A DNA stretch of 64,000 bases from Streptomyces sp. T12 (GTDB lineage Bacteria; Actinomycetota; Actinomycetes; Streptomycetales; Streptomycetaceae), in assembly GCF_028736035.1 (NCBI RefSeq), contig NZ_CP117866.1, positions 9,589,001-9,653,000 of the forward strand, in the 5' to 3' direction. Below, piece after piece: positions 1 to 64,000 of the stretch (positions are counted from its first letter, which is position 1; each line of letters begins with the position of its first letter). The notes under the pieces are model-generated. The model was given only the letters and a program-made list of their open reading frames with translations, searched no databases and was not told the DNA's origin. A program made the position numbers and the translations under genes.

Positions 1-2
1 CG

Positions 3-830
3 GTCGCGCTGCTGATGATCGGCGGCGAGTTCGACCTGTCCTCCGGTGTCGCCGTGATCACGTCGGCGTTGACGGCGAGCATGACCGCCTACCAGCTGAG
101 CATGAACGTCTGGGTCGGTGTGATCGTCGCCCTGATCGTGTCCCTCGCGATCGGTCTGTTCAACGGCTGGCTGCTGGTCAAGACCGGGCTGCCGAGCTTC
201 CTGGTCACCCTCGGCACGTTCCTGATCCTCCAGGGCGTGAACCTTGCGGTGACCAAGCTGATCACCGACAACGTCGCCACCGACGACATCAGCAACATGG
301 ACGGCTTCGACCAGGCCAAGGCGGTCTTCGCCTCGTCCTTCGACGTCGGCGGTGTGCAGGTGAAGGTCACCGTGGTGTGGTGGCTGGCCTTCGCGGCGCT
401 GGCGACCTGGGTGCTGCTGCGCACGAAGTACGGCAACTGGATCTTCGCGGTGGGCGGCAACCAGGGCAGCGCCCGCGCGGTCGGTGTGCCGGTGACCTTC
501 ACGAAGATCTCGCTGTTCATGCTGGTCGGGTTCGGTGCCTGGTTCGTCGGTATGCACCAGCTGTTCTCGTTCAACACCGTGCAGTCCGGTGAGGGTGTGG
601 GCCAGGAGCTCATCTACATCGCCGCGGCCGTGATCGGCGGCTGTCTGCTGACCGGTGGCGCCGGTTCGGCGATCGGCCCGGTCTTCGGTGCCTTCATGTT
701 CGGCATGGTGCAGCAGGGCATCGTCTACGCCGGCTGGAACCCGGACTGGTTCAAGGCCTTCCTCGGCGTGATGCTCCTCGGCGCCGTCCTCATCAATCTG
801 TGGGTCCAGCGCACGGCGACCCGGAGGTGA
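3..830 (+). CDS. Sugar ABC transporter permease (5' partial)
   Basis: This is the C-terminal 275 residues of a CUT2-type (ribose/xylose/inositol family) ABC permease; the reading frame is open to the window edge, so the start lies upstream. Hydrophobic segments run throughout, and the IGGEFDLS stretch near the visible start followed by glycine-rich membrane segments is typical of the RbsC/XylH permease family. The stop codon lies inside the Shine-Dalgarno sequence of the ATPase gene that follows, so the two are coupled. The inositol-type enzymes downstream suggest a cyclitol or sugar substrate, but substrate is inference. The periplasmic-type binding protein is presumably upstream of the window. 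Confidence 0.9.
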
Positions 831-835
831 CCCGA

Positions 836-1744
836 ATGACAACCAACGGAACCGGCACCCACGGCGCCGTCCTCGAGGACAAGGTCCCCGACAAGGACAC
901 GGCGGTCGTCGAACTGCGGTCGGCAGGCAAGTCCTACGGCAACATCCGCGCCCTGCACGGCGTCGACCTGAAGGTGTTCCCCAGCCAGGTCACCTGCGTC
1001 CTCGGCGACAACGGCGCGGGCAAGTCCACCCTCATCAAGATCATCTCGGGGCTGCACCAGCACACCGAGGGCGAGTTCCTCGTCGACGGCGAACCGGTGC
1101 GCTTCTCCACCCCGCGCGAAGCCCTCGACAAGGGCATCGCCACCGTCTACCAGGACCTCGCCGTGGTCCCGCTGATGCCGGTCTGGCGCAACTTCTTCCT
1201 GGGCTCCGAGATGACCAAGGGCCCCTGGCCGCTGCGCCGTCTCGACATCGAGAAGATGAAGAAGACCGCCGACGAGGAACTGCGCAACATGGGCATCGTC
1301 CTCGACGACCTCGAGCAGCCCATCGGCACCCTCTCCGGCGGCCAGCGCCAGTGCGTGGCCATCGCCCGCGCCGTCTACTTCGGCGCCCGCGTCCTGATCC
1401 TGGACGAGCCCACCGCCGCCCTCGGCGTCAAGCAGTCCGGCGTGGTGCTCAAGTACATCGCCGCCGCCCGCGAGAAGGGCCTCGGCGTCATCTTCATCAC
1501 CCACAACCCCCACCACGCCTACATGGTCGGCGACCACTTCAGCGTCCTGCGCCTGGGCACCATGGAGCTCAACGCCTCCCGTGACGAGGTCAGCCTCGAA
1601 GAGCTCACCAACCACATGGCCGGCGGAACCGAACTGGCCGCACTCAAGCACGAGTTGAGCCAGGTCCGCGGCGTCGACGTCGAGGAACTCCCCGAAGAGG
1701 AAGACCTCACCGCACCCGTGGCGTCCTCGGAAGGGAAGTCCTGA
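836..1744 (+). CDS. Sugar ABC transporter ATP-binding protein
   Basis: ATPase subunit (302 aa) of the importer whose permease lies just upstream. Walker A is GDNGAGKST (about residues 58-66), the signature is LSGGQ and Walker B reads LILDEPTAA, all intact. It has one nucleotide-binding domain, unlike the tandem domains of RbsA/XylG, which fits the single-domain actinobacterial version. The frame extends to a GTG at 800, but the ATG at 836 is preferred because GGAGGTGA sits at 823-830 at the right spacing. The C-terminus is acidic (EELPEEEDL). The IolE-like gene follows after 1 bp, indicating one operon. Confidence 0.92.
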
Positions 1745-1745
1745 C

Positions 1746-2648
1746 ATGCCCCCTGTGCTGGACCGCATCCGGGTCGGCTCGGCCCCGGACTCCTGGGGCG
1801 TCTGGTTCCCCGACGACCCCGTACAGGTGCCCTGGGAACGCTTCCTCGACGAGGTCGCCGAGGCCGGCTACCCCTGGATCGAGCTGGGCCCGTACGGCTA
1901 TCTGCCGACCGACCCGGCCCGCCTCACCGACGAGGTGAACAAGCGCAACCTCAAGGTGTCGGCAGGCACGGTCTTCACCGGCCTGCACCGCGGCCCCTCC
2001 GTCTGGGAGTCCACCTGGGCGCACGTCAGCGAGGTCGCCGCGCTCACCCAGGCCATGGGGGCGAAGCACCTGGTCGTCATCCCGTCCTTCTGGCGGGACG
2101 ACAAGACCGCCGAGATCCTGGAGCCGCCGGAGCTCACCGGCGAGCAGTGGGCCCACCTGACCAAGGGCATGGAGCGGCTCGGGCACGAGGTGAAGGAGAC
2201 GTACGGCCTCGACATCGTCGTGCACCCGCACGCCGACACCCACATCGACACCGAGGCCCACGTCGAGCGCTTCCTCGACTCGACCGACTCCGACCTGGTC
2301 AACCTCTGCCTGGACACCGGTCACTACGCCTACTGCGGCGGCGACAGCGTCAAGCTGATCGAGACCTACGGCGAGCGCATCGGCTATCTGCACCTCAAGC
2401 AGGTGGACCCGGAGATCCTCGCGGACGTGGTGCAGAACGAGATCCCGTTCGGTCCCGCGGTCCAGCGCGGCGTGATGTGCGAACCACCGGCCGGCGTACC
2501 GGAGTTGGGGCCCGTCCTGGAGGCCGCGCAGAAGCTGAATGTGGACCTGTTCGCGATCGTCGAGCAGGACATGTACCCCTGCGAGCCGGACAAGCCGCTG
2601 CCCATCGCGGTGCGTACCCGTAAGTTCCTGAGGTCCTGCGGCGCCTGA
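1746..2648 (+). CDS. Sugar phosphate isomerase/epimerase, IolE-like TIM barrel
   Basis: A 300-residue AP-endonuclease-2-type TIM barrel. The opening [16 protein letters not shown] and the metal-ligand-type runs HPHADTH, CLDTGHY and HLKQVDP are characteristic of the myo-inosose-2 dehydratase/IolE and IolI group. It probably dehydrates or isomerises a keto-cyclitol or keto-sugar made by the neighbouring dehydrogenases. It sits between the transporter ATPase (1-bp gap) and an IolG-like dehydrogenase (25-bp gap) in one operon. Exact substrate is unknown; IolE against IolI cannot be decided here. Confidence 0.8.
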
Positions 2649-2673
2649 CGACCCGAAAGGACGGCCGATCACC

Positions 2674-3699
2674 ATGACTCAGCGTCTGCACACGCTCGGA
2701 GTCGCAGTCATCGGTACCGGAAAGATGGGTGCGGACCATGTGCGCCGCATCCAGGAGGTCACCAGCGGCGCACGGGTGACCGCCGTCGTGGACGTCGACG
2801 CGGAGCGCGCCAAGTCGGTCGCGGCCCGCGTCGACGGCTGCACCGTCCACACCGACCCGGCCGCCGCGATGGCAGCGGCCGACGTCGACGCGGTGATCGT
2901 CGCCTCACCGGGCCCCGCCCACGAGGCGGCGCTCCTCGCGGCCTTCGAGCACGACCTGCCGGTGCTGTGCGAGAAGCCCCTCACCCCCGACGCGGCGTCC
3001 GCGCTGCGGGTCCTGGAGGCCGAGCAGAAGCTGGGCCGGCGCCGGGTCCAGGTGGGCTTCATGCGGCGCTACGACGCCGAGTACATGAAGCTCAAGTCCC
3101 TGCTGGAGACGGGCCAGTTGGGCCGCCCCCTGATGCTGCACAACCGGCACCGCAACGTCGCCAGCCCGCCCGGCTGGACGTCCGAGATGCTCATCAACGA
3201 CTCCGTGACGCACGAGATGGACGTGACCCGCTGGCTGCTCGGCCACGAGATCACGGCCGTCACCGTGCTGACCCCGACGCCGTCCGACAACGCCCCGGAC
3301 GGCATCCGCGACCCGCAGTTCGTGGTCTTCGAGACGGACGGCGGCGCGATCGTCGACGTCGAGATCTACGTCAACTGCGGCTTCGGCTACCAGGTCCAGG
3401 CCGAGGTCGTCTGCGAACGCGGCACCGCCCGCGTCGGCGACGGCCACGCCCTGGTCACCAACGCGGCCGGCCGCTGGGGCGGCATCATCGCCCAGGACTA
3501 CATCGAGCGGTTCGCCGACGCCTACGACCGTGAGGTCCAGGCCTGGGTGGACGCCACCCGGCGCGGCGAGGTCACCGGGCCCAGCGCGTGGGACGGGTAC
3601 GCCGTGGCGGCCGTGTGCGAGGCGGGCGTACGGGCGTTGGAGGAGGGGAGCCGGGTCGCCGTGGAACTCGTCGACAAGCCCCCGCTGTACGCGAATTGA
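2674..3699 (+). CDS. Gfo/Idh/MocA family oxidoreductase, IolG-like
   Basis: NAD(P)-dependent sugar or cyclitol dehydrogenase of 341 aa. The N-terminal Rossmann motif is GTGKMG (about residues 13-18), the EKP motif is CEKPLTPD, and the catalytic region has [15 protein letters not shown]. Family members oxidise inositols or sugars at a ring hydroxyl. It is the last gene of the rightward operon and ends just before a strong hairpin terminator at 3736. Context supports myo- or scyllo-inositol 2-dehydrogenase activity, but other hexopyranoside substrates are possible. Confidence 0.87.
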
Positions 3700-3735
3700 C
3701 CTGCTGTCGGCTCGCCCTGACATGAGCGGACGGCT

Positions 3736-3768
3736 GAGGGCCGGGGAGATTCTCCCCGGCCCTCTTTT
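3736..3768. terminator. Intrinsic terminator between convergent operons
   Basis: A perfect 13-bp inverted repeat (GAGGGCCGGGGAG / CTCCCCGGCCCTC) with a 3-nt loop is followed by TTTT at 3765-3768. It lies between the convergent stops at 3699 and 3781 and ends rightward transcripts; the stem could act in both directions. Confidence 0.9.
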
Positions 3769-3780
3769 CGTGCCGGCGTG

Positions 3781-4803
3781 TCAGCCCGCGAGCGTCGTAC
3801 GCGGCCGCGGCTCGAAGCCCGCCGCCCGGTAGGACTCGTCGATCAGCGACATCGTCGCCAGCGCGTCGTCCGCGTCCAGCGGAAGCGGGGCGTCCCGGCG
3901 TATGTGCGCGGCGAACGCCTCCAGTTGGTAGGTGTACGACGAGCGCGTGCCCAGCCGCTCCGTCCGCTCACCGTCCGCCGTACGCACCACGACCCGGTCG
4001 TCGCGGTGCGGCAGCACGAAGTTCGGCGCGAACGCCTCGCCCCGGGAGCCGACGATCCGGCAGCTCATCTCCAGCTCGCCGTACGCCATGTGGCAGCGCG
4101 CCGACGCGGTCGCCCCGCCCGGGAACTCCAGCTGGGCGTCCAGCCACTCGTCGACGCCTGGCGCACCGGCCCGCTCGCCGCCCCGCGCGGAGACGAGGCG
4201 CGGGGCACCGCCCGCCCAGGGGGCGAGCATCCGCACCGCGTGCAGGCTGTAGCAGCCGAGGTCCATCACGGCGCCGCCCGCGAGGGTCAGCGACCAGCGC
4301 GGGTCCGAGTCGTCCGGCGCCGGAATGGCGACCAGCGTCTCCACCCGCTGCAGCTCGCCCAGTTCACCGCTTTCGAGGATCTCGTGCAGGCGCCGCGTGA
4401 CCGGGTGGAAGAGGTAGTGGAAGGCCTCCATGAAGACCGTCCCGGCCTTGGCCGCCGCCTCCCGCACCTCGGCCGCCTCCTCGGCGTTGCTCGCCGACGG
4501 CTTCTCCGACAGCACATGCTTGCCGGCCGCGAGCGCGGCGAGGTTCCACGACCCGTGCAGGCCGTTGGCGAGCGGGTTGTAGACGACCTCGACCTCGGGA
4601 TCGGCGAGCAGGTCGGCGTAGGAGTCCGCCACCCGCTCCACGTCGTGCTCGTCGGCGAACGCCTCGGCGCGGGACCGGTCGCGCGCGGCCACCGCGACGA
4701 GGCGGTGGCCGGTCGTGCGGGCCGGGCCGACGAGGGAGAGCTCGGTGATGCGTGCCGCGCCCAGTACTCCGATGCGCAGGGGTTCCCGGCCCGGATCCTT
4801 CAT
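3781..4803 (-). CDS. Gfo/Idh/MocA family oxidoreductase
   Basis: Predicted NAD(P)-dependent oxidoreductase of 340 aa. The Rossmann motif is GVLGAARI, the EKP motif is SEKPSASN, and the later run EAFHYLFHP resembles the dimeric dihydrodiol dehydrogenase/glucose-fructose oxidoreductase branch rather than IolG. The frame is open upstream, but the ATG at 4803 is chosen because it overlaps the upstream iolG-like stop as ATGA and leaves a normal N-terminus. It is the last gene of the leftward operon PhyH, SDR, IolG-like, this gene. Substrate is unknown. Confidence 0.85.
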   Translation of the reverse strand: MKDPGREPLRIGVLGAARITELSLVGPARTTGHRLVAVAARDRSRAEAFADEHDVERVADSYADLLADPEVEVVYNPLANGLHGSWNLAALAAGKHVLSEKPSASNAEEAAEVREAAAKAGTVFMEAFHYLFHPVTRRLHEILESGELGELQRVETLVAIPAPDDSDPRWSLTLAGGAVMDLGCYSLHAVRMLAPWAGGAPRLVSARGGERAGAPGVDEWLDAQLEFPGGATASARCHMAYGELEMSCRIVGSRGEAFAPNFVLPHRDDRVVVRTADGERTERLGTRSSYTYQLEAFAAHIRRDAPLPLDADDALATMSLIDESYRAAGFEPRPRTTLAG

Positions 4804-5804
4804 GCCTGCCGTACCTCCTCGATCGTCACCGGACGGTGCTCGTGCAGCGACAGTGTGCACGCGTCGGCGATCCAGCCGGCCTCCAGCGCGTCCTCGATCG
4901 TGCACGGCGAGGGACGGGTACCCGCCACGACCTCCGTGAACGCGGTGAGTTCGGCGCGGTAGGCGGCGGTGAAGCGGTCCATGAAGAAGTCGTGCGGGGT
5001 GCCCGCCGGGAAGGTCACGCCGGGCTCGACCGAGCGCAGCGGCAGCTTGTCCTCCAGGCCGACCGCGATGGAGTCCGTGAAGCCGTGGATCTCCATGCGG
5101 ACGTCGTAACCCCGGGCGTTGTGGCGGGAGTTGGAGACCACCGCGATGGTGCCGTCGTCCAGGGTGAGGATCGCGCCGGTGGTGTCGGCGTCGCCTGCCG
5201 CCTTGATGTAGTCGGCGCCCTTGTTGCCGCCGACGGCGTACACCTCGGTCACCTCACGGCCGGTCACCCAGCGGATGATGTCGAAGTCGTGCACCGAGCA
5301 GTCCCGGAAGATGCCACCGGAGGCGGCGATGTACGCGGCCGGCGGCGGCGCCGGGTCCAGCGTGGTCGAGCGGACCGTGTGCAGCTTGCCGAGCTCGCCG
5401 CTCTGCACGGCGGCGCGGGCGTTGACGAAACCGATGTCGAAGCGGCGGTTGTAGCCGATCTGGATCGGCACGTCCTTGCCCTGGACGGCCTTCAGGACCT
5501 CGACGCCCTCGGCCATGGTCTTGGCGACGGGCTTCTCGCAGAAGACGGGGATGCCGGCCTCGACCCCGGCCAGGATCAGCGCCGGGTGGGCGTCCGTCGC
5601 GGCCGCGACGACGATGCCGTCCACGCCGGCCGCCAGCAGGGCCTCGGGCGAGTCTACGACCTCGGCGCCGAACCGCTCCGCGGCGGCCTTGGCGGCGTCC
5701 GCGAACGGGTCGGTGACGACGAGGGAGTCGACCGCGTCGAGTCCGGAGAGGGTCTCGGCGTGGAAGGCGCCGATGCGGCCGAGGCCGAGGATTCCGATGC
5801 GCAT
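4800..5804 (-). CDS. iolG: Inositol 2-dehydrogenase-like oxidoreductase (IolG)
   Basis: A 334-residue Gfo/Idh/MocA protein close in layout to bacterial inositol 2-dehydrogenases. It has GLGRIG near residue 7, FCEKPVAK (EKP motif), QIGYNRRFD and the catalytic-type DCSVHDFDIIRWV. It would oxidise myo-inositol to 2-keto-myo-inositol with NAD+. The start at 5804 lacks a strong Shine-Dalgarno and lies directly downstream of a 90-bp array of 9-bp repeats, so its translation or mRNA folding may be unusual. It overlaps the next gene by 4 bp. Confidence 0.85.
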   Translation of the reverse strand: MRIGILGLGRIGAFHAETLSGLDAVDSLVVTDPFADAAKAAAERFGAEVVDSPEALLAAGVDGIVVAAATDAHPALILAGVEAGIPVFCEKPVAKTMAEGVEVLKAVQGKDVPIQIGYNRRFDIGFVNARAAVQSGELGKLHTVRSTTLDPAPPPAAYIAASGGIFRDCSVHDFDIIRWVTGREVTEVYAVGGNKGADYIKAAGDADTTGAILTLDDGTIAVVSNSRHNARGYDVRMEIHGFTDSIAVGLEDKLPLRSVEPGVTFPAGTPHDFFMDRFTAAYRAELTAFTEVVAGTRPSPCTIEDALEAGWIADACTLSLHEHRPVTIEEVRQA

Positions 5805-5820
5805 GGTTCAGCTTCCTTGA

Positions 5821-5910
5821 GTGCGGGGAGTGCGGGGAGTGCGGGGAGTGCGGGGAGTGCGGGGAGTGCGGGGAGTGCGGGGAGTGCGGGGAGTGCGGGG
5901 AGTGCGGGGG
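5821..5910. repeat. Ten tandem copies of GTGCGGGGA (9 bp)
   Basis: Ten head-to-tail copies of the 9-mer gtgcgggga; the last ends in ggggg. The array fills most of the 139-bp space between the SDR stop (5945) and the iolG-like start (5804) on the leftward transcript. It is not translated in either gene. Copy number is likely to vary between strains by slippage. Confidence 0.97.
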
Positions 5911-5944
5911 CTTGCGAGGGGAGAGGCTTGAGGCTGACGAGGAT

Positions 5945-6721
5945 CTAGTCGAGTCCGCCGAGTACGTTCTGGTCCCAGTCGATCACCGACCCGGTGACGA
6001 CACCGGACCGCTCCGACAGCAGAAACACCACGAAGTCGGCGATCTCGTCCGGCTGGCCCAGCTTGCCCATCGGCAGCTTGGCGGCAGCCTGCTCGCGCCA
6101 GTCGTCGGCCGCCCCGTGGAAGGTCTTCTGCGTGGCGTCCTCGCCCTCGGTCGCCGTCCAGCCGATGTTCAGGCCGTTGATCCGGACCCGGTCCCAGCGG
6201 TGTGCGTGCGCGGCGTTGCGGGTCAGCCCGATCAGACCGGCCTTCGCGGAGACGTACGGCGCGAGGAACGGCTGCCCGCCGTGCGCCGAGGACGTGATGA
6301 TGTTGACGATCGTGCCGGGCGCCCCCCGCGCGACCATGTCCGAGACGGCGGCCTGCATCGCGAAGAAGGGTGCCTTGAGGTTGATCGCGATGTGCTGGTC
6401 GAACAGCTCGGGCGTGGTGTCGAGCAGCGTGCCCCGGGAGGTCAGCCCCGCCGAGTTGACCAGGCAGTCGATCCGGCCGTACGCGTCGACGACCTCGGCG
6501 ACGGACGCCTTGGCCTGCTCGGCGTCCGCGAGGTCGGCCCGTACGAACATGGCCTTGCCCCCGGCGGCGGCCAGCTCGGCCACCAGCGCCTCACCGGGCT
6601 CGGTGCGCCGCCCCGTGACGGCCACGACCGCCCCCGCGCGGACGGCCGCCCGCGCGATCGCCGCGCCGACACCCTGACTGCCGCCGTTGACGAGGACGAC
6701 CTTGTCGTCGAGAAGTCCCAT
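5945..6721 (-). CDS. SDR family oxidoreductase
   Basis: Classical short-chain dehydrogenase of 258 aa. The glycine motif is NGGSQGVG (about residues 12-19), NSAG is near 89, the catalytic Ser is in IITSS (144-145) and the YxxxK motif is Tyr156-Lys160. The start ATG is preceded by GAAAGAC on the leftward strand. It lies between the PhyH-type dioxygenase (37-bp gap) and the iolG-like gene. A role in interconverting keto- and hydroxy-cyclitols or sugar acids is inferred from context only. Confidence 0.88.
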   Translation of the reverse strand: MGLLDDKVVLVNGGSQGVGAAIARAAVRAGAVVAVTGRRTEPGEALVAELAAAGGKAMFVRADLADAEQAKASVAEVVDAYGRIDCLVNSAGLTSRGTLLDTTPELFDQHIAINLKAPFFAMQAAVSDMVARGAPGTIVNIITSSAHGGQPFLAPYVSAKAGLIGLTRNAAHAHRWDRVRINGLNIGWTATEGEDATQKTFHGAADDWREQAAAKLPMGKLGQPDEIADFVVFLLSERSGVVTGSVIDWDQNVLGGLD

Positions 6722-6737
6722 GTCTTTCCGGGTCCTT

Positions 6738-6768
6738 TCAGCTCTGGTCAGCTCTGAATCAGCTCTGG
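6738..6768. repeat. Three-copy TCAGCTCTG repeat at gene junction
   Basis: Three imperfect 10-11 bp copies of tcagctctgg at 6738, 6748 and 6759. The third copy contains the TGA stop of the leftward dioxygenase gene (6759-6761). The other two lie in the 37-bp spacer before the SDR start. Confidence 0.85.
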
Positions 6769-7925
6769 CGCCGCTCGGCGCCGGCCCGCAGCTCGTCTCG
6801 CAGAGCCTCGGGAGTCCACCCCTCGCGCAGCGCGCGCCCCACGACGTCAGCCTGCGAGGGCGGGGCCAGGCCGGCCACCGGCGGATCGCTGTCGAGGTTC
6901 GTGGGGAAGGGGTAGCCCTCGGCGCTCGCGGCGATCACGTTCGCCAGCCAAGTCTCGTCCGCGCCCCCGCTGCGGCGCCGGGCCAGCACGGGGAACACCG
7001 CGTTCGCCACCGCCTCGCGGTCCACCGTCTCCATCGCCCGTCCGAACGCGGACGACACCTGCAGCAGGTTCGCCATGCGCCGGATGCCCGCCGAGCGGTT
7101 GGTGCCGGCCGCGTGGAACAGCGCCGGGTTGAAGAAGGCCGCGTCGCCTTTGGCGAGGGGGAGCTGGACGTGGTGCGCCTCGAAGTGGGCCTGGAAGTCC
7201 GGCAGCCGCCACGCGAGGTAGCCCGGCTCGTACGTCTGCGAGTACGGCAGGTACATCGTCGGCCCGGACTCGACGGGCATGTCGCAGTGCGCGACGGCGC
7301 CCTGGAGGGTGAGCACGGGGGAGAGGCGGTGGACGTGGGCCGGGTACGCGGCCGCCACGTCGTTCGACAGGAACCCCAGGTGGTAGTCGCGGTGCACGGA
7401 CTGGGCCGCGCCGCCCGGGTTGACGACGTTGACCTGTGAGGTCACCTGGTAGCCGGGGCCGAGCCAGGCGGTGGAGACCAGAGCCAGGATGTCGTTGGCG
7501 TAGTAGTCGGCGAACGCCTCGGCGTCGTACAGCGCCGCCTTCTCCAGCGCGTTCCAGACTCGGTCGTTCGCGCCGGGCTTGGCGAAGTGGTCACCCGCGT
7601 CGGCGCCGGACGCGCGCTGCTCGGCGATCAGGGCGTCGAAGACCTCGGTGAGCCCGTCGACGACGCCCGGGTCCGGGAAGGCGCCCTGGAAGACCACGAT
7701 GCCGGGGCCGTCGGTGAGGGCGCGCACCAGCTCGGCCTGGACCTCCCGGCGGTCCCCGGCCCGACGCAGCCGCTCACTGTCGTAGCGCAGGACGTTGCGC
7801 TCCACGGAGGCGGCGTACGGGTAGTCGGCGAGGTCGGTCGTCCGCTCGACGAGAGTGCGGAAGGAGTCGAGGTCGCAGTCCTGCTCGGACAGCCAGGTGC
7901 GGCGGTGTACGGAGGTGAAGGACAT
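6759..7925 (-). CDS. Phytanoyl-CoA dioxygenase (PhyH) family protein
   Basis: Putative Fe(II)/2-oxoglutarate-dependent dioxygenase of 388 aa. The iron-binding HxD is His178-x-Asp180 in SVHRDYH, the distal His is probably His271 in NPALFHAAG, and a nearby arginine (Arg277) could hold 2-oxoglutarate. PhyH-family proteins hydroxylate varied small molecules. As first gene of the leftward operon it may open catabolism of a modified sugar, cyclitol or ether. The intergenic palindrome at 7968 and a divergent LacI regulator suggest substrate-induced expression. Confidence 0.83.
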   Translation of the reverse strand: MSFTSVHRRTWLSEQDCDLDSFRTLVERTTDLADYPYAASVERNVLRYDSERLRRAGDRREVQAELVRALTDGPGIVVFQGAFPDPGVVDGLTEVFDALIAEQRASGADAGDHFAKPGANDRVWNALEKAALYDAEAFADYYANDILALVSTAWLGPGYQVTSQVNVVNPGGAAQSVHRDYHLGFLSNDVAAAYPAHVHRLSPVLTLQGAVAHCDMPVESGPTMYLPYSQTYEPGYLAWRLPDFQAHFEAHHVQLPLAKGDAAFFNPALFHAAGTNRSAGIRRMANLLQVSSAFGRAMETVDREAVANAVFPVLARRRSGGADETWLANVIAASAEGYPFPTNLDSDPPVAGLAPPSQADVVGRALREGWTPEALRDELRAGAERRQS

Positions 7926-7967
7926 CGGTGTCCTCTCGGTGACAGGGGCGACTCAGCGCTGTCATTC

Positions 7968-7979
7968 TTGTCATGACAA
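7968..7979. promoter_or_regulatory. Candidate operator TTGTCATGACAA
   Basis: A perfect 12-bp palindrome in the 107-bp space between the divergent PhyH-type gene (7925) and the LacI-type regulator (8033). A further half-site-like TGTCA lies at 7961 (gtcatt). A role as the regulator's operator is inferred from position and symmetry. Confidence 0.6.
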
Positions 7980-8032
7980 TCCCCTCGAACAACCAGCAGG
8001 CGACCATCAAAAACCCCTCAAGGAGCCGTCGC

Positions 8033-9061
8033 ATGGGCCACCCCTTCCCGATCCGGGAGATCGCACGTCAGGCGGGTCTGAGCGAGGCCACCGTCGACCG
8101 GGTCCTGAACGGCCGGGGAGGGGTGCGCGAGAGCACCGCGCGGGAGGTCCAGCAGGCGATAGCCGACCTGGACCGGCAGCGCACCCAGGTCCGGCTGCTG
8201 GGCCGTACCTTCATGATCGACGTGGTGGTGCAGGCGCCCGAGCGGTTCACCACCGCCGTACGCGCCGCCCTGGAGGCGGAGCTGCCGTCCCTGCACCCGG
8301 CCGTCGTGCGCTCACGGTTCCACTTCCGCGAGACGGGGCCGGTGCCGGAGCTGAGCCGGACGCTGGACCGCATCGCCCGGCGCGGCTCGCAGGGCGTGAT
8401 CCTCAAGGCCCCGGACGTCCCCGAGGTCACGGCCGCCGTCAGCCGGCTCGTGGAGGCGGGCGTCCCGGTGGTGACCCTGGTGACCGACCTGCCCTCCACC
8501 GCCCGCCTCGCCTATGTCGGCATCGACAACCGGGCCGCCGGCGCCACCGCCGCGTACCTGATGGGGCAGTGGCTGGGGGAGCGGCCCGGCAATGTGCTGA
8601 CCAGCCTCAGCAGCGGCTTCTTCCGCAACGAGGAGGAGCGCGAGATGGGCTTCCGCAGCGCCATGCGCGCCCTCCACCCGGATCGCACGCTGGTCGAGAT
8701 CGCCGAGGGGCAGGGCCTGGACGCCACCCAGTACGACCTGGTCAGGGCCGCGCTGGAACGTGACCCGGACATCCGTGCCGTCTACTCGATCGGCGGCGGC
8801 AACATCGCCACCCTGCGGGCCTTCGAGGAACTGGGCCGCGACTGCGCGGTGTTCGTCGCGCACGACCTCGACCACGACAACACCCGTCTGCTGCGCGAAC
8901 ACCGCCTGTCCGCCGTACTCCACCACGATCTGCGCCACGACATGCGCGAGGCCTGCCACATCGTGATGCGGGCGCACGGCGCGCTGCCGCCCGCGGGGCC
9001 CACGCTGCCGTCGGCGATCCAGGTGGTGACGCCGTACAACATGCCCACGCCCATCCGGTGA
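8033..9061 (+). CDS. LacI-type transcriptional regulator
   Basis: 342 residues with an N-terminal LacI helix-turn-helix (IREIARQAGLSEATVDRVLNG, about residues 6-26, then hinge) and a periplasmic-binding-type effector domain (residues from about 60). The frame is open to an ATG at 7973, but the ATG at 8033 has AAGGAG at 8019-8024 and starts right before the DNA-binding domain. Recognition helix SEATVDRVLN differs from the usual SxxTVSRVLN by Asp for Ser. It is divergent from the PhyH-SDR-IolG-Gfo operon and is its likely repressor, with a sugar or cyclitol as inducer. Confidence 0.88.
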   Translation: MGHPFPIREIARQAGLSEATVDRVLNGRGGVRESTAREVQQAIADLDRQRTQVRLLGRTFMIDVVVQAPERFTTAVRAALEAELPSLHPAVVRSRFHFRETGPVPELSRTLDRIARRGSQGVILKAPDVPEVTAAVSRLVEAGVPVVTLVTDLPSTARLAYVGIDNRAAGATAAYLMGQWLGERPGNVLTSLSSGFFRNEEEREMGFRSAMRALHPDRTLVEIAEGQGLDATQYDLVRAALERDPDIRAVYSIGGGNIATLRAFEELGRDCAVFVAHDLDHDNTRLLREHRLSAVLHHDLRHDMREACHIVMRAHGALPPAGPTLPSAIQVVTPYNMPTPIR

Positions 9062-9127
9062 CGGTCGGGGCCGTCGCCCTGGCGTGTATCCCCGCTCGGC
9101 AGGTCCCGTCTCCCTACCGTCGTGCGC

Positions 9128-9739
9128 ATGTGGAAATCGAACCCGGACGGCGGGCCCGAGCGGCTGGTGGCGCTCGCCGACGGGGTGTTCGCCATCGCCA
9201 TCACGCTGCTCGTCCTGGACTTCTACGTGCCACGGGGACTCGACGACGCTGAGTACGACGACGCCCTGCACGAACTGATCCCGAACCTCGGCGCCTACGC
9301 GCTCACCGTGCTGGTGCTCGGCGCCTTCTGGCGTGAACACCGCCGCATCTTCCGCCTCGTGAGGCAGATCGACGGACAGGTGATCTCGCTGTCCGTCCTG
9401 GGCCTGGGCGTCGCGGCCCTGCTGCCCTTCCCCACCAAGCTCATCGCCGAGTACGGCAGGGAGCCCGCCTCGGTCGCCGCCTACGCGGGGGCGGTCGCCG
9501 CCCTCGGCGCCGCCCATCTCGGCCTGCTTCTCCTCCTGGCCGGGCGCCCCTGGCTGCGCGACGGGGCGGCGCCGCCGGAGGGCTTCCGCCTGTTCGCGCT
9601 CGACCTCGCGATGACGGTGCTGGTGTTCTCCCTCAGCATCCCGCTCGCCCTGGCCGTCGGCTCTGCCGCCATGTGGCTGTGGCTCGCCCTGGCCCCGGTC
9701 AAAGTGGCCATCGGCCTGCGCGCGGCCCGGGCGCGCTGA
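9128..9739 (+). CDS. TMEM175-like (DUF1211) membrane protein
   Basis: A 203-residue membrane protein. The first helix carries LVALADGVFAIAITLLVLDF, which matches the conserved (F)SDGVFAIAxTLLVL signature of bacterial TMEM175-family potassium channels, with Ala for the usual Phe-Ser. About six hydrophobic segments follow, including LTVLVLGAFWREHRRIF. A GTG at 9122 would add two residues; no Shine-Dalgarno is obvious for either start. It stands alone between two catabolic loci, so its link to either is doubtful. Confidence 0.8.
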   Translation: MWKSNPDGGPERLVALADGVFAIAITLLVLDFYVPRGLDDAEYDDALHELIPNLGAYALTVLVLGAFWREHRRIFRLVRQIDGQVISLSVLGLGVAALLPFPTKLIAEYGREPASVAAYAGAVAALGAAHLGLLLLLAGRPWLRDGAAPPEGFRLFALDLAMTVLVFSLSIPLALAVGSAAMWLWLALAPVKVAIGLRAARAR

Positions 9740-9782
9740 CGCCGCGGGCGGCGCGCTGCGCCATGTCGCCCGAGCCGCGCCG

Positions 9783-10946
9783 TCACGCCCCCGTGGCCAC
9801 GTCCGCCCACGCGCCGCTCCGCGCCGACCGCACCATCGCGTCCAGTACGGCGGCACTGCGCACGGCGTCGGCCGGTGTGGCCCCGTGCGGTGTGCCCTCG
9901 GCGACCGAGCGCAGGAAGCGGTACGCCTCGATGACCTTCAGGTCGTCGTAGCCCATGGCGTTCGCCGCGCCCGGCTGGAAGGCGCCGAACTCGCCGTCGC
10001 CCGGGCCGACGTACACCGTGCTGACCGGCTGGTCCTGGTAGGCAGTGCCGCGGCTGACGCCCAGCTCGTTCATCCGGCGGAAGTCCCAGAAGACCGCGCC
10101 CTTGGTGCCGTGCACCTCGAAGCCGTAGTTGTTCTGCTCGCCGACCGAGACCCGGCAGGCCTCCAGGACGCCGCGCGCGCCCGAGGCGAAGCGCAGCAGG
10201 CAGTTGACGTAGTCCTCGTTCTCGACGGGGCCGAGCTCACCGCCGGTGGCGCGGGCGTGGCCGGCGGTGGCGCCGGTGGGGCGGGCCCGTTCCGGGATGA
10301 AGACGGCCGTGTCGGCGGTCAGCGACGTGATGTCACCGAGCAGGTACCGGGCCAGGTCCGCACCGTGCGAGGCGAGGTCGCCCAGGACGCCGCTGCCGCC
10401 GCGCTCCCTCTCGTAACGCCAGGTCAGGGCGCCCTCGGGGTGAGCCGCGTAGTCGCTGAAGAGGCGGACGCGGACGTGGGTGACCGCGCCGATCTCGTCG
10501 GCGGCGATCAGATCGCGGGCCGCCTCGACGGCGGGCGCGTTGCGGTAGTTGAAGCCGACCGCGCCCTGGACACCGGCCTCGGCGACCGCGTCGGCGACCG
10601 CCTGGGCGTCCGCGACCGTCAGGCCCACCGGCTTCTCGATCCAGATGTGCTTGCCGGCCTCGGCCATCGCCACGCCGATCTCGCGGTGCAGGAAGTTCGG
10701 GGCGGTGATGCTCACGGCCCGCACGCGCGGGTCGGCGGCCACCTCGCGCCAGTCGCGGGTCGTCGAGGCGAACCCGAACTGGGCTGCGGCCTCCTCGGCC
10801 CGGCCCGGCACGTCCTCGGCGACGACCACGAGCTGCGGCCGCACCGCCAGCTGCGGGTAGTGGTGCAGGACGCGGGCGTAAGCCTGGGTGTGCACCCGGC
10901 CCATCCAGCCGAATCCGACAACGGCGACGCCAAGCGTGTCCACCAT
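9783..10946 (-). CDS. Gfo/Idh/MocA family oxidoreductase (LacI-controlled)
   Basis: 387-residue NAD(P)-dependent oxidoreductase. It has VGFGWMG (Rossmann), WIEKPVGL (EKP motif) and GSGVLGDLASHGADLARYLLG in the catalytic region, as in larger sugar oxidoreductases of this family. The ATG at 10946 is used instead of one at 10991, because the longer version would begin inside an operator-like palindrome (10963-10976) and this one has GAGGGG upstream. It is divergent from a LacI regulator and stands as a single gene, so a specific sugar may induce it. Confidence 0.87.
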   Translation of the reverse strand: MVDTLGVAVVGFGWMGRVHTQAYARVLHHYPQLAVRPQLVVVAEDVPGRAEEAAAQFGFASTTRDWREVAADPRVRAVSITAPNFLHREIGVAMAEAGKHIWIEKPVGLTVADAQAVADAVAEAGVQGAVGFNYRNAPAVEAARDLIAADEIGAVTHVRVRLFSDYAAHPEGALTWRYERERGGSGVLGDLASHGADLARYLLGDITSLTADTAVFIPERARPTGATAGHARATGGELGPVENEDYVNCLLRFASGARGVLEACRVSVGEQNNYGFEVHGTKGAVFWDFRRMNELGVSRGTAYQDQPVSTVYVGPGDGEFGAFQPGAANAMGYDDLKVIEAYRFLRSVAEGTPHGATPADAVRSAAVLDAMVRSARSGAWADVATGA

Positions 10947-10962
10947 GACTGGGAGCCCCTCT

Positions 10963-10976
10963 TTGGACCGTTCCAA
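10963..10976. promoter_or_regulatory. LacI operator TTGGACCGTTCCAA
   Basis: An inverted repeat (TTGGA-CCGT-TCCAA) with the central CG typical of LacI-family sites, 17 bp upstream of the oxidoreductase start. Its core is the reverse complement of the site at 11053-11070, so the two probably bind the same repressor. Confidence 0.75.
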
Positions 10977-11052
10977 CTTCTTCCCGCCCACCTTGAAGGC
11001 CGGTCTCCGCGGGTGTCAACCCCTCCCCGGACCTTTGACAACGCAAGGCCGC

Positions 11053-11070
11053 ACATGGAACGGTCCATGT
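11053..11070. promoter_or_regulatory. LacI operator ACATGGAACGGTCCATGT
   Basis: An 18-bp near-palindrome with 7-bp arms and central CG, ending 1 bp before the regulator's ATG at 11072. Binding here would block start of the regulator's own transcript, indicating autoregulation. No Shine-Dalgarno is visible, so the regulator mRNA may be leaderless. Confidence 0.75.
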
Positions 11071-11071
11071 C

Positions 11072-12076
11072 ATGAGACCGCCGACGATCCGCGACGTGGC
11101 CGACCGGGCCGGCGTCTCCAAGTCTCTGGTCTCGCTGGTGCTGCGCGGCTCCGACCAGGTGCGGCCGGAGAAACGGGACGCCGTCCTGCGCGCCGTCCGC
11201 GAACTCGGCTACCGCCCCAACGCCGCCGCGCGCAGCCTCAGCGAGCAGCGCACCCGCACGGTCGGCGTCCTCCTGAACGACCTGCGCAACCCGTGGTTCG
11301 TCGACATGCTCGACGGCCTCAACTCGCTCCTGCACGACAACGGCCTGCACATGCTGCTCGCCGACGCCCGCCTCAACCGCCGCACCGGCCAGGATCCCGC
11401 CGGGCCCTTCCTCGATCTGCGGGTCGACGGCCTGGTCGTGGTCGGCACGCTCCCCGATCCGGCCGCGCTCGAAGCGGTGGCCGCGCGGATCCCGGTCGTG
11501 GTGGCCGGCGCCCGCGAGCCGGTGCCGCCCGGCGTCGACGTGGTGGCGGGCGACGACGAACAGGGCGCCCGCCTGGTCGCCGAGCACCTCATCGGCCTCG
11601 GGCACCGGCGCATCGCGCACATCGCGGGATACGGCGCGGTGGGCGAGCTGCGCCGACGGAGCTTCGAGGCGACGATGCGGGAGCACGGCCTCGCGGACCA
11701 CGCGGTGGTCGAGCCCAGCGACATGACCGAGGAGGGCGGCTACCGCACCACCGTCCGCCTGCTCAGCCGCCCCGAGCGGCCCACGGCCGTCTTCGCCGTC
11801 AACGACATCGCCGCCATCGGCGCGCTCTCCGCGGCCGAGGAGCTGGGGCTGCGCGTCCCGCGCGACCTGTCGATCGTCGGCTACGACAACACGAGCATCG
11901 CCCGGCTGCGCCACGTATGGCTCACCACGGTCGACAACACCAGCCACGAGGTCGGCCGCCGCGCGGCCCGCTGCCTCCTGGAGCGCTTCGAGGGCGCCGG
12001 AGGGCAGGGACGGGTCCAACTCGCCACACCGGCCCTGGAGATCCGGGGCTCGACTGCGCCCCCGGTCACAGATTGA
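11072..12076 (+). CDS. LacI family transcriptional regulator
   Basis: A 334-residue canonical LacI protein. The helix-turn-helix TIRDVADRAGVSKSLVSLVL spans about residues 5-24, GYRPNAAARSL is the hinge, and the effector domain includes NDIAAIGAL and VGYDN. Recognition helix SKSLVSLVLRG resembles a subgroup with Leu in place of the usual Thr-Val-Ser. It is divergent from the oxidoreductase at 9783-10946, and two matching operators lie between them. The 3' end overlaps the oppositely oriented cupin gene by 11 bp. Confidence 0.92.
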   Translation: MRPPTIRDVADRAGVSKSLVSLVLRGSDQVRPEKRDAVLRAVRELGYRPNAAARSLSEQRTRTVGVLLNDLRNPWFVDMLDGLNSLLHDNGLHMLLADARLNRRTGQDPAGPFLDLRVDGLVVVGTLPDPAALEAVAARIPVVVAGAREPVPPGVDVVAGDDEQGARLVAEHLIGLGHRRIAHIAGYGAVGELRRRSFEATMREHGLADHAVVEPSDMTEEGGYRTTVRLLSRPERPTAVFAVNDIAAIGALSAAEELGLRVPRDLSIVGYDNTSIARLRHVWLTTVDNTSHEVGRRAARCLLERFEGAGGQGRVQLATPALEIRGSTAPPVTD

Positions 12077-12320
12077 TCGCGTACGCCTTGCGCAGCGTCT
12101 CGTGCACCGTCCACGTCGTACGGTCGCCCTCGCGCAGGACGGCCATGTCCCCGGGCCCCACCTTCAGCGTCGGCCCGTCCTCGACCTCGATGGTGGCCGA
12201 CCCGCTGATCACGACGAACAGCTCGTCGGCCTCCGTGTCGGTGACCATGCCGGGCGTGATCTGCCAGATGCCCCGCACCTGACGCCCGTCCTCCGACTCC
12301 CAGACGGCCTTCCCGGTCAC
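12066..12320 (-). CDS. Small cupin domain protein, doubtful start
   Basis: 84 residues from a GTG at 12320, forming most of a single cupin barrel; VVISGSATIEV and VGPGDMAVLREGDRTTW fit the EutQ/DUF861 cupin group. The in-frame upstream codons (12321-12368) encode NFVSEQIVSGTPEV, which looks like real cupin N-terminus, but no ATG, GTG or TTG precedes it before a stop at 12378-12380. Only ATT (12366-12368) and ATA (12369-12371) could serve. The gene either starts at a rare codon, is N-terminally truncated, or is decaying. It shares its upstream region with the GntR operator. Confidence 0.6.
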   Translation of the reverse strand: MTGKAVWESEDGRQVRGIWQITPGMVTDTEADELFVVISGSATIEVEDGPTLKVGPGDMAVLREGDRTTWTVHETLRKAYAINL

Positions 12321-12357
12321 CTCGGGCGTGCCCGAGACGATCTGCTCGGAGACAAAA

Positions 12358-12367
12358 TTGTTGACAA
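12358..12367. promoter_or_regulatory. GntR operator TTGTTGACAA (copy 1) over -35 region
   Basis: TTGTTGACAA in an AATTGT-TG-ACAATT inverted repeat, 50 bp upstream of the GntR regulator. The same 10-mer recurs at 16778-16787 before the transporter gene. Its TTGACA (12361-12366) can serve as a -35 box with TACGTT at 12385-12390 (18-bp spacing), so binding would block transcription. Confidence 0.75.
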
Positions 12368-12417
12368 TTATGTTTGGCTAGATTTACGTTCGACAGGCAC
12401 TCACTCAGGGAGGGCAC

Positions 12418-13068
12418 ATGCCGAACGAAGCCCGTCCGAGCACCGGGGAGCAGGCCAAGCAGCGCGCGCTCGCGCAGCTGCGGCAGGCGATCCTGCACGG
12501 CGAGATGGCACCGGCGCAGCGGTTGGTGGAGAACGAACTCGCCGAGCAGTTCGGTGTGACACGGGCCAGCATCCGCGCGGCACTGATCGATCTGGAGGCT
12601 CAGGGTCTGGTCGAGCGGATCCGCAACCGCGGTTCGCGGGTGCGGGTGGTGAGCGTGGAGGAAGCGGTCGCCATCACCGAGTGCCGCATGGCCCTGGAGG
12701 GGCTCTGCGCGGCCAAGGCCGCCGTCGCGGCCGGCGACGAGCAGCTGACCCTGCTGGCGGACCTGGGCACGGCGATGACCAAGGCCGTGGCCGACGGCGA
12801 GCCGATGACGTACTCCGAGCTCAACCAGGAACTGCACGCCAGGATCCAGGAGTTCTCCGGCCAGCGCACGGCCGTGGAACTGCTGGAGCGGCTCAACGCA
12901 CAACTGGTGCGCCACCGCTTCCAGTTGGCGCTGCGACCGGGACGCCCGCAGCACTCCCTGAACGAGCATCTGGCCATGATCGAGGCGATCAGGGCCAGGG
13001 ACCCGCAGGCGGCCGAGGCGGCCGTCCGCGCCCACCTCACCAGCGTGATCGAGGCGCTGCGCGACTGA
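12418..13068 (+). CDS. GntR family regulator (FCD domain)
   Basis: A 216-residue FadR-subfamily regulator. The winged helix spans about residues 12-75 (HGEMAPAQRLVENELAEQFG, VTRASIRAAL, LVERIRNRGSRV), followed by an all-helical FCD effector domain whose metal ligands probably include the histidines in QELHARI, RHRFQLAL and NEHLAMI. GGGAGG upstream of the ATG supports the start. It heads the aromatic-degradation operon and probably represses both it and the MFS gene through TTGTTGACAA. The effector is likely a pathway intermediate. Confidence 0.92.
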   Translation: MPNEARPSTGEQAKQRALAQLRQAILHGEMAPAQRLVENELAEQFGVTRASIRAALIDLEAQGLVERIRNRGSRVRVVSVEEAVAITECRMALEGLCAAKAAVAAGDEQLTLLADLGTAMTKAVADGEPMTYSELNQELHARIQEFSGQRTAVELLERLNAQLVRHRFQLALRPGRPQHSLNEHLAMIEAIRARDPQAAEAAVRAHLTSVIEALRD

Positions 13069-13126
13069 GCCGTACGAGTTGCTGCGCGACTGAGGGTACG
13101 AGTCGCTGCGCGGCTGAGTCGCGCGG
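13056..13126. repeat. Three 22-25 bp tandem copies over the GntR stop codon
   Basis: Copies begin at 13056, 13081 and 13105 with gctgcgcgactgag (third: gctgcgcggctgag). The first copy holds the last codons and stop (13066-13068) of the GntR gene; the other two fill the spacer before the deacetylase-family gene. Confidence 0.93.
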
Positions 13127-13162
13127 GGTGGGCGCACACCTGTCACTCAAGGAGAACCTGCC

Positions 13163-13951
13163 ATGACGCATGCCGATGCGCCCTCCCCCACGCTCGAACA
13201 ACCTCGCGCGGGGGGACCCCCATCCCCACCGCGCTCCACCCTCGTGATCACCGCGCACGCCGGGGACTTCGTGTGGCGGGCGGGCGGAGCCATCGCCCTG
13301 GCCGCCTCCCGGGGCGAGAAGGTCACCATCGCCTGCCTGACCTTCGGCGAGCGCGGCGAGTCCGCCAAGGCCTGGCGCGAGGGCAAGAAGCTGGAGGAGA
13401 TCAAGGCGATACGCCGGGACGAGGCCGAGCGCGCCGCCGCCACCCTCGGCGCCGAGGTCCGCTTCTTCGACGCCGGCGACTACCCGCTGATCGCCACCGA
13501 CGAGCTGACCGACCAGCTCGTCGCGGTCTACCGCGAGACCCAGCCAGACGTCGTCCTCACCCACCCGGCCGAGGACCCCTACAACGCCGATCACCCCGCC
13601 GCCAACCGCATGGCCCTGCAGGCCCGGATCCTCGCCCAGGCCATCGGCTACCCGGGCGAAGGCGACATCATCGGCGCCCCGCCTGTCTTCTGCTTCGAGC
13701 CGCACCAGCCCGAGATGAGCGGCTTCAAGCCCGAGGTCCTGCTCGACATCACCGAGGTGTGGGAGACCAAGCGGGGGGCCATGGAGTGCCTCGGTGCCCA
13801 GCAGCACCTGTGGGACTACTACACCGACCTCGCCGTGCGCCGCGGCGTCCAGCTCAAGCGCAACGCCGGACCCAACCTGGGCCTGGCCCACAAGACCATG
13901 GCCGAGGCGTACATGCGCCCCTACCCGCAGATCGCGAAGGAGCTGGCATGA
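13163..13951 (+). CDS. galB: PIG-L family hydrolase, GalB-like 4-oxalomesaconate hydratase
   Basis: A 262-residue PIG-L/LmbE-fold metalloprotein. The N-terminal metal motif is HAGDFVWRAGG, where GalB-type hydratases have H-x-x-D-F, and not the HPDD of sugar deacetylases; a second histidine site is HPAEDPYNADH. GalB hydrates 4-oxalomesaconate to 4-carboxy-4-hydroxy-2-oxoadipate (CHA). GalC-like aldolase and GalD-like tautomerase follow with 4-bp overlaps and support this function. Residues 1-25 are proline-rich and disordered. AAGGAG precedes the ATG. Confidence 0.85.
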   Translation: MTHADAPSPTLEQPRAGGPPSPPRSTLVITAHAGDFVWRAGGAIALAASRGEKVTIACLTFGERGESAKAWREGKKLEEIKAIRRDEAERAAATLGAEVRFFDAGDYPLIATDELTDQLVAVYRETQPDVVLTHPAEDPYNADHPAANRMALQARILAQAIGYPGEGDIIGAPPVFCFEPHQPEMSGFKPEVLLDITEVWETKRGAMECLGAQQHLWDYYTDLAVRRGVQLKRNAGPNLGLAHKTMAEAYMRPYPQIAKELA

Positions 13952-14658
13952 GCGGCGTGATCGTCACCAACCCGCCCAAGGCGGAGCTGAAGGACGTCGA
14001 CGCGCTGGCCGGCTTCGGCGTGGCGACGGTGAGCGAGGCGATGGGCCGGACCGGCTTGCTGGGCCCGGGAATCCGTCCCGTCCAGCAGGGCGTACGGGTC
14101 GCCGGTACCGCCGTGACGGTGCTGAGCTGGCCCGGCGACAACCTCATGATCCACGCCGCCGTGGAGCAGTGCGGCGAGGGCGACATCCTCGTCGTCACCA
14201 CCACCTCCCCGTGCACGGACGGCCTGTTCGGCGAGCTGTTCGCGACCGCCCTGAAGCAGCGCGGCGTCCGCGGTGTCGTCATCAACACCGGCATCCGCGA
14301 CACCCAGGAGCTGCGCGAGATGGGCTTCGCCGCCTGGTCCCGGGCGGTCAGCGCGCAAGGCACCGTCAAGGCCACCGGCGGCTCGGTGAACGTGCCGGTC
14401 GCCATCGACGGCCAGGTCGTCCGCCCCGGCGACGTGGTCCTCGCCGACGACGACGGGGTGGTGGTCGTACCCCGCGAGCGCGCCCGGGCGACGGTGGAGA
14501 AGGCCGAGGCCCGCGAGGCCAAGGAGGCCGCGACGCGCGCCGCCTTCCTCGGAGGCCAACTCGGCCTGGACCGATACGGGTTGCGGGAGACACTCGTACG
14601 GCTCGGCGTGACATACAAGTCCTACGACGAGTACGTCCGCGAGGAGGCGCAGCCGTGA
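13948..14658 (+). CDS. galC: 4-carboxy-4-hydroxy-2-oxoadipate aldolase (GalC/LigK-like)
   Basis: A 236-residue RraA-fold class II pyruvate aldolase. It cleaves CHA to pyruvate and oxaloacetate and often also decarboxylates oxaloacetate. The active-site run GVVINTGIRDTQEL carries the Arg-Asp pair used for substrate and metal binding, and GELFATALKQRG is the preceding family motif. The start overlaps the galB-like stop (ATGA), and the stop overlaps the galD-like start (GTGA). Together with its neighbours it completes the lower gallate pathway. Confidence 0.9.
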   Translation: MSGVIVTNPPKAELKDVDALAGFGVATVSEAMGRTGLLGPGIRPVQQGVRVAGTAVTVLSWPGDNLMIHAAVEQCGEGDILVVTTTSPCTDGLFGELFATALKQRGVRGVVINTGIRDTQELREMGFAAWSRAVSAQGTVKATGGSVNVPVAIDGQVVRPGDVVLADDDGVVVVPRERARATVEKAEAREAKEAATRAAFLGGQLGLDRYGLRETLVRLGVTYKSYDEYVREEAQP

Positions 14659-15764
14659 CCGGGCCCGTGGTGGTCCGCTGCATGCTCATGCGCGGCGGCA
14701 CCTCCAAGGGCGCGTACTTCCTCGCTGCTGACCTCCCCGCCGAACCCGCCCTGCGCGACGGGCTGTTGCTGCGCGTCATGGGCAGCCCGGACGAGCGGCA
14801 GATCGACGGTCTGGGCGGCGCGCACCCGCTCACCAGCAAGGTCGCGGTGGTCTCGCCCTCGTCGGATCCGGGCGCCGATGTCGACTATCTCTTCCTTCAA
14901 GTGGCCGTCGACAGCCCCGAAGTGAGTGATCGTCAGAACTGCGGGAACATCCTCGCGGGCATCGGGCCGTTCGCCGTGGAGCGCGGCCTCGTCCCGGCGG
15001 GGGAGGAGCGGACCTCCGTACGCATCCGCATGGTCAACACCGGCGACTTCGCCACCGCGACCTTCCCGACGCCGGGCGGTCACGTCGCCTACACGGGCGA
15101 CGCCGAGATCTCGGGCGTGCCCGGCTCGGCCGCCCCCGTGGTGATCGAATTCCCGCCTGGTACCAGGCAGTTGCTGCCCACCGGCAACGTCCGCGACGTG
15201 ATCGAGGGCATCCCGGTGACCTGTGTGGACAACGGCATGCCGACCGTCCTCATCCAGGCCCCCGCGCTCGACGTCACCGGCTACGAGGCGCCCGGGAACC
15301 TGGAGGAGAACCGCGCGCTCGCCCGGCGTCTCCGCGAACTCCGGCTGGCGGCAGGCAAGTTGATGGGACTCGGTGACGTCTCGGACACCACCGTTCCCAA
15401 GCTCACGCTGCTCGCCCTGCCCCGGGACGGCGGCGCGGTCACCACCCGCACCTTCATCCCGGTCCGCTGCCATCCGTCGATCGGCGTACTCGGCGCCGCC
15501 AGTGTCGCCGCCGGTCTGCGCGTCGAAGGCGGCGTCGGCGCAGAACTCGCGGAGTTGCCCGCCGACGGCGACCGCGTGCGCATCGAACACCCCATGGGAT
15601 TCCTGGACATCGACAGCAGCCTCGGCACCGACTCCGCAGGGCTCCCCGCCGCCCGCCGCACCGCCGTCGTCCGCACGGCCCGCAAGATCTTCGACGGCAC
15701 CGTCTTCCCCCGGTCCGCCGAGGCGGCCCCACTCCCCGCACACACCCCCGGAGGCCCCCGATGA
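14655..15764 (+). CDS. galD: 4-oxalomesaconate tautomerase (GalD-like, PrpF family)
   Basis: A 369-residue PrpF/DapF-fold isomerase. The MRGGTSKGAYF motif near residue 10 and LGGAHPLTSKVAVV are diagnostic of the PrpF/GalD family. GalD converts the keto or enol form of 4-oxalomesaconate made by ring cleavage into the form used by GalB. GTG start at 14655 overlaps the galC-like stop. A methylaconitate isomerase role (PrpF) is less likely because no methylcitrate genes are nearby. Confidence 0.87.
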   Translation: MTGPVVVRCMLMRGGTSKGAYFLAADLPAEPALRDGLLLRVMGSPDERQIDGLGGAHPLTSKVAVVSPSSDPGADVDYLFLQVAVDSPEVSDRQNCGNILAGIGPFAVERGLVPAGEERTSVRIRMVNTGDFATATFPTPGGHVAYTGDAEISGVPGSAAPVVIEFPPGTRQLLPTGNVRDVIEGIPVTCVDNGMPTVLIQAPALDVTGYEAPGNLEENRALARRLRELRLAAGKLMGLGDVSDTTVPKLTLLALPRDGGAVTTRTFIPVRCHPSIGVLGAASVAAGLRVEGGVGAELAELPADGDRVRIEHPMGFLDIDSSLGTDSAGLPAARRTAVVRTARKIFDGTVFPRSAEAAPLPAHTPGGPR

Positions 15765-16711
15765 CCCCGCCGCTCGGCGACATCGCCCACATCGGCCACG
15801 CTCAGCTCTTCACCCCCGACCTGGACGCCAGCGTCGCCTTCTTCACCGACTACCTGGGCCTCACGGTCAACGGCCAGGACGGCGACACGGTCTGTCTGCG
15901 GACCTTCGACGACTACGAGCACCACAGCCTGGTCCTCACCGCCCGCCAGCAGCCGGGCCTCGGCCGCCTCGCCCTGCGGACCTCCAGCGAGGAGGCACTT
16001 CACCGTCGTATCAAGGCGATCGAGGCGGCCGGCGGCTCCGGCAAGTGGGTCGAGGACGAACCCGGCATCGGCAGGTTGTACGTCACCACCGACCCCGACG
16101 GGCATGAGCACGCCCTGTACTGGGAGAGCGAGTACTACCAGGCGCCTCAGGAGCTCAAGCCCGCGCTGAAGAACCAGCCGCAGGCCAAGCCCAACAGAGG
16201 CGTCGGCGTACGACGGCTCGACCACATCAACTTCCTGGCCGCCGACGTGCTCGCGAACGCCGAGTTCCAGGAGCAGGTGCTGGGCGCCCGGCCCACCGAG
16301 CAGATCCAGCTCGACTCCGGGAAGATCGCGGCCCGTTGGCTGACCTTCACCAACAAGTCGTACGACGTCGTCTACACCTCGGACTGGACCGGTTCCGCCG
16401 GTCGGCTGCACCACATCGCCTTCGCGACCGACACCCGCGAGGACATCCTGCGCGCCGCCGACCTCGCCATCGACAGCGGCGTGTTCATCGAGACTGGCCC
16501 GCACAAGCACGCCATCCAGCAGACGTTCTTCCTGTACGTCTACGAGCCCGGCGGCAACCGCATCGAGCTGTGCAACCCGCTCACCCGACTCGTACTGGCA
16601 CCCGACTGGCCGCTGATCACCTGGACCGAGGCCGAGCGGGCCAAGGGACAGGCGTGGGGCCTGAAGACGATCGAGTCCTTCCACACGCACGGAACACCGC
16701 CGGTCGCCTGA
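15761..16711 (+). CDS. VOC family (type I) extradiol ring-cleavage dioxygenase
   Basis: A 316-residue two-domain vicinal-oxygen-chelate protein of catechol 2,3-dioxygenase type. Putative Fe(II) ligands are His155 (RLDHINF), His218 (LHHIAF) and Glu269 (NRIELCN), all present. An N-terminal VOC domain (about 8-125) precedes the catalytic one. It is the only ring-cleaving enzyme in the operon, and the coupled GalD-GalB-GalC-like genes consume 4-oxalomesaconate, so gallate or a similar trihydroxybenzoate is the most economical substrate. Known gallate dioxygenases (GalA/DesB) are the unrelated type II, so this would be a substitution. Substrate is inferred. Confidence 0.85.
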   Translation: MTPPLGDIAHIGHAQLFTPDLDASVAFFTDYLGLTVNGQDGDTVCLRTFDDYEHHSLVLTARQQPGLGRLALRTSSEEALHRRIKAIEAAGGSGKWVEDEPGIGRLYVTTDPDGHEHALYWESEYYQAPQELKPALKNQPQAKPNRGVGVRRLDHINFLAADVLANAEFQEQVLGARPTEQIQLDSGKIAARWLTFTNKSYDVVYTSDWTGSAGRLHHIAFATDTREDILRAADLAIDSGVFIETGPHKHAIQQTFFLYVYEPGGNRIELCNPLTRLVLAPDWPLITWTEAERAKGQAWGLKTIESFHTHGTPPVA

Positions 16712-16752
16712 GACGGCGCTTCTCCAGACGGTGCTCCTCCAGACGCTTCTCC
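16711..16752. repeat. 15-bp tandem repeats directly after dioxygenase stop
   Basis: Copies agacggcgcttctcc (16711), agacggtgctcctcc (16726) and a shortened agacgcttctcc (16741). The first begins at the last base of the dioxygenase stop codon. Confidence 0.85.
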
Positions 16753-16777
16753 AGGCTGCGCTTGATTGTTGCTTAGA

Positions 16778-16787
16778 TTGTTGACAA
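16778..16787. promoter_or_regulatory. GntR operator TTGTTGACAA (copy 2)
   Basis: Identical 10-mer to the site upstream of the GntR gene, within a run of related half-sites (gattgttg at 16764 and 16776, ctgttgac at 16790). It lies just upstream of the MFS gene promoter. Confidence 0.75.
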
Positions 16788-16792
16788 AACTG

Positions 16793-16821
16793 TTGACGCT
16801 CTCGGGTCGGCTCCTTAGCGT
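16793..16821 (+). promoter_or_regulatory. Vegetative-type promoter for MFS gene
   Basis: TTGACG (16793-16798), 17-bp spacer, TAGCGT (16816-16821), 31 bp before the start codon; close to the Streptomyces principal sigma consensus. Confidence 0.6.
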
Positions 16822-16852
16822 CTGGCGCACAACGCACGAGAGGAAAACAAGG

Positions 16853-18181
16853 ATGTCCTCCTCCCCCTCCCCAACCGCTCGCGTCGGCGGACTGGCCGTA
16901 CTCGCCGTCGGCCTGTGCTGGCTGGCCGTCCTCTTCGACGGCCTGGACATGTTCATCTACGGCTCGGTGCTGCCCCACATGCTGGCGGAGAAGGCCCTCG
17001 GCCTGACTCCCGACCAGGCGGGTGACCTGGGCAGCTACGCCACCTTCGGCATGCTGGTCGGCGCCCTGACCGCGGGGACGGTCGCCGACCGGATCGGGCG
17101 CAAGAAGCTGATGGTCGCCTGCGTCGCGCTGTTCTCCCTGGCCTCCGGGCTGTGCGCGACGGCGGGCAGCGTCGAGGTGTTCGGCCTCGGCCGGACGCTC
17201 GCCGGCATCGGCCTCGGCGGTCTGCTGCCCACCGCGATCAGCATGGTCTGCGACTACGCCCCGCGCGGCCGCGGCGCCCTCACCATCGGCATGCTGATGA
17301 CCGCCCACCACGCGGGCGGCATCCTCTCCGCCTACGTCGCCCTGTGGGTCGTCGAACCCCTCGGCTGGCGGGCCGCGTTCTGGTTCTGCGTGCTCCCGCT
17401 GCTCTTCGTGCCGGTCCTGGCCAAGTTCCTGCCCGAGTCGCTGAGCTTCCTTCTCGCCAAGGGCCGCAGCGAGGAGGCCGGCGAACTGGCCCGCCGCTAC
17501 GAGGTCGAACTGCCCGCCGCCCCCGCCGACCAGCAGGCCGCCACCGACCGCCGGCACTCCCTGGCCAACCTCTTCCGGGGCGGCGAGTGGACCCAGACCC
17601 TGCTGTACTGGCCGGCCTCCTTCGGCGGCCTGCTCCTCGTCTACGGCGTCGCCACCTGGCTGCCCACCCTGATGCGCAGCGAGGGCTACAACCTTGGCTC
17701 GGCGCTGACCTTCGTGGTCCTGTTCAACCTCGGCGGCATCGTCGGCATGCTGGTGGCCGGACGCGCCTCCGACCGGTTCGGCGCCCCGCGGATCTCGGCG
17801 ATCTGGTTCGCGCTGACCGCCGCCGGAGTCTTCCTGCTCAGCGTCCACATGCCGCTGGCGCTCACCTTCACGGTGGTGTTCCTGACCGGTGTGTTCCTGA
17901 ACAGCGCCCAGACCATGATCTACGCGACGGTCTCGATCCGCTCCCGCCCCGAGAACCGCGCCACCGCCGTCGGCTGGACCTCCGGCATGGGCCGCTTCGG
18001 CGCCGTCTTCGGGCCGTGGCTCGGCGGCCAGTTGCTCGCCGCGAACCAGGGCGACTGGGGCTTCACCGCGTTCGCCCTCGCGGGACTGTCGTCCATGGTC
18101 TTCATCGGCATCGCCGCACTGCGCGGCTCCAGGCGGGCGGCTCGCACCGACAGCGAGCAGGAGCTGGTGGGCGCGCACTGA
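16853..18181 (+). CDS. MFS aromatic acid transporter (AAHS family)
   Basis: A 442-residue 12-helix MFS protein of the aromatic acid:H+ symporter group (PcaK, GalT). Helix 1 has DGLDMFIYGSVLP, matching the DG(Y/L)D motif needed in this family, and the loop 2-3 motif is GTVADRIGRKKL. It probably imports gallate or a related hydroxybenzoate for the operon upstream. The frame is open to 16766, but ATG 16853 is preferred as it follows the promoter and GAGAGGAAAACAAGG. Regulation by the GntR protein is suggested by the shared operator. Confidence 0.9.
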   Translation: MSSSPSPTARVGGLAVLAVGLCWLAVLFDGLDMFIYGSVLPHMLAEKALGLTPDQAGDLGSYATFGMLVGALTAGTVADRIGRKKLMVACVALFSLASGLCATAGSVEVFGLGRTLAGIGLGGLLPTAISMVCDYAPRGRGALTIGMLMTAHHAGGILSAYVALWVVEPLGWRAAFWFCVLPLLFVPVLAKFLPESLSFLLAKGRSEEAGELARRYEVELPAAPADQQAATDRRHSLANLFRGGEWTQTLLYWPASFGGLLLVYGVATWLPTLMRSEGYNLGSALTFVVLFNLGGIVGMLVAGRASDRFGAPRISAIWFALTAAGVFLLSVHMPLALTFTVVFLTGVFLNSAQTMIYATVSIRSRPENRATAVGWTSGMGRFGAVFGPWLGGQLLAANQGDWGFTAFALAGLSSMVFIGIAALRGSRRAARTDSEQELVGAH

Positions 18182-18325
18182 TTGGCGTCCGTCATATGTA
18201 CTGATGAGCCGAACTGGGATATACGACTGTCTCGCGTATTGTTGCGTCATATGCCCGCTGTGACGCAGGGCGGCCTTCGGTGCGTCCGGGGCGGATGAGT
18301 TGAACTGTTAAGGGGGAACGGGGAC

Positions 18326-18733
18326 GTGACGGGACTTCTCGCGGTGGTGGCCGTCGTCGGGTACATGGCCACCGCCGGCCTGCCGTGGTGGGTGGTGGTG
18401 GCCGTGGCCCTGCTGATGGCGGGATTCGCCGCGGGGAGGTCCGGGAGCCCCGGCAAGGGCGCCAGAAGCACTGCGGCGCATGGGAGTTGGGACAAGGGCG
18501 CCAGGAGCACTGCGGCGTCCGGGAGTTGGGAAAGGGGCGCCAGGGGCACTGTGGCGTCCGGGAGTTGGGACAGGGACGTCAGCGGCGTTGCGGCGCCCGG
18601 GGGTTCGAGCGAGGGTGCCGCGTTCGCTGTGACGCCCGGCCCCGTGGGTGAGCCCGACCGCACCTCGGCCGACGCGTGGTCAACCGCTCCGCCGGTCGCG
18701 GTGAACGTGGGTGCCGCGTGCCCGGACGAGTGA
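18326..18733 (+). CDS. Small repeat protein with N-terminal membrane segments
   Basis: A 135-residue protein of unknown function. Residues 1-38 are hydrophobic (two possible membrane segments, LLAVVAVVGYMATAG and WWVVVAVALLMAGF). Residues 44-95 are a 13-residue tandem repeat of the type KGARSTAASGSWE, encoded by a 39-bp DNA repeat. GTG start with AAGGGGG at 18311-18317. Not recognised as a family; it could be a false call within a repetitive region, but coding on this strand keeps the repeat in frame. Confidence 0.5.
   Translation: MTGLLAVVAVVGYMATAGLPWWVVVAVALLMAGFAAGRSGSPGKGARSTAAHGSWDKGARSTAASGSWERGARGTVASGSWDRDVSGVAAPGGSSEGAAFAVTPGPVGEPDRTSADAWSTAPPVAVNVGAACPDE
18455..18610. repeat. Four 39-bp tandem repeats
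   Basis: Copies at 18455, 18494, 18533 and 18572 (the last degenerate), encoding 13-residue units with conserved GAR and SGSW elements. Confidence 0.93.
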
Positions 18734-18774
18734 CCCGGGGCGCGCAGCCGTCAACGGCAGGGTGACCCGAGCGC

Positions 18775-19782
18775 TCAGACGGTGCCGCTTCCGGTGGCCT
18801 CCCGCACATGCCGGGCGATCATCGCGTAGACCTCCCGCGCCTTCTGGTCGTCGTTGCCGTCGTACGCGTGATCGGCCCCGGCCACTTCGTGGTGCCCGAC
18901 CAGCGCACCCGCCCCCCGCAGCCGCTCGGCATAGCGCTCGCCCTCGGCCCGGAGCAGGTCGTACTCGGCGGTGATCACCAGGGCCGGGGCGATGCCCTTC
19001 AGGTCGGCGGTGTCCGAAGGATGCGCCGGGGACACGAGCCGGTCGCCGCGCTGCCGGGCGTCCGGGACGTACGACGTGTCGAAGACGTCGCCCATCCAGG
19101 GGCGCAGCATCGGCTTGGCGATGGCGGCGCGCTTGTCCCTGGGGCGGGTCGCCAGGTCGAGCGGGGGATAGTGCAGCACCTGCAGCGCGATCGAGGGCCC
19201 GCCCTCTTCCAGTGCCTGCCGCGCCACGGCCGCCGCGAGCCCGCCGCCGGCGCTCTGCCCGCCCACGGTGAGCCGGTCGCCGTCCCAGCCCTCCTCCGTG
19301 CCGTGCTCCGCGACCCACCGGACGACCTCGTACGCCTGCCGGGGTGGCGCCGGGAACGGATGCTGCGGCGCGACGACGTAGTCCACGTTGATCACGACGG
19401 CCTCCGCCTCGGCGGCGAGGACGCGGCACAGCGGGTCGTCCAGCTCGGTCAGCGTCATCACGTAGCCGCCGCCGTGGAAGTTGACGTGCACCGGGGGGGC
19501 GGGCTCGGCGTTCGCGGGCAGGTACACGGTGGCCCGGGCGGGTGCGATCGACGTGGGAATCGTCAACTCGCGTACCTTGCGCGGGTATTCGGGGAATCGC
19601 GCGTGCGAGGCAGCGGCGGATCCCTGGCCGCCGGAACGGCGGTCCGCCAGCACGGTCACACGTTGCATCGCCTTGGCGACGAGGGCGGCCACCGCGGGCC
19701 GGGCCAGGAGGGACATGGGGCTCCGATCGATCGCCGCCCGTAGGCCGAAACTGGTGGCGGACGGTTCTGTTGAGTTAGGCAA
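18775..19782 (-). CDS. Alpha/beta hydrolase, HSL (type IV) esterase family
   Basis: A 335-residue hormone-sensitive-lipase-type hydrolase. The oxyanion motif is HGGG (FHGGGYV), the nucleophile elbow is GQSAG, the acidic residue is in TAEYDLLRAEG and the catalytic His in GADHAYD. It probably hydrolyses short-chain esters in the cytoplasm. The ATG at 19782 gives the longest frame; residues 1-30 are not conserved-looking, so an internal ATG (residue 23) is possible. It stands alone, convergent with the small repeat protein. Confidence 0.88.
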   Translation of the reverse strand: MPNSTEPSATSFGLRAAIDRSPMSLLARPAVAALVAKAMQRVTVLADRRSGGQGSAAASHARFPEYPRKVRELTIPTSIAPARATVYLPANAEPAPPVHVNFHGGGYVMTLTELDDPLCRVLAAEAEAVVINVDYVVAPQHPFPAPPRQAYEVVRWVAEHGTEEGWDGDRLTVGGQSAGGGLAAAVARQALEEGGPSIALQVLHYPPLDLATRPRDKRAAIAKPMLRPWMGDVFDTSYVPDARQRGDRLVSPAHPSDTADLKGIAPALVITAEYDLLRAEGERYAERLRGAGALVGHHEVAGADHAYDGNDDQKAREVYAMIARHVREATGSGTV

Positions 19783-19889
19783 TTATAGGTAATGACAATT
19801 ATAGGTCAAGGGGTCGGACCGATGGGGTCAGGGCGCGTATGGGGTAGGGTTGACCTGCGTGATCACGCGGTTCGCCGCGCGACATACGC

Positions 19890-19963
<74 letters not shown>

Positions 19964-19985
19964 CTTTGCGAAGTCGCAGGTCAGA

Positions 19986-20013
19986 GGCCGTTTCGGAGCA
20001 ATCCGGGACGGCC
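19986..20013. terminator. Hairpin terminator after tRNA-Pro
   Basis: A 12-bp stem (GGCCGTTTCGGA / TCCGGGACGGCC, two G-T pairs) capped by a GCAA tetraloop. It lies between the tRNA and the oppositely oriented ABC gene ending at 20020, so it can end both transcripts. Confidence 0.8.
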
Positions 20014-20019
20014 CTTCGG

Positions 20020-21714
20020 TCATTCTGGGAGACCGCTGGTCTGCCGCACCGGCTCATGGACCGTCAGCCTGCCGTCGTCGATTCGCCAGAGCACGTCCGC
20101 GCGTGCGGCGAGCTTGGGCTCGTCGGTGACGTAGATGACGGTGCCCGGGTACTGCTCCAGCAGATGTTCCATCAGGTCGGAACCGAGCGCTTCTTCCGAT
20201 CGGACCTCGTCCAGCAGCAGAACCCGGGGTCCGCTGCGCAGCGCTCGTACCATCGCCACCTGGTAGCGCACGGCCATGGAAAGGCCGTGGCCGTTTTCGC
20301 CCACCCGGGTGCGCAGACCGTCGGGCAGCAGGTCGGCCAGCGCCTCGATGTGCTTCTCGTCCGCCCACTCGGTGGCGTCCGGTGGTTCGCCGTACCGCAG
20401 GTTCTGGTCGACGCTGCCGCGAAGCAAGGGCAGTTCGGGGCTGGTCAGCCTGATCATCCGCCGTACCGATTCCGGGTCGTGCCGGGCGAGGTCCTGGCCG
20501 TCGAGCAGCACCGCGCCGGCGTCCGGCTCCTGCAGACGCGCGATGAGGCGAAGCAGCAGCGACTTTCCCGCGCTCGGAGGTCCCTGCAGCACGATCCGCT
20601 GCCCGGGCAGCGCGACGGCCGACGCGTCCAGGACACCTTCCACGCGCAGCCCCTCGAGTTCCAGCCGCCCGGGCCCGTGCGCGAGCGGCTCGGCTCCGCG
20701 CAGTCTGGCCAGCGGCGCCGGTGCCGAGAGGACCTCGGCGATGCGCCGCCGCGCGACGCGTGACTGCTGCCAGTGCTCCTGCACACGGACCAGCGACGAC
20801 AGGGGACCGCCGAGGAAGTTCGCCACCGTCAGCAGCGAGGCGAGGACCTCCCAGGTGGTGCCCGCCACCAGGCCGACCGTGACCACGATCAGCAGGATCC
20901 CGATGCCGCACGCCTCGGCCGTCGCCGACATCGCTCCGGTGAGACGGGCTTGGCGCACCATGGCGCGACCGTACTCACGGCTGCGTCGCCGCATGACCCC
21001 GCGCTCCTGCTCGACCCGTCCGAGGGACTGCATGACGGCCGTGTGAGTGACCCGCTCGTTCACGAACGCGGCGAGCTTGCCGTTGTTCCGTCTGGTCTCG
21101 CGTACCCGTTCGCGCAGCCGCCGCCCGAACAGTGCGACGGCGGCCGCGGCGAGGAGGACCAGCGCCGCCGAGAGCGCGCCGATGCCCGGCGCCATGACAG
21201 CCAGTACGGCGAGGGCGCACGCCACGAACACCCCGTCCACCAGAATCGGTGCCACACCCTTGCTGATCCACAGCCGCAGGGCGGAGGCATCACCGGTGAA
21301 GCGGAGCACGGTCACACCGACCGTGCGCCGGAACGGTCCCCCCGCCTCGCTTCCGGCGACATGGTCGAAGAGCCGCATTCTGATGCTGTGTACGTAGCTC
21401 TGAGCCAGCCGTTCCGCGAGCGGTTCGCCCGCCGCCTTGAGCAGTACGGTCGCGCAGGCGGACGTGGCGAGTCCGACGGCCAGCGTGGTGGGCGCGTAAC
21501 CGGCGACATACGTGTAGATGGCGCTGCGGTCGTGGCCGGACGCGATCTCCCGGCCGTGTGTGATGCGGTAGGCAGCGCCATGCGCCAGGAGGGCGAAAGC
21601 GACCACACAGACCGCCTGTCCGAAACCGGCGAGCACCAAGAGGAGCATCAGCCGGCGCCGCGCACCGCCCAGCGTGTGCGGCATCCGCACGCGCTGCCGT
21701 CCCGCCGCGGTCAC
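20020..21714 (-). CDS. ABC exporter-like protein with degenerate ATPase site
   Basis: 564 residues: a six-helix exporter membrane domain (about 20-310) fused to a nucleotide-binding domain. Walker A is GPPSAGKSLL and Walker B is RVLLLDEV, but the signature LSGGQ is replaced by GLSMAVRYQ and the switch His after VIYVT is Asp (TDEPK). The protein may therefore hydrolyse ATP poorly or act as half of a heterodimer, although no partner exporter is present. It overlaps the upstream P-loop gene by 4 bp. Function is unknown; a dedicated export role linked to that ATPase is inferred. Confidence 0.85.
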   Translation of the reverse strand: MTAAGRQRVRMPHTLGGARRRLMLLLVLAGFGQAVCVVAFALLAHGAAYRITHGREIASGHDRSAIYTYVAGYAPTTLAVGLATSACATVLLKAAGEPLAERLAQSYVHSIRMRLFDHVAGSEAGGPFRRTVGVTVLRFTGDASALRLWISKGVAPILVDGVFVACALAVLAVMAPGIGALSAALVLLAAAAVALFGRRLRERVRETRRNNGKLAAFVNERVTHTAVMQSLGRVEQERGVMRRRSREYGRAMVRQARLTGAMSATAEACGIGILLIVVTVGLVAGTTWEVLASLLTVANFLGGPLSSLVRVQEHWQQSRVARRRIAEVLSAPAPLARLRGAEPLAHGPGRLELEGLRVEGVLDASAVALPGQRIVLQGPPSAGKSLLLRLIARLQEPDAGAVLLDGQDLARHDPESVRRMIRLTSPELPLLRGSVDQNLRYGEPPDATEWADEKHIEALADLLPDGLRTRVGENGHGLSMAVRYQVAMVRALRSGPRVLLLDEVRSEEALGSDLMEHLLEQYPGTVIYVTDEPKLAARADVLWRIDDGRLTVHEPVRQTSGLPE

Positions 21715-22901
21715 GCCACTGTTTCGGCCGTCAGGGGACCGCTGAACTCCGTCAGCCGACTGCGCTCCTGCGGCAGTCCGCCGTGGTCCGCCAGTCGACC
21801 GCCGTCGTCCGACAGCCCGCTGCCGTCTGCTACGAGACTCCTGCCCGGGACGCCGCCCGCGAGCAACTGATCGGCGAGGGCCGGGGCGGACAGGGCAGAC
21901 GTCGCGTACACCGGGACGTCCACGCCGGCCACCGCTTCGGCCGTGGCCAGCGGAGAGGACGTCAGCACGCCGCTCAGAGCCACGACGGGAAGTCCCTCGT
22001 CACGCAGCAGCCGTACCCCCGCCACCGCGCTGACCGAGTCGCCGGCCGCGAACACGATGCCGTCCACGCCGGCGCGGAATTCCGGCGTCCGCATCAGCGC
22101 TGCCGTCTCCCGTTGCAGGAGCCCGTCCGCGACCTCCAGCACGATGGCATCCGCCTGGTGACTCGTCAGGTCCGTGATCGCGCCGCGCAGAATGCGGATC
22201 ACCTGCGGCATCGGCAGCTGGTAGGTGGTGGGGAAACCCAGGTCGGTGAAGTCGATGACCCGCGACGCGCCCGCGTCGGCCATCAGCGTCGGGTCCCCGG
22301 GAGCACCGGTGCCGGTCACCTTTGCCGCGCCGACCCGGCGGCCGGCCAGGCTGAGGCCGCGGATGAGCGCGGCCGCCACGGTCGTCTTGCCCGAGTTCAT
22401 CGTTGTGCCGAGTACGGCGATGGTGCGCGGGCGCGCGCCGAGGACCGGCACCACGGGCCGGGCCAGGCGGGCAAGGTTGATGACTTCGCCGTGCTCGTCG
22501 GTCACCAGGCCCAAAGGCTCCACTTGGGTGGGGGATTTCATCCTGGAGTGGGAGGACACGACCCGTCCGGCTATGCCGCCTCCGGCGACCAGGTCACAGG
22601 GCCCGAGGTCGCCGGGCACCTCCGCCTCGAATTGATCCGGGGCGTAGCGCGCGCCATAGGCGATTACGACCGTGTCGCCGACGAACAGCCGATTCCGCTT
22701 TCCGTGTACCTGCCCGAGGAATCTGTGCTGGCCGAGTTCGGTCACGCGGCACAGCACCAGATCGCCCGCCCGTGGAGGCCCACCCTCCACGCTCAGCCCC
22801 AGTGTTCTGGTGCTTCCGTAGCCCAGCTCCACAAGGCGGCGAGCGGTATAGGAAACCTTCGCCACCTCATTACCGGAGGAATTGAACCGCACGCTCTGCA
22901 T
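21711..22901 (-). CDS. P-loop NTPase with N-terminal beta domain (DUF1611-like)
   Basis: 396 residues. The central P-loop GTTMNSGKTT (about 166-175) and the later VLEVADGLLQRE resemble the DUF1611/dethiobiotin-synthase-like NTPase group. An N-terminal region of about 130 residues is rich in beta-type sequence and unassigned. The C-terminal 45 residues are low-complexity. AAGGAGAAAGCC precedes the ATG. It forms a two-gene unit with the degenerate ABC exporter. I do not recognise the system; ATP-dependent ligation or metabolite binding would fit the fold, but this is speculative. Confidence 0.72.
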   Translation of the reverse strand: MQSVRFNSSGNEVAKVSYTARRLVELGYGSTRTLGLSVEGGPPRAGDLVLCRVTELGQHRFLGQVHGKRNRLFVGDTVVIAYGARYAPDQFEAEVPGDLGPCDLVAGGGIAGRVVSSHSRMKSPTQVEPLGLVTDEHGEVINLARLARPVVPVLGARPRTIAVLGTTMNSGKTTVAAALIRGLSLAGRRVGAAKVTGTGAPGDPTLMADAGASRVIDFTDLGFPTTYQLPMPQVIRILRGAITDLTSHQADAIVLEVADGLLQRETAALMRTPEFRAGVDGIVFAAGDSVSAVAGVRLLRDEGLPVVALSGVLTSSPLATAEAVAGVDVPVYATSALSAPALADQLLAGGVPGRSLVADGSGLSDDGGRLADHGGLPQERSRLTEFSGPLTAETVA

Positions 22902-23191
22902 GGCTTTCTCCTTACCCCTTCGTCCCGCGGAGCACCAGCATCCGCCGCGCTCGCTGAGTGCGCACTCCGACCACCGTCATCTGCGCAATGCGAACTCCTT
23001 ATGGACGAGTCCGAGGAGGAGGCCGCCGTCCGGCCGTTGGCCGTGCGGTGAGTGGCGGCCGCGACCGTGACTTCGTGGGCGGATGCGGTTCGGGAGGGCT
23101 CCCGGGTGGGGTGAGTGAGCATGGGGCGGCGGCCGCCGAAAGCGGGTTTTCGGGGGCCGGTTGGCAAGCGCGGCCGAATGAGGGGGCGTTG

Positions 23192-25255
23192 GTGGTGCGG
23201 GAGGAACGGGTCATCGCCGGGCGGTACCGGCTGGGGCAGCGGCTGGGTTCCGGTGGCGGGGGAGATGTCTGGCTGGCCGAGGACGAGGAGCTCCGGGTCC
23301 AGGTCGCCGTCAAGGAGATCGACGTACCGCAGGAGGCGGAGGGAGAGGGCGGTGATCCCGCCGGCCGGGGGCGCAAGGAGGCGCTGAAGGCGGCGCAGCT
23401 GCGCGAGCACCCGAACGTCATCACGGTGTACGACGTGGTGGAGGACGACGACCGCCCGTGGATCGTGATGGAGTACCTGCCGGGCACGCGGGACCTGCGC
23501 GCCGTGGTGACGGAGCGCGGTTCGCTGTCGAGCGCCGAGGTGGCCAGGATCGGCGCGGCCGCACTCGACGCCCTCGGTGCCGGGCACCGGCTCGGCATCA
23601 TCCACCGGGACGTGAAGCCCTCCAACATCCTGCTGGCGCCGGACCATTCCGGCACCGCCGATCGCCGGGTCCTGCTCACGGACTACGGCATCTCGCTGTG
23701 GCCCCGCGAGACCAGGGTCACCCAGAGCGGCATGGTGGTCGGCACCCCGGGCTTCCTGGCGCCGGAGCGGCTGTCCGGCGGCGAGGCGACACCCGCGACC
23801 GACCTGTTCTCGCTCGGTGTCACTCTCTACTTCGCCGTCGAGGGCACCTCCCCGTTCGAACGGGACACGCTCGACGCCTCCCTCATGGCGGCGCTGACCA
23901 CGGAACCCGACGTACCGCAGCGGGCGAGTGGACCGCTGGGCCGCGTGATCATGGGGCTGCTGGCCAAGGATCCGACGGAACGTATACAGGCGGCACAGGC
24001 GCGCGAACTGCTCGCCGAGGCCACGGAAATCGGGCCCGGGTCCCGCAGCCGCAGTGCGCCTGTGCCCTCGCTTCCCGGATCTGGCGGGGCGTCGGCCGGA
24101 TCGGGGGCGGGGGCGGAAGCGGGGGACGGCTCGGTGAGCGACGGGGGCGGGTCGAGGCACTCCTCAGGCTCCGGCGAGCAGCCCGAGGGGTCCCGGCGGG
24201 TCGCCGGCCCGGCCTCTTCCGGTGCCGCCGGTGCCGCAATGGAGTCCGCCCCCTCCGCGCCCTCCTGGAAGGAGCGCCTCACCCCCTCCCGATCCCGACG
24301 CGCCTCGGGCGCTGAACGCCGGGCGGCGTCCGGTCGGCGAACGCTCGTGTTGCTGGCGTTCGCCGTCCTGCCGGCCATGGGCGGGGGGTTCGCGCTGGGC
24401 GCCGCCACGTACCACGACGAGCCAGACGGGATGAAGGATCCGCAGGTCAGCGCGGAGGTGGCCGCCACCCCCTCCCCGACCGTGACGCACGGCGCGTACC
24501 CGTACGGCAGGCAGGTGGGGCTGCGCACCGGGCTCATGCCGGGGCAGTGCGTCGACGCCGACTGGAAGGGCGGGGAGTTCAAGGGGCGGCCCGGGGTGAA
24601 GGCCGTCGACTGCTACGACGGCGATCCCGAGGGCCAGGTCATCGCGACCGTCGGTGCAGACGCGACCGTCGGAGCAGACGCGAGCGTCCCCGCCGACGCG
24701 GCCGACGGCGCCGTATCCGCATCCGGCGCGGCAGCGATACGGGGCGAGTGCGCCCGCCGCACCGCGCAACTGCGCAGGACCATGGCCGACCCGGTGCTGT
24801 ACGTCCTCACACCCGAGGCGGGACAGAGCGAGCCGCCGGCCTCGGCCTGCCTGGTCTTCCTGAAGCACGCCACCCTCGGCGGCCCGCTCGGCGACTTCCG
24901 CAGGCTCGGCGACGAGGTGTACCTCACGCAGCTGGGCCCGGGTGACTGCATCGACGTCGAGGAGGACGAGGACGACTCGTACACCAAGACCCTGGTGAGC
25001 TGCGACAAGCCGCACGACGAGCAGTTGGTCGGCTGGACCCGGGCCTCGGGCGACGGCTCGGCGGACAGCGTCGACACCGGAGAACTCTGCCAGGGCACGT
25101 ACGGCGTCAACTGGGCCCGTGGCCAGGGACACGAGATGTGGGGCTGGTACTCCTCCGACGAGGAGTGGGACGCCGGGTTCCGCCAGGTGCTGTGCAGCGT
25201 GGCCCGGGAGGACGGCGGGAAGCTTCCCGGAGGAGCGCTGAAATCCGCGTACTGA
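23192..25255 (+). CDS. Ser/Thr protein kinase with extracellular sensor domain
   Basis: 687 residues in this version. The Hanks-type kinase domain (about 5-275) has GSGGGGDVW, AVKEI, HRDVKPSNILL and DYG in place of DFG. A Ser/Gly-rich linker, one membrane helix (about 383-405) and a cysteine-containing extracellular domain with QCVDADW and DCIDVEEDEDD follow, similar to septum-formation-type domains. The start is uncertain: GTG 23192 with GAGGGGG at 23180 places the kinase fold at the N-terminus, while GTG 23111 and GTG 22958 are also in frame. Neighbouring FHA protein is a likely partner. Confidence 0.85.
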   Translation: MVREERVIAGRYRLGQRLGSGGGGDVWLAEDEELRVQVAVKEIDVPQEAEGEGGDPAGRGRKEALKAAQLREHPNVITVYDVVEDDDRPWIVMEYLPGTRDLRAVVTERGSLSSAEVARIGAAALDALGAGHRLGIIHRDVKPSNILLAPDHSGTADRRVLLTDYGISLWPRETRVTQSGMVVGTPGFLAPERLSGGEATPATDLFSLGVTLYFAVEGTSPFERDTLDASLMAALTTEPDVPQRASGPLGRVIMGLLAKDPTERIQAAQARELLAEATEIGPGSRSRSAPVPSLPGSGGASAGSGAGAEAGDGSVSDGGGSRHSSGSGEQPEGSRRVAGPASSGAAGAAMESAPSAPSWKERLTPSRSRRASGAERRAASGRRTLVLLAFAVLPAMGGGFALGAATYHDEPDGMKDPQVSAEVAATPSPTVTHGAYPYGRQVGLRTGLMPGQCVDADWKGGEFKGRPGVKAVDCYDGDPEGQVIATVGADATVGADASVPADAADGAVSASGAAAIRGECARRTAQLRRTMADPVLYVLTPEAGQSEPPASACLVFLKHATLGGPLGDFRRLGDEVYLTQLGPGDCIDVEEDEDDSYTKTLVSCDKPHDEQLVGWTRASGDGSADSVDTGELCQGTYGVNWARGQGHEMWGWYSSDEEWDAGFRQVLCSVAREDGGKLPGGALKSAY

Positions 25256-25340
25256 TTGCGCGAAGCCCTCACCTCGTACGGGAGGGGTCCCGCGAGGGGG
25301 TCCGACACTGGTCAGTACGTCGGGCGCCTGCAGGGAAGCT

Positions 25341-25402
25341 GACGAACCGAGAAGCTGCTGAACCGAGAAGCTCACGAACCGAGAAGCTCACGAACCGAGG
25401 AG
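25341..25402. repeat. 16-bp tandem repeats upstream of FHA gene
   Basis: About four copies of acgaaccgagaagctc, the last running into the GAGGAG ribosome-binding site of the FHA gene (start 25410). The array fills much of the 154-bp spacer. Confidence 0.93.
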
Positions 25403-25409
25403 ACCAGCG

Positions 25410-26198
25410 ATGCCCCTCTCCACCAGCCTCGCGCGTGGTGTCGCGCCCACCCCACCCGGGACGCTGCACGCTCGTACGGTCACCGGTGAGCTCAGCGCAC
25501 CGCCCCGCCAGGGGCTGACGGTCCGTTTCGGGCGCGGCGAGAAGCCGGACGTGGACCTGGGGGTCGGCGTGGACGACCTGCGGGTGAGCCGACGGCACGG
25601 CGAGCTGACGTACCGTCAAGGGCTGTGGTGGCTGCGCAACACCGGGCAGCAGCTGGTCCGGCTGCCCCGCGGCCGGATGATGCACCTCGCCACCGAGCCG
25701 ATCCCGCTGACCACCGGGTACACCCCGCTGTTCGTGAAGGGCTCCGGCTACCGTGAGCACCTGGTCGAGCTGTACGTCGCGGGCCACGACGACCAGGGGC
25801 CGGTGTCGCGCCGGCGCGCCGAGACCGTACGGCCGGAGACCTGGTCGCTGGACGACGACGAGCGGCTGTTGCTGGTGGTCCTCGGCCAGCGGTACCTGCT
25901 GTACGAGGAGGACCCCCGCCCCCTGACGTACCGTCAGGCCGCCGAGCGGCTCGCCTACCTCCGCCCGGACACCAAGTGGAACGAGCGCAGGATCGAGTTC
26001 CGCATCGAGGCCGTACGCCGTCGGCTGCACGGCACCGGCTTCAAGTACCCGCTGCTGCACGACAAGTCCGAGGGCCGCCCCGCCGACAACAGTCTGCTGC
26101 ACAACCTGATCAGGGGGCTCGTGGAGTCGACGACCCTCGTACCGCCGGACCTGGAGCTGATGGAGGACGACGAGGCCTGGCCGGACTCCACGCTCTGA
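25410..26198 (+). CDS. FHA domain-containing protein
   Basis: 262 residues with an N-terminal forkhead-associated fold (about 35-110): the key run is FGRGEKPD, then VSRRHGELTY and LRNTG, covering the phosphothreonine-binding Arg, Ser-Arg-x-His and Asn positions. The C-terminal half (WSLDDDERLLLVVLGQRYL, RQAAERLAY, RRIEFRIEAVRRRLH) looks like a winged-helix-type domain. It probably reads phosphorylation by the adjacent Ser/Thr kinases. GAGGAG is 7 bp before the ATG. It is convergent with the next kinase, 21 bp between stops. Confidence 0.85.
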   Translation: MPLSTSLARGVAPTPPGTLHARTVTGELSAPPRQGLTVRFGRGEKPDVDLGVGVDDLRVSRRHGELTYRQGLWWLRNTGQQLVRLPRGRMMHLATEPIPLTTGYTPLFVKGSGYREHLVELYVAGHDDQGPVSRRRAETVRPETWSLDDDERLLLVVLGQRYLLYEEDPRPLTYRQAAERLAYLRPDTKWNERRIEFRIEAVRRRLHGTGFKYPLLHDKSEGRPADNSLLHNLIRGLVESTTLVPPDLELMEDDEAWPDSTL

Positions 26199-26219
26199 GG
26201 GGGCATCAACCCCTCCGCG

Positions 26220-28145
26220 TCATCGCGCGCGGAGCTCGGCGGCGGCGGAAGCGGCGAGGCCCCTGACCATCGTGCAGAGGCTGTCCGTGGGCTGTTGCCC
26301 GCCGACCTCCAGGCGCACCATCTCGGCGGCGGTCTCGGCGTCCTGGCCGCTGTACCTGCGGTACTCGACGAAGGCCGTACAGGTGTCGCCGTCGTCGTTC
26401 GGTTCGACGATCGTGCGGTATCCGCTGAGTGTGACGGCCGTGGCGCCGTCCTCGGCGGACTTGGGCTGGTCGCGGAAGAAGCTCACCTCCGCATCCAGCT
26501 CGTCGACGTCGCTCTGCCACTCGCAGCTCCAGTTCGCGACGCCGACCTTCGGCACGTCGGCCTTGAGGCCGGGAACGGTGGACAGCGCCTTGGCGTCGAG
26601 CAGCTCGCAGGCGTTCGCCCAGGCCAGTGACGTGCGCGGGTAGGCGGGTGAACGGCGGGGCACCGGACCCCGGTTGAGGACCTCGGCCGCGCTCGTGGCG
26701 GCCTTGTCGGCGACCGTGCACAGGGTCGCGTTGCCGCCGACCACGGAGCCCTTGCCCATGTTGACGCGGACCCCGACCAGGGTGTTTTCGGCGTCGCCGT
26801 CGGATGTCAGCAGCAGTCGGCACTCGTCGCTCTCCGCCTGCTCCTCGCGGATGCCGATCCGCCCGACGGTACGGGAGGGCTTCGACCCCTCGGGGGGCGA
26901 GCCCCGCAGGAGACTGACCGACACATCGATCCGGGTCTTGTCGTCGACGCCCACGAGCACGTCGCAGCGGTCGAAGTTCCCGTAGTCCACGTCCACGCGG
27001 ACGTCGTCGCCGAACTGGTCGAGCGCGGCGGGGTCGGTCAGCTCGCACACCTCGGCGGTGTGCGGATCGCCGATCAGGGCCTGCGGTTCGCCGTCCGAGG
27101 CGTTCTCCTCCGCTCGGCTCTGGCCGGGCTCGGGGCCGGTCTTGCCGTCGTCGCCGCGGTCGGGGAGGACGACGAGTCCCAGGGCCAGTACGGCGCTGAT
27201 GCCGAGAGCGGCCGCGATCAGTGGCAGGCGCCGGCGTCGGCGCCCGGTGACGGTGGTGGCCGTGTCCCGGGAGGTTTCCGGGTCGGATCCGGCGACTTCC
27301 GTCAGCAGCCGCCTGACCTCGGCGGCGTCGGGGCGTTGCCGGGGGTCGCGTTGGAGCATGGCGGTCAGGACGGGGTACAGCGGTCCCACGGCGGCGGCGT
27401 CCAGCTCGACGACGCCCTGCTCGGCCTTCCAGTACCTCAGCCGCTCGGCTTCCTCGCCGTCGTCCCCCGTCCCGGCGAGGCCGGCGTCCACCTGAGCGGC
27501 GTCACCGCGCGGCGGGGCACCGGTGACCAGCGCGTGCAGGGTGGCGGCCAGGCAGAACACGTCCGAGGCCGGCCGGGGGACGTTGCCCCGGGCCAGCTCG
27601 GGGGCGGCGTAGTCGGGGGTGAAGCTGAACGGGCCGTTGACGGTGATGGTCTCGGTGCCGCCGACTCGGTAGGCGGCACCGAAGTCCAGTAACTTCGCGG
27701 CCCCGTGCCGGGTGACGCCGATGTTGGCGGGCTTGACGTCGCAGTGGACGATGCCCGCCTCGTGCAGGGCGGCCAGAGCGTTGGCGAGCTGGGCACCGAT
27801 GCGGGCCGCCCGCGCGGGAGAGACCGTCGGCTGCCGGTCCAGGCCGCCGCCGGGCACGTACTCCATGACGAACCAGTAGGTCTGCGGCCCGGCGCCGTCC
27901 TGCCGCACGGTCACGACGTCGAACAGGGTCACCACGTGGGGATGGTCGCGGAACTTGGCCATGGCACGCGGTTCGCCCAGCAGCCGCCGCACCGCGGTCT
28001 CGCCCTCGCCCTCCGTCCGCTCCGGCTTCAGCGCGACGTCCTGGCCCACCACCCTGTCGTGGGCCAGCCAGACGTCGCCGCCCCGCCCCGCGCCGATGAC
28101 CTCCCTGAGGACATAGCGGTCGGCGAACTCCTCCCCGGAACGCAC
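26220..28145 (-). CDS. Ser/Thr protein kinase with HCD motif and DUF3558-like ectodomain
   Basis: 641 residues. Kinase domain (about 10-290) has GAGRGGDVW, DVALK, HCDVKPANIG with Cys for Arg in the usual HRD, and intact LLDFG. A basic run and a membrane helix at about 308-327 follow. The outer part has two similar segments with paired cysteines (AEVCELTDP and NACELLDAKAL), resembling duplicated DUF3558-type lipoprotein domains. Loss of the HRD arginine usually means no activation-loop phosphorylation is needed. Divergent from the alginate lyase with a large palindrome between them. Confidence 0.88.
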   Translation of the reverse strand: MRSGEEFADRYVLREVIGAGRGGDVWLAHDRVVGQDVALKPERTEGEGETAVRRLLGEPRAMAKFRDHPHVVTLFDVVTVRQDGAGPQTYWFVMEYVPGGGLDRQPTVSPARAARIGAQLANALAALHEAGIVHCDVKPANIGVTRHGAAKLLDFGAAYRVGGTETITVNGPFSFTPDYAAPELARGNVPRPASDVFCLAATLHALVTGAPPRGDAAQVDAGLAGTGDDGEEAERLRYWKAEQGVVELDAAAVGPLYPVLTAMLQRDPRQRPDAAEVRRLLTEVAGSDPETSRDTATTVTGRRRRRLPLIAAALGISAVLALGLVVLPDRGDDGKTGPEPGQSRAEENASDGEPQALIGDPHTAEVCELTDPAALDQFGDDVRVDVDYGNFDRCDVLVGVDDKTRIDVSVSLLRGSPPEGSKPSRTVGRIGIREEQAESDECRLLLTSDGDAENTLVGVRVNMGKGSVVGGNATLCTVADKAATSAAEVLNRGPVPRRSPAYPRTSLAWANACELLDAKALSTVPGLKADVPKVGVANWSCEWQSDVDELDAEVSFFRDQPKSAEDGATAVTLSGYRTIVEPNDDGDTCTAFVEYRRYSGQDAETAAEMVRLEVGGQQPTDSLCTMVRGLAASAAAELRAR

Positions 28146-28209
28146 GGATCTTCCCCCTCGGTCGAGTCCGGAACACGCACGGCCCAGGGCGTGCGCATGG
28201 ATCGAACCT

Positions 28210-28235
28210 ACTGCGTACGGCGGGCCGTACGCAGT
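28210..28235. promoter_or_regulatory. Perfect 26-bp palindrome in divergent spacer
   Basis: ACTGCGTACGGC-GG-GCCGTACGCAGT, 12-bp arms with no mismatch, between the leftward kinase start (28145) and the alginate lyase start (28409). Divergent orientation on both sides makes a terminator unlikely; an operator shared by both genes is more likely. Confidence 0.65.
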
Positions 28236-28408
28236 GTCTACCCAGAGCCTTCATCAGTCGCACGCATGCGTAGAAGCGGCGGGATCGCGGATTGCCGGAA
28301 GGGGCCCTCGCGGAGTCCGGGAGGGGTCCCGTCAGCGGCGCCTACCGTACGCGTCGCCCCGAACCGCGCGCCCCGAACCGGGCGCCCCCGACAGAGAGGA
28401 AACCCTCC

Positions 28409-29191
28409 ATGCCAGGCACCCGGACCCTCGTGCTGGCCGGCATCACCGCCGCTGTCTCGACCGCCACGTTCACCCTGTCCGCCCACGCCGGCCCTCCGAC
28501 GCCGCACGCGCAGTCGGCCGCCCGGTGCGCGTACCCCGCCGACGTCCTCGACCTGACGGACTGGAAGCTGACGCTGCCCACCGGCGAGGACGAGGACCCC
28601 ACCGAGATCACCCAACCCGAGCTGGCGACCTTCTCCGCCGACCCCTGGTTCCGGGCCGAAGCCGACTGCGACGCGATCCGCTTCCGGGCCGCCGTCAACG
28701 GCGTGACGACGGGAGGTTCCAGCTACCCGCGCGCCGAGCTGCGGGAGATGACCGACGGCGGCGAGGACGAAGCCGCCTGGTCCACCACGGACGGCACCCA
28801 CACCCTGGTGGTCAGGGAGGCGTTCACGGCACTGCCCGCCGAACGGCCGTGGCTGGTCGGCGCGCAGGTCCACGGCGGGGACGACGACGTCACCGTCTTC
28901 CGCCTCGAAGGCAGCAGCCTCTACGTCACCGACGGCGACGACCGCCACCACCACCTCGTCACCGACGACTACGAGCTGGGCACCGAGTTCGAGGCCAGGT
29001 TCGTGGCGAAGGACGGGGAGATCGACGCGTACTACAACGGCCGGCTGCAGACCACGATCTCCCACGACGGCGACACCAACTACTTCAAGGCCGGTGCCTA
29101 CACGCAGGCCAACTGCGACAACTCCGAGCCGTGCGCCGACGACAACTACGGCGAGGTCCGCATCTCCCGCATCAAGGTCACCCACTCCTGA
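28409..29191 (+). CDS. Secreted alginate lyase, polysaccharide lyase family 7
   Basis: 260 residues with a Sec signal peptide (about 1-25, VLAGITAAVSTATFTLSAHA). The three PL7 hallmark motifs are present: RAELREM (catalytic Arg), QVHG (catalytic Gln/His region) and YFKAGAYTQ (catalytic Tyr near the C-terminus). It should cleave alginate or a related polyuronate by beta-elimination outside the cell. QVH rather than QIH often goes with preference for mannuronate-containing blocks. GAGAGGA at 28393 supports the ATG at 28409 over upstream in-frame starts. It is unexpected among kinases. Confidence 0.9.
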   Translation: MPGTRTLVLAGITAAVSTATFTLSAHAGPPTPHAQSAARCAYPADVLDLTDWKLTLPTGEDEDPTEITQPELATFSADPWFRAEADCDAIRFRAAVNGVTTGGSSYPRAELREMTDGGEDEAAWSTTDGTHTLVVREAFTALPAERPWLVGAQVHGGDDDVTVFRLEGSSLYVTDGDDRHHHLVTDDYELGTEFEARFVAKDGEIDAYYNGRLQTTISHDGDTNYFKAGAYTQANCDNSEPCADDNYGEVRISRIKVTHS

Positions 29192-29288
29192 CCGGCGCAA
29201 GGCATGCGGACGGTGCCGGTTCCACGGGAGGGGTCCCGCGAGGTGCGTGGCACGGTGACGTCGACCTCAGGCACGGAAGGGGCGGAGG

Positions 29289-30371
29289 ATGACGGGGGAC
29301 ACGACCGGCGCGGAGAGGGCACTGCTGGCCCGCGGACAGCGGATCAACTCGGCGCTGGTCGTGGACCGCAGGCTGGGGGAGGGCGCCTTCGCCGAGGTGT
29401 ACCGGGTACGGCACCACATCCTCGGCTGGCAGGCGCTGAAGCTGTTCAAGCACGTGGCCTCGCTGGCGGCCACCTCCAGGATGTTCGACGAGGCCCGCAT
29501 CCTCTCCACCCTGGGGCACCCCAACATCATCCGGGTGTTCGACGCGGGCACCGTGCAGACCTCCGAGGGGATACGCGGCTACATCACCATGGAGTACGTG
29601 GCGGGCGGCAGCCTGGAGCGGCTGATCGCCTCCCACTCCGGGGCCGTGCCGGTCGGCGAGGCCACGGCCGTGCTGCGGCAGGCCGCCGAAGGGCTCGCCG
29701 TCGCCCATGAACGCCAACACCCCATCGTCCACCGTGACTTGTCGCTGGCCAACGTGCTCATCACCTACGACGAGTCCGGGCTCAGGGTGAAGGTGAGCGA
29801 CTTCGGGCTGGCCAAGGAGACCGACCCGGGCACGATGGCCGCCAGCGCTCAGGGGACGGTCGCCTACATGCCGCCGGAGGTGCTGCGTCGCGGCACGGGC
29901 TACTCGTGCGCCGGGGATGTGTGGGCGCTGGGCACCATCGCGTACTTCCTGCTCACCGACCACTTCCCGTACAACGGCGGCGATCCGGTGCAGTCCTTCT
30001 CCCTGGAGCGCTTCAACCACCCGCTGCCGCCGCCGAGCGCCTACAACGACGACGTGCGGCCCGAACTCGACCGGCTGGTCACGGACATGCTGCGGACCGA
30101 CCCCGCCGGCCGGCCCGCCACGGCACGCGAGGTCGCCGAACGGGCCGAATCCCTGCGGCCCTCGACGGGGGCGCGACCGCCCCGGCACGGGCCGCAGGCC
30201 GTGGAGCGGTCCGTCGAGGAGCTGGTGCGGGCCGCCGTCGCGCTCTCCCGGATGCCGGGACGACTGACCGATGCCGCCAACCAGTTGGAAGAGGCCGTCA
30301 GCCGCCATCCCCGGCTCCGGGAACGGCACATGGCACGGCTGATGACGTGGCGCCGGGGGGTGGTCATGTGA
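29289..30371 (+). CDS. Soluble Ser/Thr protein kinase of chaperone module
   Basis: 360 residues. Kinase motifs are GEGAFAEVY, ALKLF, HRDLSLANVL (about 148-157; Ser for the usual Lys after HRDL) and DFG (about 171-173). No membrane helix is seen. The C-terminal region from about 295 is helical and unassigned. It overlaps the next gene by 4 bp, and together with J-like, GrpE-like, Hsp70 and OmpA-like genes forms one transcription unit. Phosphorylation of a chaperone component is a reasonable inference. Confidence 0.88.
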   Translation: MTGDTTGAERALLARGQRINSALVVDRRLGEGAFAEVYRVRHHILGWQALKLFKHVASLAATSRMFDEARILSTLGHPNIIRVFDAGTVQTSEGIRGYITMEYVAGGSLERLIASHSGAVPVGEATAVLRQAAEGLAVAHERQHPIVHRDLSLANVLITYDESGLRVKVSDFGLAKETDPGTMAASAQGTVAYMPPEVLRRGTGYSCAGDVWALGTIAYFLLTDHFPYNGGDPVQSFSLERFNHPLPPPSAYNDDVRPELDRLVTDMLRTDPAGRPATAREVAERAESLRPSTGARPPRHGPQAVERSVEELVRAAVALSRMPGRLTDAANQLEEAVSRHPRLRERHMARLMTWRRGVVM

Positions 30372-31810
30372 ACGGCCCGACGCACGAGGAACAGACCTAC
30401 GAGCAACGGACCTACGAGCAGCGGGCGTACGGGCACTGGACGTACGGACAGCGGACGTATGGAGAGCGGATGGACAAGACGACTGCGGGTGACCGGACGG
30501 GTGAGCCGTCCGCGGCCCGAAGCGGCGCCGGAAAGCTGTCCCGCTTCGCGGACCTGGCCGGGGTGCGGCTGTACCGCGACAACGCCTTCGCGGTCACCGG
30601 GCTCCCGGCGACCGCGCGAGGACGTGCCGTACGGCAGCACAGACAGCGGTTGGAGGCCCGGCTCGCGGTCGAGGACAGCTGGCCGGGCGACCCGGACTCG
30701 CCGCTCGTGGGCGGGCACCGCAGGGACGAAGTCCGGGCCGCGTTCGAGGAGTTCCAGGATCCGCGAAGGCGGCTGGTCGACGAGCTGCTGTGGCGGTGGG
30801 GCGAGCCCGGCCCGGGGTGCGGCTGCCCTGCGTCCGTGCACGAGGAGCACGACGACGCGGTGCGCTTCCACGCCCTGGCCCTGGAGGCGGAGGCCGGACG
30901 GGGCCACGCCACCACGGAAGGGCGGGACACCCTCTGGCGGGGCGCGGCGAGCGGCTGGGGACTGCTGCTGGAGCGCCCGGAGCTGCGTCGGCACATCGCC
31001 CACCGGATCGCGGAACTGGACGATCCGCGGCTCGGCGCGCACACGGCGGACGACTTCCTCGCCGCGCTTCCCCGCCTGCTCGTCTCCCCGTTCCGGGAAC
31101 TGGCCGCCGATCCGGAGTTCAGGCCGCGGCTCGCCCGGGTCTGCGCGGGCTGGGCGGAACACACCGCCTTCGCCGGGCTCTTCTCCGAACTGTTCGAGGA
31201 GACCGTGGAGGAGACGGTCGAGAAGATCACCGACGGTCTGCGGTCCGCGAGCGAGAAGAAGGACGCCGGGCTGTTCGGGGACGCCGTCCAGGTCGTGCGG
31301 CGGGAGGTCCTCCCCGCGTTCGAACGGCTGGGAGATTTCCGCGCGTTCGTCTCGGACTGGCAGTACGAGGACGTCGCCCACATCGTCGCGGTGGGCGTGG
31401 GCAACCTCGCGGTGGCAATGCTGGGCCACCACCAGCTCAACCGGCCGAGCCCCACCCAGATGAAGACGGTGGTCGAGCTGGCGGAGAAGGCGTACGAGAT
31501 CGCCCCGGAACGCCATGTGAAGGCGTTCAAGGACAACTGGGACGTCATCTACGAGTGGTCCACCCGGACGGTCCCCCTGGGCGCGGCTCCGGGGGAGCCG
31601 GCGCAGAGCCTCACCGGCCTTGAATGGGTGGGGTGTTGGCTGATCGCCCTCGGGCTCGTCGGGCTGATCGTGCTGTGGACGATCGAGGGGTGGGAGGTCG
31701 CCTGGGGTGTCTTCCTGGTCCTGTGCGCGGTCGCCGGCGGCTTCCAGAAGCTCTCGGAATGGCAGGTGCGGTTCCGGGCGCACAGGGCCAGAAGGAGGTT
31801 CCACCGGTGA
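30368..31810 (+). CDS. J-like membrane protein of Hsp70 module
   Basis: 480 residues from GTG 30368, whose GTGA overlaps the kinase stop. Residues 7-36 are six pentapeptide-type repeats (TYEQR-like) encoded by 15-bp DNA repeats. Residues of about 70-150 (NAFAVTGLPATARGRAVRQH, FQDPRRRLVDELLWRW) look like a J-domain-type helical bundle found beside bacterial Hsp70s, but no HPD tripeptide is present. A helical middle region follows, and two membrane helices lie near the C-terminus (GCWLIALGLVGLIVLW, AWGVFLVLCAVAGGF). ATG 30470 is an alternative start with GGAGAG. Role: membrane-anchored Hsp70 co-chaperone, inferred. Confidence 0.75.
   Translation: MNGPTHEEQTYEQRTYEQRAYGHWTYGQRTYGERMDKTTAGDRTGEPSAARSGAGKLSRFADLAGVRLYRDNAFAVTGLPATARGRAVRQHRQRLEARLAVEDSWPGDPDSPLVGGHRRDEVRAAFEEFQDPRRRLVDELLWRWGEPGPGCGCPASVHEEHDDAVRFHALALEAEAGRGHATTEGRDTLWRGAASGWGLLLERPELRRHIAHRIAELDDPRLGAHTADDFLAALPRLLVSPFRELAADPEFRPRLARVCAGWAEHTAFAGLFSELFEETVEETVEKITDGLRSASEKKDAGLFGDAVQVVRREVLPAFERLGDFRAFVSDWQYEDVAHIVAVGVGNLAVAMLGHHQLNRPSPTQMKTVVELAEKAYEIAPERHVKAFKDNWDVIYEWSTRTVPLGAAPGEPAQSLTGLEWVGCWLIALGLVGLIVLWTIEGWEVAWGVFLVLCAVAGGFQKLSEWQVRFRAHRARRRFHR
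30386..30475. repeat. Six 15-bp tandem repeats at gene start
   Basis: Units such as gagcaacggacctac run from 30386 to 30475, keeping frame and encoding a five-residue repeat at the very start of the J-like protein. Confidence 0.9.
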
Positions 31811-32331
31811 CATTCCGAATCCGGGGGCGAGCGCACGAAGTACGTTCCTCGCTCGGCCAGTTGAAGCATCCACCCGAGTTCCGTATCCCCCGCCCGCTGC
31901 TGGCGCCCGACCAGGCCGACTGGGCCGCGGCCGTGCTCGCCGAGGTCGAGGCCGCAAAAGCCCTGGCACAGCGGCCCGGCGCCGGGACGGACGCGCTGCT
32001 CGGGGCCGCCATCGGTATCTGGCGCGCCCTGCGCAAGCTCGAGCAGGGAACCGGCCCGCTCTCGGCGGCCGACCTGCGGCAGGTGCGCCGCCAGGTCCAC
32101 GCGAGCCGCCAGGCGCTCGTCGACGACGGGCTGGAGATCCAGGAACACGACGGCATGCCCTTCGACTCCGGCCAGTCCTTGGAGGCCCTGGTGTTCCAGG
32201 ACGAGCCGGGACTGGACCGCGAGATCGTGCTGGAGACCGTACGGCCGTCGGTCTACTTCCGCGGCGAGCGGATCCAGATGGGCCAGGTCATCGTCGGCAG
32301 GCCCGCCCCCGAGCAGGCGCCCGGAACGTGA
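31807..32331 (+). CDS. GrpE-like nucleotide exchange factor of Hsp70 module
   Basis: 174 residues from GTG 31807 (GTGA overlap with the J-like stop). A helical N-terminal part is followed by a compact beta-type end: DGMPFDSGQSLEALVF, then VRPSVYFRGERIQMGQVIVGRP. This mirrors the C-terminal beta domain of GrpE (G-x-x-FDP, HEAV, then GRVLRPAxV). It would exchange ADP for ATP on the Hsp70 encoded next. Similarity is by pattern, not by search, and the long GrpE coiled coil is not obvious. The frame is open upstream, but the upstream part is out of frame with the coupled start. Confidence 0.62.
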   Translation: MTFRIRGRAHEVRSSLGQLKHPPEFRIPRPLLAPDQADWAAAVLAEVEAAKALAQRPGAGTDALLGAAIGIWRALRKLEQGTGPLSAADLRQVRRQVHASRQALVDDGLEIQEHDGMPFDSGQSLEALVFQDEPGLDREIVLETVRPSVYFRGERIQMGQVIVGRPAPEQAPGT

Positions 32332-32348
32332 CGACCAAGGAGACCACC

Positions 32349-34847
32349 ATGCGCGAGACCATCGACTTCGGAATCGACCTCGGCACCACCAACAGCGCCA
32401 TCGCGGTGGCGGAGGACGACGGCGTACGCGTCATCAAGAACAACGACGGCTGGGACTTCACGCCCTCCGCCGTGTGGATCCCCAAGGAGGGGGTGATCCA
32501 CGTGGGCAGGCGGGCCCGGGAGCGCACGGAGAGCGATCCGGACAACGCCTACGCCGAGTTCAAGCTGGAGATGGGGGCGGCCGGCGCCCAGCGGCTCTTC
32601 GAGCGCGCGGGCACTTCGCTCACGCCCGAGGAGCTCTCCGCCGAGGTGCTCAAGTCCCTGCGTCAGGACGCCGCGCACGAGTACGGCCACCAGCCGGAGG
32701 CGGCCGTGATCACCGTGCCGGCCTCCTTCGCCCTGAACCAGAACAACGCGACCAGCTCGGCCGCCGCCCTCGCCGGGCTCGGCGAGCACTGCCCGCTGGT
32801 GCAGGAGCCGACCGCCGCCGCGATCGCCTACGGCGTGCAGGACGCCTCCGACTCCGCCCACTGGATGGTGTTCGACCTGGGCGGCGGCACCTTCGACGCG
32901 GCCCTGATGAGCAAGCGGGACGGCGAGCTGCAACTGCTCCAGCACGCGGGCGACCCGGGCCTGGGAGGAAAGTTCATCGACTGGGCCCTGGTCGACGACC
33001 TGCTGGCCCCCGCGGTCCGGCGGGACCTGGGCCTGGCGGACTTCGCCCGGAACAACCGCCGCTGGCGCAAGAACATCGCCAAGCTCAAGCTGGAGGCGGA
33101 GAACGCCAAGATCGCGCTGTCCCGCACCAGTTCGGTCGAGATCTCCGTCGACCTGGACGACGGCAGCGGCGGCATCGAGCCCTTCGAGTACGTCCTGACC
33201 CGCGGCGCCCTGGACGACCTGGCGCTGCCGTTCTACACCCGCGCCATCCGGCTCTGCCGCGACGCGCTGGCCGAGAGCTCTCTGCGCCCCGACCACGTCG
33301 ACCGGCTGCTCCTGGTCGGCGGGGCGACCCTCAGCCCAGGGCTGCGCGAGCTTCTCGCCGACCCGGTCGAAGGGCCCGGTATGCCTCTCGACCACAGCCA
33401 GGACCCCACCACCGTGGTCGCGCGCGGCGCTGCCGTGTTCGCCCGCACGATCAGGCTGCCGAAGAAGCCGCAGAAGGCGGCGCCCGGCGAGTTCGCGATC
33501 GAACTCCACTATCCGCCGCAGTCCGTGGACACCACCGGCATCCCCGTCTCCGGCAAGGTCAGCAGCGGCAGCACCGTGGACTGGACGCGGTACACCGTCA
33601 CCCTGAGCAACCCCAACGGCCGCCCGCCCTTCCGCGGCCCGCGCACCGAACTCGGCGCGGACGGCACCTTCTACACCGAGGTGGCCATCGATGCCGACAC
33701 CAGGTCCCGCTTCACCGTGGAGCTCACCGACACCTCCGGCACCCGGCGGAACCTGGCCGGAGACTCCTTCTCCATCACCCACGCGGCCGTCGTCCCCGGC
33801 GACGCGGTGCTCACCGGCACCCTCGGCATCGGCAAGGCCGACGGCACCTTCGACCCGCTGCTGCGCAAGGGCACCACGCTGCCGGCCCAGGTGACCAAGC
33901 CGTACCGGACGACCATCCCGCTGCGCCGCACCCAGCCGGACGCCGTCATCCGCATCCCCCTGCTGGAGGGAGAGCGCAGGCGCGCCGACCGCAACAGCAG
34001 GGTCGGGCTCATCGAGATCCGCCCGCGCGACATCCGCATCGACCTGCCCGCCCAGAGCGAGGTCGAGGTGACGTTCGAGATCCAGGCGAGCAACCGCGAG
34101 GTCCTCGTCACTGCCGACATCCCCCTGCTGGAGCAGCAGTTCGAGGCGACGATCAACCGCTCCGAGCTGCTGGCACCCGAACACGACGAACTCGTGGACC
34201 GTCTGCACGACCTGGAAGAGCGGGTACGTATTCTGCAGGACCAGGCCGAGGACGTGTTCTCGGACCAGGCACGGGCGCAGTTGGAGGACCTCTCGGAGCA
34301 GCGGACCATCCCCCAGCTCCGCAAGGAGGTGGACGCGGCGGCCGTCGACACGGGCGCCGCCGTCACCAGCGATCGCCGCATCCGCGATGTGCAGGCCCAG
34401 CTCGACGACATCGAGGAGGCGATCGAGATCCCGGGGCTGCAACGCGAGTTGTGGGATCTGCTCAGTGCCTGTGAGGACGTCGTCGAGCAGGTCGGGGGCG
34501 GCCCGTCGGACCGGCGGGAGCTGCAGAACATGCGCGACCGCGCCCGATCACTCGGGGACGACGCCACCCCGGCGGACCTGCGGCGGCTCATCAAGCGGGC
34601 GGGGGAGTTCCACATCGAGCTGCTGCGCCGTACCGACCAGTGGGAGTACGTGGTCTTCCACGCGCTGGTCGAGATGCGCGACGAGATGTTCTCCCGCGCA
34701 CAGGCGGACGCCGCGATCCTGGAGGGCCGGCGGGCCGTCGCCGCGGGCAACCGCCGGGCCCTCGCCGGCGTCAACGAGCGGCTGCGCCGACTGCTGCCGC
34801 CGGGGGCCGCGGACGAGGCCGAGCGGATGTCCGGCGGAATCAACTAG
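32349..34847 (+). CDS. Divergent Hsp70/DnaK-like chaperone with extra beta domain
   Basis: 832 residues, about 200 more than DnaK. The ATPase domain is clear: GIDLGTTNS (8-16), VPASF, EPTAAAIAYG, FDLGGGTFD (175-183) and LLVGGA (near 322). An inserted Ig-like beta region of about 100 residues (about 378-478; PVSGKVSSGS, RYTVTLSNPNG) separates it from a substrate-binding beta domain recognised by LRKGTTLPAQ, which matches the DnaK run before its loop. A long helical, coiled-coil lid ends the protein. ATG 32349 has AAGGAG 6 bp upstream; GTG 32328 overlapping the previous stop is an alternative. Confidence 0.9.
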   Translation: MRETIDFGIDLGTTNSAIAVAEDDGVRVIKNNDGWDFTPSAVWIPKEGVIHVGRRARERTESDPDNAYAEFKLEMGAAGAQRLFERAGTSLTPEELSAEVLKSLRQDAAHEYGHQPEAAVITVPASFALNQNNATSSAAALAGLGEHCPLVQEPTAAAIAYGVQDASDSAHWMVFDLGGGTFDAALMSKRDGELQLLQHAGDPGLGGKFIDWALVDDLLAPAVRRDLGLADFARNNRRWRKNIAKLKLEAENAKIALSRTSSVEISVDLDDGSGGIEPFEYVLTRGALDDLALPFYTRAIRLCRDALAESSLRPDHVDRLLLVGGATLSPGLRELLADPVEGPGMPLDHSQDPTTVVARGAAVFARTIRLPKKPQKAAPGEFAIELHYPPQSVDTTGIPVSGKVSSGSTVDWTRYTVTLSNPNGRPPFRGPRTELGADGTFYTEVAIDADTRSRFTVELTDTSGTRRNLAGDSFSITHAAVVPGDAVLTGTLGIGKADGTFDPLLRKGTTLPAQVTKPYRTTIPLRRTQPDAVIRIPLLEGERRRADRNSRVGLIEIRPRDIRIDLPAQSEVEVTFEIQASNREVLVTADIPLLEQQFEATINRSELLAPEHDELVDRLHDLEERVRILQDQAEDVFSDQARAQLEDLSEQRTIPQLRKEVDAAAVDTGAAVTSDRRIRDVQAQLDDIEEAIEIPGLQRELWDLLSACEDVVEQVGGGPSDRRELQNMRDRARSLGDDATPADLRRLIKRAGEFHIELLRRTDQWEYVVFHALVEMRDEMFSRAQADAAILEGRRAVAAGNRRALAGVNERLRRLLPPGAADEAERMSGGIN

Positions 34848-34870
34848 CCGGCGGATCAACCAGTCGGCGC
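34839..34870. repeat. 16-bp duplication over Hsp70 stop codon
   Basis: atcaactagccggcgg followed by atcaaccagtcggcgc; the first copy contains the TAG stop (34845-34847). Confidence 0.8.
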
Positions 34871-34886
34871 AGACGAGGAGTTGACG

Positions 34887-35909
34887 GTGCCCACATCCCA
34901 CATCCCGACGGGCGGCACAGGACCGGTGGAGACGGAATCCAGTGGTACGGCGTCCGCCGCCGACTCGCTCCGGGTCCAACTGCTCGTTTCGCGGGCCCGC
35001 GCGGCGGCCCGCTCCGGTGACCTGGACGGCGCCCTGCGGCTGCTGCACGACGGCGAAGATCCCGGCGCCGCCGGTCGTCCGGACGTACTCGACCTGCTCG
35101 CCCGGGTCCACGCCCAGCGAGGCGAGCTGGCCCAGGCGGCGGCGTGCTGGCGGAGAATCCAGGAGCGGGACCCCGAGGATCCGGCCGCGATGGCCGGGCT
35201 GGCGAGGATCGACCGGCTCGGCCGACGCGGCGCGCGGGCGGGGCTCGCCCGGCGCCGCGGTCGTACGGCACTGGCCGCCGCGGTCTGTGCGGTGGCCGCG
35301 ATCACGGCGGGCACGGTCGCCCTCACGGACGGCCCCGCCGGGCGGCCGCAGCGGCCAGGCCCCTCGCGGGCCGACCTGGCGGAGCAACGTGCCCGGCAAC
35401 TCGACGCCGAACACAGGGCGGAGGAGGCACGGGAACGCGCCGATGAGACGGCCCGCCGAGCGGAGGCGGCCGAGGCGCTGGCCCGCGCGCTGCGGGCACC
35501 GGGCATACACCCGGCGGTGCAAGGGGCTTCCGTGGAGGTCGTCTTCGCCGACGGGCTCTTCTCCGAGGGCGCCGAGCTGACCCCGCTCGGCGCCGATCGG
35601 CTGGCTGTGCTCGGCGGACGCCTGGCCGGGCGAAAGGTGAGCGTCGAGATCTACGGCCAGGCCGCCACCGTGCCCGGCGCCCCGCGCAGCGGCGGCTCCG
35701 TCCTCTCCCTGTGGCGCGCACTCATCGCAGCCCGGGAGCTGAGCGCCGCCGGCGGCAAGCCCCTCACCGCCTTCACCACGGCCAGCGCGGACCAGCGTGA
35801 CGCGCCGTACGCGAGTGCCGCGAAGAACCGGACGGTCACGGTGGTGGTCACGCCCGGTCAGTCGATCCTTCGCTCAGCGGGTGACTCAGCGGGTGCCCTC
35901 AGCAGGTGA
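34887..35909 (+). CDS. Membrane protein with TPR-like, coiled-coil and OmpA-like domains
   Basis: 340 residues. A TPR-like helical part (about 30-105; SGDLDGALRLLHDG, QAAACWRRIQERDPEDPAAM), one membrane helix (about 130-148, ALAAAVCAVAAITAGTVAL), a charged coiled coil (about 160-205) and a C-terminal OmpA/MotB-type fold (VVFADGLFSEGAELTPLG, VEIYGQA, NRTVTVVV). Peptidoglycan or cell-wall anchoring is suggested. GTG 34887 is 6 bp after GAGGAG; TTG 34881 is possible. It ends the Hsp70 operon and converges on the permease gene with stops 2 bp apart. Confidence 0.75.
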   Translation: MPTSHIPTGGTGPVETESSGTASAADSLRVQLLVSRARAAARSGDLDGALRLLHDGEDPGAAGRPDVLDLLARVHAQRGELAQAAACWRRIQERDPEDPAAMAGLARIDRLGRRGARAGLARRRGRTALAAAVCAVAAITAGTVALTDGPAGRPQRPGPSRADLAEQRARQLDAEHRAEEARERADETARRAEAAEALARALRAPGIHPAVQGASVEVVFADGLFSEGAELTPLGADRLAVLGGRLAGRKVSVEIYGQAATVPGAPRSGGSVLSLWRALIAARELSAAGGKPLTAFTTASADQRDAPYASAAKNRTVTVVVTPGQSILRSAGDSAGALSR

Positions 35910-35923
35910 CCTCAGCGGGTCAC
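35873..35923. repeat. Four 12-13 bp repeats holding two convergent stop codons
   Basis: ctcagcgggtga, ctcagcgggtgcc, ctcagcaggtgac and ctcagcgggtcac in a row. The rightward stop (35907-35909) and the leftward permease stop (35912-35914) both fall inside. Confidence 0.93.
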
Positions 35924-36874
35924 CAGCAACCCCCGCCCGCGCAGCACACGCCGCTCCAGCGGGCTGAAGATCAGCAGCTCGATCGCGATCCCGACGAGCA
36001 GGATCAGGAAGATGGCCAGGAACACCTGCGACATGCTGCTGTTGTTGCGGCCGTTCTCCAGCAGCTGGCCCAGGCCCACGCCCAGATCGGGATGGGAAGC
36101 GATGATCTCGGCGGCCATCAGCGAGCGCCAGGAGAAGGCCCAGCCCTGCTTCAGGCCCGCCAGGTAACCGGGCAGCGCGGCCGGCATCACGATGTACCGG
36201 GCTTCGCGCAGCCCGGTCGCGCCCAGGGTCCGCCCGGCGCGCAGGAACAGCGGGGGGATCTGGTCGATGCCCGCGACGAGGCCGTTGGCGATGGAGGGGA
36301 CCGCGCCGAGCAGGATGACGGCGTACATCATCGAGTTGTTCAGGCCCAGCCAGAGCACGGCGGGCGCGACCCAGGCCACCGAGGGCAGGGACTGCAGGCC
36401 GGACAGGATGGGTCCGATGGCGGCGCGGACGAACTTCACGCGGGCGACCAGCAGTCCGAGGGGCGTGCCGATGGCGAGCGCCATGAGGAAGCCGAGCAGG
36501 CCGCGTGAGACGGACGTCCAGATGTAGTCGAAGAGCGTGCCCTGGAGCCAGGACTCGCGGACCTCGCCCCATACGTCGGACGGCGAGGGCAGCTTGTAGG
36601 CGGGGGCGGCCTCGGCCCACACCAGCAGCTGCCAGACCACCAGCACCAGCGCGATCGCGGTGACGGGCGGCAGCACCTTGCGGATCAGGGTCTCGCGCAG
36701 CGGCGTACGTCCGACCTGCACCGCGTCCAGGGCGTCGAGTCCGGCTTCCAGTCCCGCCAGATCGTTCGGGTCCCGCGGCTCACCGGCCGCTGTGGAGCCG
36801 TCCTTCTTGCCGTCCTTCTTGCCGTCGACCTTGCCGTCGACCTCGATGTCGACGCCGTTGTCAGTGCTGGCCAT
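35912..36874 (-). CDS. ssuC: Sulfonate ABC transporter permease (SsuC-like)
   Basis: 320 residues, six membrane helices of the SsuC/TauC permease type. The ATPase-contact loop reads EAARYIVMPAALPGYLAGLKQG-like around residues 230-250 (EARYIVMPAALPG visible). The N-terminal 50 residues are charged and include a KKDGKKDG/KVDGK repeat encoded by 12-bp DNA repeats. ATG 36874 overlaps the ATPase stop by 14 bp. It imports aliphatic sulfonates or taurine with the ATPase and binding protein encoded upstream. Confidence 0.88.
   Translation of the reverse strand: MASTDNGVDIEVDGKVDGKKDGKKDGSTAAGEPRDPNDLAGLEAGLDALDAVQVGRTPLRETLIRKVLPPVTAIALVLVVWQLLVWAEAAPAYKLPSPSDVWGEVRESWLQGTLFDYIWTSVSRGLLGFLMALAIGTPLGLLVARVKFVRAAIGPILSGLQSLPSVAWVAPAVLWLGLNNSMMYAVILLGAVPSIANGLVAGIDQIPPLFLRAGRTLGATGLREARYIVMPAALPGYLAGLKQGWAFSWRSLMAAEIIASHPDLGVGLGQLLENGRNNSSMSQVFLAIFLILLVGIAIELLIFSPLERRVLRGRGLLVTR
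36798..36845. repeat. Four 12-bp repeats in permease N-terminus
   Basis: ccgtccttcttg twice, then ccgtcgaccttg and ccgtcgacctcg; in frame, encoding Lys/Val-Asp-Gly-Lys units at the start of the permease. Confidence 0.9.
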
Positions 36875-37667
36875 GGCGGCGGATCTCCCCACGCAGTTCT
36901 TCGGTGATCTCGACGGACAGCTCGGCGACCGCGCTGTCCTCGATGCGGCGCGGCTGCGGAATGCCGACCGTCCACTCCCGGGCGATACGGCCCGGGCGGG
37001 AGGACAGCAGCACGACGCGCTGGGCGAGGCGCACCGCCTCACGCACGTTGTGCGTCACGAACAGCACCGACAGCCCCGTCTCCCGCCAGATACGGGTCAG
37101 TTCGTCGTGCAGCACGTCACGGGTGATGGCGTCGAGCGCGGCGAACGGCTCGTCCATCAGCAGCAGTCGGCTGTCCTGGGCCAGGGCGCGGGCCAGCGCG
37201 ACCCGCTGGCGCATACCGCCGGACAGCTCGTGCACCCGTTTGCCGTACGCGCCCTGCAGCCGGACGAGTTCGAGCAGCCGTTCCGCCTCGGGCCGGCGCT
37301 CAGCCTTCGCGACCCCGCGCAGCTTCAGCGCGAGCTCGATGTTCTTGCCCGCGGTCAGCCACGGGAACAGGGCGTGCTCCTGGAACATCAGGGCGGGCCG
37401 GCCGTCCGTGCCGATCGAGCCGGCGGACGGCCGGTCCAGCCCTGCGACCAGGTTGAGCAGCGTGGACTTGCCGCAGCCGGAGGCCCCCAGGAGGGTGACG
37501 AACTCGCCCGGAGCGACATCGAGCGTGATGTCGTCCAGCACGAGCTGTTGCCCGCCGCGTGTGCCCGGCACCGGGAAGGACTTCGAGACGTGCTCGATAC
37601 GGGCGGCGTACGTCACCGCCGTGGCGTCCTGGGCGACCTCGGTGGTCGTGGCCGTCGGAGTGGCCAT
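36861..37667 (-). CDS. ssuB: Sulfonate ABC transporter ATP-binding protein (SsuB-like)
   Basis: 268 residues. Walker A GASGCGKST, the nitrate/sulfonate-type QEHALFPWL after the Q-loop, signature LSGGMRQR and Walker B LLLMDEPFAALD are all intact, typical of SsuB/TauB. The ATG at 37667 is preferred to the one at 37691 because AGGAGG lies 8 bp before it. It lies 39 bp downstream of the binding-protein gene and overlaps the permease gene. Confidence 0.92.
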   Translation of the reverse strand: MATPTATTTEVAQDATAVTYAARIEHVSKSFPVPGTRGGQQLVLDDITLDVAPGEFVTLLGASGCGKSTLLNLVAGLDRPSAGSIGTDGRPALMFQEHALFPWLTAGKNIELALKLRGVAKAERRPEAERLLELVRLQGAYGKRVHELSGGMRQRVALARALAQDSRLLLMDEPFAALDAITRDVLHDELTRIWRETGLSVLFVTHNVREAVRLAQRVVLLSSRPGRIAREWTVGIPQPRRIEDSAVAELSVEITEELRGEIRRHGQH

Positions 37668-37706
37668 GGTCGTCACCTCCTGGGAACTCATCGGATGCGG
37701 TGGTCC

Positions 37707-38813
37707 TTACTTGACGCCGAGACCGGCGTCGTCGACCTCGTCCTTGCCGTCGGCCTTGAGGACCTTGTTGAGCGGTGCGAGGTCGTAGATGCCCTTCAGG
37801 TCGGGCTCCTCCAGCAGACCGGCCTTCACCGCGTGCGCCGCCTCGGTGTCGAGGGTGGCGGCCAACGGGTCGTCGAGGAAGGTGATCGACTTCCAGGCCG
37901 GGTCGATGACGTCGGCGGGCAGGGCCTTGCCGGAGAGCTCCTCCAGGGCCTTGTTCGCGGAGGCCTTGGCCTTCTCCGGGTTGGCGTTGATCCACTCGTT
38001 GGTCTTCACCGAACCGCGCAGCACGGCCTCGACGACGTCCGGGTGCTCCTTCAGGAAGTCCTGCCGGACGACGATGTTCGTGATCACGAACTTCTTGTCC
38101 GGCCACAGGTCGCCCTCGTCGAGGAGCACCTTGCCGCCCTCGGCGACCAGCTTGGACGCGGTCGGCTCCGGCACCCAGGCACCGTCGATCGAGCCGGACT
38201 TGTAGGCGTCCGGCGTGACCTTGTTGTCCGTGCGGACGACGGAGACGTCACCCTTGCCGCTCTCCGCGTCGACCTTCCAGCCCTGCTCGGAGATCCAGTT
38301 GAGCAGCGCGACGTCCTGCGTGTTGCCGAGCTGCGGCGTGGCGATCTTCTTGCCCTTGACGTCCTTCAGGGACTTGATCTTGTCCGGGTTGACGACGAGC
38401 TTCACGCCGCCGGAGGCGGAACCGCTGATGATGCGCAGGTTCTTGCCGGCCGCCTTGGTGTAGCCGTTGATGGCGGGCGAGGGGCCGATCCAGCCGATGT
38501 CGAGGTCGCCGGAGTTCAGCGCCTCGATCTCCGAGGGACCGGCGTTGTACGTCGAGGGCTCGATCTTGGTGCCGCCGAGTTCCTTCTGGAGCAGGCCCTC
38601 CTGGATGCCCACCAGAGCGGTGGCGTGCGTCAGGTTCGGGAAGTAGCCGATGTTCACTTCGTCGACGGAGAGCTTCTTGGCGTCCGCCGCGACCTCGGTC
38701 TGCTTGTTGCTGTCGGTCGACTCGGCGCCGTAGCCGCAGGCGGTCAGCAGCAGGGGAAGCGCCGTGATGGCGGCGAGGGTGCGCAGGGCGGTGAGCGGTC
38801 TTGCGGCAGACAC
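37707..38813 (-). CDS. ssuA: Sulfonate ABC transporter substrate-binding lipoprotein (SsuA-like)
   Basis: 368 residues with a lipoprotein signal (LPLLLTACGYG; lipidated Cys near residue 28) and an NMT1/SsuA-type binding fold (VNIGYFPNLTHATALVG, GPSPAINGYTKA, GSASGGVKLVV). It captures sulfonates outside the membrane for the SsuBC importer. GTG 38813 is chosen because GAGAGGA lies upstream and it gives a normal signal peptide; further upstream the frame runs through DNA repeats. A cysteine-ended leader ORF lies 250 bp upstream. Confidence 0.9.
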   Translation of the reverse strand: MSAARPLTALRTLAAITALPLLLTACGYGAESTDSNKQTEVAADAKKLSVDEVNIGYFPNLTHATALVGIQEGLLQKELGGTKIEPSTYNAGPSEIEALNSGDLDIGWIGPSPAINGYTKAAGKNLRIISGSASGGVKLVVNPDKIKSLKDVKGKKIATPQLGNTQDVALLNWISEQGWKVDAESGKGDVSVVRTDNKVTPDAYKSGSIDGAWVPEPTASKLVAEGGKVLLDEGDLWPDKKFVITNIVVRQDFLKEHPDVVEAVLRGSVKTNEWINANPEKAKASANKALEELSGKALPADVIDPAWKSITFLDDPLAATLDTEAAHAVKAGLLEEPDLKGIYDLAPLNKVLKADGKDEVDDAGLGVK

Positions 38814-38854
38814 AGAGGTGTCCTCTCGGGCGTGGTTGATCAGGGAGGTACGGC

Positions 38855-38914
38855 AAGAGGCAGAGCAAGAGGCAGAGCAAGAGGCAGAGCAAGAGGCAGA
38901 GCAAGAGGCAGAGC
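38855..38914. repeat. Five 12-bp tandem repeats upstream of ssuA-like gene
   Basis: Five copies of aagaggcagagc, flanked on both sides by gtacggc. It lies in the 256-bp leader between the leader ORF stop (39070) and the binding-protein start (38813). The 38814-39257 interval holds this array, the leader ORF and the CCTA motif; I see nothing else in it. Confidence 0.95.
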
Positions 38915-39069
38915 AAGGGGTACGGCACGAGTTGCGGCAAGGCAGGCGGTTCGGTGCCGTGGCCGATGAGCCTGCGGGAGCGCACAGGCACGCCACGAGC
39001 CGGCCGTCCGGGCGGGACGGTGGGGAGCGCGGTGGCGGCGTGGTGGTGCGGCCGGTACTGCGGACGGTC

Positions 39070-39171
39070 TCAGGCGGCGCGACAGATGGCGCTGGACGTA
39101 CGGCCGAAGTCGATGTGGCGACGCGAGGTCAGGAGGGGGAGCAAGAGGTCTGTGTGGTTGCGCATGCGCAT
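39070..39171 (-). CDS. Leader peptide upstream of sulfonate importer
   Basis: A 33-residue ORF (or 31 from ATG 39165) ending in TSRRHIDFGRTSSAICRAA. The RxHIDFxR core and a near-terminal Cys are shared with four other short ORFs in this window, all before sulfur genes. Short peptides of this kind are often annotated as putative leader peptides in Streptomyces, and cysteine-rich leader ORFs act as cysteine attenuators in mycobacteria. Ribosome stalling at Cys when cysteine is scarce could control the transporter; this is inference. Confidence 0.75.
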   Translation of the reverse strand: MRMRNHTDLLLPLLTSRRHIDFGRTSSAICRAA

Positions 39172-39193
39172 GGCCACCCCACCCCCACAGATT

Positions 39194-39206
39194 CCTAGTT
39201 TTCCTA
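39194..39206. promoter_or_regulatory. CCTAG-TTTT-CCTA motif (site A)
   Basis: CCTAGTTTTCCTA, 12 of 13 bases the same as 56202-56214. It lies 23 bp upstream of the leader ORF of the sulfonate importer; read leftward it gives TAGGAAAACTAGG and may overlap the promoter. Confidence 0.5.
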
Positions 39207-39257
39207 CCTGGTTGATGGGGATCGTGGCAGAAGTCGGCGCCCGCACCAAGGGGATGT

Positions 39258-41225
39258 TCATATGATGGACTCGGTCATCTCGCCTTCTGAGATGGGCGCC
39301 TCGGAGTCGAGGGTGCGCAGCAGTGCGCGGGCCACCGCGTCGTTCTGGCGGAAGGCCGGGGCGTTGGTACGAGGGCGGGCAAAAGCCGCGACGGCCCGGC
39401 TGTTGGTGGGGGCGCCGAGGGCGATGCGGCGGGGGTGCGTGTCGCCGAGGGACGGGTCGATGACGTGGGCGTTTGCGGGGGAGACGGCGAGCAGACCGGA
39501 GCGGTGGGTGTGGGTGGGGTCGGCGATGACCTCCTCGGTGAGGGCGCCGGCCCGGTGCAGGTCACGCAGGAGGGGGTCCTCGGTGCGGTCGAGGGAGGGG
39601 CCCGGAAGATACGCCTCGATCAGTGCGGTGGCGTGGACCGTGTGGCCGGGGACGGTGGGGCTGGTCGCGGTGAAGGTGCCGGTGGTCTCGTCGGTGCCGA
39701 TCCGGACGCCGGCGCCCACGAAGTGGACGATCCCGGCCCGGGACAGGGCGAGGAGCTGACGCAGGCGCAAGCCCGGCGGGCCGGAGGCCAGGAAGCTGAA
39801 GAAACCGTGCCACCAGCCGTCGAGCTGCTCGGCGACGGACCGTGCCGTGAGCCGCCCCGCGGCGACCAGACGGGGCAGTTGCCCGTAGAGGGAGAGCAGG
39901 GCGAGGAACGCCCCGAGGTCGGCACTGAACTCCGGGTCCTCGCGACGGGCCACGTCCCGGGCGATGTGATCGCGCAGATGGTACTGGAAGTCGTCCGGCG
40001 TGGCGAAGGCGAGGCCGTCCAGGGGGTGGTCCAGGGTCTCGAAGTCCAGTCGGTCCGCCGGGTCGGGCACGGCCGTGGCGACGAGAGCGGCCATCTCGTC
40101 GGCGTACCAGTCCAGGCGGTCGAATGCGGCGACGAAGTCCGGCCAGGGCAGGGCGGTGCGCTCGGGGTGGGCGTGGAAGAGCTCGTGGTAGTGGGCGAAG
40201 CCGATCTCCTTGGCCATCAGCGGCCACACATCGCGCCGCAGGTCCAGCGGGCGGCCCTCGGCGAGCAGCGCGTCGACCGCTTCCGGGCCGAAGTGGCGCG
40301 GCAGCGGCGGCCGGGGGCCCTGGAGCTGGTAGCGAGTCTTCGAGTGGTACGGCACTCCCCGCCGCGATCCGACGTGGAGGACGGGCTCGCGGCCGGAGGG
40401 GAGGTAGGTGAGGGTGCCGTCGGCCTCGGTGCGGTAGGTGCCGCCGCGTCCCTCGGTGAGCATGGCCATCAGGTCGATGAAGGCGAGCCCGAAGCCGCGC
40501 AGCACGACGTGTTCGCCGGGTCGCAGCGCGGACAGGTCGGCGTCGGCGGAGAACTCCGGCGGGAGGTGGAAGCGGCCGTGACGGCGGGCGAAGGCGGCGT
40601 GGTCATGGTGCTCGGCGGCGGGGGTGGAGCCGATATGCCCCTGGGCGAGGACCACCAGGTCGGCGGTGAGCGGGGTGGCGCGGTCGGCCAGGTGCACCTG
40701 CTGCGGGCCGTCCGGGGGACCGGTGACGGCGGTCGCGGTGGTGCGGTGCCACTCGACGGTGACGCTGGGCGGCAGCTGGGCCAGCGTCCTGCGGAACACC
40801 CAGTCCAGGTAGGCGCTCTGGGCGCGGCGGGTGGGGAAGTCGCTCCCGGCCAGCGAGCGCAGTTCGGCGAGCACGTCGGGGTCGGCGGGCTCGGCATACG
40901 GGGTGTGGCGCGGGCCCCGGCCGGAGAACTGGGCGGCCCACTCGGCGAGCGAGGGGCCGGGCCGTACCGGGCCGTCGATGGTGGACGACTCGTCGGTGAA
41001 CATGGTGACGTCCTCGGCCATGGAGTTCATCCGCAGCAGTGCGGACTGTTCGTGCCGCCAGACCCGCCCCGGCCCTGGCGGGTGCGGGTCCACCAGGTGG
41101 ATGCGCAACTCCCTTGCCTCGTCCCACAGTTCGGGCGCGTTGGCCGCGATGCGCTCCAGCAGTCCGGTGGCGCGCGGTCCCGCGCCGACGACGACCAGGA
41201 CGGCCGTGGAAGGGCTGCCGCTCAC
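39258..41225 (-). CDS. FAD/NAD(P)-binding protein
   Basis: 655 residues. N-terminal dinucleotide motif VVGAGPRATG (about 11-20), then WRHEQSALLRMNSMAEDVTMF, GFGLAFIDLMAM and VPYHSKTRYQLQG match the large FAD/NAD(P)-binding oxidoreductase family (pfam13454-like), often found with amino-acid or siderophore genes. Enzymatic reaction is unknown. It overlaps the upstream permease gene by 4 bp, so it is part of the same leftward unit and probably of organosulfur salvage. Confidence 0.8.
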   Translation of the reverse strand: MSGSPSTAVLVVVGAGPRATGLLERIAANAPELWDEARELRIHLVDPHPPGPGRVWRHEQSALLRMNSMAEDVTMFTDESSTIDGPVRPGPSLAEWAAQFSGRGPRHTPYAEPADPDVLAELRSLAGSDFPTRRAQSAYLDWVFRRTLAQLPPSVTVEWHRTTATAVTGPPDGPQQVHLADRATPLTADLVVLAQGHIGSTPAAEHHDHAAFARRHGRFHLPPEFSADADLSALRPGEHVVLRGFGLAFIDLMAMLTEGRGGTYRTEADGTLTYLPSGREPVLHVGSRRGVPYHSKTRYQLQGPRPPLPRHFGPEAVDALLAEGRPLDLRRDVWPLMAKEIGFAHYHELFHAHPERTALPWPDFVAAFDRLDWYADEMAALVATAVPDPADRLDFETLDHPLDGLAFATPDDFQYHLRDHIARDVARREDPEFSADLGAFLALLSLYGQLPRLVAAGRLTARSVAEQLDGWWHGFFSFLASGPPGLRLRQLLALSRAGIVHFVGAGVRIGTDETTGTFTATSPTVPGHTVHATALIEAYLPGPSLDRTEDPLLRDLHRAGALTEEVIADPTHTHRSGLLAVSPANAHVIDPSLGDTHPRRIALGAPTNSRAVAAFARPRTNAPAFRQNDAVARALLRTLDSEAPISEGEMTESII

Positions 41226-42220
41226 CGGTCACCACCGATCGCCGGGCGGGCGTCGGCGGCTGTTGCCGCGCTCAACCGGTGGCGGATGGATGTCAGCCGG
41301 CCGCGCAGTCGCTGAAGGGGCGTGGGCGGCAGGGCGCGGGAGTTGCCGCGGGCGTAATACCGCTCGACGTAGAACTGGCCCGCGCTGAGCACCGTCGTGA
41401 CCGCGATGTACCAGAGGGTGGCGACCATCAGCAGCGGGATGACCTGGTAGGTCTGGTTGTAGATCAGCTGCACCGAGTACAGCAGGTCGTGCACGGCCAG
41501 CACGCTCACGATGCTGGTGCCCTTCAGGGTCCCGATCAGCATGTTCCCGGTGGTCGGCACGATGGAGCGCATGGCCTGCGGGACGACGACCCGGCGCAGG
41601 GTGCGGCGTCTGCTCAGCCCGAGTGCCTGGGCGGCCTCGGTCTGCCCGGAGTCCACGGAGAGGATGCCGCCGCGCACGACCTCCGCGGCGTAGGCGGTCT
41701 CGTGCAGGGTCAGGCCGATGACGGCGGTGAGGGTGGGGCCGAGCAGATTGACCGTCTTGACGGTGAGCAACTGCGGGCCGAACGGGATGCCGAGGCCGAG
41801 CGTCGGGTACAAGGCGCCGATGTTGAACCAGAACAGCAGCTGCACCAGCAGCGGCGTGGACCGGAAGATCCACACATAGCCCCAACTCAGCGTGCGCAGC
41901 ACGGGGTTGGCGGAGAGCCGCATCACCGCCAGCACGGTGCCGAGCAGAAAGCCGAGCGCCATCACCACCGCGGTCAGCCACAGGGAGAGCAGCAGCCCGT
42001 CGAGCACGGCGGAGGTGGTGAAGTACTGGCCCACCACGGCCCACTGGAAGGCCTCGTTGCGGACCACGGAGTTGAGCACCATCGCGAAGAGCAGCAGAGC
42101 GAAGGCGGCGGTCAGCCACCGGCCGGCGTGCCGGCGCGGCACGATCCGGGGCGGGTCGACGCCGACCAGCGGGGGACTCTTCGTTGCGGGACCGGACGTG
42201 AGATCGGGCGACGTGACCAT
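41222..42220 (-). CDS. Amino acid ABC transporter permease
   Basis: 332 residues of the HisM/GlnP polar amino acid permease type, with helices such as [22 protein letters not shown] and the ATPase-contact run EAAQALGLSRRRTLRRVVVPQAMR. The ATG at 42220 has GGAGAG upstream; the longer frame (to 42472) is G+C-biased and not membrane-like. Its sequence closely parallels the rightward permease at 45390. It has no ATPase of its own on this strand, so it probably shares the one at 46319. Confidence 0.87.
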   Translation of the reverse strand: MVTSPDLTSGPATKSPPLVGVDPPRIVPRRHAGRWLTAAFALLLFAMVLNSVVRNEAFQWAVVGQYFTTSAVLDGLLLSLWLTAVVMALGFLLGTVLAVMRLSANPVLRTLSWGYVWIFRSTPLLVQLLFWFNIGALYPTLGLGIPFGPQLLTVKTVNLLGPTLTAVIGLTLHETAYAAEVVRGGILSVDSGQTEAAQALGLSRRRTLRRVVVPQAMRSIVPTTGNMLIGTLKGTSIVSVLAVHDLLYSVQLIYNQTYQVIPLLMVATLWYIAVTTVLSAGQFYVERYYARGNSRALPPTPLQRLRGRLTSIRHRLSAATAADARPAIGGDR

Positions 42221-42444
42221 GGAGAGGCTCTCCGGGGGAGGGGAGGCGGGCGTGGGTGACCCCGGTGGCACTCGGTGCGGCCGGGGCTCGGTGTCGTCAC
42301 GCTCGCCGCGTCCCTCAACGCGGCCGGAGAGGCTGCCGCGCAACGCGGAGCCGATCCGCCGTCGATCGTATGTGCCCATGCCGTCGATGTGCCAACAGCA
42401 CGCCGACGGACGGCTGTCCAGGCGTTCCGGCATCCGGGAGCCGC

Positions 42445-42474
42445 TTGACGGAGAGCACGATGTCCTGCTCAATA
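42445..42474 (+). promoter_or_regulatory. Promoter for leaderless leader ORF
   Basis: TTGACG (42445-42450), 18-bp spacer, TCAATA (42469-42474). The expected transcription start falls at or next to the ATG at 42481, so the leader ORF would be leaderless. The -10 match is weak. Confidence 0.45.
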
Positions 42475-42480
42475 GGTCGC

Positions 42481-42558
42481 ATGACTGCCCAGCAGCGCTT
42501 GGTCACGCGCGATCACATCGACTTCGGTCGGGTGTGGTCCGCGGCGTGTCGCGCCTGA
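42481..42558 (+). CDS. Leader peptide upstream of monooxygenase/ABC operon
   Basis: 25 residues ending LVTRDHIDFGRVWSAACRA, with the shared RxHIDFxRV core and a near-terminal Cys. No Shine-Dalgarno; the promoter-like boxes end 6 bp before the ATG. It lies 235 bp before the flavin monooxygenase at 42794. Likely a cysteine-responsive attenuator. Confidence 0.78.
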   Translation: MTAQQRLVTRDHIDFGRVWSAACRA

Positions 42559-42793
42559 CTCGGCAGCGGGCCCTCTGACCGGCCCTTCCCTCCCTCGGTG
42601 ACCCCGTCGCGGGCCGAGTTCTCCTTTCGCGCGCTGCCGCACCACTGCCTTGCGTCCTCACCGACGCCCGGCGTCGTCACGCCCGTACCGAAACCGTCAG
42701 CTGTCGACTGACGGATCGTCATCCATGCCTGCACGCAAGGCAGTTCCGTCATGTCTGCCTGCTCGCGCGCGGCATTCCCGAAAGGTCATACCC

Positions 42794-43921
42794 ATGCCCG
42801 TGGAGTTCCTCGGTATCGCCGCCACCAACGACGGCTCCGAAACCACGCCGCGCTCCGGCGCCGCGTTCGGCAAGGAGTACACACTCCGGCTCGCCCGGGC
42901 CCACGAGGACCACGGCTGGGACCGGGTGCTGTTCGCCTACGGCTCCGGATCGCCGGACCCCGCCCCGGCCGCCGCGTACATCGCGAGCCGGCTGGAGCGC
43001 CTGCAGATCCTGCTCGCCCACCGGCCCAACGTCTCCTACCCCACCTTCGCCGCCAAGACCTTCGCCACCCTCGACCAGATCAGCGAGGGCCGGCTGACCG
43101 TGCACTTCATCACCGGCGGCAACGACCACGAACAGGGGCGGGAGGGCGACACCCTCACCAAGGACGAGCGCTACGCCCGCACCCGCGAGTACATCCGGAT
43201 CGTCAAGAAGATCTGGACCACCCACGAACCCTTCGACCACGAGGGCGAGCACTACCGCTTCCACGACTTCGTCAGCGACGTCTTCCCGGTCCAACAGCCC
43301 CGCCCGGGCGTCTCGTTCGGCGGCTCGTCGGCGGCCGCGTACGCCGCCGGAGGCGCCGAGGCCGACATCTACTGCCTGTGGGGCGAGCCCCTGGCGAAGA
43401 CCGCCGAGCAGATCGAGACAGTGAAGGCCGCCGCCGCGGCCGCCGGCCGCACCGACGTGCCGCGCATCCAGGTCGCCTTCCGCCCGATCATCGCGCCCAC
43501 CGAGGAACTGGCCTGGGAGAAGGCCCACCGCACGGTCGGTGCCATCCGGGAGCGGCGCGAGGCGGGACTCGTACGGCACCACCGCAGCGGCGCACCCGAA
43601 AACGCCGGGTCGCAGCGGCTGATCGCCATCGCCGAGGCGGGGGAGCGCTACGACCGTGCCCTGTGGACTCCGACCGCCGCCGCGACCGGTGGCGCGGGCA
43701 ACTCCAACGCCCTGGTCGGCACGCCGGAGACGGTCGCCCAGGCGCTGCTCGACTACTACGACCTCGGCGTCGACATCCTCTCCGCGCGCGGCTACGACCT
43801 GCTGGGCGACGCCGTCGACTTCGGGCGGTACGTGATCCCGATCGTCCGCGAGGAGGTCGCCAAGCGCGATGCCGAGCGGGCGGTGCGCGGCACGCAGACC
43901 CTGGCGGCGGTGAACGGATGA
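42794..43921 (+). CDS. LLM class flavin monooxygenase (SsuD-like)
   Basis: 375 residues of the bacterial luciferase-like fold, closest in pattern to SsuD (VLFAYGSGSPDP, RPNVSYPTFAAKTFATLDQISEGRL, FITGGNDHEQ). It uses reduced FMN and oxygen to break C-S bonds. The first ATG with GAAAGG upstream is 42794. Because GNAT and amino acid ABC genes follow with 4-bp overlaps, the substrate may be an S-alkyl-cysteine-type compound, not a simple sulfonate; this parallels the Bacillus yxeK-type cluster. Confidence 0.9.
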   Translation: MPVEFLGIAATNDGSETTPRSGAAFGKEYTLRLARAHEDHGWDRVLFAYGSGSPDPAPAAAYIASRLERLQILLAHRPNVSYPTFAAKTFATLDQISEGRLTVHFITGGNDHEQGREGDTLTKDERYARTREYIRIVKKIWTTHEPFDHEGEHYRFHDFVSDVFPVQQPRPGVSFGGSSAAAYAAGGAEADIYCLWGEPLAKTAEQIETVKAAAAAAGRTDVPRIQVAFRPIIAPTEELAWEKAHRTVGAIRERREAGLVRHHRSGAPENAGSQRLIAIAEAGERYDRALWTPTAAATGGAGNSNALVGTPETVAQALLDYYDLGVDILSARGYDLLGDAVDFGRYVIPIVREEVAKRDAERAVRGTQTLAAVNG

Positions 43922-44433
43922 CCTCCGCACCGGAGTTGACGGTCATTCAGGTGACCGTCTCCGACCCCCGGGTCGAGCCCCTGCTGCGTGAACTCGGCCA
44001 CGAGTACTCGACCCGCTACGGCAAGGACGCGCACGCCGAGATCTCCCGCTACCCGGACGAGGAGTTCACCGAACCGTACGGCGGTCTGCTCCTGTTGCTG
44101 CTGGAACGCGGCGAGCCCGTCGCGGGCGGCGCCTTCCGCCGGTACGACACGACCACGGCCGAGCTGAAGCGCATCTGGACGCACTCCGCCCACCGCAGAC
44201 GCGGCCTCGCCCGACGTGTCGTCGCCGAGTTGGAGCGGGAGGCGAGCGAACGCGGTTACCGGCGGATCTACCTGACCACCGGGCCACGCCAGCCCGAGGC
44301 CCGCGGCCTGTATCTGGCCACCGGCTACACGCCGCTGTTCGACACGGAGGCCGACCCGGAGACCATCGGCCCGCTGCCGTTCGAGAAGCACCTCGCAGTC
44401 CCAGAACGCACGGGAAAGGTCCCCGACCAGTGA
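43918..44433 (+). CDS. GNAT family N-acetyltransferase
   Basis: 171 residues with the acetyl-CoA motif RRRGLARRVVAELE and the following YLTTGPRQPEARGLYLATGY. It overlaps the monooxygenase (ATGA) and the binding-protein gene (GTGA). In Bacillus S-alkyl-cysteine salvage, a GNAT enzyme (SnaA/SnaB) N-acetylates the substrate before oxidation, and this gene holds the equivalent position. The specific role is inferred from gene order. Confidence 0.87.
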   Translation: MTSAPELTVIQVTVSDPRVEPLLRELGHEYSTRYGKDAHAEISRYPDEEFTEPYGGLLLLLLERGEPVAGGAFRRYDTTTAELKRIWTHSAHRRRGLARRVVAELEREASERGYRRIYLTTGPRQPEARGLYLATGYTPLFDTEADPETIGPLPFEKHLAVPERTGKVPDQ

Positions 44434-45386
44434 ACCTCCGCACCATCAGAACCCACCTGCGCGGCGCCGCCGCCCTCGCCCTGCTGCCCCTGCTCGCGCT
44501 GACCGCCTGCGGCTCCGGCGACACCGGCGGCGCGGTAGCCGTGGGCGCCCAGGGCTCTCCCGCGCCGACCGACGACCCGGTCGCCGCCGTACGCAAGGTG
44601 GACTCCGTCGCCGCCCTGCTGCCCGCCGACGTACGCAAGGCGGGCACGCTACGGGTCGGCAGTTCGATCGGGTTCCCGCCCGGCGCGTACTACCCGAACG
44701 GCACGGACAAGGCGCCCGCGGGCCAGGACATCGACCTCGCCGACGCGGTGGCCAAGGTGCTCGGCGTGAAGCTGGAGCGCCAGGACGCCTCCTTCGAGAC
44801 GATCCTGCCCGCCCTCGGCAGCGGCAAGTACGACTTCGGCACCGGCAACTTCGGCGTCACCAGCGAGCGCCTGAAGACCATCGACTTCGTCACCTACGTC
44901 AACGACGGCCAGGGTTTCGCCGTGAAGAAAGGCAACACCGCGCTCAAGTCGAAGGTCACCGACCTCACCGAGCTGTGCGGGCTGACCATCGGCACCGGCG
45001 CCGGAACCACCTTCGAGGCAACCCTCACCGCACAGAAGGGCGTGTGCGCCGAGGCGGGCAAGAAGCCGTACGACGTGAAGGTCTACTCGGAGAACGCGGC
45101 GACGCTGACCGCGCTCCAGCAAGGCCGGATCGACGTGATCATGTCGACGATCAACGGCCTGCGCTACCAGGCGGCCCAGCCCGCGGCGCAGACCACGTTC
45201 CTGGGCGAGTTCCACCGCCTCGACGTCGGCTTCGCCTTCAAGAAGGCCTCCCCGCTCACCAGGGCCTTCCAGGCGGCCGTCAACGAGCTGATCAAGAACG
45301 GCACTTACGCCAAGATCCTCGCCAAGTGGGGCACCTCCGCCTCCGCGATCGACGCGTCGCGGATCAACCCGCCCGAGCACAGGTGA
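44430..45386 (+). CDS. Amino acid ABC transporter binding lipoprotein (1)
   Basis: 318 residues with a lipobox (LLALTACGSG) and a SBP_bac_3 fold (GTLRVGSSIGFPPGAYYPNG, GKYDFGTGNFGVTSERLKTIDFVTY). Binds a polar amino acid or derivative at the cell surface. GTG start overlaps the GNAT stop. One of two paralogous binding proteins in this operon, suggesting related substrates. Confidence 0.9.
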   Translation: MNLRTIRTHLRGAAALALLPLLALTACGSGDTGGAVAVGAQGSPAPTDDPVAAVRKVDSVAALLPADVRKAGTLRVGSSIGFPPGAYYPNGTDKAPAGQDIDLADAVAKVLGVKLERQDASFETILPALGSGKYDFGTGNFGVTSERLKTIDFVTYVNDGQGFAVKKGNTALKSKVTDLTELCGLTIGTGAGTTFEATLTAQKGVCAEAGKKPYDVKVYSENAATLTALQQGRIDVIMSTINGLRYQAAQPAAQTTFLGEFHRLDVGFAFKKASPLTRAFQAAVNELIKNGTYAKILAKWGTSASAIDASRINPPEHR

Positions 45387-45389
45387 CCC

Positions 45390-46318
45390 ATGAGCAGCGA
45401 CACCATCACCGAACCGGTCACGCAACTGGCTGAAGAACAGACTGAGTTGAAGGTCGTACCGGCCCGCCACCACGCCCGCTGGGCCGCCGGCGTCGCCGTG
45501 CTCGTGCTGGTCGCCCAGTTCACGCACGGGCTGGCCACCAACCCCGTCTGGGAGTGGAACGTCTTCTGCGACTACGTCTTCTCCGAGACGATCGTCCAGG
45601 CGGTGTGGGTGACCCTCCAGCTCACCGCCTACGCCACCGTCCTCGGCTTCCTCCTCGGCACCGTGCTCGCCTTCATGCGGCTGTCGAGCAGCCCGGTGCT
45701 CTCGACCGTCGCCTGGACCTACATCTGGATCTTCCGGTCGATCCCGATGATCGTCCAGCTGGTGTTCTGGTTCAACCTCAGTGCACTGTACGAGGAGTTG
45801 GGCATCGGTATCCCCTTCGGCCCGGTGTTCTGGTCCGTCGACAGCAACGCCCTCATCGGCACCATCGGCGCCGCCCTCATCGGGCTGACCCTGCACCAGG
45901 CGGCGTACGCCGCGGAGATCGTCCGGGGCGGCGTCCTCTCCCTCGACCACGGGCAGCTGGAGGCGGCCGCGGCGCTGGGCATCCCCCGGCTCCGGCAGAT
46001 CCGCCGGATCGTGCTGCCGCAGGCCATGCGCGCCATCCTGCCCACGGCCGGCAACGAGATCATCGGCCTGCTCAAGGGCACCTCGGTGGTCTACGTGATG
46101 TCCATCGGCGAGCTCTTCTACCAGGTCCAGGTGATCTACGGACGCAACGGCCGGGTGATCCCGCTGCTGCTGGTCGCCACCGCCTGGTACGTCGTCCTCA
46201 CCTCCCTGCTGTCGGTCGCCCAGTACTACGTGGAGCGCCGCTACGCCCGCGGCGCCGACCGCACCCCGCCACCCACCCCGCTCCAGCGCGCCCGGCGCTT
46301 CGTGACGAAGGAGAGTTC

Positions 46319-46322
<4 letters not shown>
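45390..46322 (+). CDS. Amino acid ABC transporter permease
   Basis: 310 residues, HisM/GlnP type; helices include [22 protein letters not shown] and the contact loop [24 protein letters not shown]. Very similar in length and sequence to the leftward permease at 41222, so the two may form a heterodimer. The stop overlaps the ATPase start (ATGA). Confidence 0.92.
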
Positions 46323-47083
<761 letters not shown>

Positions 47084-47135
47084 CCGGCCCTCACCTCTGT
47101 CTCACCGCCCTGTTCCGCACGCAAGGAGAACGACC

Positions 47136-48122
47136 GTGACCCCCAGCCTCGCCCGCCGCCGCACCACCGCAGCCGCGCTCGGACTCGCCTCCGCCCTCGT
47201 CCTCGCCGCCTGCGCCAACCCCACCGACGGCGGCACCACCGAGGTCGCGGCCACCTCGGGCGCCAGGACGAGGATCAACCTCAGTCCCGACCAGGACCGC
47301 ATCACCACCGGCAAGGTCGAGTCCATAGCCGCCGAGGTCCCGGAGAAGATCCGCAAGAGAGGCACCCTCGAACTCGTCGCCTCGTCCGGCTCCGCCGCAC
47401 CGCTGACCTTCTACGCCACCGACAACAAGACCGTCATCGGCGTCGAGCCGGACCTCGCGTACCTGGTCGCCGACGTCCTCGACCTCAAGCCGCACATCAA
47501 CACGGTGTCCTGGGAGAACATCTTCGTCGGCCTCGACAGCGCCAAGTACGACGCCGGTTTCAGCAACATCACCGTCACCGAGGAGCGCAAGGAGAAGTAC
47601 GACTTCGCCACCTACCGTGAGGACAACCTGGCCTTCGAGGCGAAGAAGGGCAGCGGGCTGAAGGTGACCGGGCCCGCGGACGTGGCGGGCCGGACGGTCG
47701 CCGTGGGCAGCGGCACCAACCAGGAGAAGCTGCTGGTCGAGTGGAGCAAGGAGAACGAGAAGGCCGGCCGCAAGCCGGTGGACATCAAGTACTACCAGAA
47801 CGACAGCGACACCTACCTGGCCCTCCAGTCCGGCCGCATCGACCTCTACCTGGGCCCCAACCCGACCGCCGCCTACCACGCGGCCACCACCGCGAAGACG
47901 GAGGTCGTCGGCACCTACTCCGGCGCCGGCGCCACCCTCCAAGGCCTCATCGCGGCCACCACCAAGAAGGACAGCGGCCTGGTCAAGCCGCTCGCCGACG
48001 CCCTCGACCACGTCATCGGGAACGGGACGTACGCGAAGGTGCTGCAACGCTGGGGGCTGTCCGACGAGGCCGTGACCAAGTCGGAGATCAACCCGCCCGG
48101 CCTGCCCAGGACCAACAAGTAG
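47136..48122 (+). CDS. Amino acid ABC transporter binding lipoprotein (2)
   Basis: 328 residues with a lipoprotein signal (ASALVLAACANP) and a SBP_bac_3 fold (RGTLELVASSGSAAPLTFY, SAKYDAGFSNITVTEERKEKYDFATY). GTG 47136 is 6 bp after AAGGAG. A paralogue of the protein at 44430; it may bind a different sulfur amino acid. Confidence 0.9.
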   Translation: MTPSLARRRTTAAALGLASALVLAACANPTDGGTTEVAATSGARTRINLSPDQDRITTGKVESIAAEVPEKIRKRGTLELVASSGSAAPLTFYATDNKTVIGVEPDLAYLVADVLDLKPHINTVSWENIFVGLDSAKYDAGFSNITVTEERKEKYDFATYREDNLAFEAKKGSGLKVTGPADVAGRTVAVGSGTNQEKLLVEWSKENEKAGRKPVDIKYYQNDSDTYLALQSGRIDLYLGPNPTAAYHAATTAKTEVVGTYSGAGATLQGLIAATTKKDSGLVKPLADALDHVIGNGTYAKVLQRWGLSDEAVTKSEINPPGLPRTNK

Positions 48123-48123
48123 C

Positions 48124-48165
48124 CGGCCCTTCGCAGGCGCCCGTTCGTAGTCGCCCCTTCGTACA
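48124..48165. repeat. Three 14-bp repeats after binding-protein stop
   Basis: cggcccttcgcagg, cgcccgttcgtagt and cgccccttcgtaca in a row, beginning 2 bp after the stop codon. Confidence 0.8.
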
Positions 48166-48177
48166 GGACACGAGGTC

Positions 48178-49467
48178 ATGCCCGCATCCGCCCTGCCTTC
48201 ACCGCATCCCGCATCCCGCCCCGACGAAACCGCCTACGACCGTCGCAGGCTGCGCCAGTGGCTCGCCGGGGAAGCCAGGGCGGACGGAGTCAGCCGCCGT
48301 CGGCTGCTCACCCTGCTCGCCGCGACGGCCGCCGCGACCGTGCTCCCCGCGCCGCGTCCGGCCCACGCGGCCGACACCCCGATCGTCAAACCGCTGCCGC
48401 CCGAGTGGTTCATCCAGCGCGGCACCAACGCCGAGACCCGCTGGGAAGCCCTGCACGGAACCGGCCACCACACCCCCAACAAGCTGTTCTTCGTGCGCAA
48501 CCACACCACCACACCCGTCCTGGACGCCCACGACTGGCGGCTACGACTGTGGGGCAGCGGGCTGCGGGGCGCTCCCGGCGAGGGCCGGCCGGTGGAGTTC
48601 GGGTACGACGATCTGCGCGCCCTGCCCGCCGTCACCCGGACCGCGTTCGTCGAGTGCGCCGGAAACGGCCGCAGCTACTACACGACCCAGCAGGGAGACA
48701 CGGTCACCGGCACCGCGTGGACGCTGGGCGCCGTCGGTGTCGCCCGCTGGCGCGGGGTGCCGCTGGCCGACGTGCTGCGCAGGGCCGGGCTGTCCCCCTA
48801 CGCGGTGGACGTGCAGCCGCGGGGGCTGGATGCCGAGTACGTCAGCGGCGGTGAGAGCCTCGGCCGGGTGCGCCGTCCGCTGCCGCTGGCCAAGGCCCTG
48901 GGGGACGTGCTGCTCGCGTACGAGATGAACGGCGAGCCGTTGCCGTACGACCACGGGTATCCGGTGCGTGTGCTGGTGCCCTCGTGGGTGGGGATCGCGT
49001 CGATCAAGTGGGTCGGCGACATCGAGGTGTCCGCGCAGCCGCTGTTCTCGCCGTGGAACACCACCTTCTACCGGCTGTTCGGCCCCGCCCACCCGCAGGA
49101 GGGCAGCGCGCCGCTGACCCGGCAGACCATCAAGAGCGCCTTCGAGCTGGCGAGCGGCGCCACGTTCCCGGTGGGAGAGGGGCAGGTGCTGCACGGCCGG
49201 TCCTGGTCGGGCGCGGGAGGTGTCGCGCGGGTCGACGTCAGCACCGATGGCGGCGCGAGCTGGCGCAAGGCCCGACTGCACGACCGGCCCCGTGCCGACA
49301 CCTGGACGCGCTGGTCCGTCACCTGGAAGCCCGACGCACCCGGTGCCACCCACCTCCTGGCCCGCGCCACCGACACGGCCGGTCGCCGCCAGCCGGACGC
49401 CGCCGTGCCCAACACGCAGGGCTATCTGTTCGACGCGGTGGTCCGGCATCCGGTGACCGTGATCTGA
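48178..49467 (+). CDS. Molybdopterin-dependent sulfite oxidase family protein
   Basis: 429 residues. A twin-Arg-type signal (SRRRLLTLL, about 39-47, then an Ala-rich run) is followed by an oxidoreductase molybdopterin domain whose Mo-ligand Cys is Cys160 in VECAGNGRS, and by a C-terminal dimerisation domain (SWSGAGGVARVDVSTDGG). It probably oxidises sulfite released by the desulfurising enzymes to sulfate at the cell surface. It ends the monooxygenase/ABC operon, 55 bp after the second binding protein. Confidence 0.9.
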   Translation: MPASALPSPHPASRPDETAYDRRRLRQWLAGEARADGVSRRRLLTLLAATAAATVLPAPRPAHAADTPIVKPLPPEWFIQRGTNAETRWEALHGTGHHTPNKLFFVRNHTTTPVLDAHDWRLRLWGSGLRGAPGEGRPVEFGYDDLRALPAVTRTAFVECAGNGRSYYTTQQGDTVTGTAWTLGAVGVARWRGVPLADVLRRAGLSPYAVDVQPRGLDAEYVSGGESLGRVRRPLPLAKALGDVLLAYEMNGEPLPYDHGYPVRVLVPSWVGIASIKWVGDIEVSAQPLFSPWNTTFYRLFGPAHPQEGSAPLTRQTIKSAFELASGATFPVGEGQVLHGRSWSGAGGVARVDVSTDGGASWRKARLHDRPRADTWTRWSVTWKPDAPGATHLLARATDTAGRRQPDAAVPNTQGYLFDAVVRHPVTVI

Positions 49468-49475
49468 TCAGGGCG

Positions 49476-49506
49476 CTTCACGAAGGGCCGCCTCACGAAG
49501 GGCCGC
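49476..49506. repeat. 15-16 bp duplication over convergent stops
   Basis: cttcacgaagggccgc and ctcacgaagggccgc; the second contains the leftward LysR stop (49493-49495). Confidence 0.88.
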
Positions 49507-50479
49507 TGTACGCACGGGCGTTGCGCACGAACAGCTCGTGCAGATCGCGGACCGCCCGGGGTACCGAACAGGAAGGGCGGCTCTGCAGCACCAGCAGCAC
49601 GTCGGTCGCGTCACCGGCGAGGGGCCGTACGGTGATCGCGCCCCGCCGCTCCAGCGGGTCGCCGATGACGCTGAAGTCGGGAAGCACCGTCGACCCCAGT
49701 CCCTCGGCGACCATCAGCTTGCCCATCTCGGCGCCGTCGGTGGAGTAGGAGAAGGACGGCGTACGGCCGTCGAGCAGCCGGTGCAGGAAACGGTGCATGA
49801 CATAGCCGGACCGCATCACCACCAGTGGCTCGGCCAGGAGGCTGTCCGCGTCCACCGTGTCCAGGGCGGCCAGCGCACTGTCCGGACGTACGCACACCAC
49901 CGGTCGGCCACGCAGGAGTTCGGTGGTCTCGAAGCCGGGCGGCATGTCGTCGCCCCCGAGGTAGTTGACCAGCCCCAGGTCGAACGCGCCCTCCAGGAGC
50001 CCGCGTTGGATCTCGGACTGCTGGGCGCCGACCAACTCGACCTGGGTGAGCGGGTGCGAGGCCCGGAACTCCCGCACGGTCGGGATGACCAGCGGGACGG
50101 TGGCCGTGTTCACCGTGCCGAGCCGGACCATGCGGCTGATGCGGTGCTGGTCGCCGGCCGCGCCGCGCAGCCGGTCGACCGCGTCCAGCACACGCATGAT
50201 GTGCGGCAGCAGCTCCCGGCCCTCGTCGCTGATCTTCGCCCCGGACCGCTTGCGCTCCAGCAGATCCACGCCGAGTTCGCGCTCCAGATTGCGCACGGTC
50301 TCGCTGAGCGCCGGCTGGGACAGATGCAGTTCCTCGGCGGCGCGCCGCAGCGACCCCGATCGGGTGACGGCGGCGATGTATTCGAGCTGTTCGATACGCA
50401 CGACAGGAGCGTGCCGCCCGCCGCGCACCGCGTTCAAGGGAAACCCTGTCACAACCTCGTGAATACCGACTCTCAGCAT
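49493..50479 (-). CDS. LysR family regulator of organosulfur operon
   Basis: 328 residues. The LysR winged helix is at about 27-86 (IEQLEYIAAVTRSGSLRRAAEELHLSQPALSETV), then an effector domain. The ATG at 50479 has GGAGGTGATT 9 bp upstream, but would give 26 residues before the normal LysR start; GTG 50401 has no Shine-Dalgarno. Divergent from the SfnG operon and its leader, so it is the likely activator, in the role of CysB/Cbl or SfnR. Confidence 0.9.
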   Translation of the reverse strand: MLRVGIHEVVTGFPLNAVRGGRHAPVVRIEQLEYIAAVTRSGSLRRAAEELHLSQPALSETVRNLERELGVDLLERKRSGAKISDEGRELLPHIMRVLDAVDRLRGAAGDQHRISRMVRLGTVNTATVPLVIPTVREFRASHPLTQVELVGAQQSEIQRGLLEGAFDLGLVNYLGGDDMPPGFETTELLRGRPVVCVRPDSALAALDTVDADSLLAEPLVVMRSGYVMHRFLHRLLDGRTPSFSYSTDGAEMGKLMVAEGLGSTVLPDFSVIGDPLERRGAITVRPLAGDATDVLLVLQSRPSCSVPRAVRDLHELFVRNARAYSGPS

Positions 50480-50501
50480 GTGGAATCACCTCCGGGCATT
50501 C

Positions 50502-50531
50502 TTGACCGCCCGGACTTCCCACTGCTTTGAT
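50502..50531 (+). promoter_or_regulatory. Promoter for leaderless leader ORF of SfnG operon
   Basis: TTGACC (50502-50507), 18-bp spacer, TTTGAT (50526-50531), 7 bp before the ATG at 50539. The predicted start point coincides with the start codon. Confidence 0.5.
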
Positions 50532-50538
50532 CGATGAC

Positions 50539-50619
50539 ATGAAGCGACAGGACCTCACGCGGCGACGCCATGTCGACCTCGCGCGTGTCTCCAGCTCCTG
50601 CTGTCGCTGTCGGGTCTGA
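50539..50619 (+). CDS. Cysteine-rich leader peptide upstream of SfnG operon
   Basis: 26 residues: LTRRRHVDLARVSSSCCRCRV at the C-terminus, with three cysteines in the last six residues (SCCRCRV). Shares the RxH[IV]D[FL]xRV core. No Shine-Dalgarno and promoter boxes end 7 bp upstream, so probably leaderless. Lies 199 bp before the sfnG-like start; likely a cysteine-responsive attenuator. Confidence 0.8.
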   Translation: MKRQDLTRRRHVDLARVSSSCCRCRV

Positions 50620-50818
50620 CCCCACCAGCTCGGCCTCCGAGGGAAACCCTCGCACTCGTGCCGATCTCCCTTCACGCATTTCACTGCCGGCCGATTTCCG
50701 TGCTGATTTCGGCTTTCCCCGGGCCGGCGTTCCCGCACGCCTGAATCCCGATCACTGAACACATTTCCCTGTCACGCACGCGCCCTTTTCGCGTGCGCAG
50801 CCATGCCAGGAGTTCCCC

Positions 50819-51949
50819 ATGCCCGTACCGCCCGGATCCGACCCCGTCCGCTTCGCCTACTGGGTGCCGAACGTCAGCGGCGGCCTGGTCACCAGCACCA
50901 TCGAGCAGCGCACCGACTGGGGTTACGACTACAACCGCGAACTGGCCGTCCTCGCCGAGAACAACGGCTTCGACTACGCCCTCAGCCAGGTCCGCTACAT
51001 GGCCAGCTACGGCGCGGAGTTCCAGCACGAGTCGACCAGCTTCAGCCTGGCCCTGCTCCTCGCCACCCAGCGCCTCAAGGCCATCGCCGCCGTCCACCCC
51101 GGCCTGTGGCACCCCGGCGTCCTGGCCAAGCTCGGCGCCACCGCCGACCACCTGTCGAACGGCCGCTTCGCGGTCAACGTCGTCAGCGGCTGGTTCAAGG
51201 GCGAGTTCACCGCGCTGGGCGAGCCGTGGCTGGAGCACGACGAGCGCTACCGCCGCTCGGAGGAGTTCATTCGCGCCCTGCGCCAGATCTGGACCGAGGA
51301 CCACACCGAACTCGCCGGTGACTTCTACCGGTTGCGTGACTTCTCCCTCAAGCCCAAGCCCCTCAACACCGTCGAGCGCCCGCACCCGGAGATCTTCCAG
51401 GGCGGCAACTCCAGCGCCGCCCGCGCGATGGCGGGCCGGGTCTCCGACTGGTACTTCAGCAACGGCAAGGACTTCGACGGCGTCACCGAGCAGATCGCCG
51501 ACGTCCGCGCCTCCGCCGCCCAAGTGGGCCGTACGGCACCGAAGTTCGGCCTCAACGGCTTCCTCATCGCCCGCGACACCGAGGCCGAGGCCCGCGACAC
51601 GCTCCGCGAGATCGTCGCCAAGGCCAACACCGAGGCCGTCCACGGCTTCCGGGACGCCGTCCAGCAGGCCGGTCCGTCCACCGCCGACGGCAAGGGCATG
51701 TGGCAGGACTCCAGCTTCGAGGACCTCGTCCAGTACAACGACGGCTTCCGTACCGGCCTGATCGGCACCCCTGAGCAGATCGCCGAGCGGATCGTCGCCT
51801 ACAAGCGGCTCGGCGTCGACCTCTTCCTCCTCGGCTTCCTGCACTACCTGGAGGAGGTCGAGTACTTCGGCAAGCGGGTGCTGCCCCTCGTACGCGAACT
51901 GGAGGCCCAGGAAGCCGAGTCCGAGCCCGTCGCCGCCGCCCGCGCCTGA
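50819..51949 (+). CDS. sfnG: Dimethylsulfone monooxygenase SfnG-like
   Basis: 376 residues, luciferase-like FMNH2-dependent monooxygenase. The run FAYWVPNVSGGLVTSTIEQRTDWGYDYN and the later VSGWFKGEFTALGEPWLEHDERYRRS are typical of SfnG, which converts dimethylsulfone to methanesulfinate. AGGAG precedes the ATG. First enzyme of the desulfurisation operon. Confidence 0.92.
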   Translation: MPVPPGSDPVRFAYWVPNVSGGLVTSTIEQRTDWGYDYNRELAVLAENNGFDYALSQVRYMASYGAEFQHESTSFSLALLLATQRLKAIAAVHPGLWHPGVLAKLGATADHLSNGRFAVNVVSGWFKGEFTALGEPWLEHDERYRRSEEFIRALRQIWTEDHTELAGDFYRLRDFSLKPKPLNTVERPHPEIFQGGNSSAARAMAGRVSDWYFSNGKDFDGVTEQIADVRASAAQVGRTAPKFGLNGFLIARDTEAEARDTLREIVAKANTEAVHGFRDAVQQAGPSTADGKGMWQDSSFEDLVQYNDGFRTGLIGTPEQIAERIVAYKRLGVDLFLLGFLHYLEEVEYFGKRVLPLVRELEAQEAESEPVAAARA

Positions 51950-51985
51950 CCGCCGCCCGTACCCACAGCTGAAAAGGGGTTCCCC

Positions 51986-53203
51986 ATGAGCACCGCCGCA
52001 CCGGCCGACTGGAAGACCGCCCCCGCCCCGAAGGACGCCGAGGGCTGGCTCGCCCGCGCCGCTGAGGTCGCCGCCGTCCTCGCCACCGACGCCGCCGCCC
52101 GCGACAAGGCCGCCGTTACCCCGTACGCCGAGGTCCAGCTGCTGAAGGACTCCGGCCTGGTCACCCTCCTCGGCCCCGTCGAGCACGGCGGCGCGGGCCA
52201 GGACTGGGCCACCGCCTACCGCGTCGTCCGCGAGGTCGCCAAGGCGGACGGCTCCATCGGCCAGCTGCTCGGCTACCACTACCTGTGGAACTGGGCCGCC
52301 CGTCTGGTCGCCACCCGCGAACAGTGGGAGCACGTGGAGGCCGAGGCCGCCCGCAACCGGTGGTTCTTCGGCGGCGCGGTCAACCCGCGCGACGCGGACG
52401 TGGTGGTGAGGGACGAGGGCGACACCCTCACCTTCACCGGCCGCAAGTCCTTCTCCACCGGCAGCAAGGTCTCCGACGTCACCGTGCTCGAAGGCGTCCT
52501 GGAGGGCACCGACGACCACGTGTTCGCCATCGTCGCGTCCGACAGCGAGGGCCTGACCTTCCACGACGACTGGGACAACATCGGCCAGCGCCTCACCGAG
52601 AGCGGCGGCGTCACCCTCGACGCCGTACGCGTCCCCTGGTCGGCCGCGGCGGGCTACGTGGACAAGCAGTTCCGGCCGCGTATCTACAACACCCTCAATG
52701 TGCCGACCATCCAGCTCGTCTTCGTCAACTTCTACCTCGGCATCGCCGCCGGCGCCCTGGAGACCGCCGCCACCTACACCCGGACCAAGTCCCGCGCCTG
52801 GCTGCACGGTGGCCACGAGCAGGCCGTCGACGAGCCGTACGTCATCGACACCTACGGCGACCTCACCGCCAAGCTGTGGGCCGCCGAAGCGCTGGCCGAC
52901 GCCGTCGCCGCCGAAGGACAGAAGCTGCACGACGACCCGGACGCCGTCACCGAGCAGGCCCGCGGCGAGTTCGAGGTGCGGGTGGCCGCCGTGAAGGCCC
53001 GCGCCACCGACGTGGCCCTGGAGGTCACCAACCGGATCTTCGAGGTGACCGGCGCCCGCGCCACCGCCTCCGCCGAGGGCCTCGACCGCTTCTGGCGCAA
53101 CGTCCGCACACACACGCTCCACGACCCCGTCGCCTACAAGCGCCGCGAGATCGGCCGCCACGTCCTCACCGGCGAACTGCCGCAGCCCACCTGGTACTCC
53201 TGA
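51986..53203 (+). CDS. Acyl-CoA dehydrogenase-fold flavin monooxygenase (SfnB/DszC-like)
   Basis: 405 residues with the acyl-CoA dehydrogenase fold but the sequence habits of the DszC/SfnB monooxygenase branch (EHGGAGQDWATAYRVVREVAKADGSIGQLLGYHYL, FWRNVRTHTLHDPVAYK). Such enzymes oxidise sulfur compounds with reduced flavin. AAAAGGGG precedes the ATG. One of three related proteins in the region (53773, 56328). Confidence 0.87.
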   Translation: MSTAAPADWKTAPAPKDAEGWLARAAEVAAVLATDAAARDKAAVTPYAEVQLLKDSGLVTLLGPVEHGGAGQDWATAYRVVREVAKADGSIGQLLGYHYLWNWAARLVATREQWEHVEAEAARNRWFFGGAVNPRDADVVVRDEGDTLTFTGRKSFSTGSKVSDVTVLEGVLEGTDDHVFAIVASDSEGLTFHDDWDNIGQRLTESGGVTLDAVRVPWSAAAGYVDKQFRPRIYNTLNVPTIQLVFVNFYLGIAAGALETAATYTRTKSRAWLHGGHEQAVDEPYVIDTYGDLTAKLWAAEALADAVAAEGQKLHDDPDAVTEQARGEFEVRVAAVKARATDVALEVTNRIFEVTGARATASAEGLDRFWRNVRTHTLHDPVAYKRREIGRHVLTGELPQPTWYS

Positions 53204-53218
53204 AAGGTCGGTCCTCCC

Positions 53219-53776
53219 ATGGCCACCATCCTCTCCGTCTCCGGCAGCCCCTCCGCCAGCTCCCGCACCGCCCGGCTGCTGCGCCACCTGGACGACCGGC
53301 TCAGGGCCCAGGGCCACGACGTGATCCCCTTCGACGTCCGCACCCTCCCGCCCGAGGCCCTGCTGCACGCCGACTTCCGGCATACGGCGATCGTCGAGGC
53401 CACCGCCTTGTTCGAGCGCGCGGACGGCATCGTGATCGGCACCCCCGTCTACAAGGCCGCCTACTCCGGACTGCTGAAGTCGCTGCTCGACCTGCTCCCG
53501 CAGTACGCACTCGCGGGCAAGACCGTCCTGCCGCTGGCCACCGGCGGCACCACCGCCCACGTCCTGGCCATCGACTACGCCCTGCGCCCCGTACTGAACT
53601 CCATGGGCCCCGCCCACATCACGCCGGGCTGGTTCACCCTCGACAAGGACATCACCGTGGGCGACGACGGCACCCTGACCGTCGCGCCCGGCACCGCCGA
53701 GGCCCTGGCCCAGGTCACCGACCAGTTCTCGCTCGCCCTCGGGGGCCGTCCGACCCTGCTGGCGGCCACCGGATGA
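53219..53776 (+). CDS. ssuE: NADPH-dependent FMN reductase (SsuE-like)
   Basis: 185 residues, flavodoxin-like fold. GSPSASSRTARLL binds the FMN phosphate, and GTPVYKAAYSGLLKSLLDLLPQ is the SsuE-type signature. It supplies reduced FMN to the monooxygenases of the operon. The stop overlaps the next gene by 4 bp. Confidence 0.93.
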   Translation: MATILSVSGSPSASSRTARLLRHLDDRLRAQGHDVIPFDVRTLPPEALLHADFRHTAIVEATALFERADGIVIGTPVYKAAYSGLLKSLLDLLPQYALAGKTVLPLATGGTTAHVLAIDYALRPVLNSMGPAHITPGWFTLDKDITVGDDGTLTVAPGTAEALAQVTDQFSLALGGRPTLLAATG

Positions 53777-54969
53777 GCGCCGCGACCGTGATCGCCGACG
53801 ACGCCGAGGCCCTCGCGGTCGCCGCCGAACTGGCCGCCGACTTCCGCAAGGACGCGGCCGAACGGGACGCGCGGCGCCGGCTTCCGCACGGGGAGCTGGC
53901 GCGGCTGTCCGCCTCCGGGCTGCTCGGGGTGACGGTGCCCGCGGAGCTGGGCGGCGCGGACGTCCGTACGGAGACGCTCGCCGAGATCTTCCGGCTGCTG
54001 GCCTCGGCCGACGCCAGCCTCGCGCAGATCCCGCAGAGTCACTTCGTGTACGTGGGCGTGCTGCGCCGGCAGGGCACGCGGGAGCAGCAGGAGTTCTTCC
54101 TCGGCGAGGTGCTGGCGGGGAAGCGGTTCGGCAACGCCCAGTCGGAGGCGGGCACCAGCCATGTGCAGGACATCCGTACGCGGCTCAGGCGGCACCCCGA
54201 CGGGTCGTACGTCCTCGACGGCGTCAAGCACTACTCGACCGGCGCCCTGTTCGCCGACTGGATCCCCGTCCTCGCCCGCGCCGACGACGACAACCTGCAC
54301 GTGGCGTACGTGCCGCGGGACGCGCCCGGCCTCACGGTTGTGGACGACTGGGACGGCATGGGACAGCGCACCACCGCCAGCGGGACCGTCCGCCTGGAGT
54401 CGGTGCCCGTGCCCGCCGACCGCGTGGTGCCGCACCACCTCACCTTCCAGGGGCCCCAACTCCACGGTGCCGTCGCCCAGTTGCTGCACGCCGCCATCGA
54501 CGCCGGGATCGCCTCCGGAGCACTGGCCGAGGCCGTGGAGTTCGTCCGTACGAAGAGCCGCCCCTGGTTCGAGAGCGTCGGCGAGGGGCATGCGACTGCC
54601 GCCGAGGACCCCCTGCTGATCCAGCGGTTCGGTGAACTGGCGATCCGGGTACGGGCCGCCGACGCGCTGCTCGCCACAGTGGCGCGTTCCGTGGACTCCG
54701 CCCGCGCCGATCTGACCGACGACTCGGCCGCCGAGGCCTCGATCGCGGTGGCGGCCGCCAAGGTGACCGCGGCGGAGGTGGCCGTGGAGGTCGGCAGCGC
54801 CCTCTTCGAGGTGGCCGGCACCCGCTCGGCGCTCGACTCCCTGCGCCTGCATCGCCATTGGCGCGACGCCCGCACCCACACCCTGCACGACCCGGCCCGC
54901 TGGAAGGTCCAGCACATCGGCCGCTACGTGCTCAGCGGCACCAGGCCGCCCCGGCACGGCCTGCTGTGA
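53773..54969 (+). CDS. sfnB: SfnB family sulfur acquisition oxidoreductase
   Basis: 398 residues, acyl-CoA dehydrogenase fold, SfnB type (LGVTVPAELGGADVRTETLAEIFRLLA, IPQSHFVYVGVLRRQG, DGVKHYSTGALFADWIPV). SfnB-type enzymes are part of dimethylsulfone/methanesulfinate use in Pseudomonas. ATG overlaps the ssuE-like stop. Confidence 0.9.
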   Translation: MSAATVIADDAEALAVAAELAADFRKDAAERDARRRLPHGELARLSASGLLGVTVPAELGGADVRTETLAEIFRLLASADASLAQIPQSHFVYVGVLRRQGTREQQEFFLGEVLAGKRFGNAQSEAGTSHVQDIRTRLRRHPDGSYVLDGVKHYSTGALFADWIPVLARADDDNLHVAYVPRDAPGLTVVDDWDGMGQRTTASGTVRLESVPVPADRVVPHHLTFQGPQLHGAVAQLLHAAIDAGIASGALAEAVEFVRTKSRPWFESVGEGHATAAEDPLLIQRFGELAIRVRAADALLATVARSVDSARADLTDDSAAEASIAVAAAKVTAAEVAVEVGSALFEVAGTRSALDSLRLHRHWRDARTHTLHDPARWKVQHIGRYVLSGTRPPRHGLL

Positions 54970-55027
54970 CGCACGACCCCGCACGCTCCTGACCTTCCTG
55001 CCCGGCCTTCCTGATCGGAGACCCGAG

Positions 55028-56179
55028 GTGTCCCTCACCTTCCACTGGTTTCTGCCCACCAACGGCGACAGCCGCCACGTCGTCGGCGGCGGCCACGGCA
55101 CGCCCGCCACGGTGTCCGGCCGCGACCGGCCGCCGACGGTCGCCTACCTCAGCCAGATCGCCCGCGCCGCAGAGGACCTGGGCTTCGTCGGCGCGCTCAC
55201 GCCGACCGGCGCCTGGTGCGAGGACGCGTGGCTGACCACGGCGATGGTCAGCCAGCACACCGAGCGGCTGAAGTTCCTGGTCGCCTTCCGGCCCGGGTTC
55301 GTCTCGCCGACGCTCGCCGCCCAGATGGCGTCCACCTTCCAGCGGCAGACCGGCGGACGGTTGCTGCTCAACGTGGTCACGGGCGGGGAGAGCCACGAGC
55401 AGCGCGCCTACGGCGACTTCCTCGACAAGGACGACCGTTACCGCCGTACCGGTGAATTCCTGGAGATCGTGCGGCAGTTGTGGGAGGGCAAGACCGTCGA
55501 TCTCGCCGGTGAGCACCTCCAGGTCGAGGACGCGAAGCTGGCCCGTGTGCCCGACCCGATACCGGAGGTGTACTTCGGCGGCTCCTCGCCCATCGCCGGT
55601 GAGATCGCCGCCCGGCACGTCGACGTCTACCTCACCTGGGGCGAGCCGCCGGCCGCCGTCGCCGAGAAGATCGCCCGGATCCGGGCGCTGGCCGAGAAGG
55701 AGGGCCGGAGCATCCGCTTCGGCATCCGCCTGCACGTCATCACCCGGGACACCGGCGAGCAGGCGTGGGCGGAGGCCCGGCGGCTGCTGGACGGCTTCGA
55801 CGCGGAGACGGTACGGGCCGTACAGGCCGGACTCGCTCGCAGCGAGTCGGAGGGGCAGCAGCGCATGCTCGCCCTGCACGGCGGCGGCCGGGACGGCCTG
55901 GAGATCCATCCGAACCTCTGGGCCGGCATCGGGCTGGTGCGGGGCGGCGCGGGCACCGCGCTGGTCGGCAGCCACGACGAGGTCGCCGAGCGGATCGCCG
56001 AGTACCACCGGCTGGGCATCGATGAGTTCGTGCTCTCCGGCTACCCGCATCTGGAGGAGGCGTACTGGTTCGGCGAGGGCGTCCTGCCGCGGCTGGCGGC
56101 GCAAGGGCTGTGGAACCACCCGTTCCGCAGCGCGACGGCCGCACAGCCCGTGGCCCAGATCCCCTTCGCGGAGCGGTAA
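55028..56179 (+). CDS. ssuD: Alkanesulfonate monooxygenase (SsuD-like)
   Basis: 383 residues, luciferase-like. FHWFLPTNGDSRHVVGGGHG and NVVTGGESHEQRAYGDFLDKDDRYRRTGEF match SsuD-type alkanesulfonate monooxygenases. Would release sulfite from alkanesulfonates with FMNH2 from the SsuE-like protein. GTG start with GGAGACCCGAG upstream. Last gene of the SfnG operon. Confidence 0.92.
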   Translation: MSLTFHWFLPTNGDSRHVVGGGHGTPATVSGRDRPPTVAYLSQIARAAEDLGFVGALTPTGAWCEDAWLTTAMVSQHTERLKFLVAFRPGFVSPTLAAQMASTFQRQTGGRLLLNVVTGGESHEQRAYGDFLDKDDRYRRTGEFLEIVRQLWEGKTVDLAGEHLQVEDAKLARVPDPIPEVYFGGSSPIAGEIAARHVDVYLTWGEPPAAVAEKIARIRALAEKEGRSIRFGIRLHVITRDTGEQAWAEARRLLDGFDAETVRAVQAGLARSESEGQQRMLALHGGGRDGLEIHPNLWAGIGLVRGGAGTALVGSHDEVAERIAEYHRLGIDEFVLSGYPHLEEAYWFGEGVLPRLAAQGLWNHPFRSATAAQPVAQIPFAER

Positions 56180-56201
56180 TCAGCCAGAGCGGCGGGTATT
56201 C

Positions 56202-56227
56202 CCTAGATTTCCTATCGAATTACTAGG
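56202..56227. promoter_or_regulatory. CCTA/TAGG motif cluster (site C)
   Basis: CCTAGATTTCCTA (56202-56214) joins an inverted repeat CCTA-N9-TAGG (56211-56227); CCCTAG...CTAGGG also flanks it. The first part matches site A, the second site B. Lies 100 bp before the DszC-like gene and near the Rrf2 gene. Confidence 0.55.
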
Positions 56228-56327
56228 GAAGTGTTGACCCCTCTCGGGTGAGCGAGTGAGGATGACGTTGACCGGTCGGCCGGGCCACCCGGGATCGCGT
56301 TCTCTTCTGCCTTGAAGGAAGCCAGCC

Positions 56328-57557
56328 ATGACAAGCGCACCCCCGGCCGAAGCGGCGACCGCGGCGGGAGCCGAGCCGGCCGACTGGCTGCACACAGCCC
56401 GTGAGCTGGCGGACGACCTGGCCACGGACGCGGTCGAGCGCGAGCAGGCCGGCAAGCCACCGCTCGACGAGGTCGCGCGGCTGCGCGAATCGGGGCTGCT
56501 GACACTGCTGGTGCCGGCCGCTCACGGCGGCGGGGGCGCGGACTGGCGCACCGCCTACACGGTCGTACGGACCCTCTCCGCGGCCGACGGATCCGTCGGC
56601 CACCTGCTGGGCAGCCACTACTTCCTGTCCTACTGCGCCCGGTTCTTCGCCGGCCCCGACCGAGCCGCACGCGTGGAGCGGGCGTTCACGGCGGGGCAGT
56701 GGTACTGGGGTGGCGGGATCGCCTCGCAGGAACCGCCCCTGATGCTGACCCCGACGGCCAACGGCTATGTGCTGGACGGCCATCAGAGGTACGGCTCCGG
56801 AGTCGGCGTCGCCGACCGGCTCGTGGTCCGCGCCGCCGTGCCCGGCACCGGCGAGCCCCTCGCCGTCCTCGTCGACCCCGCTCACCCGGGCCTCGTGAAC
56901 GGCAGCGGCGGTGACACCTTCGGTCAGCGGCTGGCGGCCGCCGGAGGTGTGGGGTTCGACTCCGTGCCGGTCGCGGCCGACGACGTGCTCGGCTCCCTGT
57001 CTGCCGACGAGGGCGCCCTGTCGCCCTTCGCCGGCCTCGCTGCGCCGACCGCCCGGCTGGTCTCCGCCCAGTTCTGTCTCGGCGTCGCCGAGGGGCTGCT
57101 CGGCGAAGTCCGCGAGCACGGACGGGCGGCGCAGTCCGCCTGGCAGCCGTTCTCACCCCAGCCCTGGCCGGGCAGCCCGCCGCAGGACCCGTACGTGCTC
57201 ACCGCGTACGGCGAGCTCGCCGTCGCCGCACGTGCCGCGTCCGCCCTCGCCGACCAGGCGGTGGCCGCCCTGACCCACGGCCTCGCGCGGGGCGAGGAGC
57301 TCGACGACGAGGAGTGCGCGGAGATCGCCGTCCTCGCGAGCGCGGCCGAGGCCGCCGCCTCCCGGGCCGCGCAGGAGATCACCACCCACGCCATGGACGC
57401 CGTGGGCGTGCCTGCCGCCTTCGCGCGACACGGCCTGGACCGCTTCTGGCGCGACACGCGCACGCACACCCTGCGCGAGCCGGTCGCCCACCGGCTGCGC
57501 GAGGTCGGGGACTACTTCCTCAACGGCGCGCACCCTCCGTTCAGCCTCCCCGCCTGA
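56328..57557 (+). CDS. Acyl-CoA dehydrogenase-fold monooxygenase (DszC-like)
   Basis: 409 residues, related to the protein at 51986 (LTLLVPAAHGGGGADWRTAYTVVRTLSAADGSVGHLLGSHYF, FWRDTRTHTLREPVAHR). Probably a flavin-dependent sulfur-compound monooxygenase. AAGGAAG precedes the ATG. It has its own upstream region with the CCTA/TAGG cluster, so may be regulated apart from the SfnG operon. Confidence 0.87.
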   Translation: MTSAPPAEAATAAGAEPADWLHTARELADDLATDAVEREQAGKPPLDEVARLRESGLLTLLVPAAHGGGGADWRTAYTVVRTLSAADGSVGHLLGSHYFLSYCARFFAGPDRAARVERAFTAGQWYWGGGIASQEPPLMLTPTANGYVLDGHQRYGSGVGVADRLVVRAAVPGTGEPLAVLVDPAHPGLVNGSGGDTFGQRLAAAGGVGFDSVPVAADDVLGSLSADEGALSPFAGLAAPTARLVSAQFCLGVAEGLLGEVREHGRAAQSAWQPFSPQPWPGSPPQDPYVLTAYGELAVAARAASALADQAVAALTHGLARGEELDDEECAEIAVLASAAEAAASRAAQEITTHAMDAVGVPAAFARHGLDRFWRDTRTHTLREPVAHRLREVGDYFLNGAHPPFSLPA

Positions 57558-57609
57558 CCGAGGGGCCGGCGGGCGAGGATCGGGCACGGCGGTGATGGAT
57601 AATCTCAGC

Positions 57610-58068
57610 ATGCGGATCTCGGCGAGAGCGGACTATGCGGTGCGGGCGGCGTTGGAGTTGGCCGCGGCCGGTGACGACACCTCGCTCAAGGCCGAAGCGA
57701 TCGCCGAGGCACAGGGCATCCCGCACAAGTTCCTGGAGGGCATCCTCGGCGACCTGCGCCGGGGCGGCCTCGTGGTCAGCCAGCGCGGCGGCAAGGGCGG
57801 CTATCGGCTCGCCCGCCCGGCCGACTCGATCCCCATCGCGGACGTGATCCGCGTGGCGGACGGCCCCCTGGTCTCGGTGCGCGGCGTACGCCCGCCCGAC
57901 CTCTCCTACATCGGCCCCGCGCAGTCCCTGCTCCCGCTGTGGATCGCCGTACGCGCCAACGTCCGCAAGATCCTCGGTGAGGTCACCCTCGCCGACGTGG
58001 CCGCGGCCAAGCTGCCCGACGACGTCCTGAGCCTCGCGGACGACCCCGAGGCCTGGACGAATCCCTGA
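57610..58068 (+). CDS. Rrf2 family regulator, CymR-like
   Basis: 152 residues. The N-terminal winged helix (MRISARADYAVRAALELA, HKFLEGILGDLRRGGLVVSQRGGKGGYRLAR) is typical of Rrf2 proteins. It has no cysteine at all, so it is not an Fe-S sensor like IscR or NsrR; this suits the CymR branch, which senses cysteine status through CysK. The ATG at 57610 gives the usual N-terminus; GTG 57592 and ATG 57595 are in frame. Sites B and C flank the gene. Confidence 0.85.
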   Translation: MRISARADYAVRAALELAAAGDDTSLKAEAIAEAQGIPHKFLEGILGDLRRGGLVVSQRGGKGGYRLARPADSIPIADVIRVADGPLVSVRGVRPPDLSYIGPAQSLLPLWIAVRANVRKILGEVTLADVAAAKLPDDVLSLADDPEAWTNP

Positions 58069-58109
58069 CCGGCGTCTCGTCTCGACGAATCCCTGCCCCA
58101 CGTCTCACT
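58056..58109. repeat. 28-bp duplication over Rrf2 stop
   Basis: gacgaatccctgaccggcgt... at 58056 is repeated with changes at 58084. The first copy contains the Rrf2 stop (58066-58068). Confidence 0.88.
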
Positions 58110-58165
58110 GCTCGGCGGCCCTCTTGACGCGGCTGGCATGTGGCCCGAGACTCCACTACGGGAAT

Positions 58166-58182
58166 CCTAGTGAATTGGTAGG
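58166..58182. promoter_or_regulatory. CCTA-N9-TAGG inverted repeat (site B)
   Basis: CCTAGTGAATTGGTAGG, same arm sequence, spacing and central GAATT as in site C. It ends 5 bp before the leader ORF at 58188, where it would overlap the promoter. Confidence 0.55.
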
Positions 58183-58187
58183 GAAAC

Positions 58188-58343
58188 ATGGGTCGCTCCG
58201 CGCTGGACCTCGGCAGTGACACGGTCCGTGTCGCCGTCCGGCCGCTGCCCCTGCTGACGTCCCGCCGCCACATCGACCTCGTGCGTGTGTGCAGTGCGGC
58301 AAGTTCCCCGCATGGTGAGGGCGTCGTCCCCGCCCGCGCCTGA
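58188..58343 (+). CDS. Leader peptide upstream of GST-like gene
   Basis: A 51-residue ORF whose middle reads LLTSRRHIDLVRVCSAASS, matching the RxHIDLxRV core of the other leaders; the single Cys directly follows the core instead of being near the end. TAGGGA lies 3 bp before the ATG, and no Shine-Dalgarno is visible. The C-terminal tail is longer than in the others, so the true form may be shorter or altered. Confidence 0.65.
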   Translation: MGRSALDLGSDTVRVAVRPLPLLTSRRHIDLVRVCSAASSPHGEGVVPARA

Positions 58344-58442
58344 ACTTCACCCCCCACGCTCATCTACCGCATCCCGGCCGCGCCGAAGCCGCCGCGCGCC
58401 CTCGCCGTCGTATGCCCGTGACCGAGCACCCCAGGGAGACGC

Positions 58443-59351
58443 ATGTCCGCCCCATCCCCGACCGCCGTGCCGTCCTTCCGGAGCAGGATCGGCTGTGACA
58501 CGCGCAGCGGCTACTACGCCGCGCCCCGCCGCTACCGGCTCCACCTGTCCCTCTCGTGTCCGCGCTCGCTGCGGATCGCCGTCACACACAGCCTGCTCGG
58601 CCTCGACGACGTCCTCCCGGTGACGCTGCTGCCCGCCGTCCCCGACGCCCCGGACGGCGGGCACCTGGAGCTGCGCCCGCTGTACGAGGCCAGTTCGCAC
58701 CAGCACCCCGGACCGGCCGCGGCGCCGGTGCTCAGCGACGCCTGGACCGGCACGATCGTGAGCACACACGCCCCCGACATCCTGCGGGACCTGGCCCGGC
58801 GGTTCGGCGGCCACGGCCCGGATCTCTTCCCGTACGGCGCCGAGGAGGCCGTCGAGAACATCGGCCGCCTCTGCGAGCAGGGCATCACCGCGGCCGCGCA
58901 GCGCGCCGGACAGTCGGACGGCGACCCGGCGGCGCGCGAGACCGCGCTCACCGCCCTGCTGCGCACACTGGACGCACTGGAGCGGCGGCCGGCCTCCCAG
59001 GAGTACCTGCTCGGCGGCGAACCGACCCTCGCGGACGTCGAGTTGTGGGTGACGCTGGTGCAACTGGACACCGTGCACCGCCATCACCTGGACGCCGCCG
59101 CGGTCACCCGCATCACCGACCATCCGCAGCTGTGGGCCTACGCACGACGCCTCGCGGCCCACCCCGCCTTCGGCGCCCACCTCGACCTGGACGGCATCGC
59201 CCGCAGGCACCACGCCGACTGCCGGGGCGAGGAAGCGGCGGGCGCGGCGGTGCAGATCGTGGACTGGGCGGCCGCCGCACGCGAGGTCAGTCAGCCGGTC
59301 GGTCGGCCGGTTTCTCCCACACCGACACGTGCTTGCCGCTCTCGCTCGTGA
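58443..59351 (+). CDS. Glutathione S-transferase-like protein (Xi/ECM4-like)
   Basis: 302 residues. An N-terminal thioredoxin-like part has LSCPRSLRIAVTH, where Xi-class glutathionyl-hydroquinone reductases have CPWAHR, and the C-terminal helical GST domain includes YLLGGEPTLADVELWVTLVQLD. Streptomyces use mycothiol, so the thiol partner may differ. Placement behind a leader peptide suggests a sulfur-related role. The 3' end overlaps the opposite methyltransferase gene by 65 bp. Confidence 0.82.
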   Translation: MSAPSPTAVPSFRSRIGCDTRSGYYAAPRRYRLHLSLSCPRSLRIAVTHSLLGLDDVLPVTLLPAVPDAPDGGHLELRPLYEASSHQHPGPAAAPVLSDAWTGTIVSTHAPDILRDLARRFGGHGPDLFPYGAEEAVENIGRLCEQGITAAAQRAGQSDGDPAARETALTALLRTLDALERRPASQEYLLGGEPTLADVELWVTLVQLDTVHRHHLDAAAVTRITDHPQLWAYARRLAAHPAFGAHLDLDGIARRHHADCRGEEAAGAAVQIVDWAAAAREVSQPVGRPVSPTPTRACRSRS

Positions 59352-60039
59352 ACGGCTCGCGCGTCCAGCTCTCCCACCGGTCGCGCAGCCGCAGGCCGGC
59401 GAGCCGGGCCATCAGGTCCAGCTCGGCCGGCCAGACGTACCGGAACGGGATGGACCAGTGCTCGGCGCGGCCGTCGGCGATGGTGACGTAGTTGGAGCTC
59501 ATCGCCTGGCTGGCGATGTCGTACCTGTCGAACGCCCAACGCGTGTCGCTGATGTGGAACGGTACGGCGCTCTGCCCGGCCGGGAGCTTGCGCAGTTCGG
59601 GGACCATGACCTCGACGACGAAGCAGCCGCCGGGGGCCAGGTGCGCGGCGACGTTGCGGAAGCAGTCGACCTGGGCGTCCTGGGTCGTCAGATTCATGAG
59701 CGTGTTGAAGACCAGGTAGGCGACCGAGAAGGTCTTGTCCACCCTCGCCGTGGCGAAGTCCCCGATCGTCACGCCGATCGCGCCGCCGCCGGGCTTGGCG
59801 CGCAGCCGGTCCACCATGGCGCGGGACATGTCGATGCCGTGCACCGGTACGCCGCGGCCGGACAGCGGCAGCGCGATCCGGCCGGTGCCGATGCCCAGTT
59901 CGAGCGCAGGGCCGTCGCCGGCGAGGTCGGCCAGCAGGTCGACCGCCGGGCCCACCACGTCGGGGCGGAACATGTCCGCCGCCGACTCGTCGTAGCCCGC
60001 CGCGATGTTGTCTCCGAAACAGCCGTCGTCATCGATCAC
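59287..60039 (-). CDS. Class I SAM-dependent methyltransferase
   Basis: 250 residues. SAM motif I is LELGIGTGRIALPL (about 45-58), followed by GIDMSRAMVDRLRAK and LTTQDAQVDCFRNVAAHLAPGG. GTG 60039 gives the standard N-terminus (DNIAAGYDESAADMF); the longer frame upstream is G+C-biased. Substrate is unknown; single gene. Confidence 0.87.
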   Translation of the reverse strand: MIDDDGCFGDNIAAGYDESAADMFRPDVVGPAVDLLADLAGDGPALELGIGTGRIALPLSGRGVPVHGIDMSRAMVDRLRAKPGGGAIGVTIGDFATARVDKTFSVAYLVFNTLMNLTTQDAQVDCFRNVAAHLAPGGCFVVEVMVPELRKLPAGQSAVPFHISDTRWAFDRYDIASQAMSSNYVTIADGRAEHWSIPFRYVWPAELDLMARLAGLRLRDRWESWTREPFTSESGKHVSVWEKPADRPAD

Positions 60040-60214
60040 GCCGGGACCGTACTGCCGGCCGCCGCCCCCGGGCACGCGATTTTCGGCAGGCCTGTCGATC
60101 GGGGTGCTGGCACCACCGTGAGCGGGGGGCTGGGACGACTGCCTTCGCCGACTTGGCCACCTAGCTTCGTGGTTGAAGGAAGCGGAGAGTTCCAAGGCAG
60201 TCCTAGGAGACGGC

Positions 60215-61816
60215 ATGAGTGCATTGAGCAGGAGGAACGTGTTGCGCGGCGGCCTGGTCGCCACGACGGCGGGGGTCGTGGTGCCCGGGCTGGGCACGGG
60301 GGTGGCCGCGGCGGCGGACGGGACGTCCTGCCCGCCGGCTCCCGGGCCGGCCATGGTCGGGCGCGGCGATCCGCGGTACCGGTCTCTGGCGTCCCGGGGC
60401 TACAACCGCCGGTTCGTGGGCGGGCCGGAGCACGTCTGGGTGGTCGGCACGACCGCGCACGTCGTACGGGCCGTGCAGCAGGCGGTGGACAGCGGCCGGC
60501 GCATCACGGTCCGCAGTGGCGGCCACGGCTTCGAGAACTTCGTCGCCGACCCGGCCGTGGAGGTGGTCGTCGACATGTCCGCCATGACGGGCGTCTCCTA
60601 CGACCGGGGCCGCCGCGCCTTCGCCGTGGAGGCAGGTGCCCTGCTGGGCGACGTGTACCGGAGGCTGTACCTCGGCTGGGGGGTGACGATCCCGGCCGGC
60701 TGGTGTGCCGATGTCGGTGTCGGCGGGCATGTGCTGGGCGGTGGCTATGGTCCGCTGTCCCGGCTGCTGGGCCTGTCCGTGGACCATCTGTACGCGGTCG
60801 AGGTGGTGGTCGTCGGCCGCGACGGCAGGGCGCGCAGTGTGGTGGCCACGCGCGAACTCTCCGATCCGCACCGGGACTTGTGGTGGGCGCACACCGGCGG
60901 CGGGGGCGGCAGCTTCGGCATCGTCACCCGCTACTGGTTCCGGACGCCCGGCGCCGAGGGCGACGACCCGTCCGGCCTGCTGCCCGCCCCGCCGTCCGGT
61001 GTGCTGAGCTTCTCGGTCTCCTGGGACTGGCAGAAGCTCGACAAGACGTCGTTCGCCCGGTTGGTCCGCAACCACGGCGCATGGGCCGAACGGCACAGTG
61101 CCCCCGACTCCCCGTACCTCGCCCTCTACAGCGAACTGGCCCTCACCCGCCGCCCGTCGGGCACGGTCCTCATGATCGGCCAGGTGGCCGCCGACTCCGG
61201 CGCCGAACGGATGCTGGACGAGCACATCGCGGCGATCAACCAGGGCGTCCCGGTCCAGCCGGTCCGCACGCTGAGGAACCAGGCCTGGCTGGCCGCCGCC
61301 CTGGCCGGCTCACCGGGCGACCCCGGCCCCGTCTACCGGCTGAAGGTCAAGTCGGGCTATCTGCGCCGACGTTTCACCGACCGCCAGATCGACGCCCTGC
61401 ACCACCACCTCACCCGCTCCGACTACGACTACCCGGGCGGCAGCCTGAGCCTCTACACGCACGGCGGCAAGGTCAACACCGTGGCCCCGGACGCGACCGC
61501 GACACCCCACCGCGACGCGAGCATCAAGATGTTCTACGCCAACGGATGGGAGGACCCCCGCGACGACGCCCGGCACATCGGCTGGCTGCGCGAGCTCTAC
61601 GAGGACCTGTACGCCGACACCGGCGGCGCCCCCGCGGCAGCCGACGGCGCGTTCATCAACTACCCGGACACCGACCTGGCCGATCCCGCCCGGAACACCG
61701 GCGCTCCGTGGCAGACCCTGTACTTCGGCGACAACTACCGCCGCCTCCAGCGCATCAAGGCGAAGTGGGATCCCCGCGACGTCTTCCACCACGCCCTTTC
61801 GGTACGCGCGGCCTGA
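60215..61816 (+). CDS. Secreted FAD-linked oxidase, bicovalent BBE-like
   Basis: 533 residues. Tat signal SRRNVLRGGL (about 5-14) then an Ala-rich helix; PCMH-type FAD domain with His104 (RSGGHGFE) and Cys164 (GWCADVGVGGHVLGGGYG), the pair that forms bicovalent FAD in berberine-bridge-type oxidases; C-terminal BBE motif NYPDTDL and YFGDNYRRLQRIKAKWDP. It oxidises an alcohol, sugar or secondary metabolite outside the cell. AGGAGACGGC before the ATG at 60215. Confidence 0.9.
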   Translation: MSALSRRNVLRGGLVATTAGVVVPGLGTGVAAAADGTSCPPAPGPAMVGRGDPRYRSLASRGYNRRFVGGPEHVWVVGTTAHVVRAVQQAVDSGRRITVRSGGHGFENFVADPAVEVVVDMSAMTGVSYDRGRRAFAVEAGALLGDVYRRLYLGWGVTIPAGWCADVGVGGHVLGGGYGPLSRLLGLSVDHLYAVEVVVVGRDGRARSVVATRELSDPHRDLWWAHTGGGGGSFGIVTRYWFRTPGAEGDDPSGLLPAPPSGVLSFSVSWDWQKLDKTSFARLVRNHGAWAERHSAPDSPYLALYSELALTRRPSGTVLMIGQVAADSGAERMLDEHIAAINQGVPVQPVRTLRNQAWLAAALAGSPGDPGPVYRLKVKSGYLRRRFTDRQIDALHHHLTRSDYDYPGGSLSLYTHGGKVNTVAPDATATPHRDASIKMFYANGWEDPRDDARHIGWLRELYEDLYADTGGAPAAADGAFINYPDTDLADPARNTGAPWQTLYFGDNYRRLQRIKAKWDPRDVFHHALSVRAA

Positions 61817-61896
61817 AGCGCGGCGGACGCGGGAGCCGGAAACCACCACTCCCGCGCCCGCCGAGCCTGCTCGGAACCGTCGGGCGCCCGGGTGTT

Positions 61897-62476
61897 ATGC
61901 ACGCTGAGCCGCACACCCACTTGGCCGAACGCGTCGGCCGTGCTGCCCGCTACCCGGCCGACGTCTACGCCTTCGCCGCGCCGGCCGACCCGGCGGAGCG
62001 GGCCGCCTGGGCCGACGTGCACACGCTCGTCGGGCCGGGCGCCGTAGGTGCGCGCCAAGCCTGTCGACCACGTGCCGGACGGCTGGGCGATCGTCGGCGG
62101 CGGAGAAGGCGTGCAACTCGCCGACACCGCACTGCGTGCCGAGCACGCCCCCGAGGCGGTCCGTCTCGGACCCGCCGACGTGCCGGAGATCCTCGACCTC
62201 GTCGCCCGCACGAAACCGGGACCGTTCCTCGCGCGGACCATCCGCATGGGCACCTATCTCGGCATCCGGCACCGAGGCCGGCTGATCGTCCTGGCCGGCG
62301 AACGCCTCCGTTTGCCCGGCCGGACCGAGATCGGCGCGGTCTGCACCGACCCCGAGCACCGTGGCCGGGGGCTGGCGATCCGCCTGTACGAATCGATCGG
62401 CTTCACCCTGCGCCGCCGCTCGCCCAACCGCCTCGTGCGCACACCGGGAACAGCCGCGGAGATCGGGGCGTTGTGA
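61897..62476 (+). pseudogene. GNAT acetyltransferase remnant
   Basis: Two frames together make a broken GNAT protein. Residues starting at ATG 61897 (HAEPHTHLAERVGRAARYPADV...VGPGAV) are in one frame and continue in another from about 62048 (PDGWAIVGGGEGVQLADTAL...), so there is a frameshift near 62040-62050. In addition, CTDPEHRGRGLA runs straight into IRLYESIGFTLRRR: the stretch between the acetyl-CoA loop and the last helix-strand pair, about 30 residues in relatives, is missing. The gene is very likely inactive. Confidence 0.75.
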
Positions 62477-62532
62477 CGCACGACGAGATGTGCGGCGTGC
62501 CGCGCGCGATGCGATGGACGGAGGTGGCGGAC

Positions 62533-62619
62533 GTGACGCACATGTTCCACGCCGTCCACCTCCACTCCCGGCCCCACATCGACCTCCAGCGCGTGTCCGG
62601 CGCGCTCTGTTGTTCCTGA
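62533..62619 (+). CDS. Leader peptide upstream of flavin monooxygenases
   Basis: 28 residues from GTG 62533 (GGAGG 8 bp upstream), ending HLHSRPHIDLQRVSGALCCS with two terminal-region cysteines. Shares the RxHIDLxRV core. ATG 62542 is an alternative. It lies 75 bp before the monooxygenase at 62695. Unlike the others it has a good Shine-Dalgarno. Confidence 0.75.
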   Translation: MTHMFHAVHLHSRPHIDLQRVSGALCCS

Positions 62620-62694
62620 CGTTCCCTCACCCGCCGTGCCCCACTCGAACGAGGGCCGGCGATCTCGTACGGACTTCCAGGAAGGCACTGACTC

Positions 62695-63900
62695 GTGTCC
62701 TCAACACCCTCTTCCTCCCTGCACCTCGCCGTCGCGCTGGACGGCACCGGCTGGCATCCCGCCTCCTGGCGCGAGCCGGTGGCCCGCCCCCGGGACCTGT
62801 TCACCGCCGCGTACTGGGCCGACCTGGTCACCGAGGCCGAGCGCGGCCTGCTCGACTTCGTGACCATCGAGGACGGCCTCGGCCCGCAGTCCTCCCACTT
62901 TCTGGACCCGGACGAGCGCACCGACCAGGTACGTGGCCGCCTCGACGCCGTCCTCATCGCCTCCCGCGTGGCCCCTCTGACCCGCCACATAGGTCTGGTG
63001 CCGACGGTGGTCTCCACCCACACGGAGCCGTTCCACATCTCCAAGGCCATCGCCACCCTCGACTACGTCAGCACCGGCCGCGCCGGACTGCGCGTCCAGA
63101 TCACCGCCCGCCCGAACGAGGCCGCGCACTTCGGTCGCCGCACCATCCCGCGCATCGAGGCCTACGACAGCCCGGCCGCCCGCGAGGTGGTGACCGACCT
63201 CTTCGACGAGGCCGCCGACCACGTGGAGGCGGTGCGCCGCCTCTGGGACAGCTGGGAGGACGACGCCGAGATCCGGGACGCCGCCACCGGGCGCTTCATC
63301 GACCGCGACAAACTGCACTACATCGACTTCGAGGGCGGCCACTTCAACGTCAAGGGCCCCTCCATCACGCCCCGCCCGCCGCAGGGCCAGCCGATCGTCA
63401 CCGCCCTCGCCCACGACACCGTCCCCTACCGGCTCGTGGCCCGCGCCGCCGACATCGGCTACGTCACCCCGTACGACGCCGACGAGGCCCGCGCCGTCGT
63501 CGCCCAGATCCGTGCCGAACAGAACGCGGCCGGGAGAGCGGCCGAGCCCCTGCACGTCTTCGGCGACCTGGTGGTCTTCCTCGACGACGACCCGGCCGCC
63601 GCGACCGCACGCCGGGAACGGCTCGACGCGCTCGCCGGGCGGCCGTACACGAGTGACGCCCTCGTCTTCACCGGCGCGCCGTCCCAACTGGCCGACCTGC
63701 TCCAGGAGTTGCACACCGCCGGGCTGTCCGGCTTCCGGCTGCGCCCCGCCGTCGCCGGCCACGACCTCCCGGCGATCACCCGGGGCCTGGTCCCCGAACT
63801 CCAGCGCCGCGGAGCCTTCCGCCGCGCCTACGAGGCCGACACCCTGCGCGGCCTGCTGGGCCTGGACCGCCCCGCCAACCGCTACGCAGCCACCGCCTGA
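62695..63900 (+). CDS. LLM class flavin monooxygenase
   Basis: 401 residues, luciferase-like fold of the NtaA/SsuD superfamily (LDFVTIEDGLGPQSSHFLDP, HIGLVPTVVSTHTEPFHISKAIATLDYVSTGRAGLRVQIT). Likely FMNH2-dependent oxidation of an organosulfur or nitrogen compound. GTG start; another family member follows 19 bp downstream. Confidence 0.9.
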   Translation: MSSTPSSSLHLAVALDGTGWHPASWREPVARPRDLFTAAYWADLVTEAERGLLDFVTIEDGLGPQSSHFLDPDERTDQVRGRLDAVLIASRVAPLTRHIGLVPTVVSTHTEPFHISKAIATLDYVSTGRAGLRVQITARPNEAAHFGRRTIPRIEAYDSPAAREVVTDLFDEAADHVEAVRRLWDSWEDDAEIRDAATGRFIDRDKLHYIDFEGGHFNVKGPSITPRPPQGQPIVTALAHDTVPYRLVARAADIGYVTPYDADEARAVVAQIRAEQNAAGRAAEPLHVFGDLVVFLDDDPAAATARRERLDALAGRPYTSDALVFTGAPSQLADLLQELHTAGLSGFRLRPAVAGHDLPAITRGLVPELQRRGAFRRAYEADTLRGLLGLDRPANRYAATA

Positions 63901-63919
63901 GCCGAGGGACGTCACCACC

Positions 63920-64000
63920 ATGACCAAGCCGCTGAAGCAGATCCACCTGGCCGCTCACTTCCCCGGCGTCAACAACACCACCGTGTGGAGCGACCCGCGG
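63920..64000 (+). CDS. NtaA/DmoA-type flavin monooxygenase (3' partial)
   Basis: First 27 residues only (KQIHLAAHFPGVNNTTVW), matching the N-terminus of NtaA/SnaA/DszA-type monooxygenases. Continues past the window. Confidence 0.75.
   Translation, partial: MTKPLKQIHLAAHFPGVNNTTVWSDPR

Follow-up and report, generated by a model that had tools for sequence, protein, structure and literature searches.

A co-conserved noncanonical Hsp70 gene set with its own kinase lineage: a candidate envelope signalling module of actinobacteria

In the window (the whole stretch of Streptomyces DNA analysed, 64,000 nucleotides), a noncanonical Hsp70 is encoded together with J-like, GrpE-like and TPR/OmpA-like proteins and a Ser/Thr kinase. 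We propose, with about even confidence, that these genes form an envelope accessory signalling module in which the specialised Hsp70 would be an ATP-driven switch and not a general folding machine. This reading, drawn from sequence, is favoured because the core is co-conserved, the kinase clade is dedicated, FHA, PP2C and receiver parts as well as extracellular sensor domains are present, and the Hsp70 is altered. The features of the module are as follows.

29289..30371, + strand: module Ser/Thr kinase, soluble, 360 aa (Pkinase, E 4.2e-45)
30368..31810, + strand: J-like membrane protein, 480 aa, with an N-terminal J-like domain without HPD, a middle part and a hydrophobic C-terminal end
30542..30841, + strand: J-like domain, residues 59-158 (extent in the alignment of J-like domains)
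31628..31684, + strand: hydrophobic membrane stretch of the J-like protein, residues 421-439 (hydropathy scan)
31807..32331, + strand: GrpE-like nucleotide-exchange-factor homologue, 174 aa (hhalign)
32349..34847, + strand: noncanonical Hsp70, 832 aa (HSP70, PF00012, E 3.1e-73; alignment)
32724..32726, + strand: Ser126 codon, equivalent of DnaK Tyr145 (alignment)
32793..32795, + strand: Pro149 codon, equivalent of DnaK Arg167, the residue touched by the Asp of HPD (alignment)
33483..33800, + strand: inserted domain of about 106 residues (379-484) between the ATPase and substrate-binding domains (alignment)
33801..34196, + strand: Hsp70 substrate-binding beta domain (profile match to DnaK SBD structures)
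34881 (likelier 34887)..35909, + strand: protein with TPR, one membrane helix and an OmpA-like domain (TPR matches; hydropathy)

A first-pass annotation of this DNA had described five genes in the same direction, mostly overlapping by 4 bp. All five open reading frames were present on the + strand of the window between 29289 and 35909, including the 832-aa Hsp70. Overlaps of 4 bp were seen at the kinase/J-like and J-like/GrpE-like junctions, and the GrpE-like and Hsp70 genes overlap only if the Hsp70 starts at the GTG at 32328. AAGGAG lies 6 nt before the ATG at 32349, and the start called in most of the aligned relatives agrees with this codon, which makes a gap of 17 nt likelier. The Hsp70 and TPR genes do not overlap, the likeliest start of the latter being the GTG at 34887 with GAGGAG 6 nt upstream. 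Two of the four junctions, at most three, are therefore overlapping, so that "mostly" was not quite exact.

Profile comparisons linked both the J-like and the GrpE-like protein to real families, as their earlier naming had supposed, and the crossed controls were clean. The J-like alignment against canonical J-domains had an hhalign probability of 66.9 (E 5.3e-5; crossed control 0.3), and the J-like profile matched DnaJ chains in the PDB (best E 0.0062). Against canonical GrpE, the GrpE-like alignment reached a probability of 88.4 over 70 columns (E 2.8e-6; crossed control 0.3). At E up to 1, 11 of 30 aligned GrpE-like members matched PF01025 (best 4.1e-4), the window copy not being among them, and the window's own J-like and GrpE-like copies gave insignificant Pfam matches only. 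We consider the two proteins to be probably related to the J-domain and GrpE families; the GrpE-like protein carries the GrpE beta-wing sequence profile, and exchange activity is predicted for it. A 997-aa open reading frame in locus L073 was considered as a GrpE-Hsp70 gene fusion and rejected; its GrpE-like stretch reads, in the C-terminal part, as an out-of-frame copy, and a broken gene or a sequencing error is likelier.

The HPD motif was found in none of the 65 J-like domains examined (15 more rows without the anchor motif were set aside), which confirmed the absence already noted for the window protein. Two membrane helices had also been attributed to it; the hydrophobic C-terminus was recovered, but with a single hydropathy peak in the window (residues 421-439). 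A second hydrophobic stretch after this peak was visible by eye, and several J-like relatives showed two peaks. Septum_form, an extracellular sensor domain, gave matches at E up to 1 in 8 of the 39 J-like proteins, and a Pfam search at the same threshold found no extracellular sensor domain on the window's J-like protein. Among 34 aligned TPR proteins, TPR_2 was matched by 33 and OmpA (PF00691) by 16 at E up to 1 (best OmpA match 6.5e-11); the window's own protein had TPR matches only and none to PF00691. In the hydropathy scan the TPR protein showed one membrane peak and the module kinase none. The attachment to membrane and wall that had been put forward is thus predicted from one transmembrane segment and from the OmpA matches of 16 of the 34 relatives.

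The Hsp70 combined conserved and altered positions. The equivalents of K70, E171 and T199 (which we take to be the numbering of the Hsp70 nucleotide residues) and of the Asp of DLGGG were kept in all 38 aligned members, and a 25-member profile of the substrate-binding beta domain matched DnaK SBD chains (best E 4e-11). The Arg167 position was Pro in 38 of 38 aligned module Hsp70s and, in a wider set of 75 module rows with the motif, Pro in 74, Thr in one and Arg in none. These 75 rows are 80 less one L038 row without the motif, the non-module Hsp70s of L087 and L088 (Asp at this position) and the second Hsp70s of L036 and L038 (Glu). Canonical Hsp70 loci had Arg in all 24 cases with the motif (26 looked at). 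At the Tyr145 position, 31 of the 38 aligned members had Ala and seven Ser, the window protein among the latter (Ser126). The VLLLD linker before the substrate domain, carried by the same genome's own DnaK, was not found within residues 351-510 of the 38 module Hsp70s; a pattern of four hydrophobic residues plus Asp occurred there in two of them, both times within the insert by alignment. The insert, for which counterparts were also aligned in L050, in L053 and in the second Hsp70 of L036, is perhaps Ig-like: at E up to 1, weak Big_6 matches were obtained for 5 of 36 (best 0.0084). A PDB profile search for its identity yielded nothing sure (best E 0.076).

According to the available excerpts of PMC8215388 and PMC13012618, the Asp of HPD contacts R167 of DnaK and the His contacts L391 of the linker. 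As HPD, Arg167 and VLLLD are all gone, the J-triggered step is not expected to operate in its ordinary form, and, as far as the sequences tell, both sides of the normal trigger, the J-like partner and the Hsp70, are changed together. The "full alternative Hsp70 cycle" of the first-pass annotation is doubtful on account of these losses. DnaK Y145A is described in the excerpts of PMC13012618 as having a raised ATPase with or without DnaJ; a raised basal ATPase is predicted for the module Hsp70 because Tyr145 is replaced by Ala or Ser. The same excerpts report DnaJ D35N as a suppressor of DnaK R167A, which otherwise does not function. Partners altered in step may thus go on working with each other, and losses on both of them are no proof that the cycle runs without J.

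This suppression by an altered J partner also speaks for another reading, possible though rather improbable in our opinion, of an envelope folding or assembly chaperone dedicated to its clients. The J-like protein would deliver one or a few membrane or wall proteins to the Hsp70 through changed, working contacts, and the kinase would only tune the process by phosphorylating the J-like protein, the GrpE-like protein or the Hsp70. The intact ATPase residues and the DnaK-type substrate domain fit a real chaperone as well as a switch, and the membrane and OmpA attachment and the occurrence of the core without the module kinase in 28 of 69 public loci point the same way. The loss of the HPD, Arg167 and linker contacts argues against it, as do the FHA-wHTH, PP2C and receiver domains, which are signalling parts; moreover, no constant client gene was seen in the 25 commonest of 143 families (87 neighbours hand-picked from 226).

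In six-frame profile searches of the 69 public loci, the GrpE-like protein was matched in 69, the J-like protein in 66, the Hsp70 insert in 66 and the TPR/OmpA protein in 62. These counts are given in addition because gene calls missed genes: those of a simple script overlooked TPR/OmpA in five Amycolatopsis loci and the kinase of L062. The module kinase reached at least 200 bits in 40 loci only, and we therefore define the core as four genes; the 28 loci with no kinase match of 150 bits include L015, which is cut just upstream. A few rows outside the public set duplicate contigs of public loci. A GrpE-like gene was called in 65 loci, the window counted; the Hsp70 came next in 64 of them, the remaining locus being cut by a contig end. 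The J-like gene lay upstream of the GrpE-like gene in 63 and followed the TPR gene in the other two. This gene order recurs far beyond chance in many actinobacterial genera and one acidobacterium (Edaphobacter), so that the core genes do stay together, as had been expected. Locus L074 held remnants only, with a GrpE-like match of 48 bits and a TPR/OmpA match of 60 bits but neither a J-like nor an insert match.

The GrpE-like protein was matched in 12 of 295 Streptomyces genomes, strongly in 11, and the Hsp70 insert was found in the same 11 (13 copies each). The twelfth (G266) had a weak GrpE-like match (E 4.9e-9) and no insert, and was not counted as a module; neither were four genomes of another family with weak GrpE-like matches (E 2.9e-5 to 8.5e-4). 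The module is rare and patchy and was probably passed between genera. It had been said that no function was described for such a module in Streptomyces; the module is not restricted to that genus, and a related theme is in print (Kaur et al. 2020).

The accessible parts of that paper (PMC7159879) describe GAP1-N2 GTPase-centred systems in which HSP70 and GrpE accompany DnaJ-FNIII or TPR proteins, and a separate theme of kinase, PP2C and vWA. A biological-conflict or immunity system in this sense, with chaperone-gated kinase activation, would suit the patchy occurrence, the signs of between-genus transfer, the multicellular actinobacterial hosts and the published conflict neighbourhoods with Hsp70, GrpE and DnaJ, but we regard it as unlikely. 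The window kinase does match the defence kinase models mad6 and PD-T4-6, as is expected of any Hanks kinase. PADLOC (E up to 1e-10; 87 of the 226 listed neighbours) yielded four families with one or two members each, on which the idea of a defence island was dropped. No effector or toxin gene was noticed, and no GAP1-N2, TRAFAC GTPase, vWA or tubulin gene was present in the 25 commonest of 143 Pfam families among the same 87 neighbours. The search for GrpE-like relatives on plasmids, phages and viral contigs gave no match; 37 viral-contig stretches fitted a pattern and none encoded such a relative.

Across all 28 aligned module kinases, the Lys, Glu, HRD, Asn and DFG residues needed for catalysis are invariant. 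The catalytic loop of the module kinase reads HRDLSLAN, with Ser at a site occupied by Lys in most Ser/Thr kinases. The 40 module kinases, the acidobacterial one included, formed one clade (100/100) spanning Streptomyces, Nocardia, Amycolatopsis, Pseudofrankia and Edaphobacter. The tree carries long-branch warnings for own_L168 and the L036 and L038 kinases relative to this clade, and L053 has an odd composition in it. Depending on the locus, the gene sits before the J-like or before the GrpE gene. In 32 Streptomyces genomes searched, the lineage was present in 10 of 11 module genomes, with scores of 522-592 bits, and in none of the 21 others; the best of the remaining matches in the 32 genomes scored 169. 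Two genomes (G047 and G183) had a second copy of the core each, with no second strong kinase match among those listed. The kinase is thus a dedicated one. A chance vicinity of a paralogous Hsp70 operon and a kinase, without common function, would account for the 28 public loci without a 150-bit match; it is made very improbable by a single clade that extends over five genera at varied operon positions, and by the lack of the lineage in all 21 searched genomes without a strong module match. Of the kinase link put forward earlier, the module-only lineage held among the 32 genomes, but "placed under a kinase" is unproven, given those 28 loci.

Further upstream, at 23192-28145, the neighbourhood also comprises an FHA protein and two membrane kinases, which the first-pass annotation did not contain.

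23192..25255, + strand: membrane Ser/Thr kinase, extended module (Pkinase 1.8e-42; weak Septum_form after the membrane helix)
25410..26198, + strand: FHA-domain protein, 262 aa, extended module (FHA, E 1.8e-4)
26220..28145, - strand: membrane Ser/Thr kinase, extended module (Pkinase 4.9e-36; DUF3558-like part after the membrane helix)

Transmembrane segments were seen in the hydropathy scan of both kinases. The Septum_form match of the first was below the cut-off (E 0.0024; orthologues 0.19, 0.0035 and 0.0012), as was the DUF3558 match of the second (1.1e-5), an L055 kinase of the same neighbourhood reaching 1.7e-13. The FHA gene belongs to a cluster (C6) of 15 genes in 14 loci, window counted. 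In Streptomyces this cluster is retained in the vicinity of the module, and in two Nocardia loci it adjoins the module kinase directly. Another FHA cluster (c5) occurred in 16 loci, one member reading as FHA plus Trans_reg_C, and PP2C in four; these genes mostly overlap or adjoin the kinase. Locus L053 has a J-related protein with a receiver domain and an FHA gene downstream. Since FHA regulators recur, the kinase is perhaps an output of the module; which of kinase and Hsp70 acts on the other is a guess.

In the signalling model that we propose, the J-like receptor and the TPR/OmpA protein would keep the Hsp70 at the membrane and sense the state of the wall. ATP turnover would proceed without the HPD trigger, the GrpE-like factor resetting the clock, and the free or client-bound state of the Hsp70 would gate the module kinase. 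The kinase might act on the FHA regulator or on the J-like or TPR partner, the phospho-form being read by the FHA protein to change transcription, and PP2C, where present, would remove the phosphorylation. The gating would resemble that of IRE1 and PERK by BiP, and would take place at the inner face of a bacterial membrane. The model is weakened by the 28 of 69 loci without the module kinase, which is then not obligatory, and by the presence of PP2C in four loci only. Its most specific form is tentative, and we hold it as somewhat less probable than its failure: an HPD-less receptor and a wall-binding TPR/OmpA protein would set a constitutively cycling Hsp70, which gates kinase and FHA transcription factor as a transmembrane switch without a J trigger.

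The normal Hsp70 cycle is thought to rest on the HPD-Arg167-linker contacts. A conserved Hsp70 family with its own J-like partner and exchange factor, in which the contact is lost on both sides, offers a direct natural test of the function of this contact and, if the model is true, an Hsp70 that functions in nature although HPD, Arg167 and the VLLLD linker are all missing. The insert, the GrpE-like protein and the kinase clade provide a marker set to find such systems. If the Hsp70 gates the kinase, the module would be a bacterial case of kinase signalling gated by a chaperone. The gene set as a whole suggests that in some bacteria a chaperone may serve stress signalling as well as protein folding.

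The same genome has canonical DnaK-DnaJ-GrpE genes (C1:5819741-5822484). The module shares with that system the Hsp70 ATPase residues, the SBD-beta, J- and GrpE-related partners and adjoining genes; it differs by the absence of HPD and VLLLD, Pro for Arg167, Ala or Ser for Tyr145 and the insert of about 106 residues, and it adds a membrane-bound J-like protein, an OmpA/TPR partner and a dedicated kinase. Actinobacteria possess pairs of Hanks-type sensor kinase and FHA reader, with PP2C as eraser; a kinase adjoining an FHA gene and a PP2C eraser are alike here, and the module adds the Hsp70 core. In the eukaryotic unfolded-protein response, BiP gates the kinases IRE1 and PERK. The proposed gating of a kinase by Hsp70 occupancy is similar, by analogy and with no homology claimed, whereas the bacterial kinase is soluble and the compartments are others; if true, the module would be an independently evolved prokaryotic counterpart of chaperone-gated stress kinases. 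The PilZ-DnaK proteins CsdK1 and CsdK2 of Myxococcus are likewise Hsp70 paralogues tied to a signal pathway, with a PilZ fusion as c-di-GMP receptor domain, and the available sections of PMC10313047 report no linked kinase, membrane J-like protein or OmpA partner for them. The GAP1-N2 systems, as far as the excerpts of PMC7159879 go, also unite Hsp70, GrpE and J or TPR proteins with membrane- or wall-binding domains in multicellular actinobacteria; in this comparison, which is one of neighbourhoods and not of Hsp70 sequences, the module is distinguished by a kinase inside the Hsp70 operon.

The first-pass annotation had reported five genes for this module, and all were found in the window, colinear and in the following order:

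29289–30371, + strand, Ser/Thr kinase, recognised by Pfam at 4.2e-45
30368–31810, + strand, J-like protein
31807–32331, + strand, GrpE-like protein
32349–34847, + strand, Hsp70, recognised by Pfam at 3.1e-73; likeliest start, a purine-rich site lying 6 nt before it
34887–35909, + strand, TPR/OmpA-like protein, its TPRs recognised by Pfam; likeliest start, again with a purine-rich site 6 nt before it

The 4-bp overlap described for most of the genes was found at two of the four junctions. The top Pfam matches of the J-like and GrpE-like proteins of the window were insignificant (E of 0.1 and 0.044, respectively), and NCBIfam and PADLOC gave no match for either. Upstream of the module, the window contains two membrane kinases, one weakly matching Septum_form and the other DUF3558, together with an FHA protein. 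The cluster to which this FHA protein belongs occurs in 14 loci, on one side or the other of the core formed by the last four genes. An Alginate_lyase2 gene (1.2e-40) at 28292–29191, between the upstream kinases and the module, is kept in seven loci, the window counted.

Profiles of 30 GrpE-like relatives and 34 J-like domains were compared with those of 15 canonical GrpE proteins and 15 canonical J-domains, taken from the window's own genome and relatives. The GrpE-like profile matched canonical GrpE (probability 88.4, E 2.8e-6) and the J-like profile canonical J-domains (probability 66.9, E 5.3e-5), with crossed controls at 0.3 and 0.3. In single-sequence scans, 11 of the 30 GrpE-like members matched PF01025 with an E of 1 or lower, the lowest being 4.1e-4. 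A PDB search with the J-like profile ranked DnaJ J-domains first (best E 0.0062), and 8 of the 39 J-like proteins scanned carried Septum_form (best 6.8e-17). The HPD motif, noted as absent from the window's protein, was missing from all 65 J-like domains checked, 15 further rows without the anchor motif being excluded.

A search with the GrpE-like profile yielded 69 public loci, one of them (L013) from the type strain S. coeruleorubidus ATCC 13740. By gene calls made for this analysis, 65 loci (the window counted) possessed the GrpE-like gene, and in these Hsp70 adjoined it in 64, the J-like gene was upstream in 63, a TPR gene followed Hsp70 in 51 and a kinase was in the block in 38. The GrpE gene call was missing in five loci (L050, L053, L057, L073 and L074). 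A six-frame profile recount of the 69 public loci confirmed that the core genes stay together: the GrpE-like protein was found in 69, the J-like protein in 66 (absent from L035, L050 and L074), the Hsp70 insert described below in 66 (absent from L009, L034 and L074) and TPR/OmpA in 62 (absent from L009, L017, L024, L034, L035, L043 and L053, six of these seven gaps coinciding with contig ends). The module kinase scored at least 200 bits in 40 loci and 155 bits in L073, and no match of 150 bits was obtained in the other 28 of the 69. The TPR protein matched TPR_2 in 33 of 34 members and OmpA in 16 of 34, and 43 of 54 called rows displayed a single TM peak. We read the core as a membrane-tethered, and probably wall-tethered, Hsp70 unit.

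Some loci were unusual. Locus L050, a MAG labelled Bacteroidetes, a label which may be a binning error, contains the core from J-like to TPR/OmpA followed by a Clp_N protein. At 8977–9117 of L074, a Candidatus Frankia contig, GrpE-like and TPR/OmpA remnants are near neighbours, and neither an Hsp70 insert nor a J-like match lies between or around them; this looks like a decayed module. L036 (212–8092, − strand) and L038, over the same coordinates, carry a second Hsp70 module of another kind next to the first, on the opposite strand: an AAA+ protein with a Clp_N-like part, a kinase, a TPR-like protein, a 116-aa J-like and a GrpE-sized protein (both labelled by eye), and an 849-aa Hsp70 that bears a CarboxypepD_reg insert and has Glu in place of DnaK Arg167.

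The checked ATPase residues were invariant among 38 aligned module Hsp70s, the window among them. The equivalent of DnaK Arg167 was Pro in 38/38, that of Tyr145 was Ala (31) or Ser (7), and that of Arg151 was Asn (27), Cys (8), Thr (2) or Ser (1). In a wider set of 80 rows, none had Arg at the Arg167 position: 74 had Pro, one module row Thr, two non-module Hsp70s Asp, the second-type Hsp70s of L036 and L038 Glu, and one lacked the motif. At canonical Hsp70 loci, it was Arg in all 24 with the motif found, of 26 examined. An insert of about 106 residues (379–484 in the window) separates the ATPase and substrate-binding domains, also in L050 and L053 and, as CarboxypepD_reg, in the second-type Hsp70 of L036. 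Members scanned one by one gave weak Ig-type (Big_6) matches (5/36 at E up to 1), and the substrate-binding domain profile retrieved structures of the DnaK substrate-binding domain (best E 4e-11). A VLLLD-like string occurred between residues 351 and 510 in two of the 38 Hsp70s, both times inside the insert; the DnaK of the same genome has VLLLD at the linker. The HPD motif is described as touching R167 and the linker residue L391 in the parts consulted of PMC8215388 and PMC13012618, the R167 contact also in a passage of PMC7289447. Given these contacts, the J-like proteins without HPD and the Hsp70s without Arg167 and linker indicate that both partners lost the usual trigger together, and the standard J trigger appears to be unavailable to the core Hsp70. 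In PMC13012618, the otherwise non-functional DnaK R167A is suppressed by DnaJ D35N, a warning that altered partners may remain functional as a pair. The same paper states that Y145A raises the ATPase of DnaK with and without DnaJ.

The module kinases comprised 41 from gene calls, with that of L053 (Edaphobacter, Acidobacteriota) added. In the tree, the 40 that were entered split off together from 25 neighbouring and 21 own-genome kinases (support 100/100; 1 change, a value reached by 0 of 500 shuffles), with warnings of long branches near this split and of an odd composition in L053. Catalytic residues were invariant in 28/28. Among 30 module kinases with the loop read correctly by the pattern, the fifth position of HRDxK was Ser or Thr in 27, against Lys in 3 (L053, L059, L065), so the loop Lys has seemingly been lost within the clade. 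In 32 Streptomyces genomes, with up to 64 candidates scored per genome, 10 of the 11 genomes with strong core matches had a kinase match of 522–592 bits. The best other match was 169 bits, and no such kinase was found in the other 21 (20 without any core match and G266 with a weak one). Genome G270 has the core without a strong kinase match, and among the matches listed there is no strong kinase of its own for the second core copy in either G047 or G183.

Other partners recur beside the core. A regulator that combines FHA and an OmpR-type winged helix is found in 16 loci and a PP2C in 4, their domains assigned by Pfam on the L040 members only (FHA 2e-8 and Trans_reg_C 1.6e-4, below the cut-off; PP2C_2 3.9e-13). 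In L053 the order is kinase, receiver-domain protein with a J-related part, J-like, GrpE-like, Hsp70 and FHA; the response-regulator receiver domain and the part resembling J-like proteins share one ORF (6502–7443). Regulators were common among 87 chosen neighbours (Trans_reg_C 12, BTAD 9, NB-ARC 7; e.g., L042:2827–5826 and L044:3720–6722), which we take to be of AfsR/SARP type. We class the common kinase, the FHA regulators and the PP2C present in a few loci as signalling components. We give about an even chance to the module being a signalling switch, and place this ahead of a chaperone with housekeeping duties or a single client, a possible but rather doubtful reading. Which of the two acts first, Hsp70 or kinase, is a matter of inference.

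The GrpE-like protein was present in 12 of 295 Streptomyces genomes (11 strongly), 9 of 296 in a class sample and 5 of 396 in a phylum sample, where the own genome, included in all three counts, was the only strong one. The Hsp70 insert occurred in 11 of the 295, exactly those with strong GrpE-like matches. The kinases of Streptomyces L034, L035 and L047 cluster with those of Amycolatopsis L026 and L033 (97/89), apart from the other 14 Streptomyces rows, which points to transfer between genera. Plasmids, phages and viral contigs gave zero matches to the GrpE-like protein. That the module is a conflict system appears improbable.

No description of the present kinase–Hsp70 operon was found in the literature searched, which took in no bioRxiv preprints and a minority of subscription journals, and the word "kinase" is absent from the main text of a 2021 review on bacterial Hsp70 machines (PMC8215388). 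The sole paper searched that contains Hsp70, GrpE, PP2C and FHA together was that of Kaur et al. 2020 (PMC7159879). In the sections of it consulted, GTPase-centred systems include Hsp70 and GrpE with DnaJ-FNIII or TPR, and kinase, PP2C and vWA form a separate theme.
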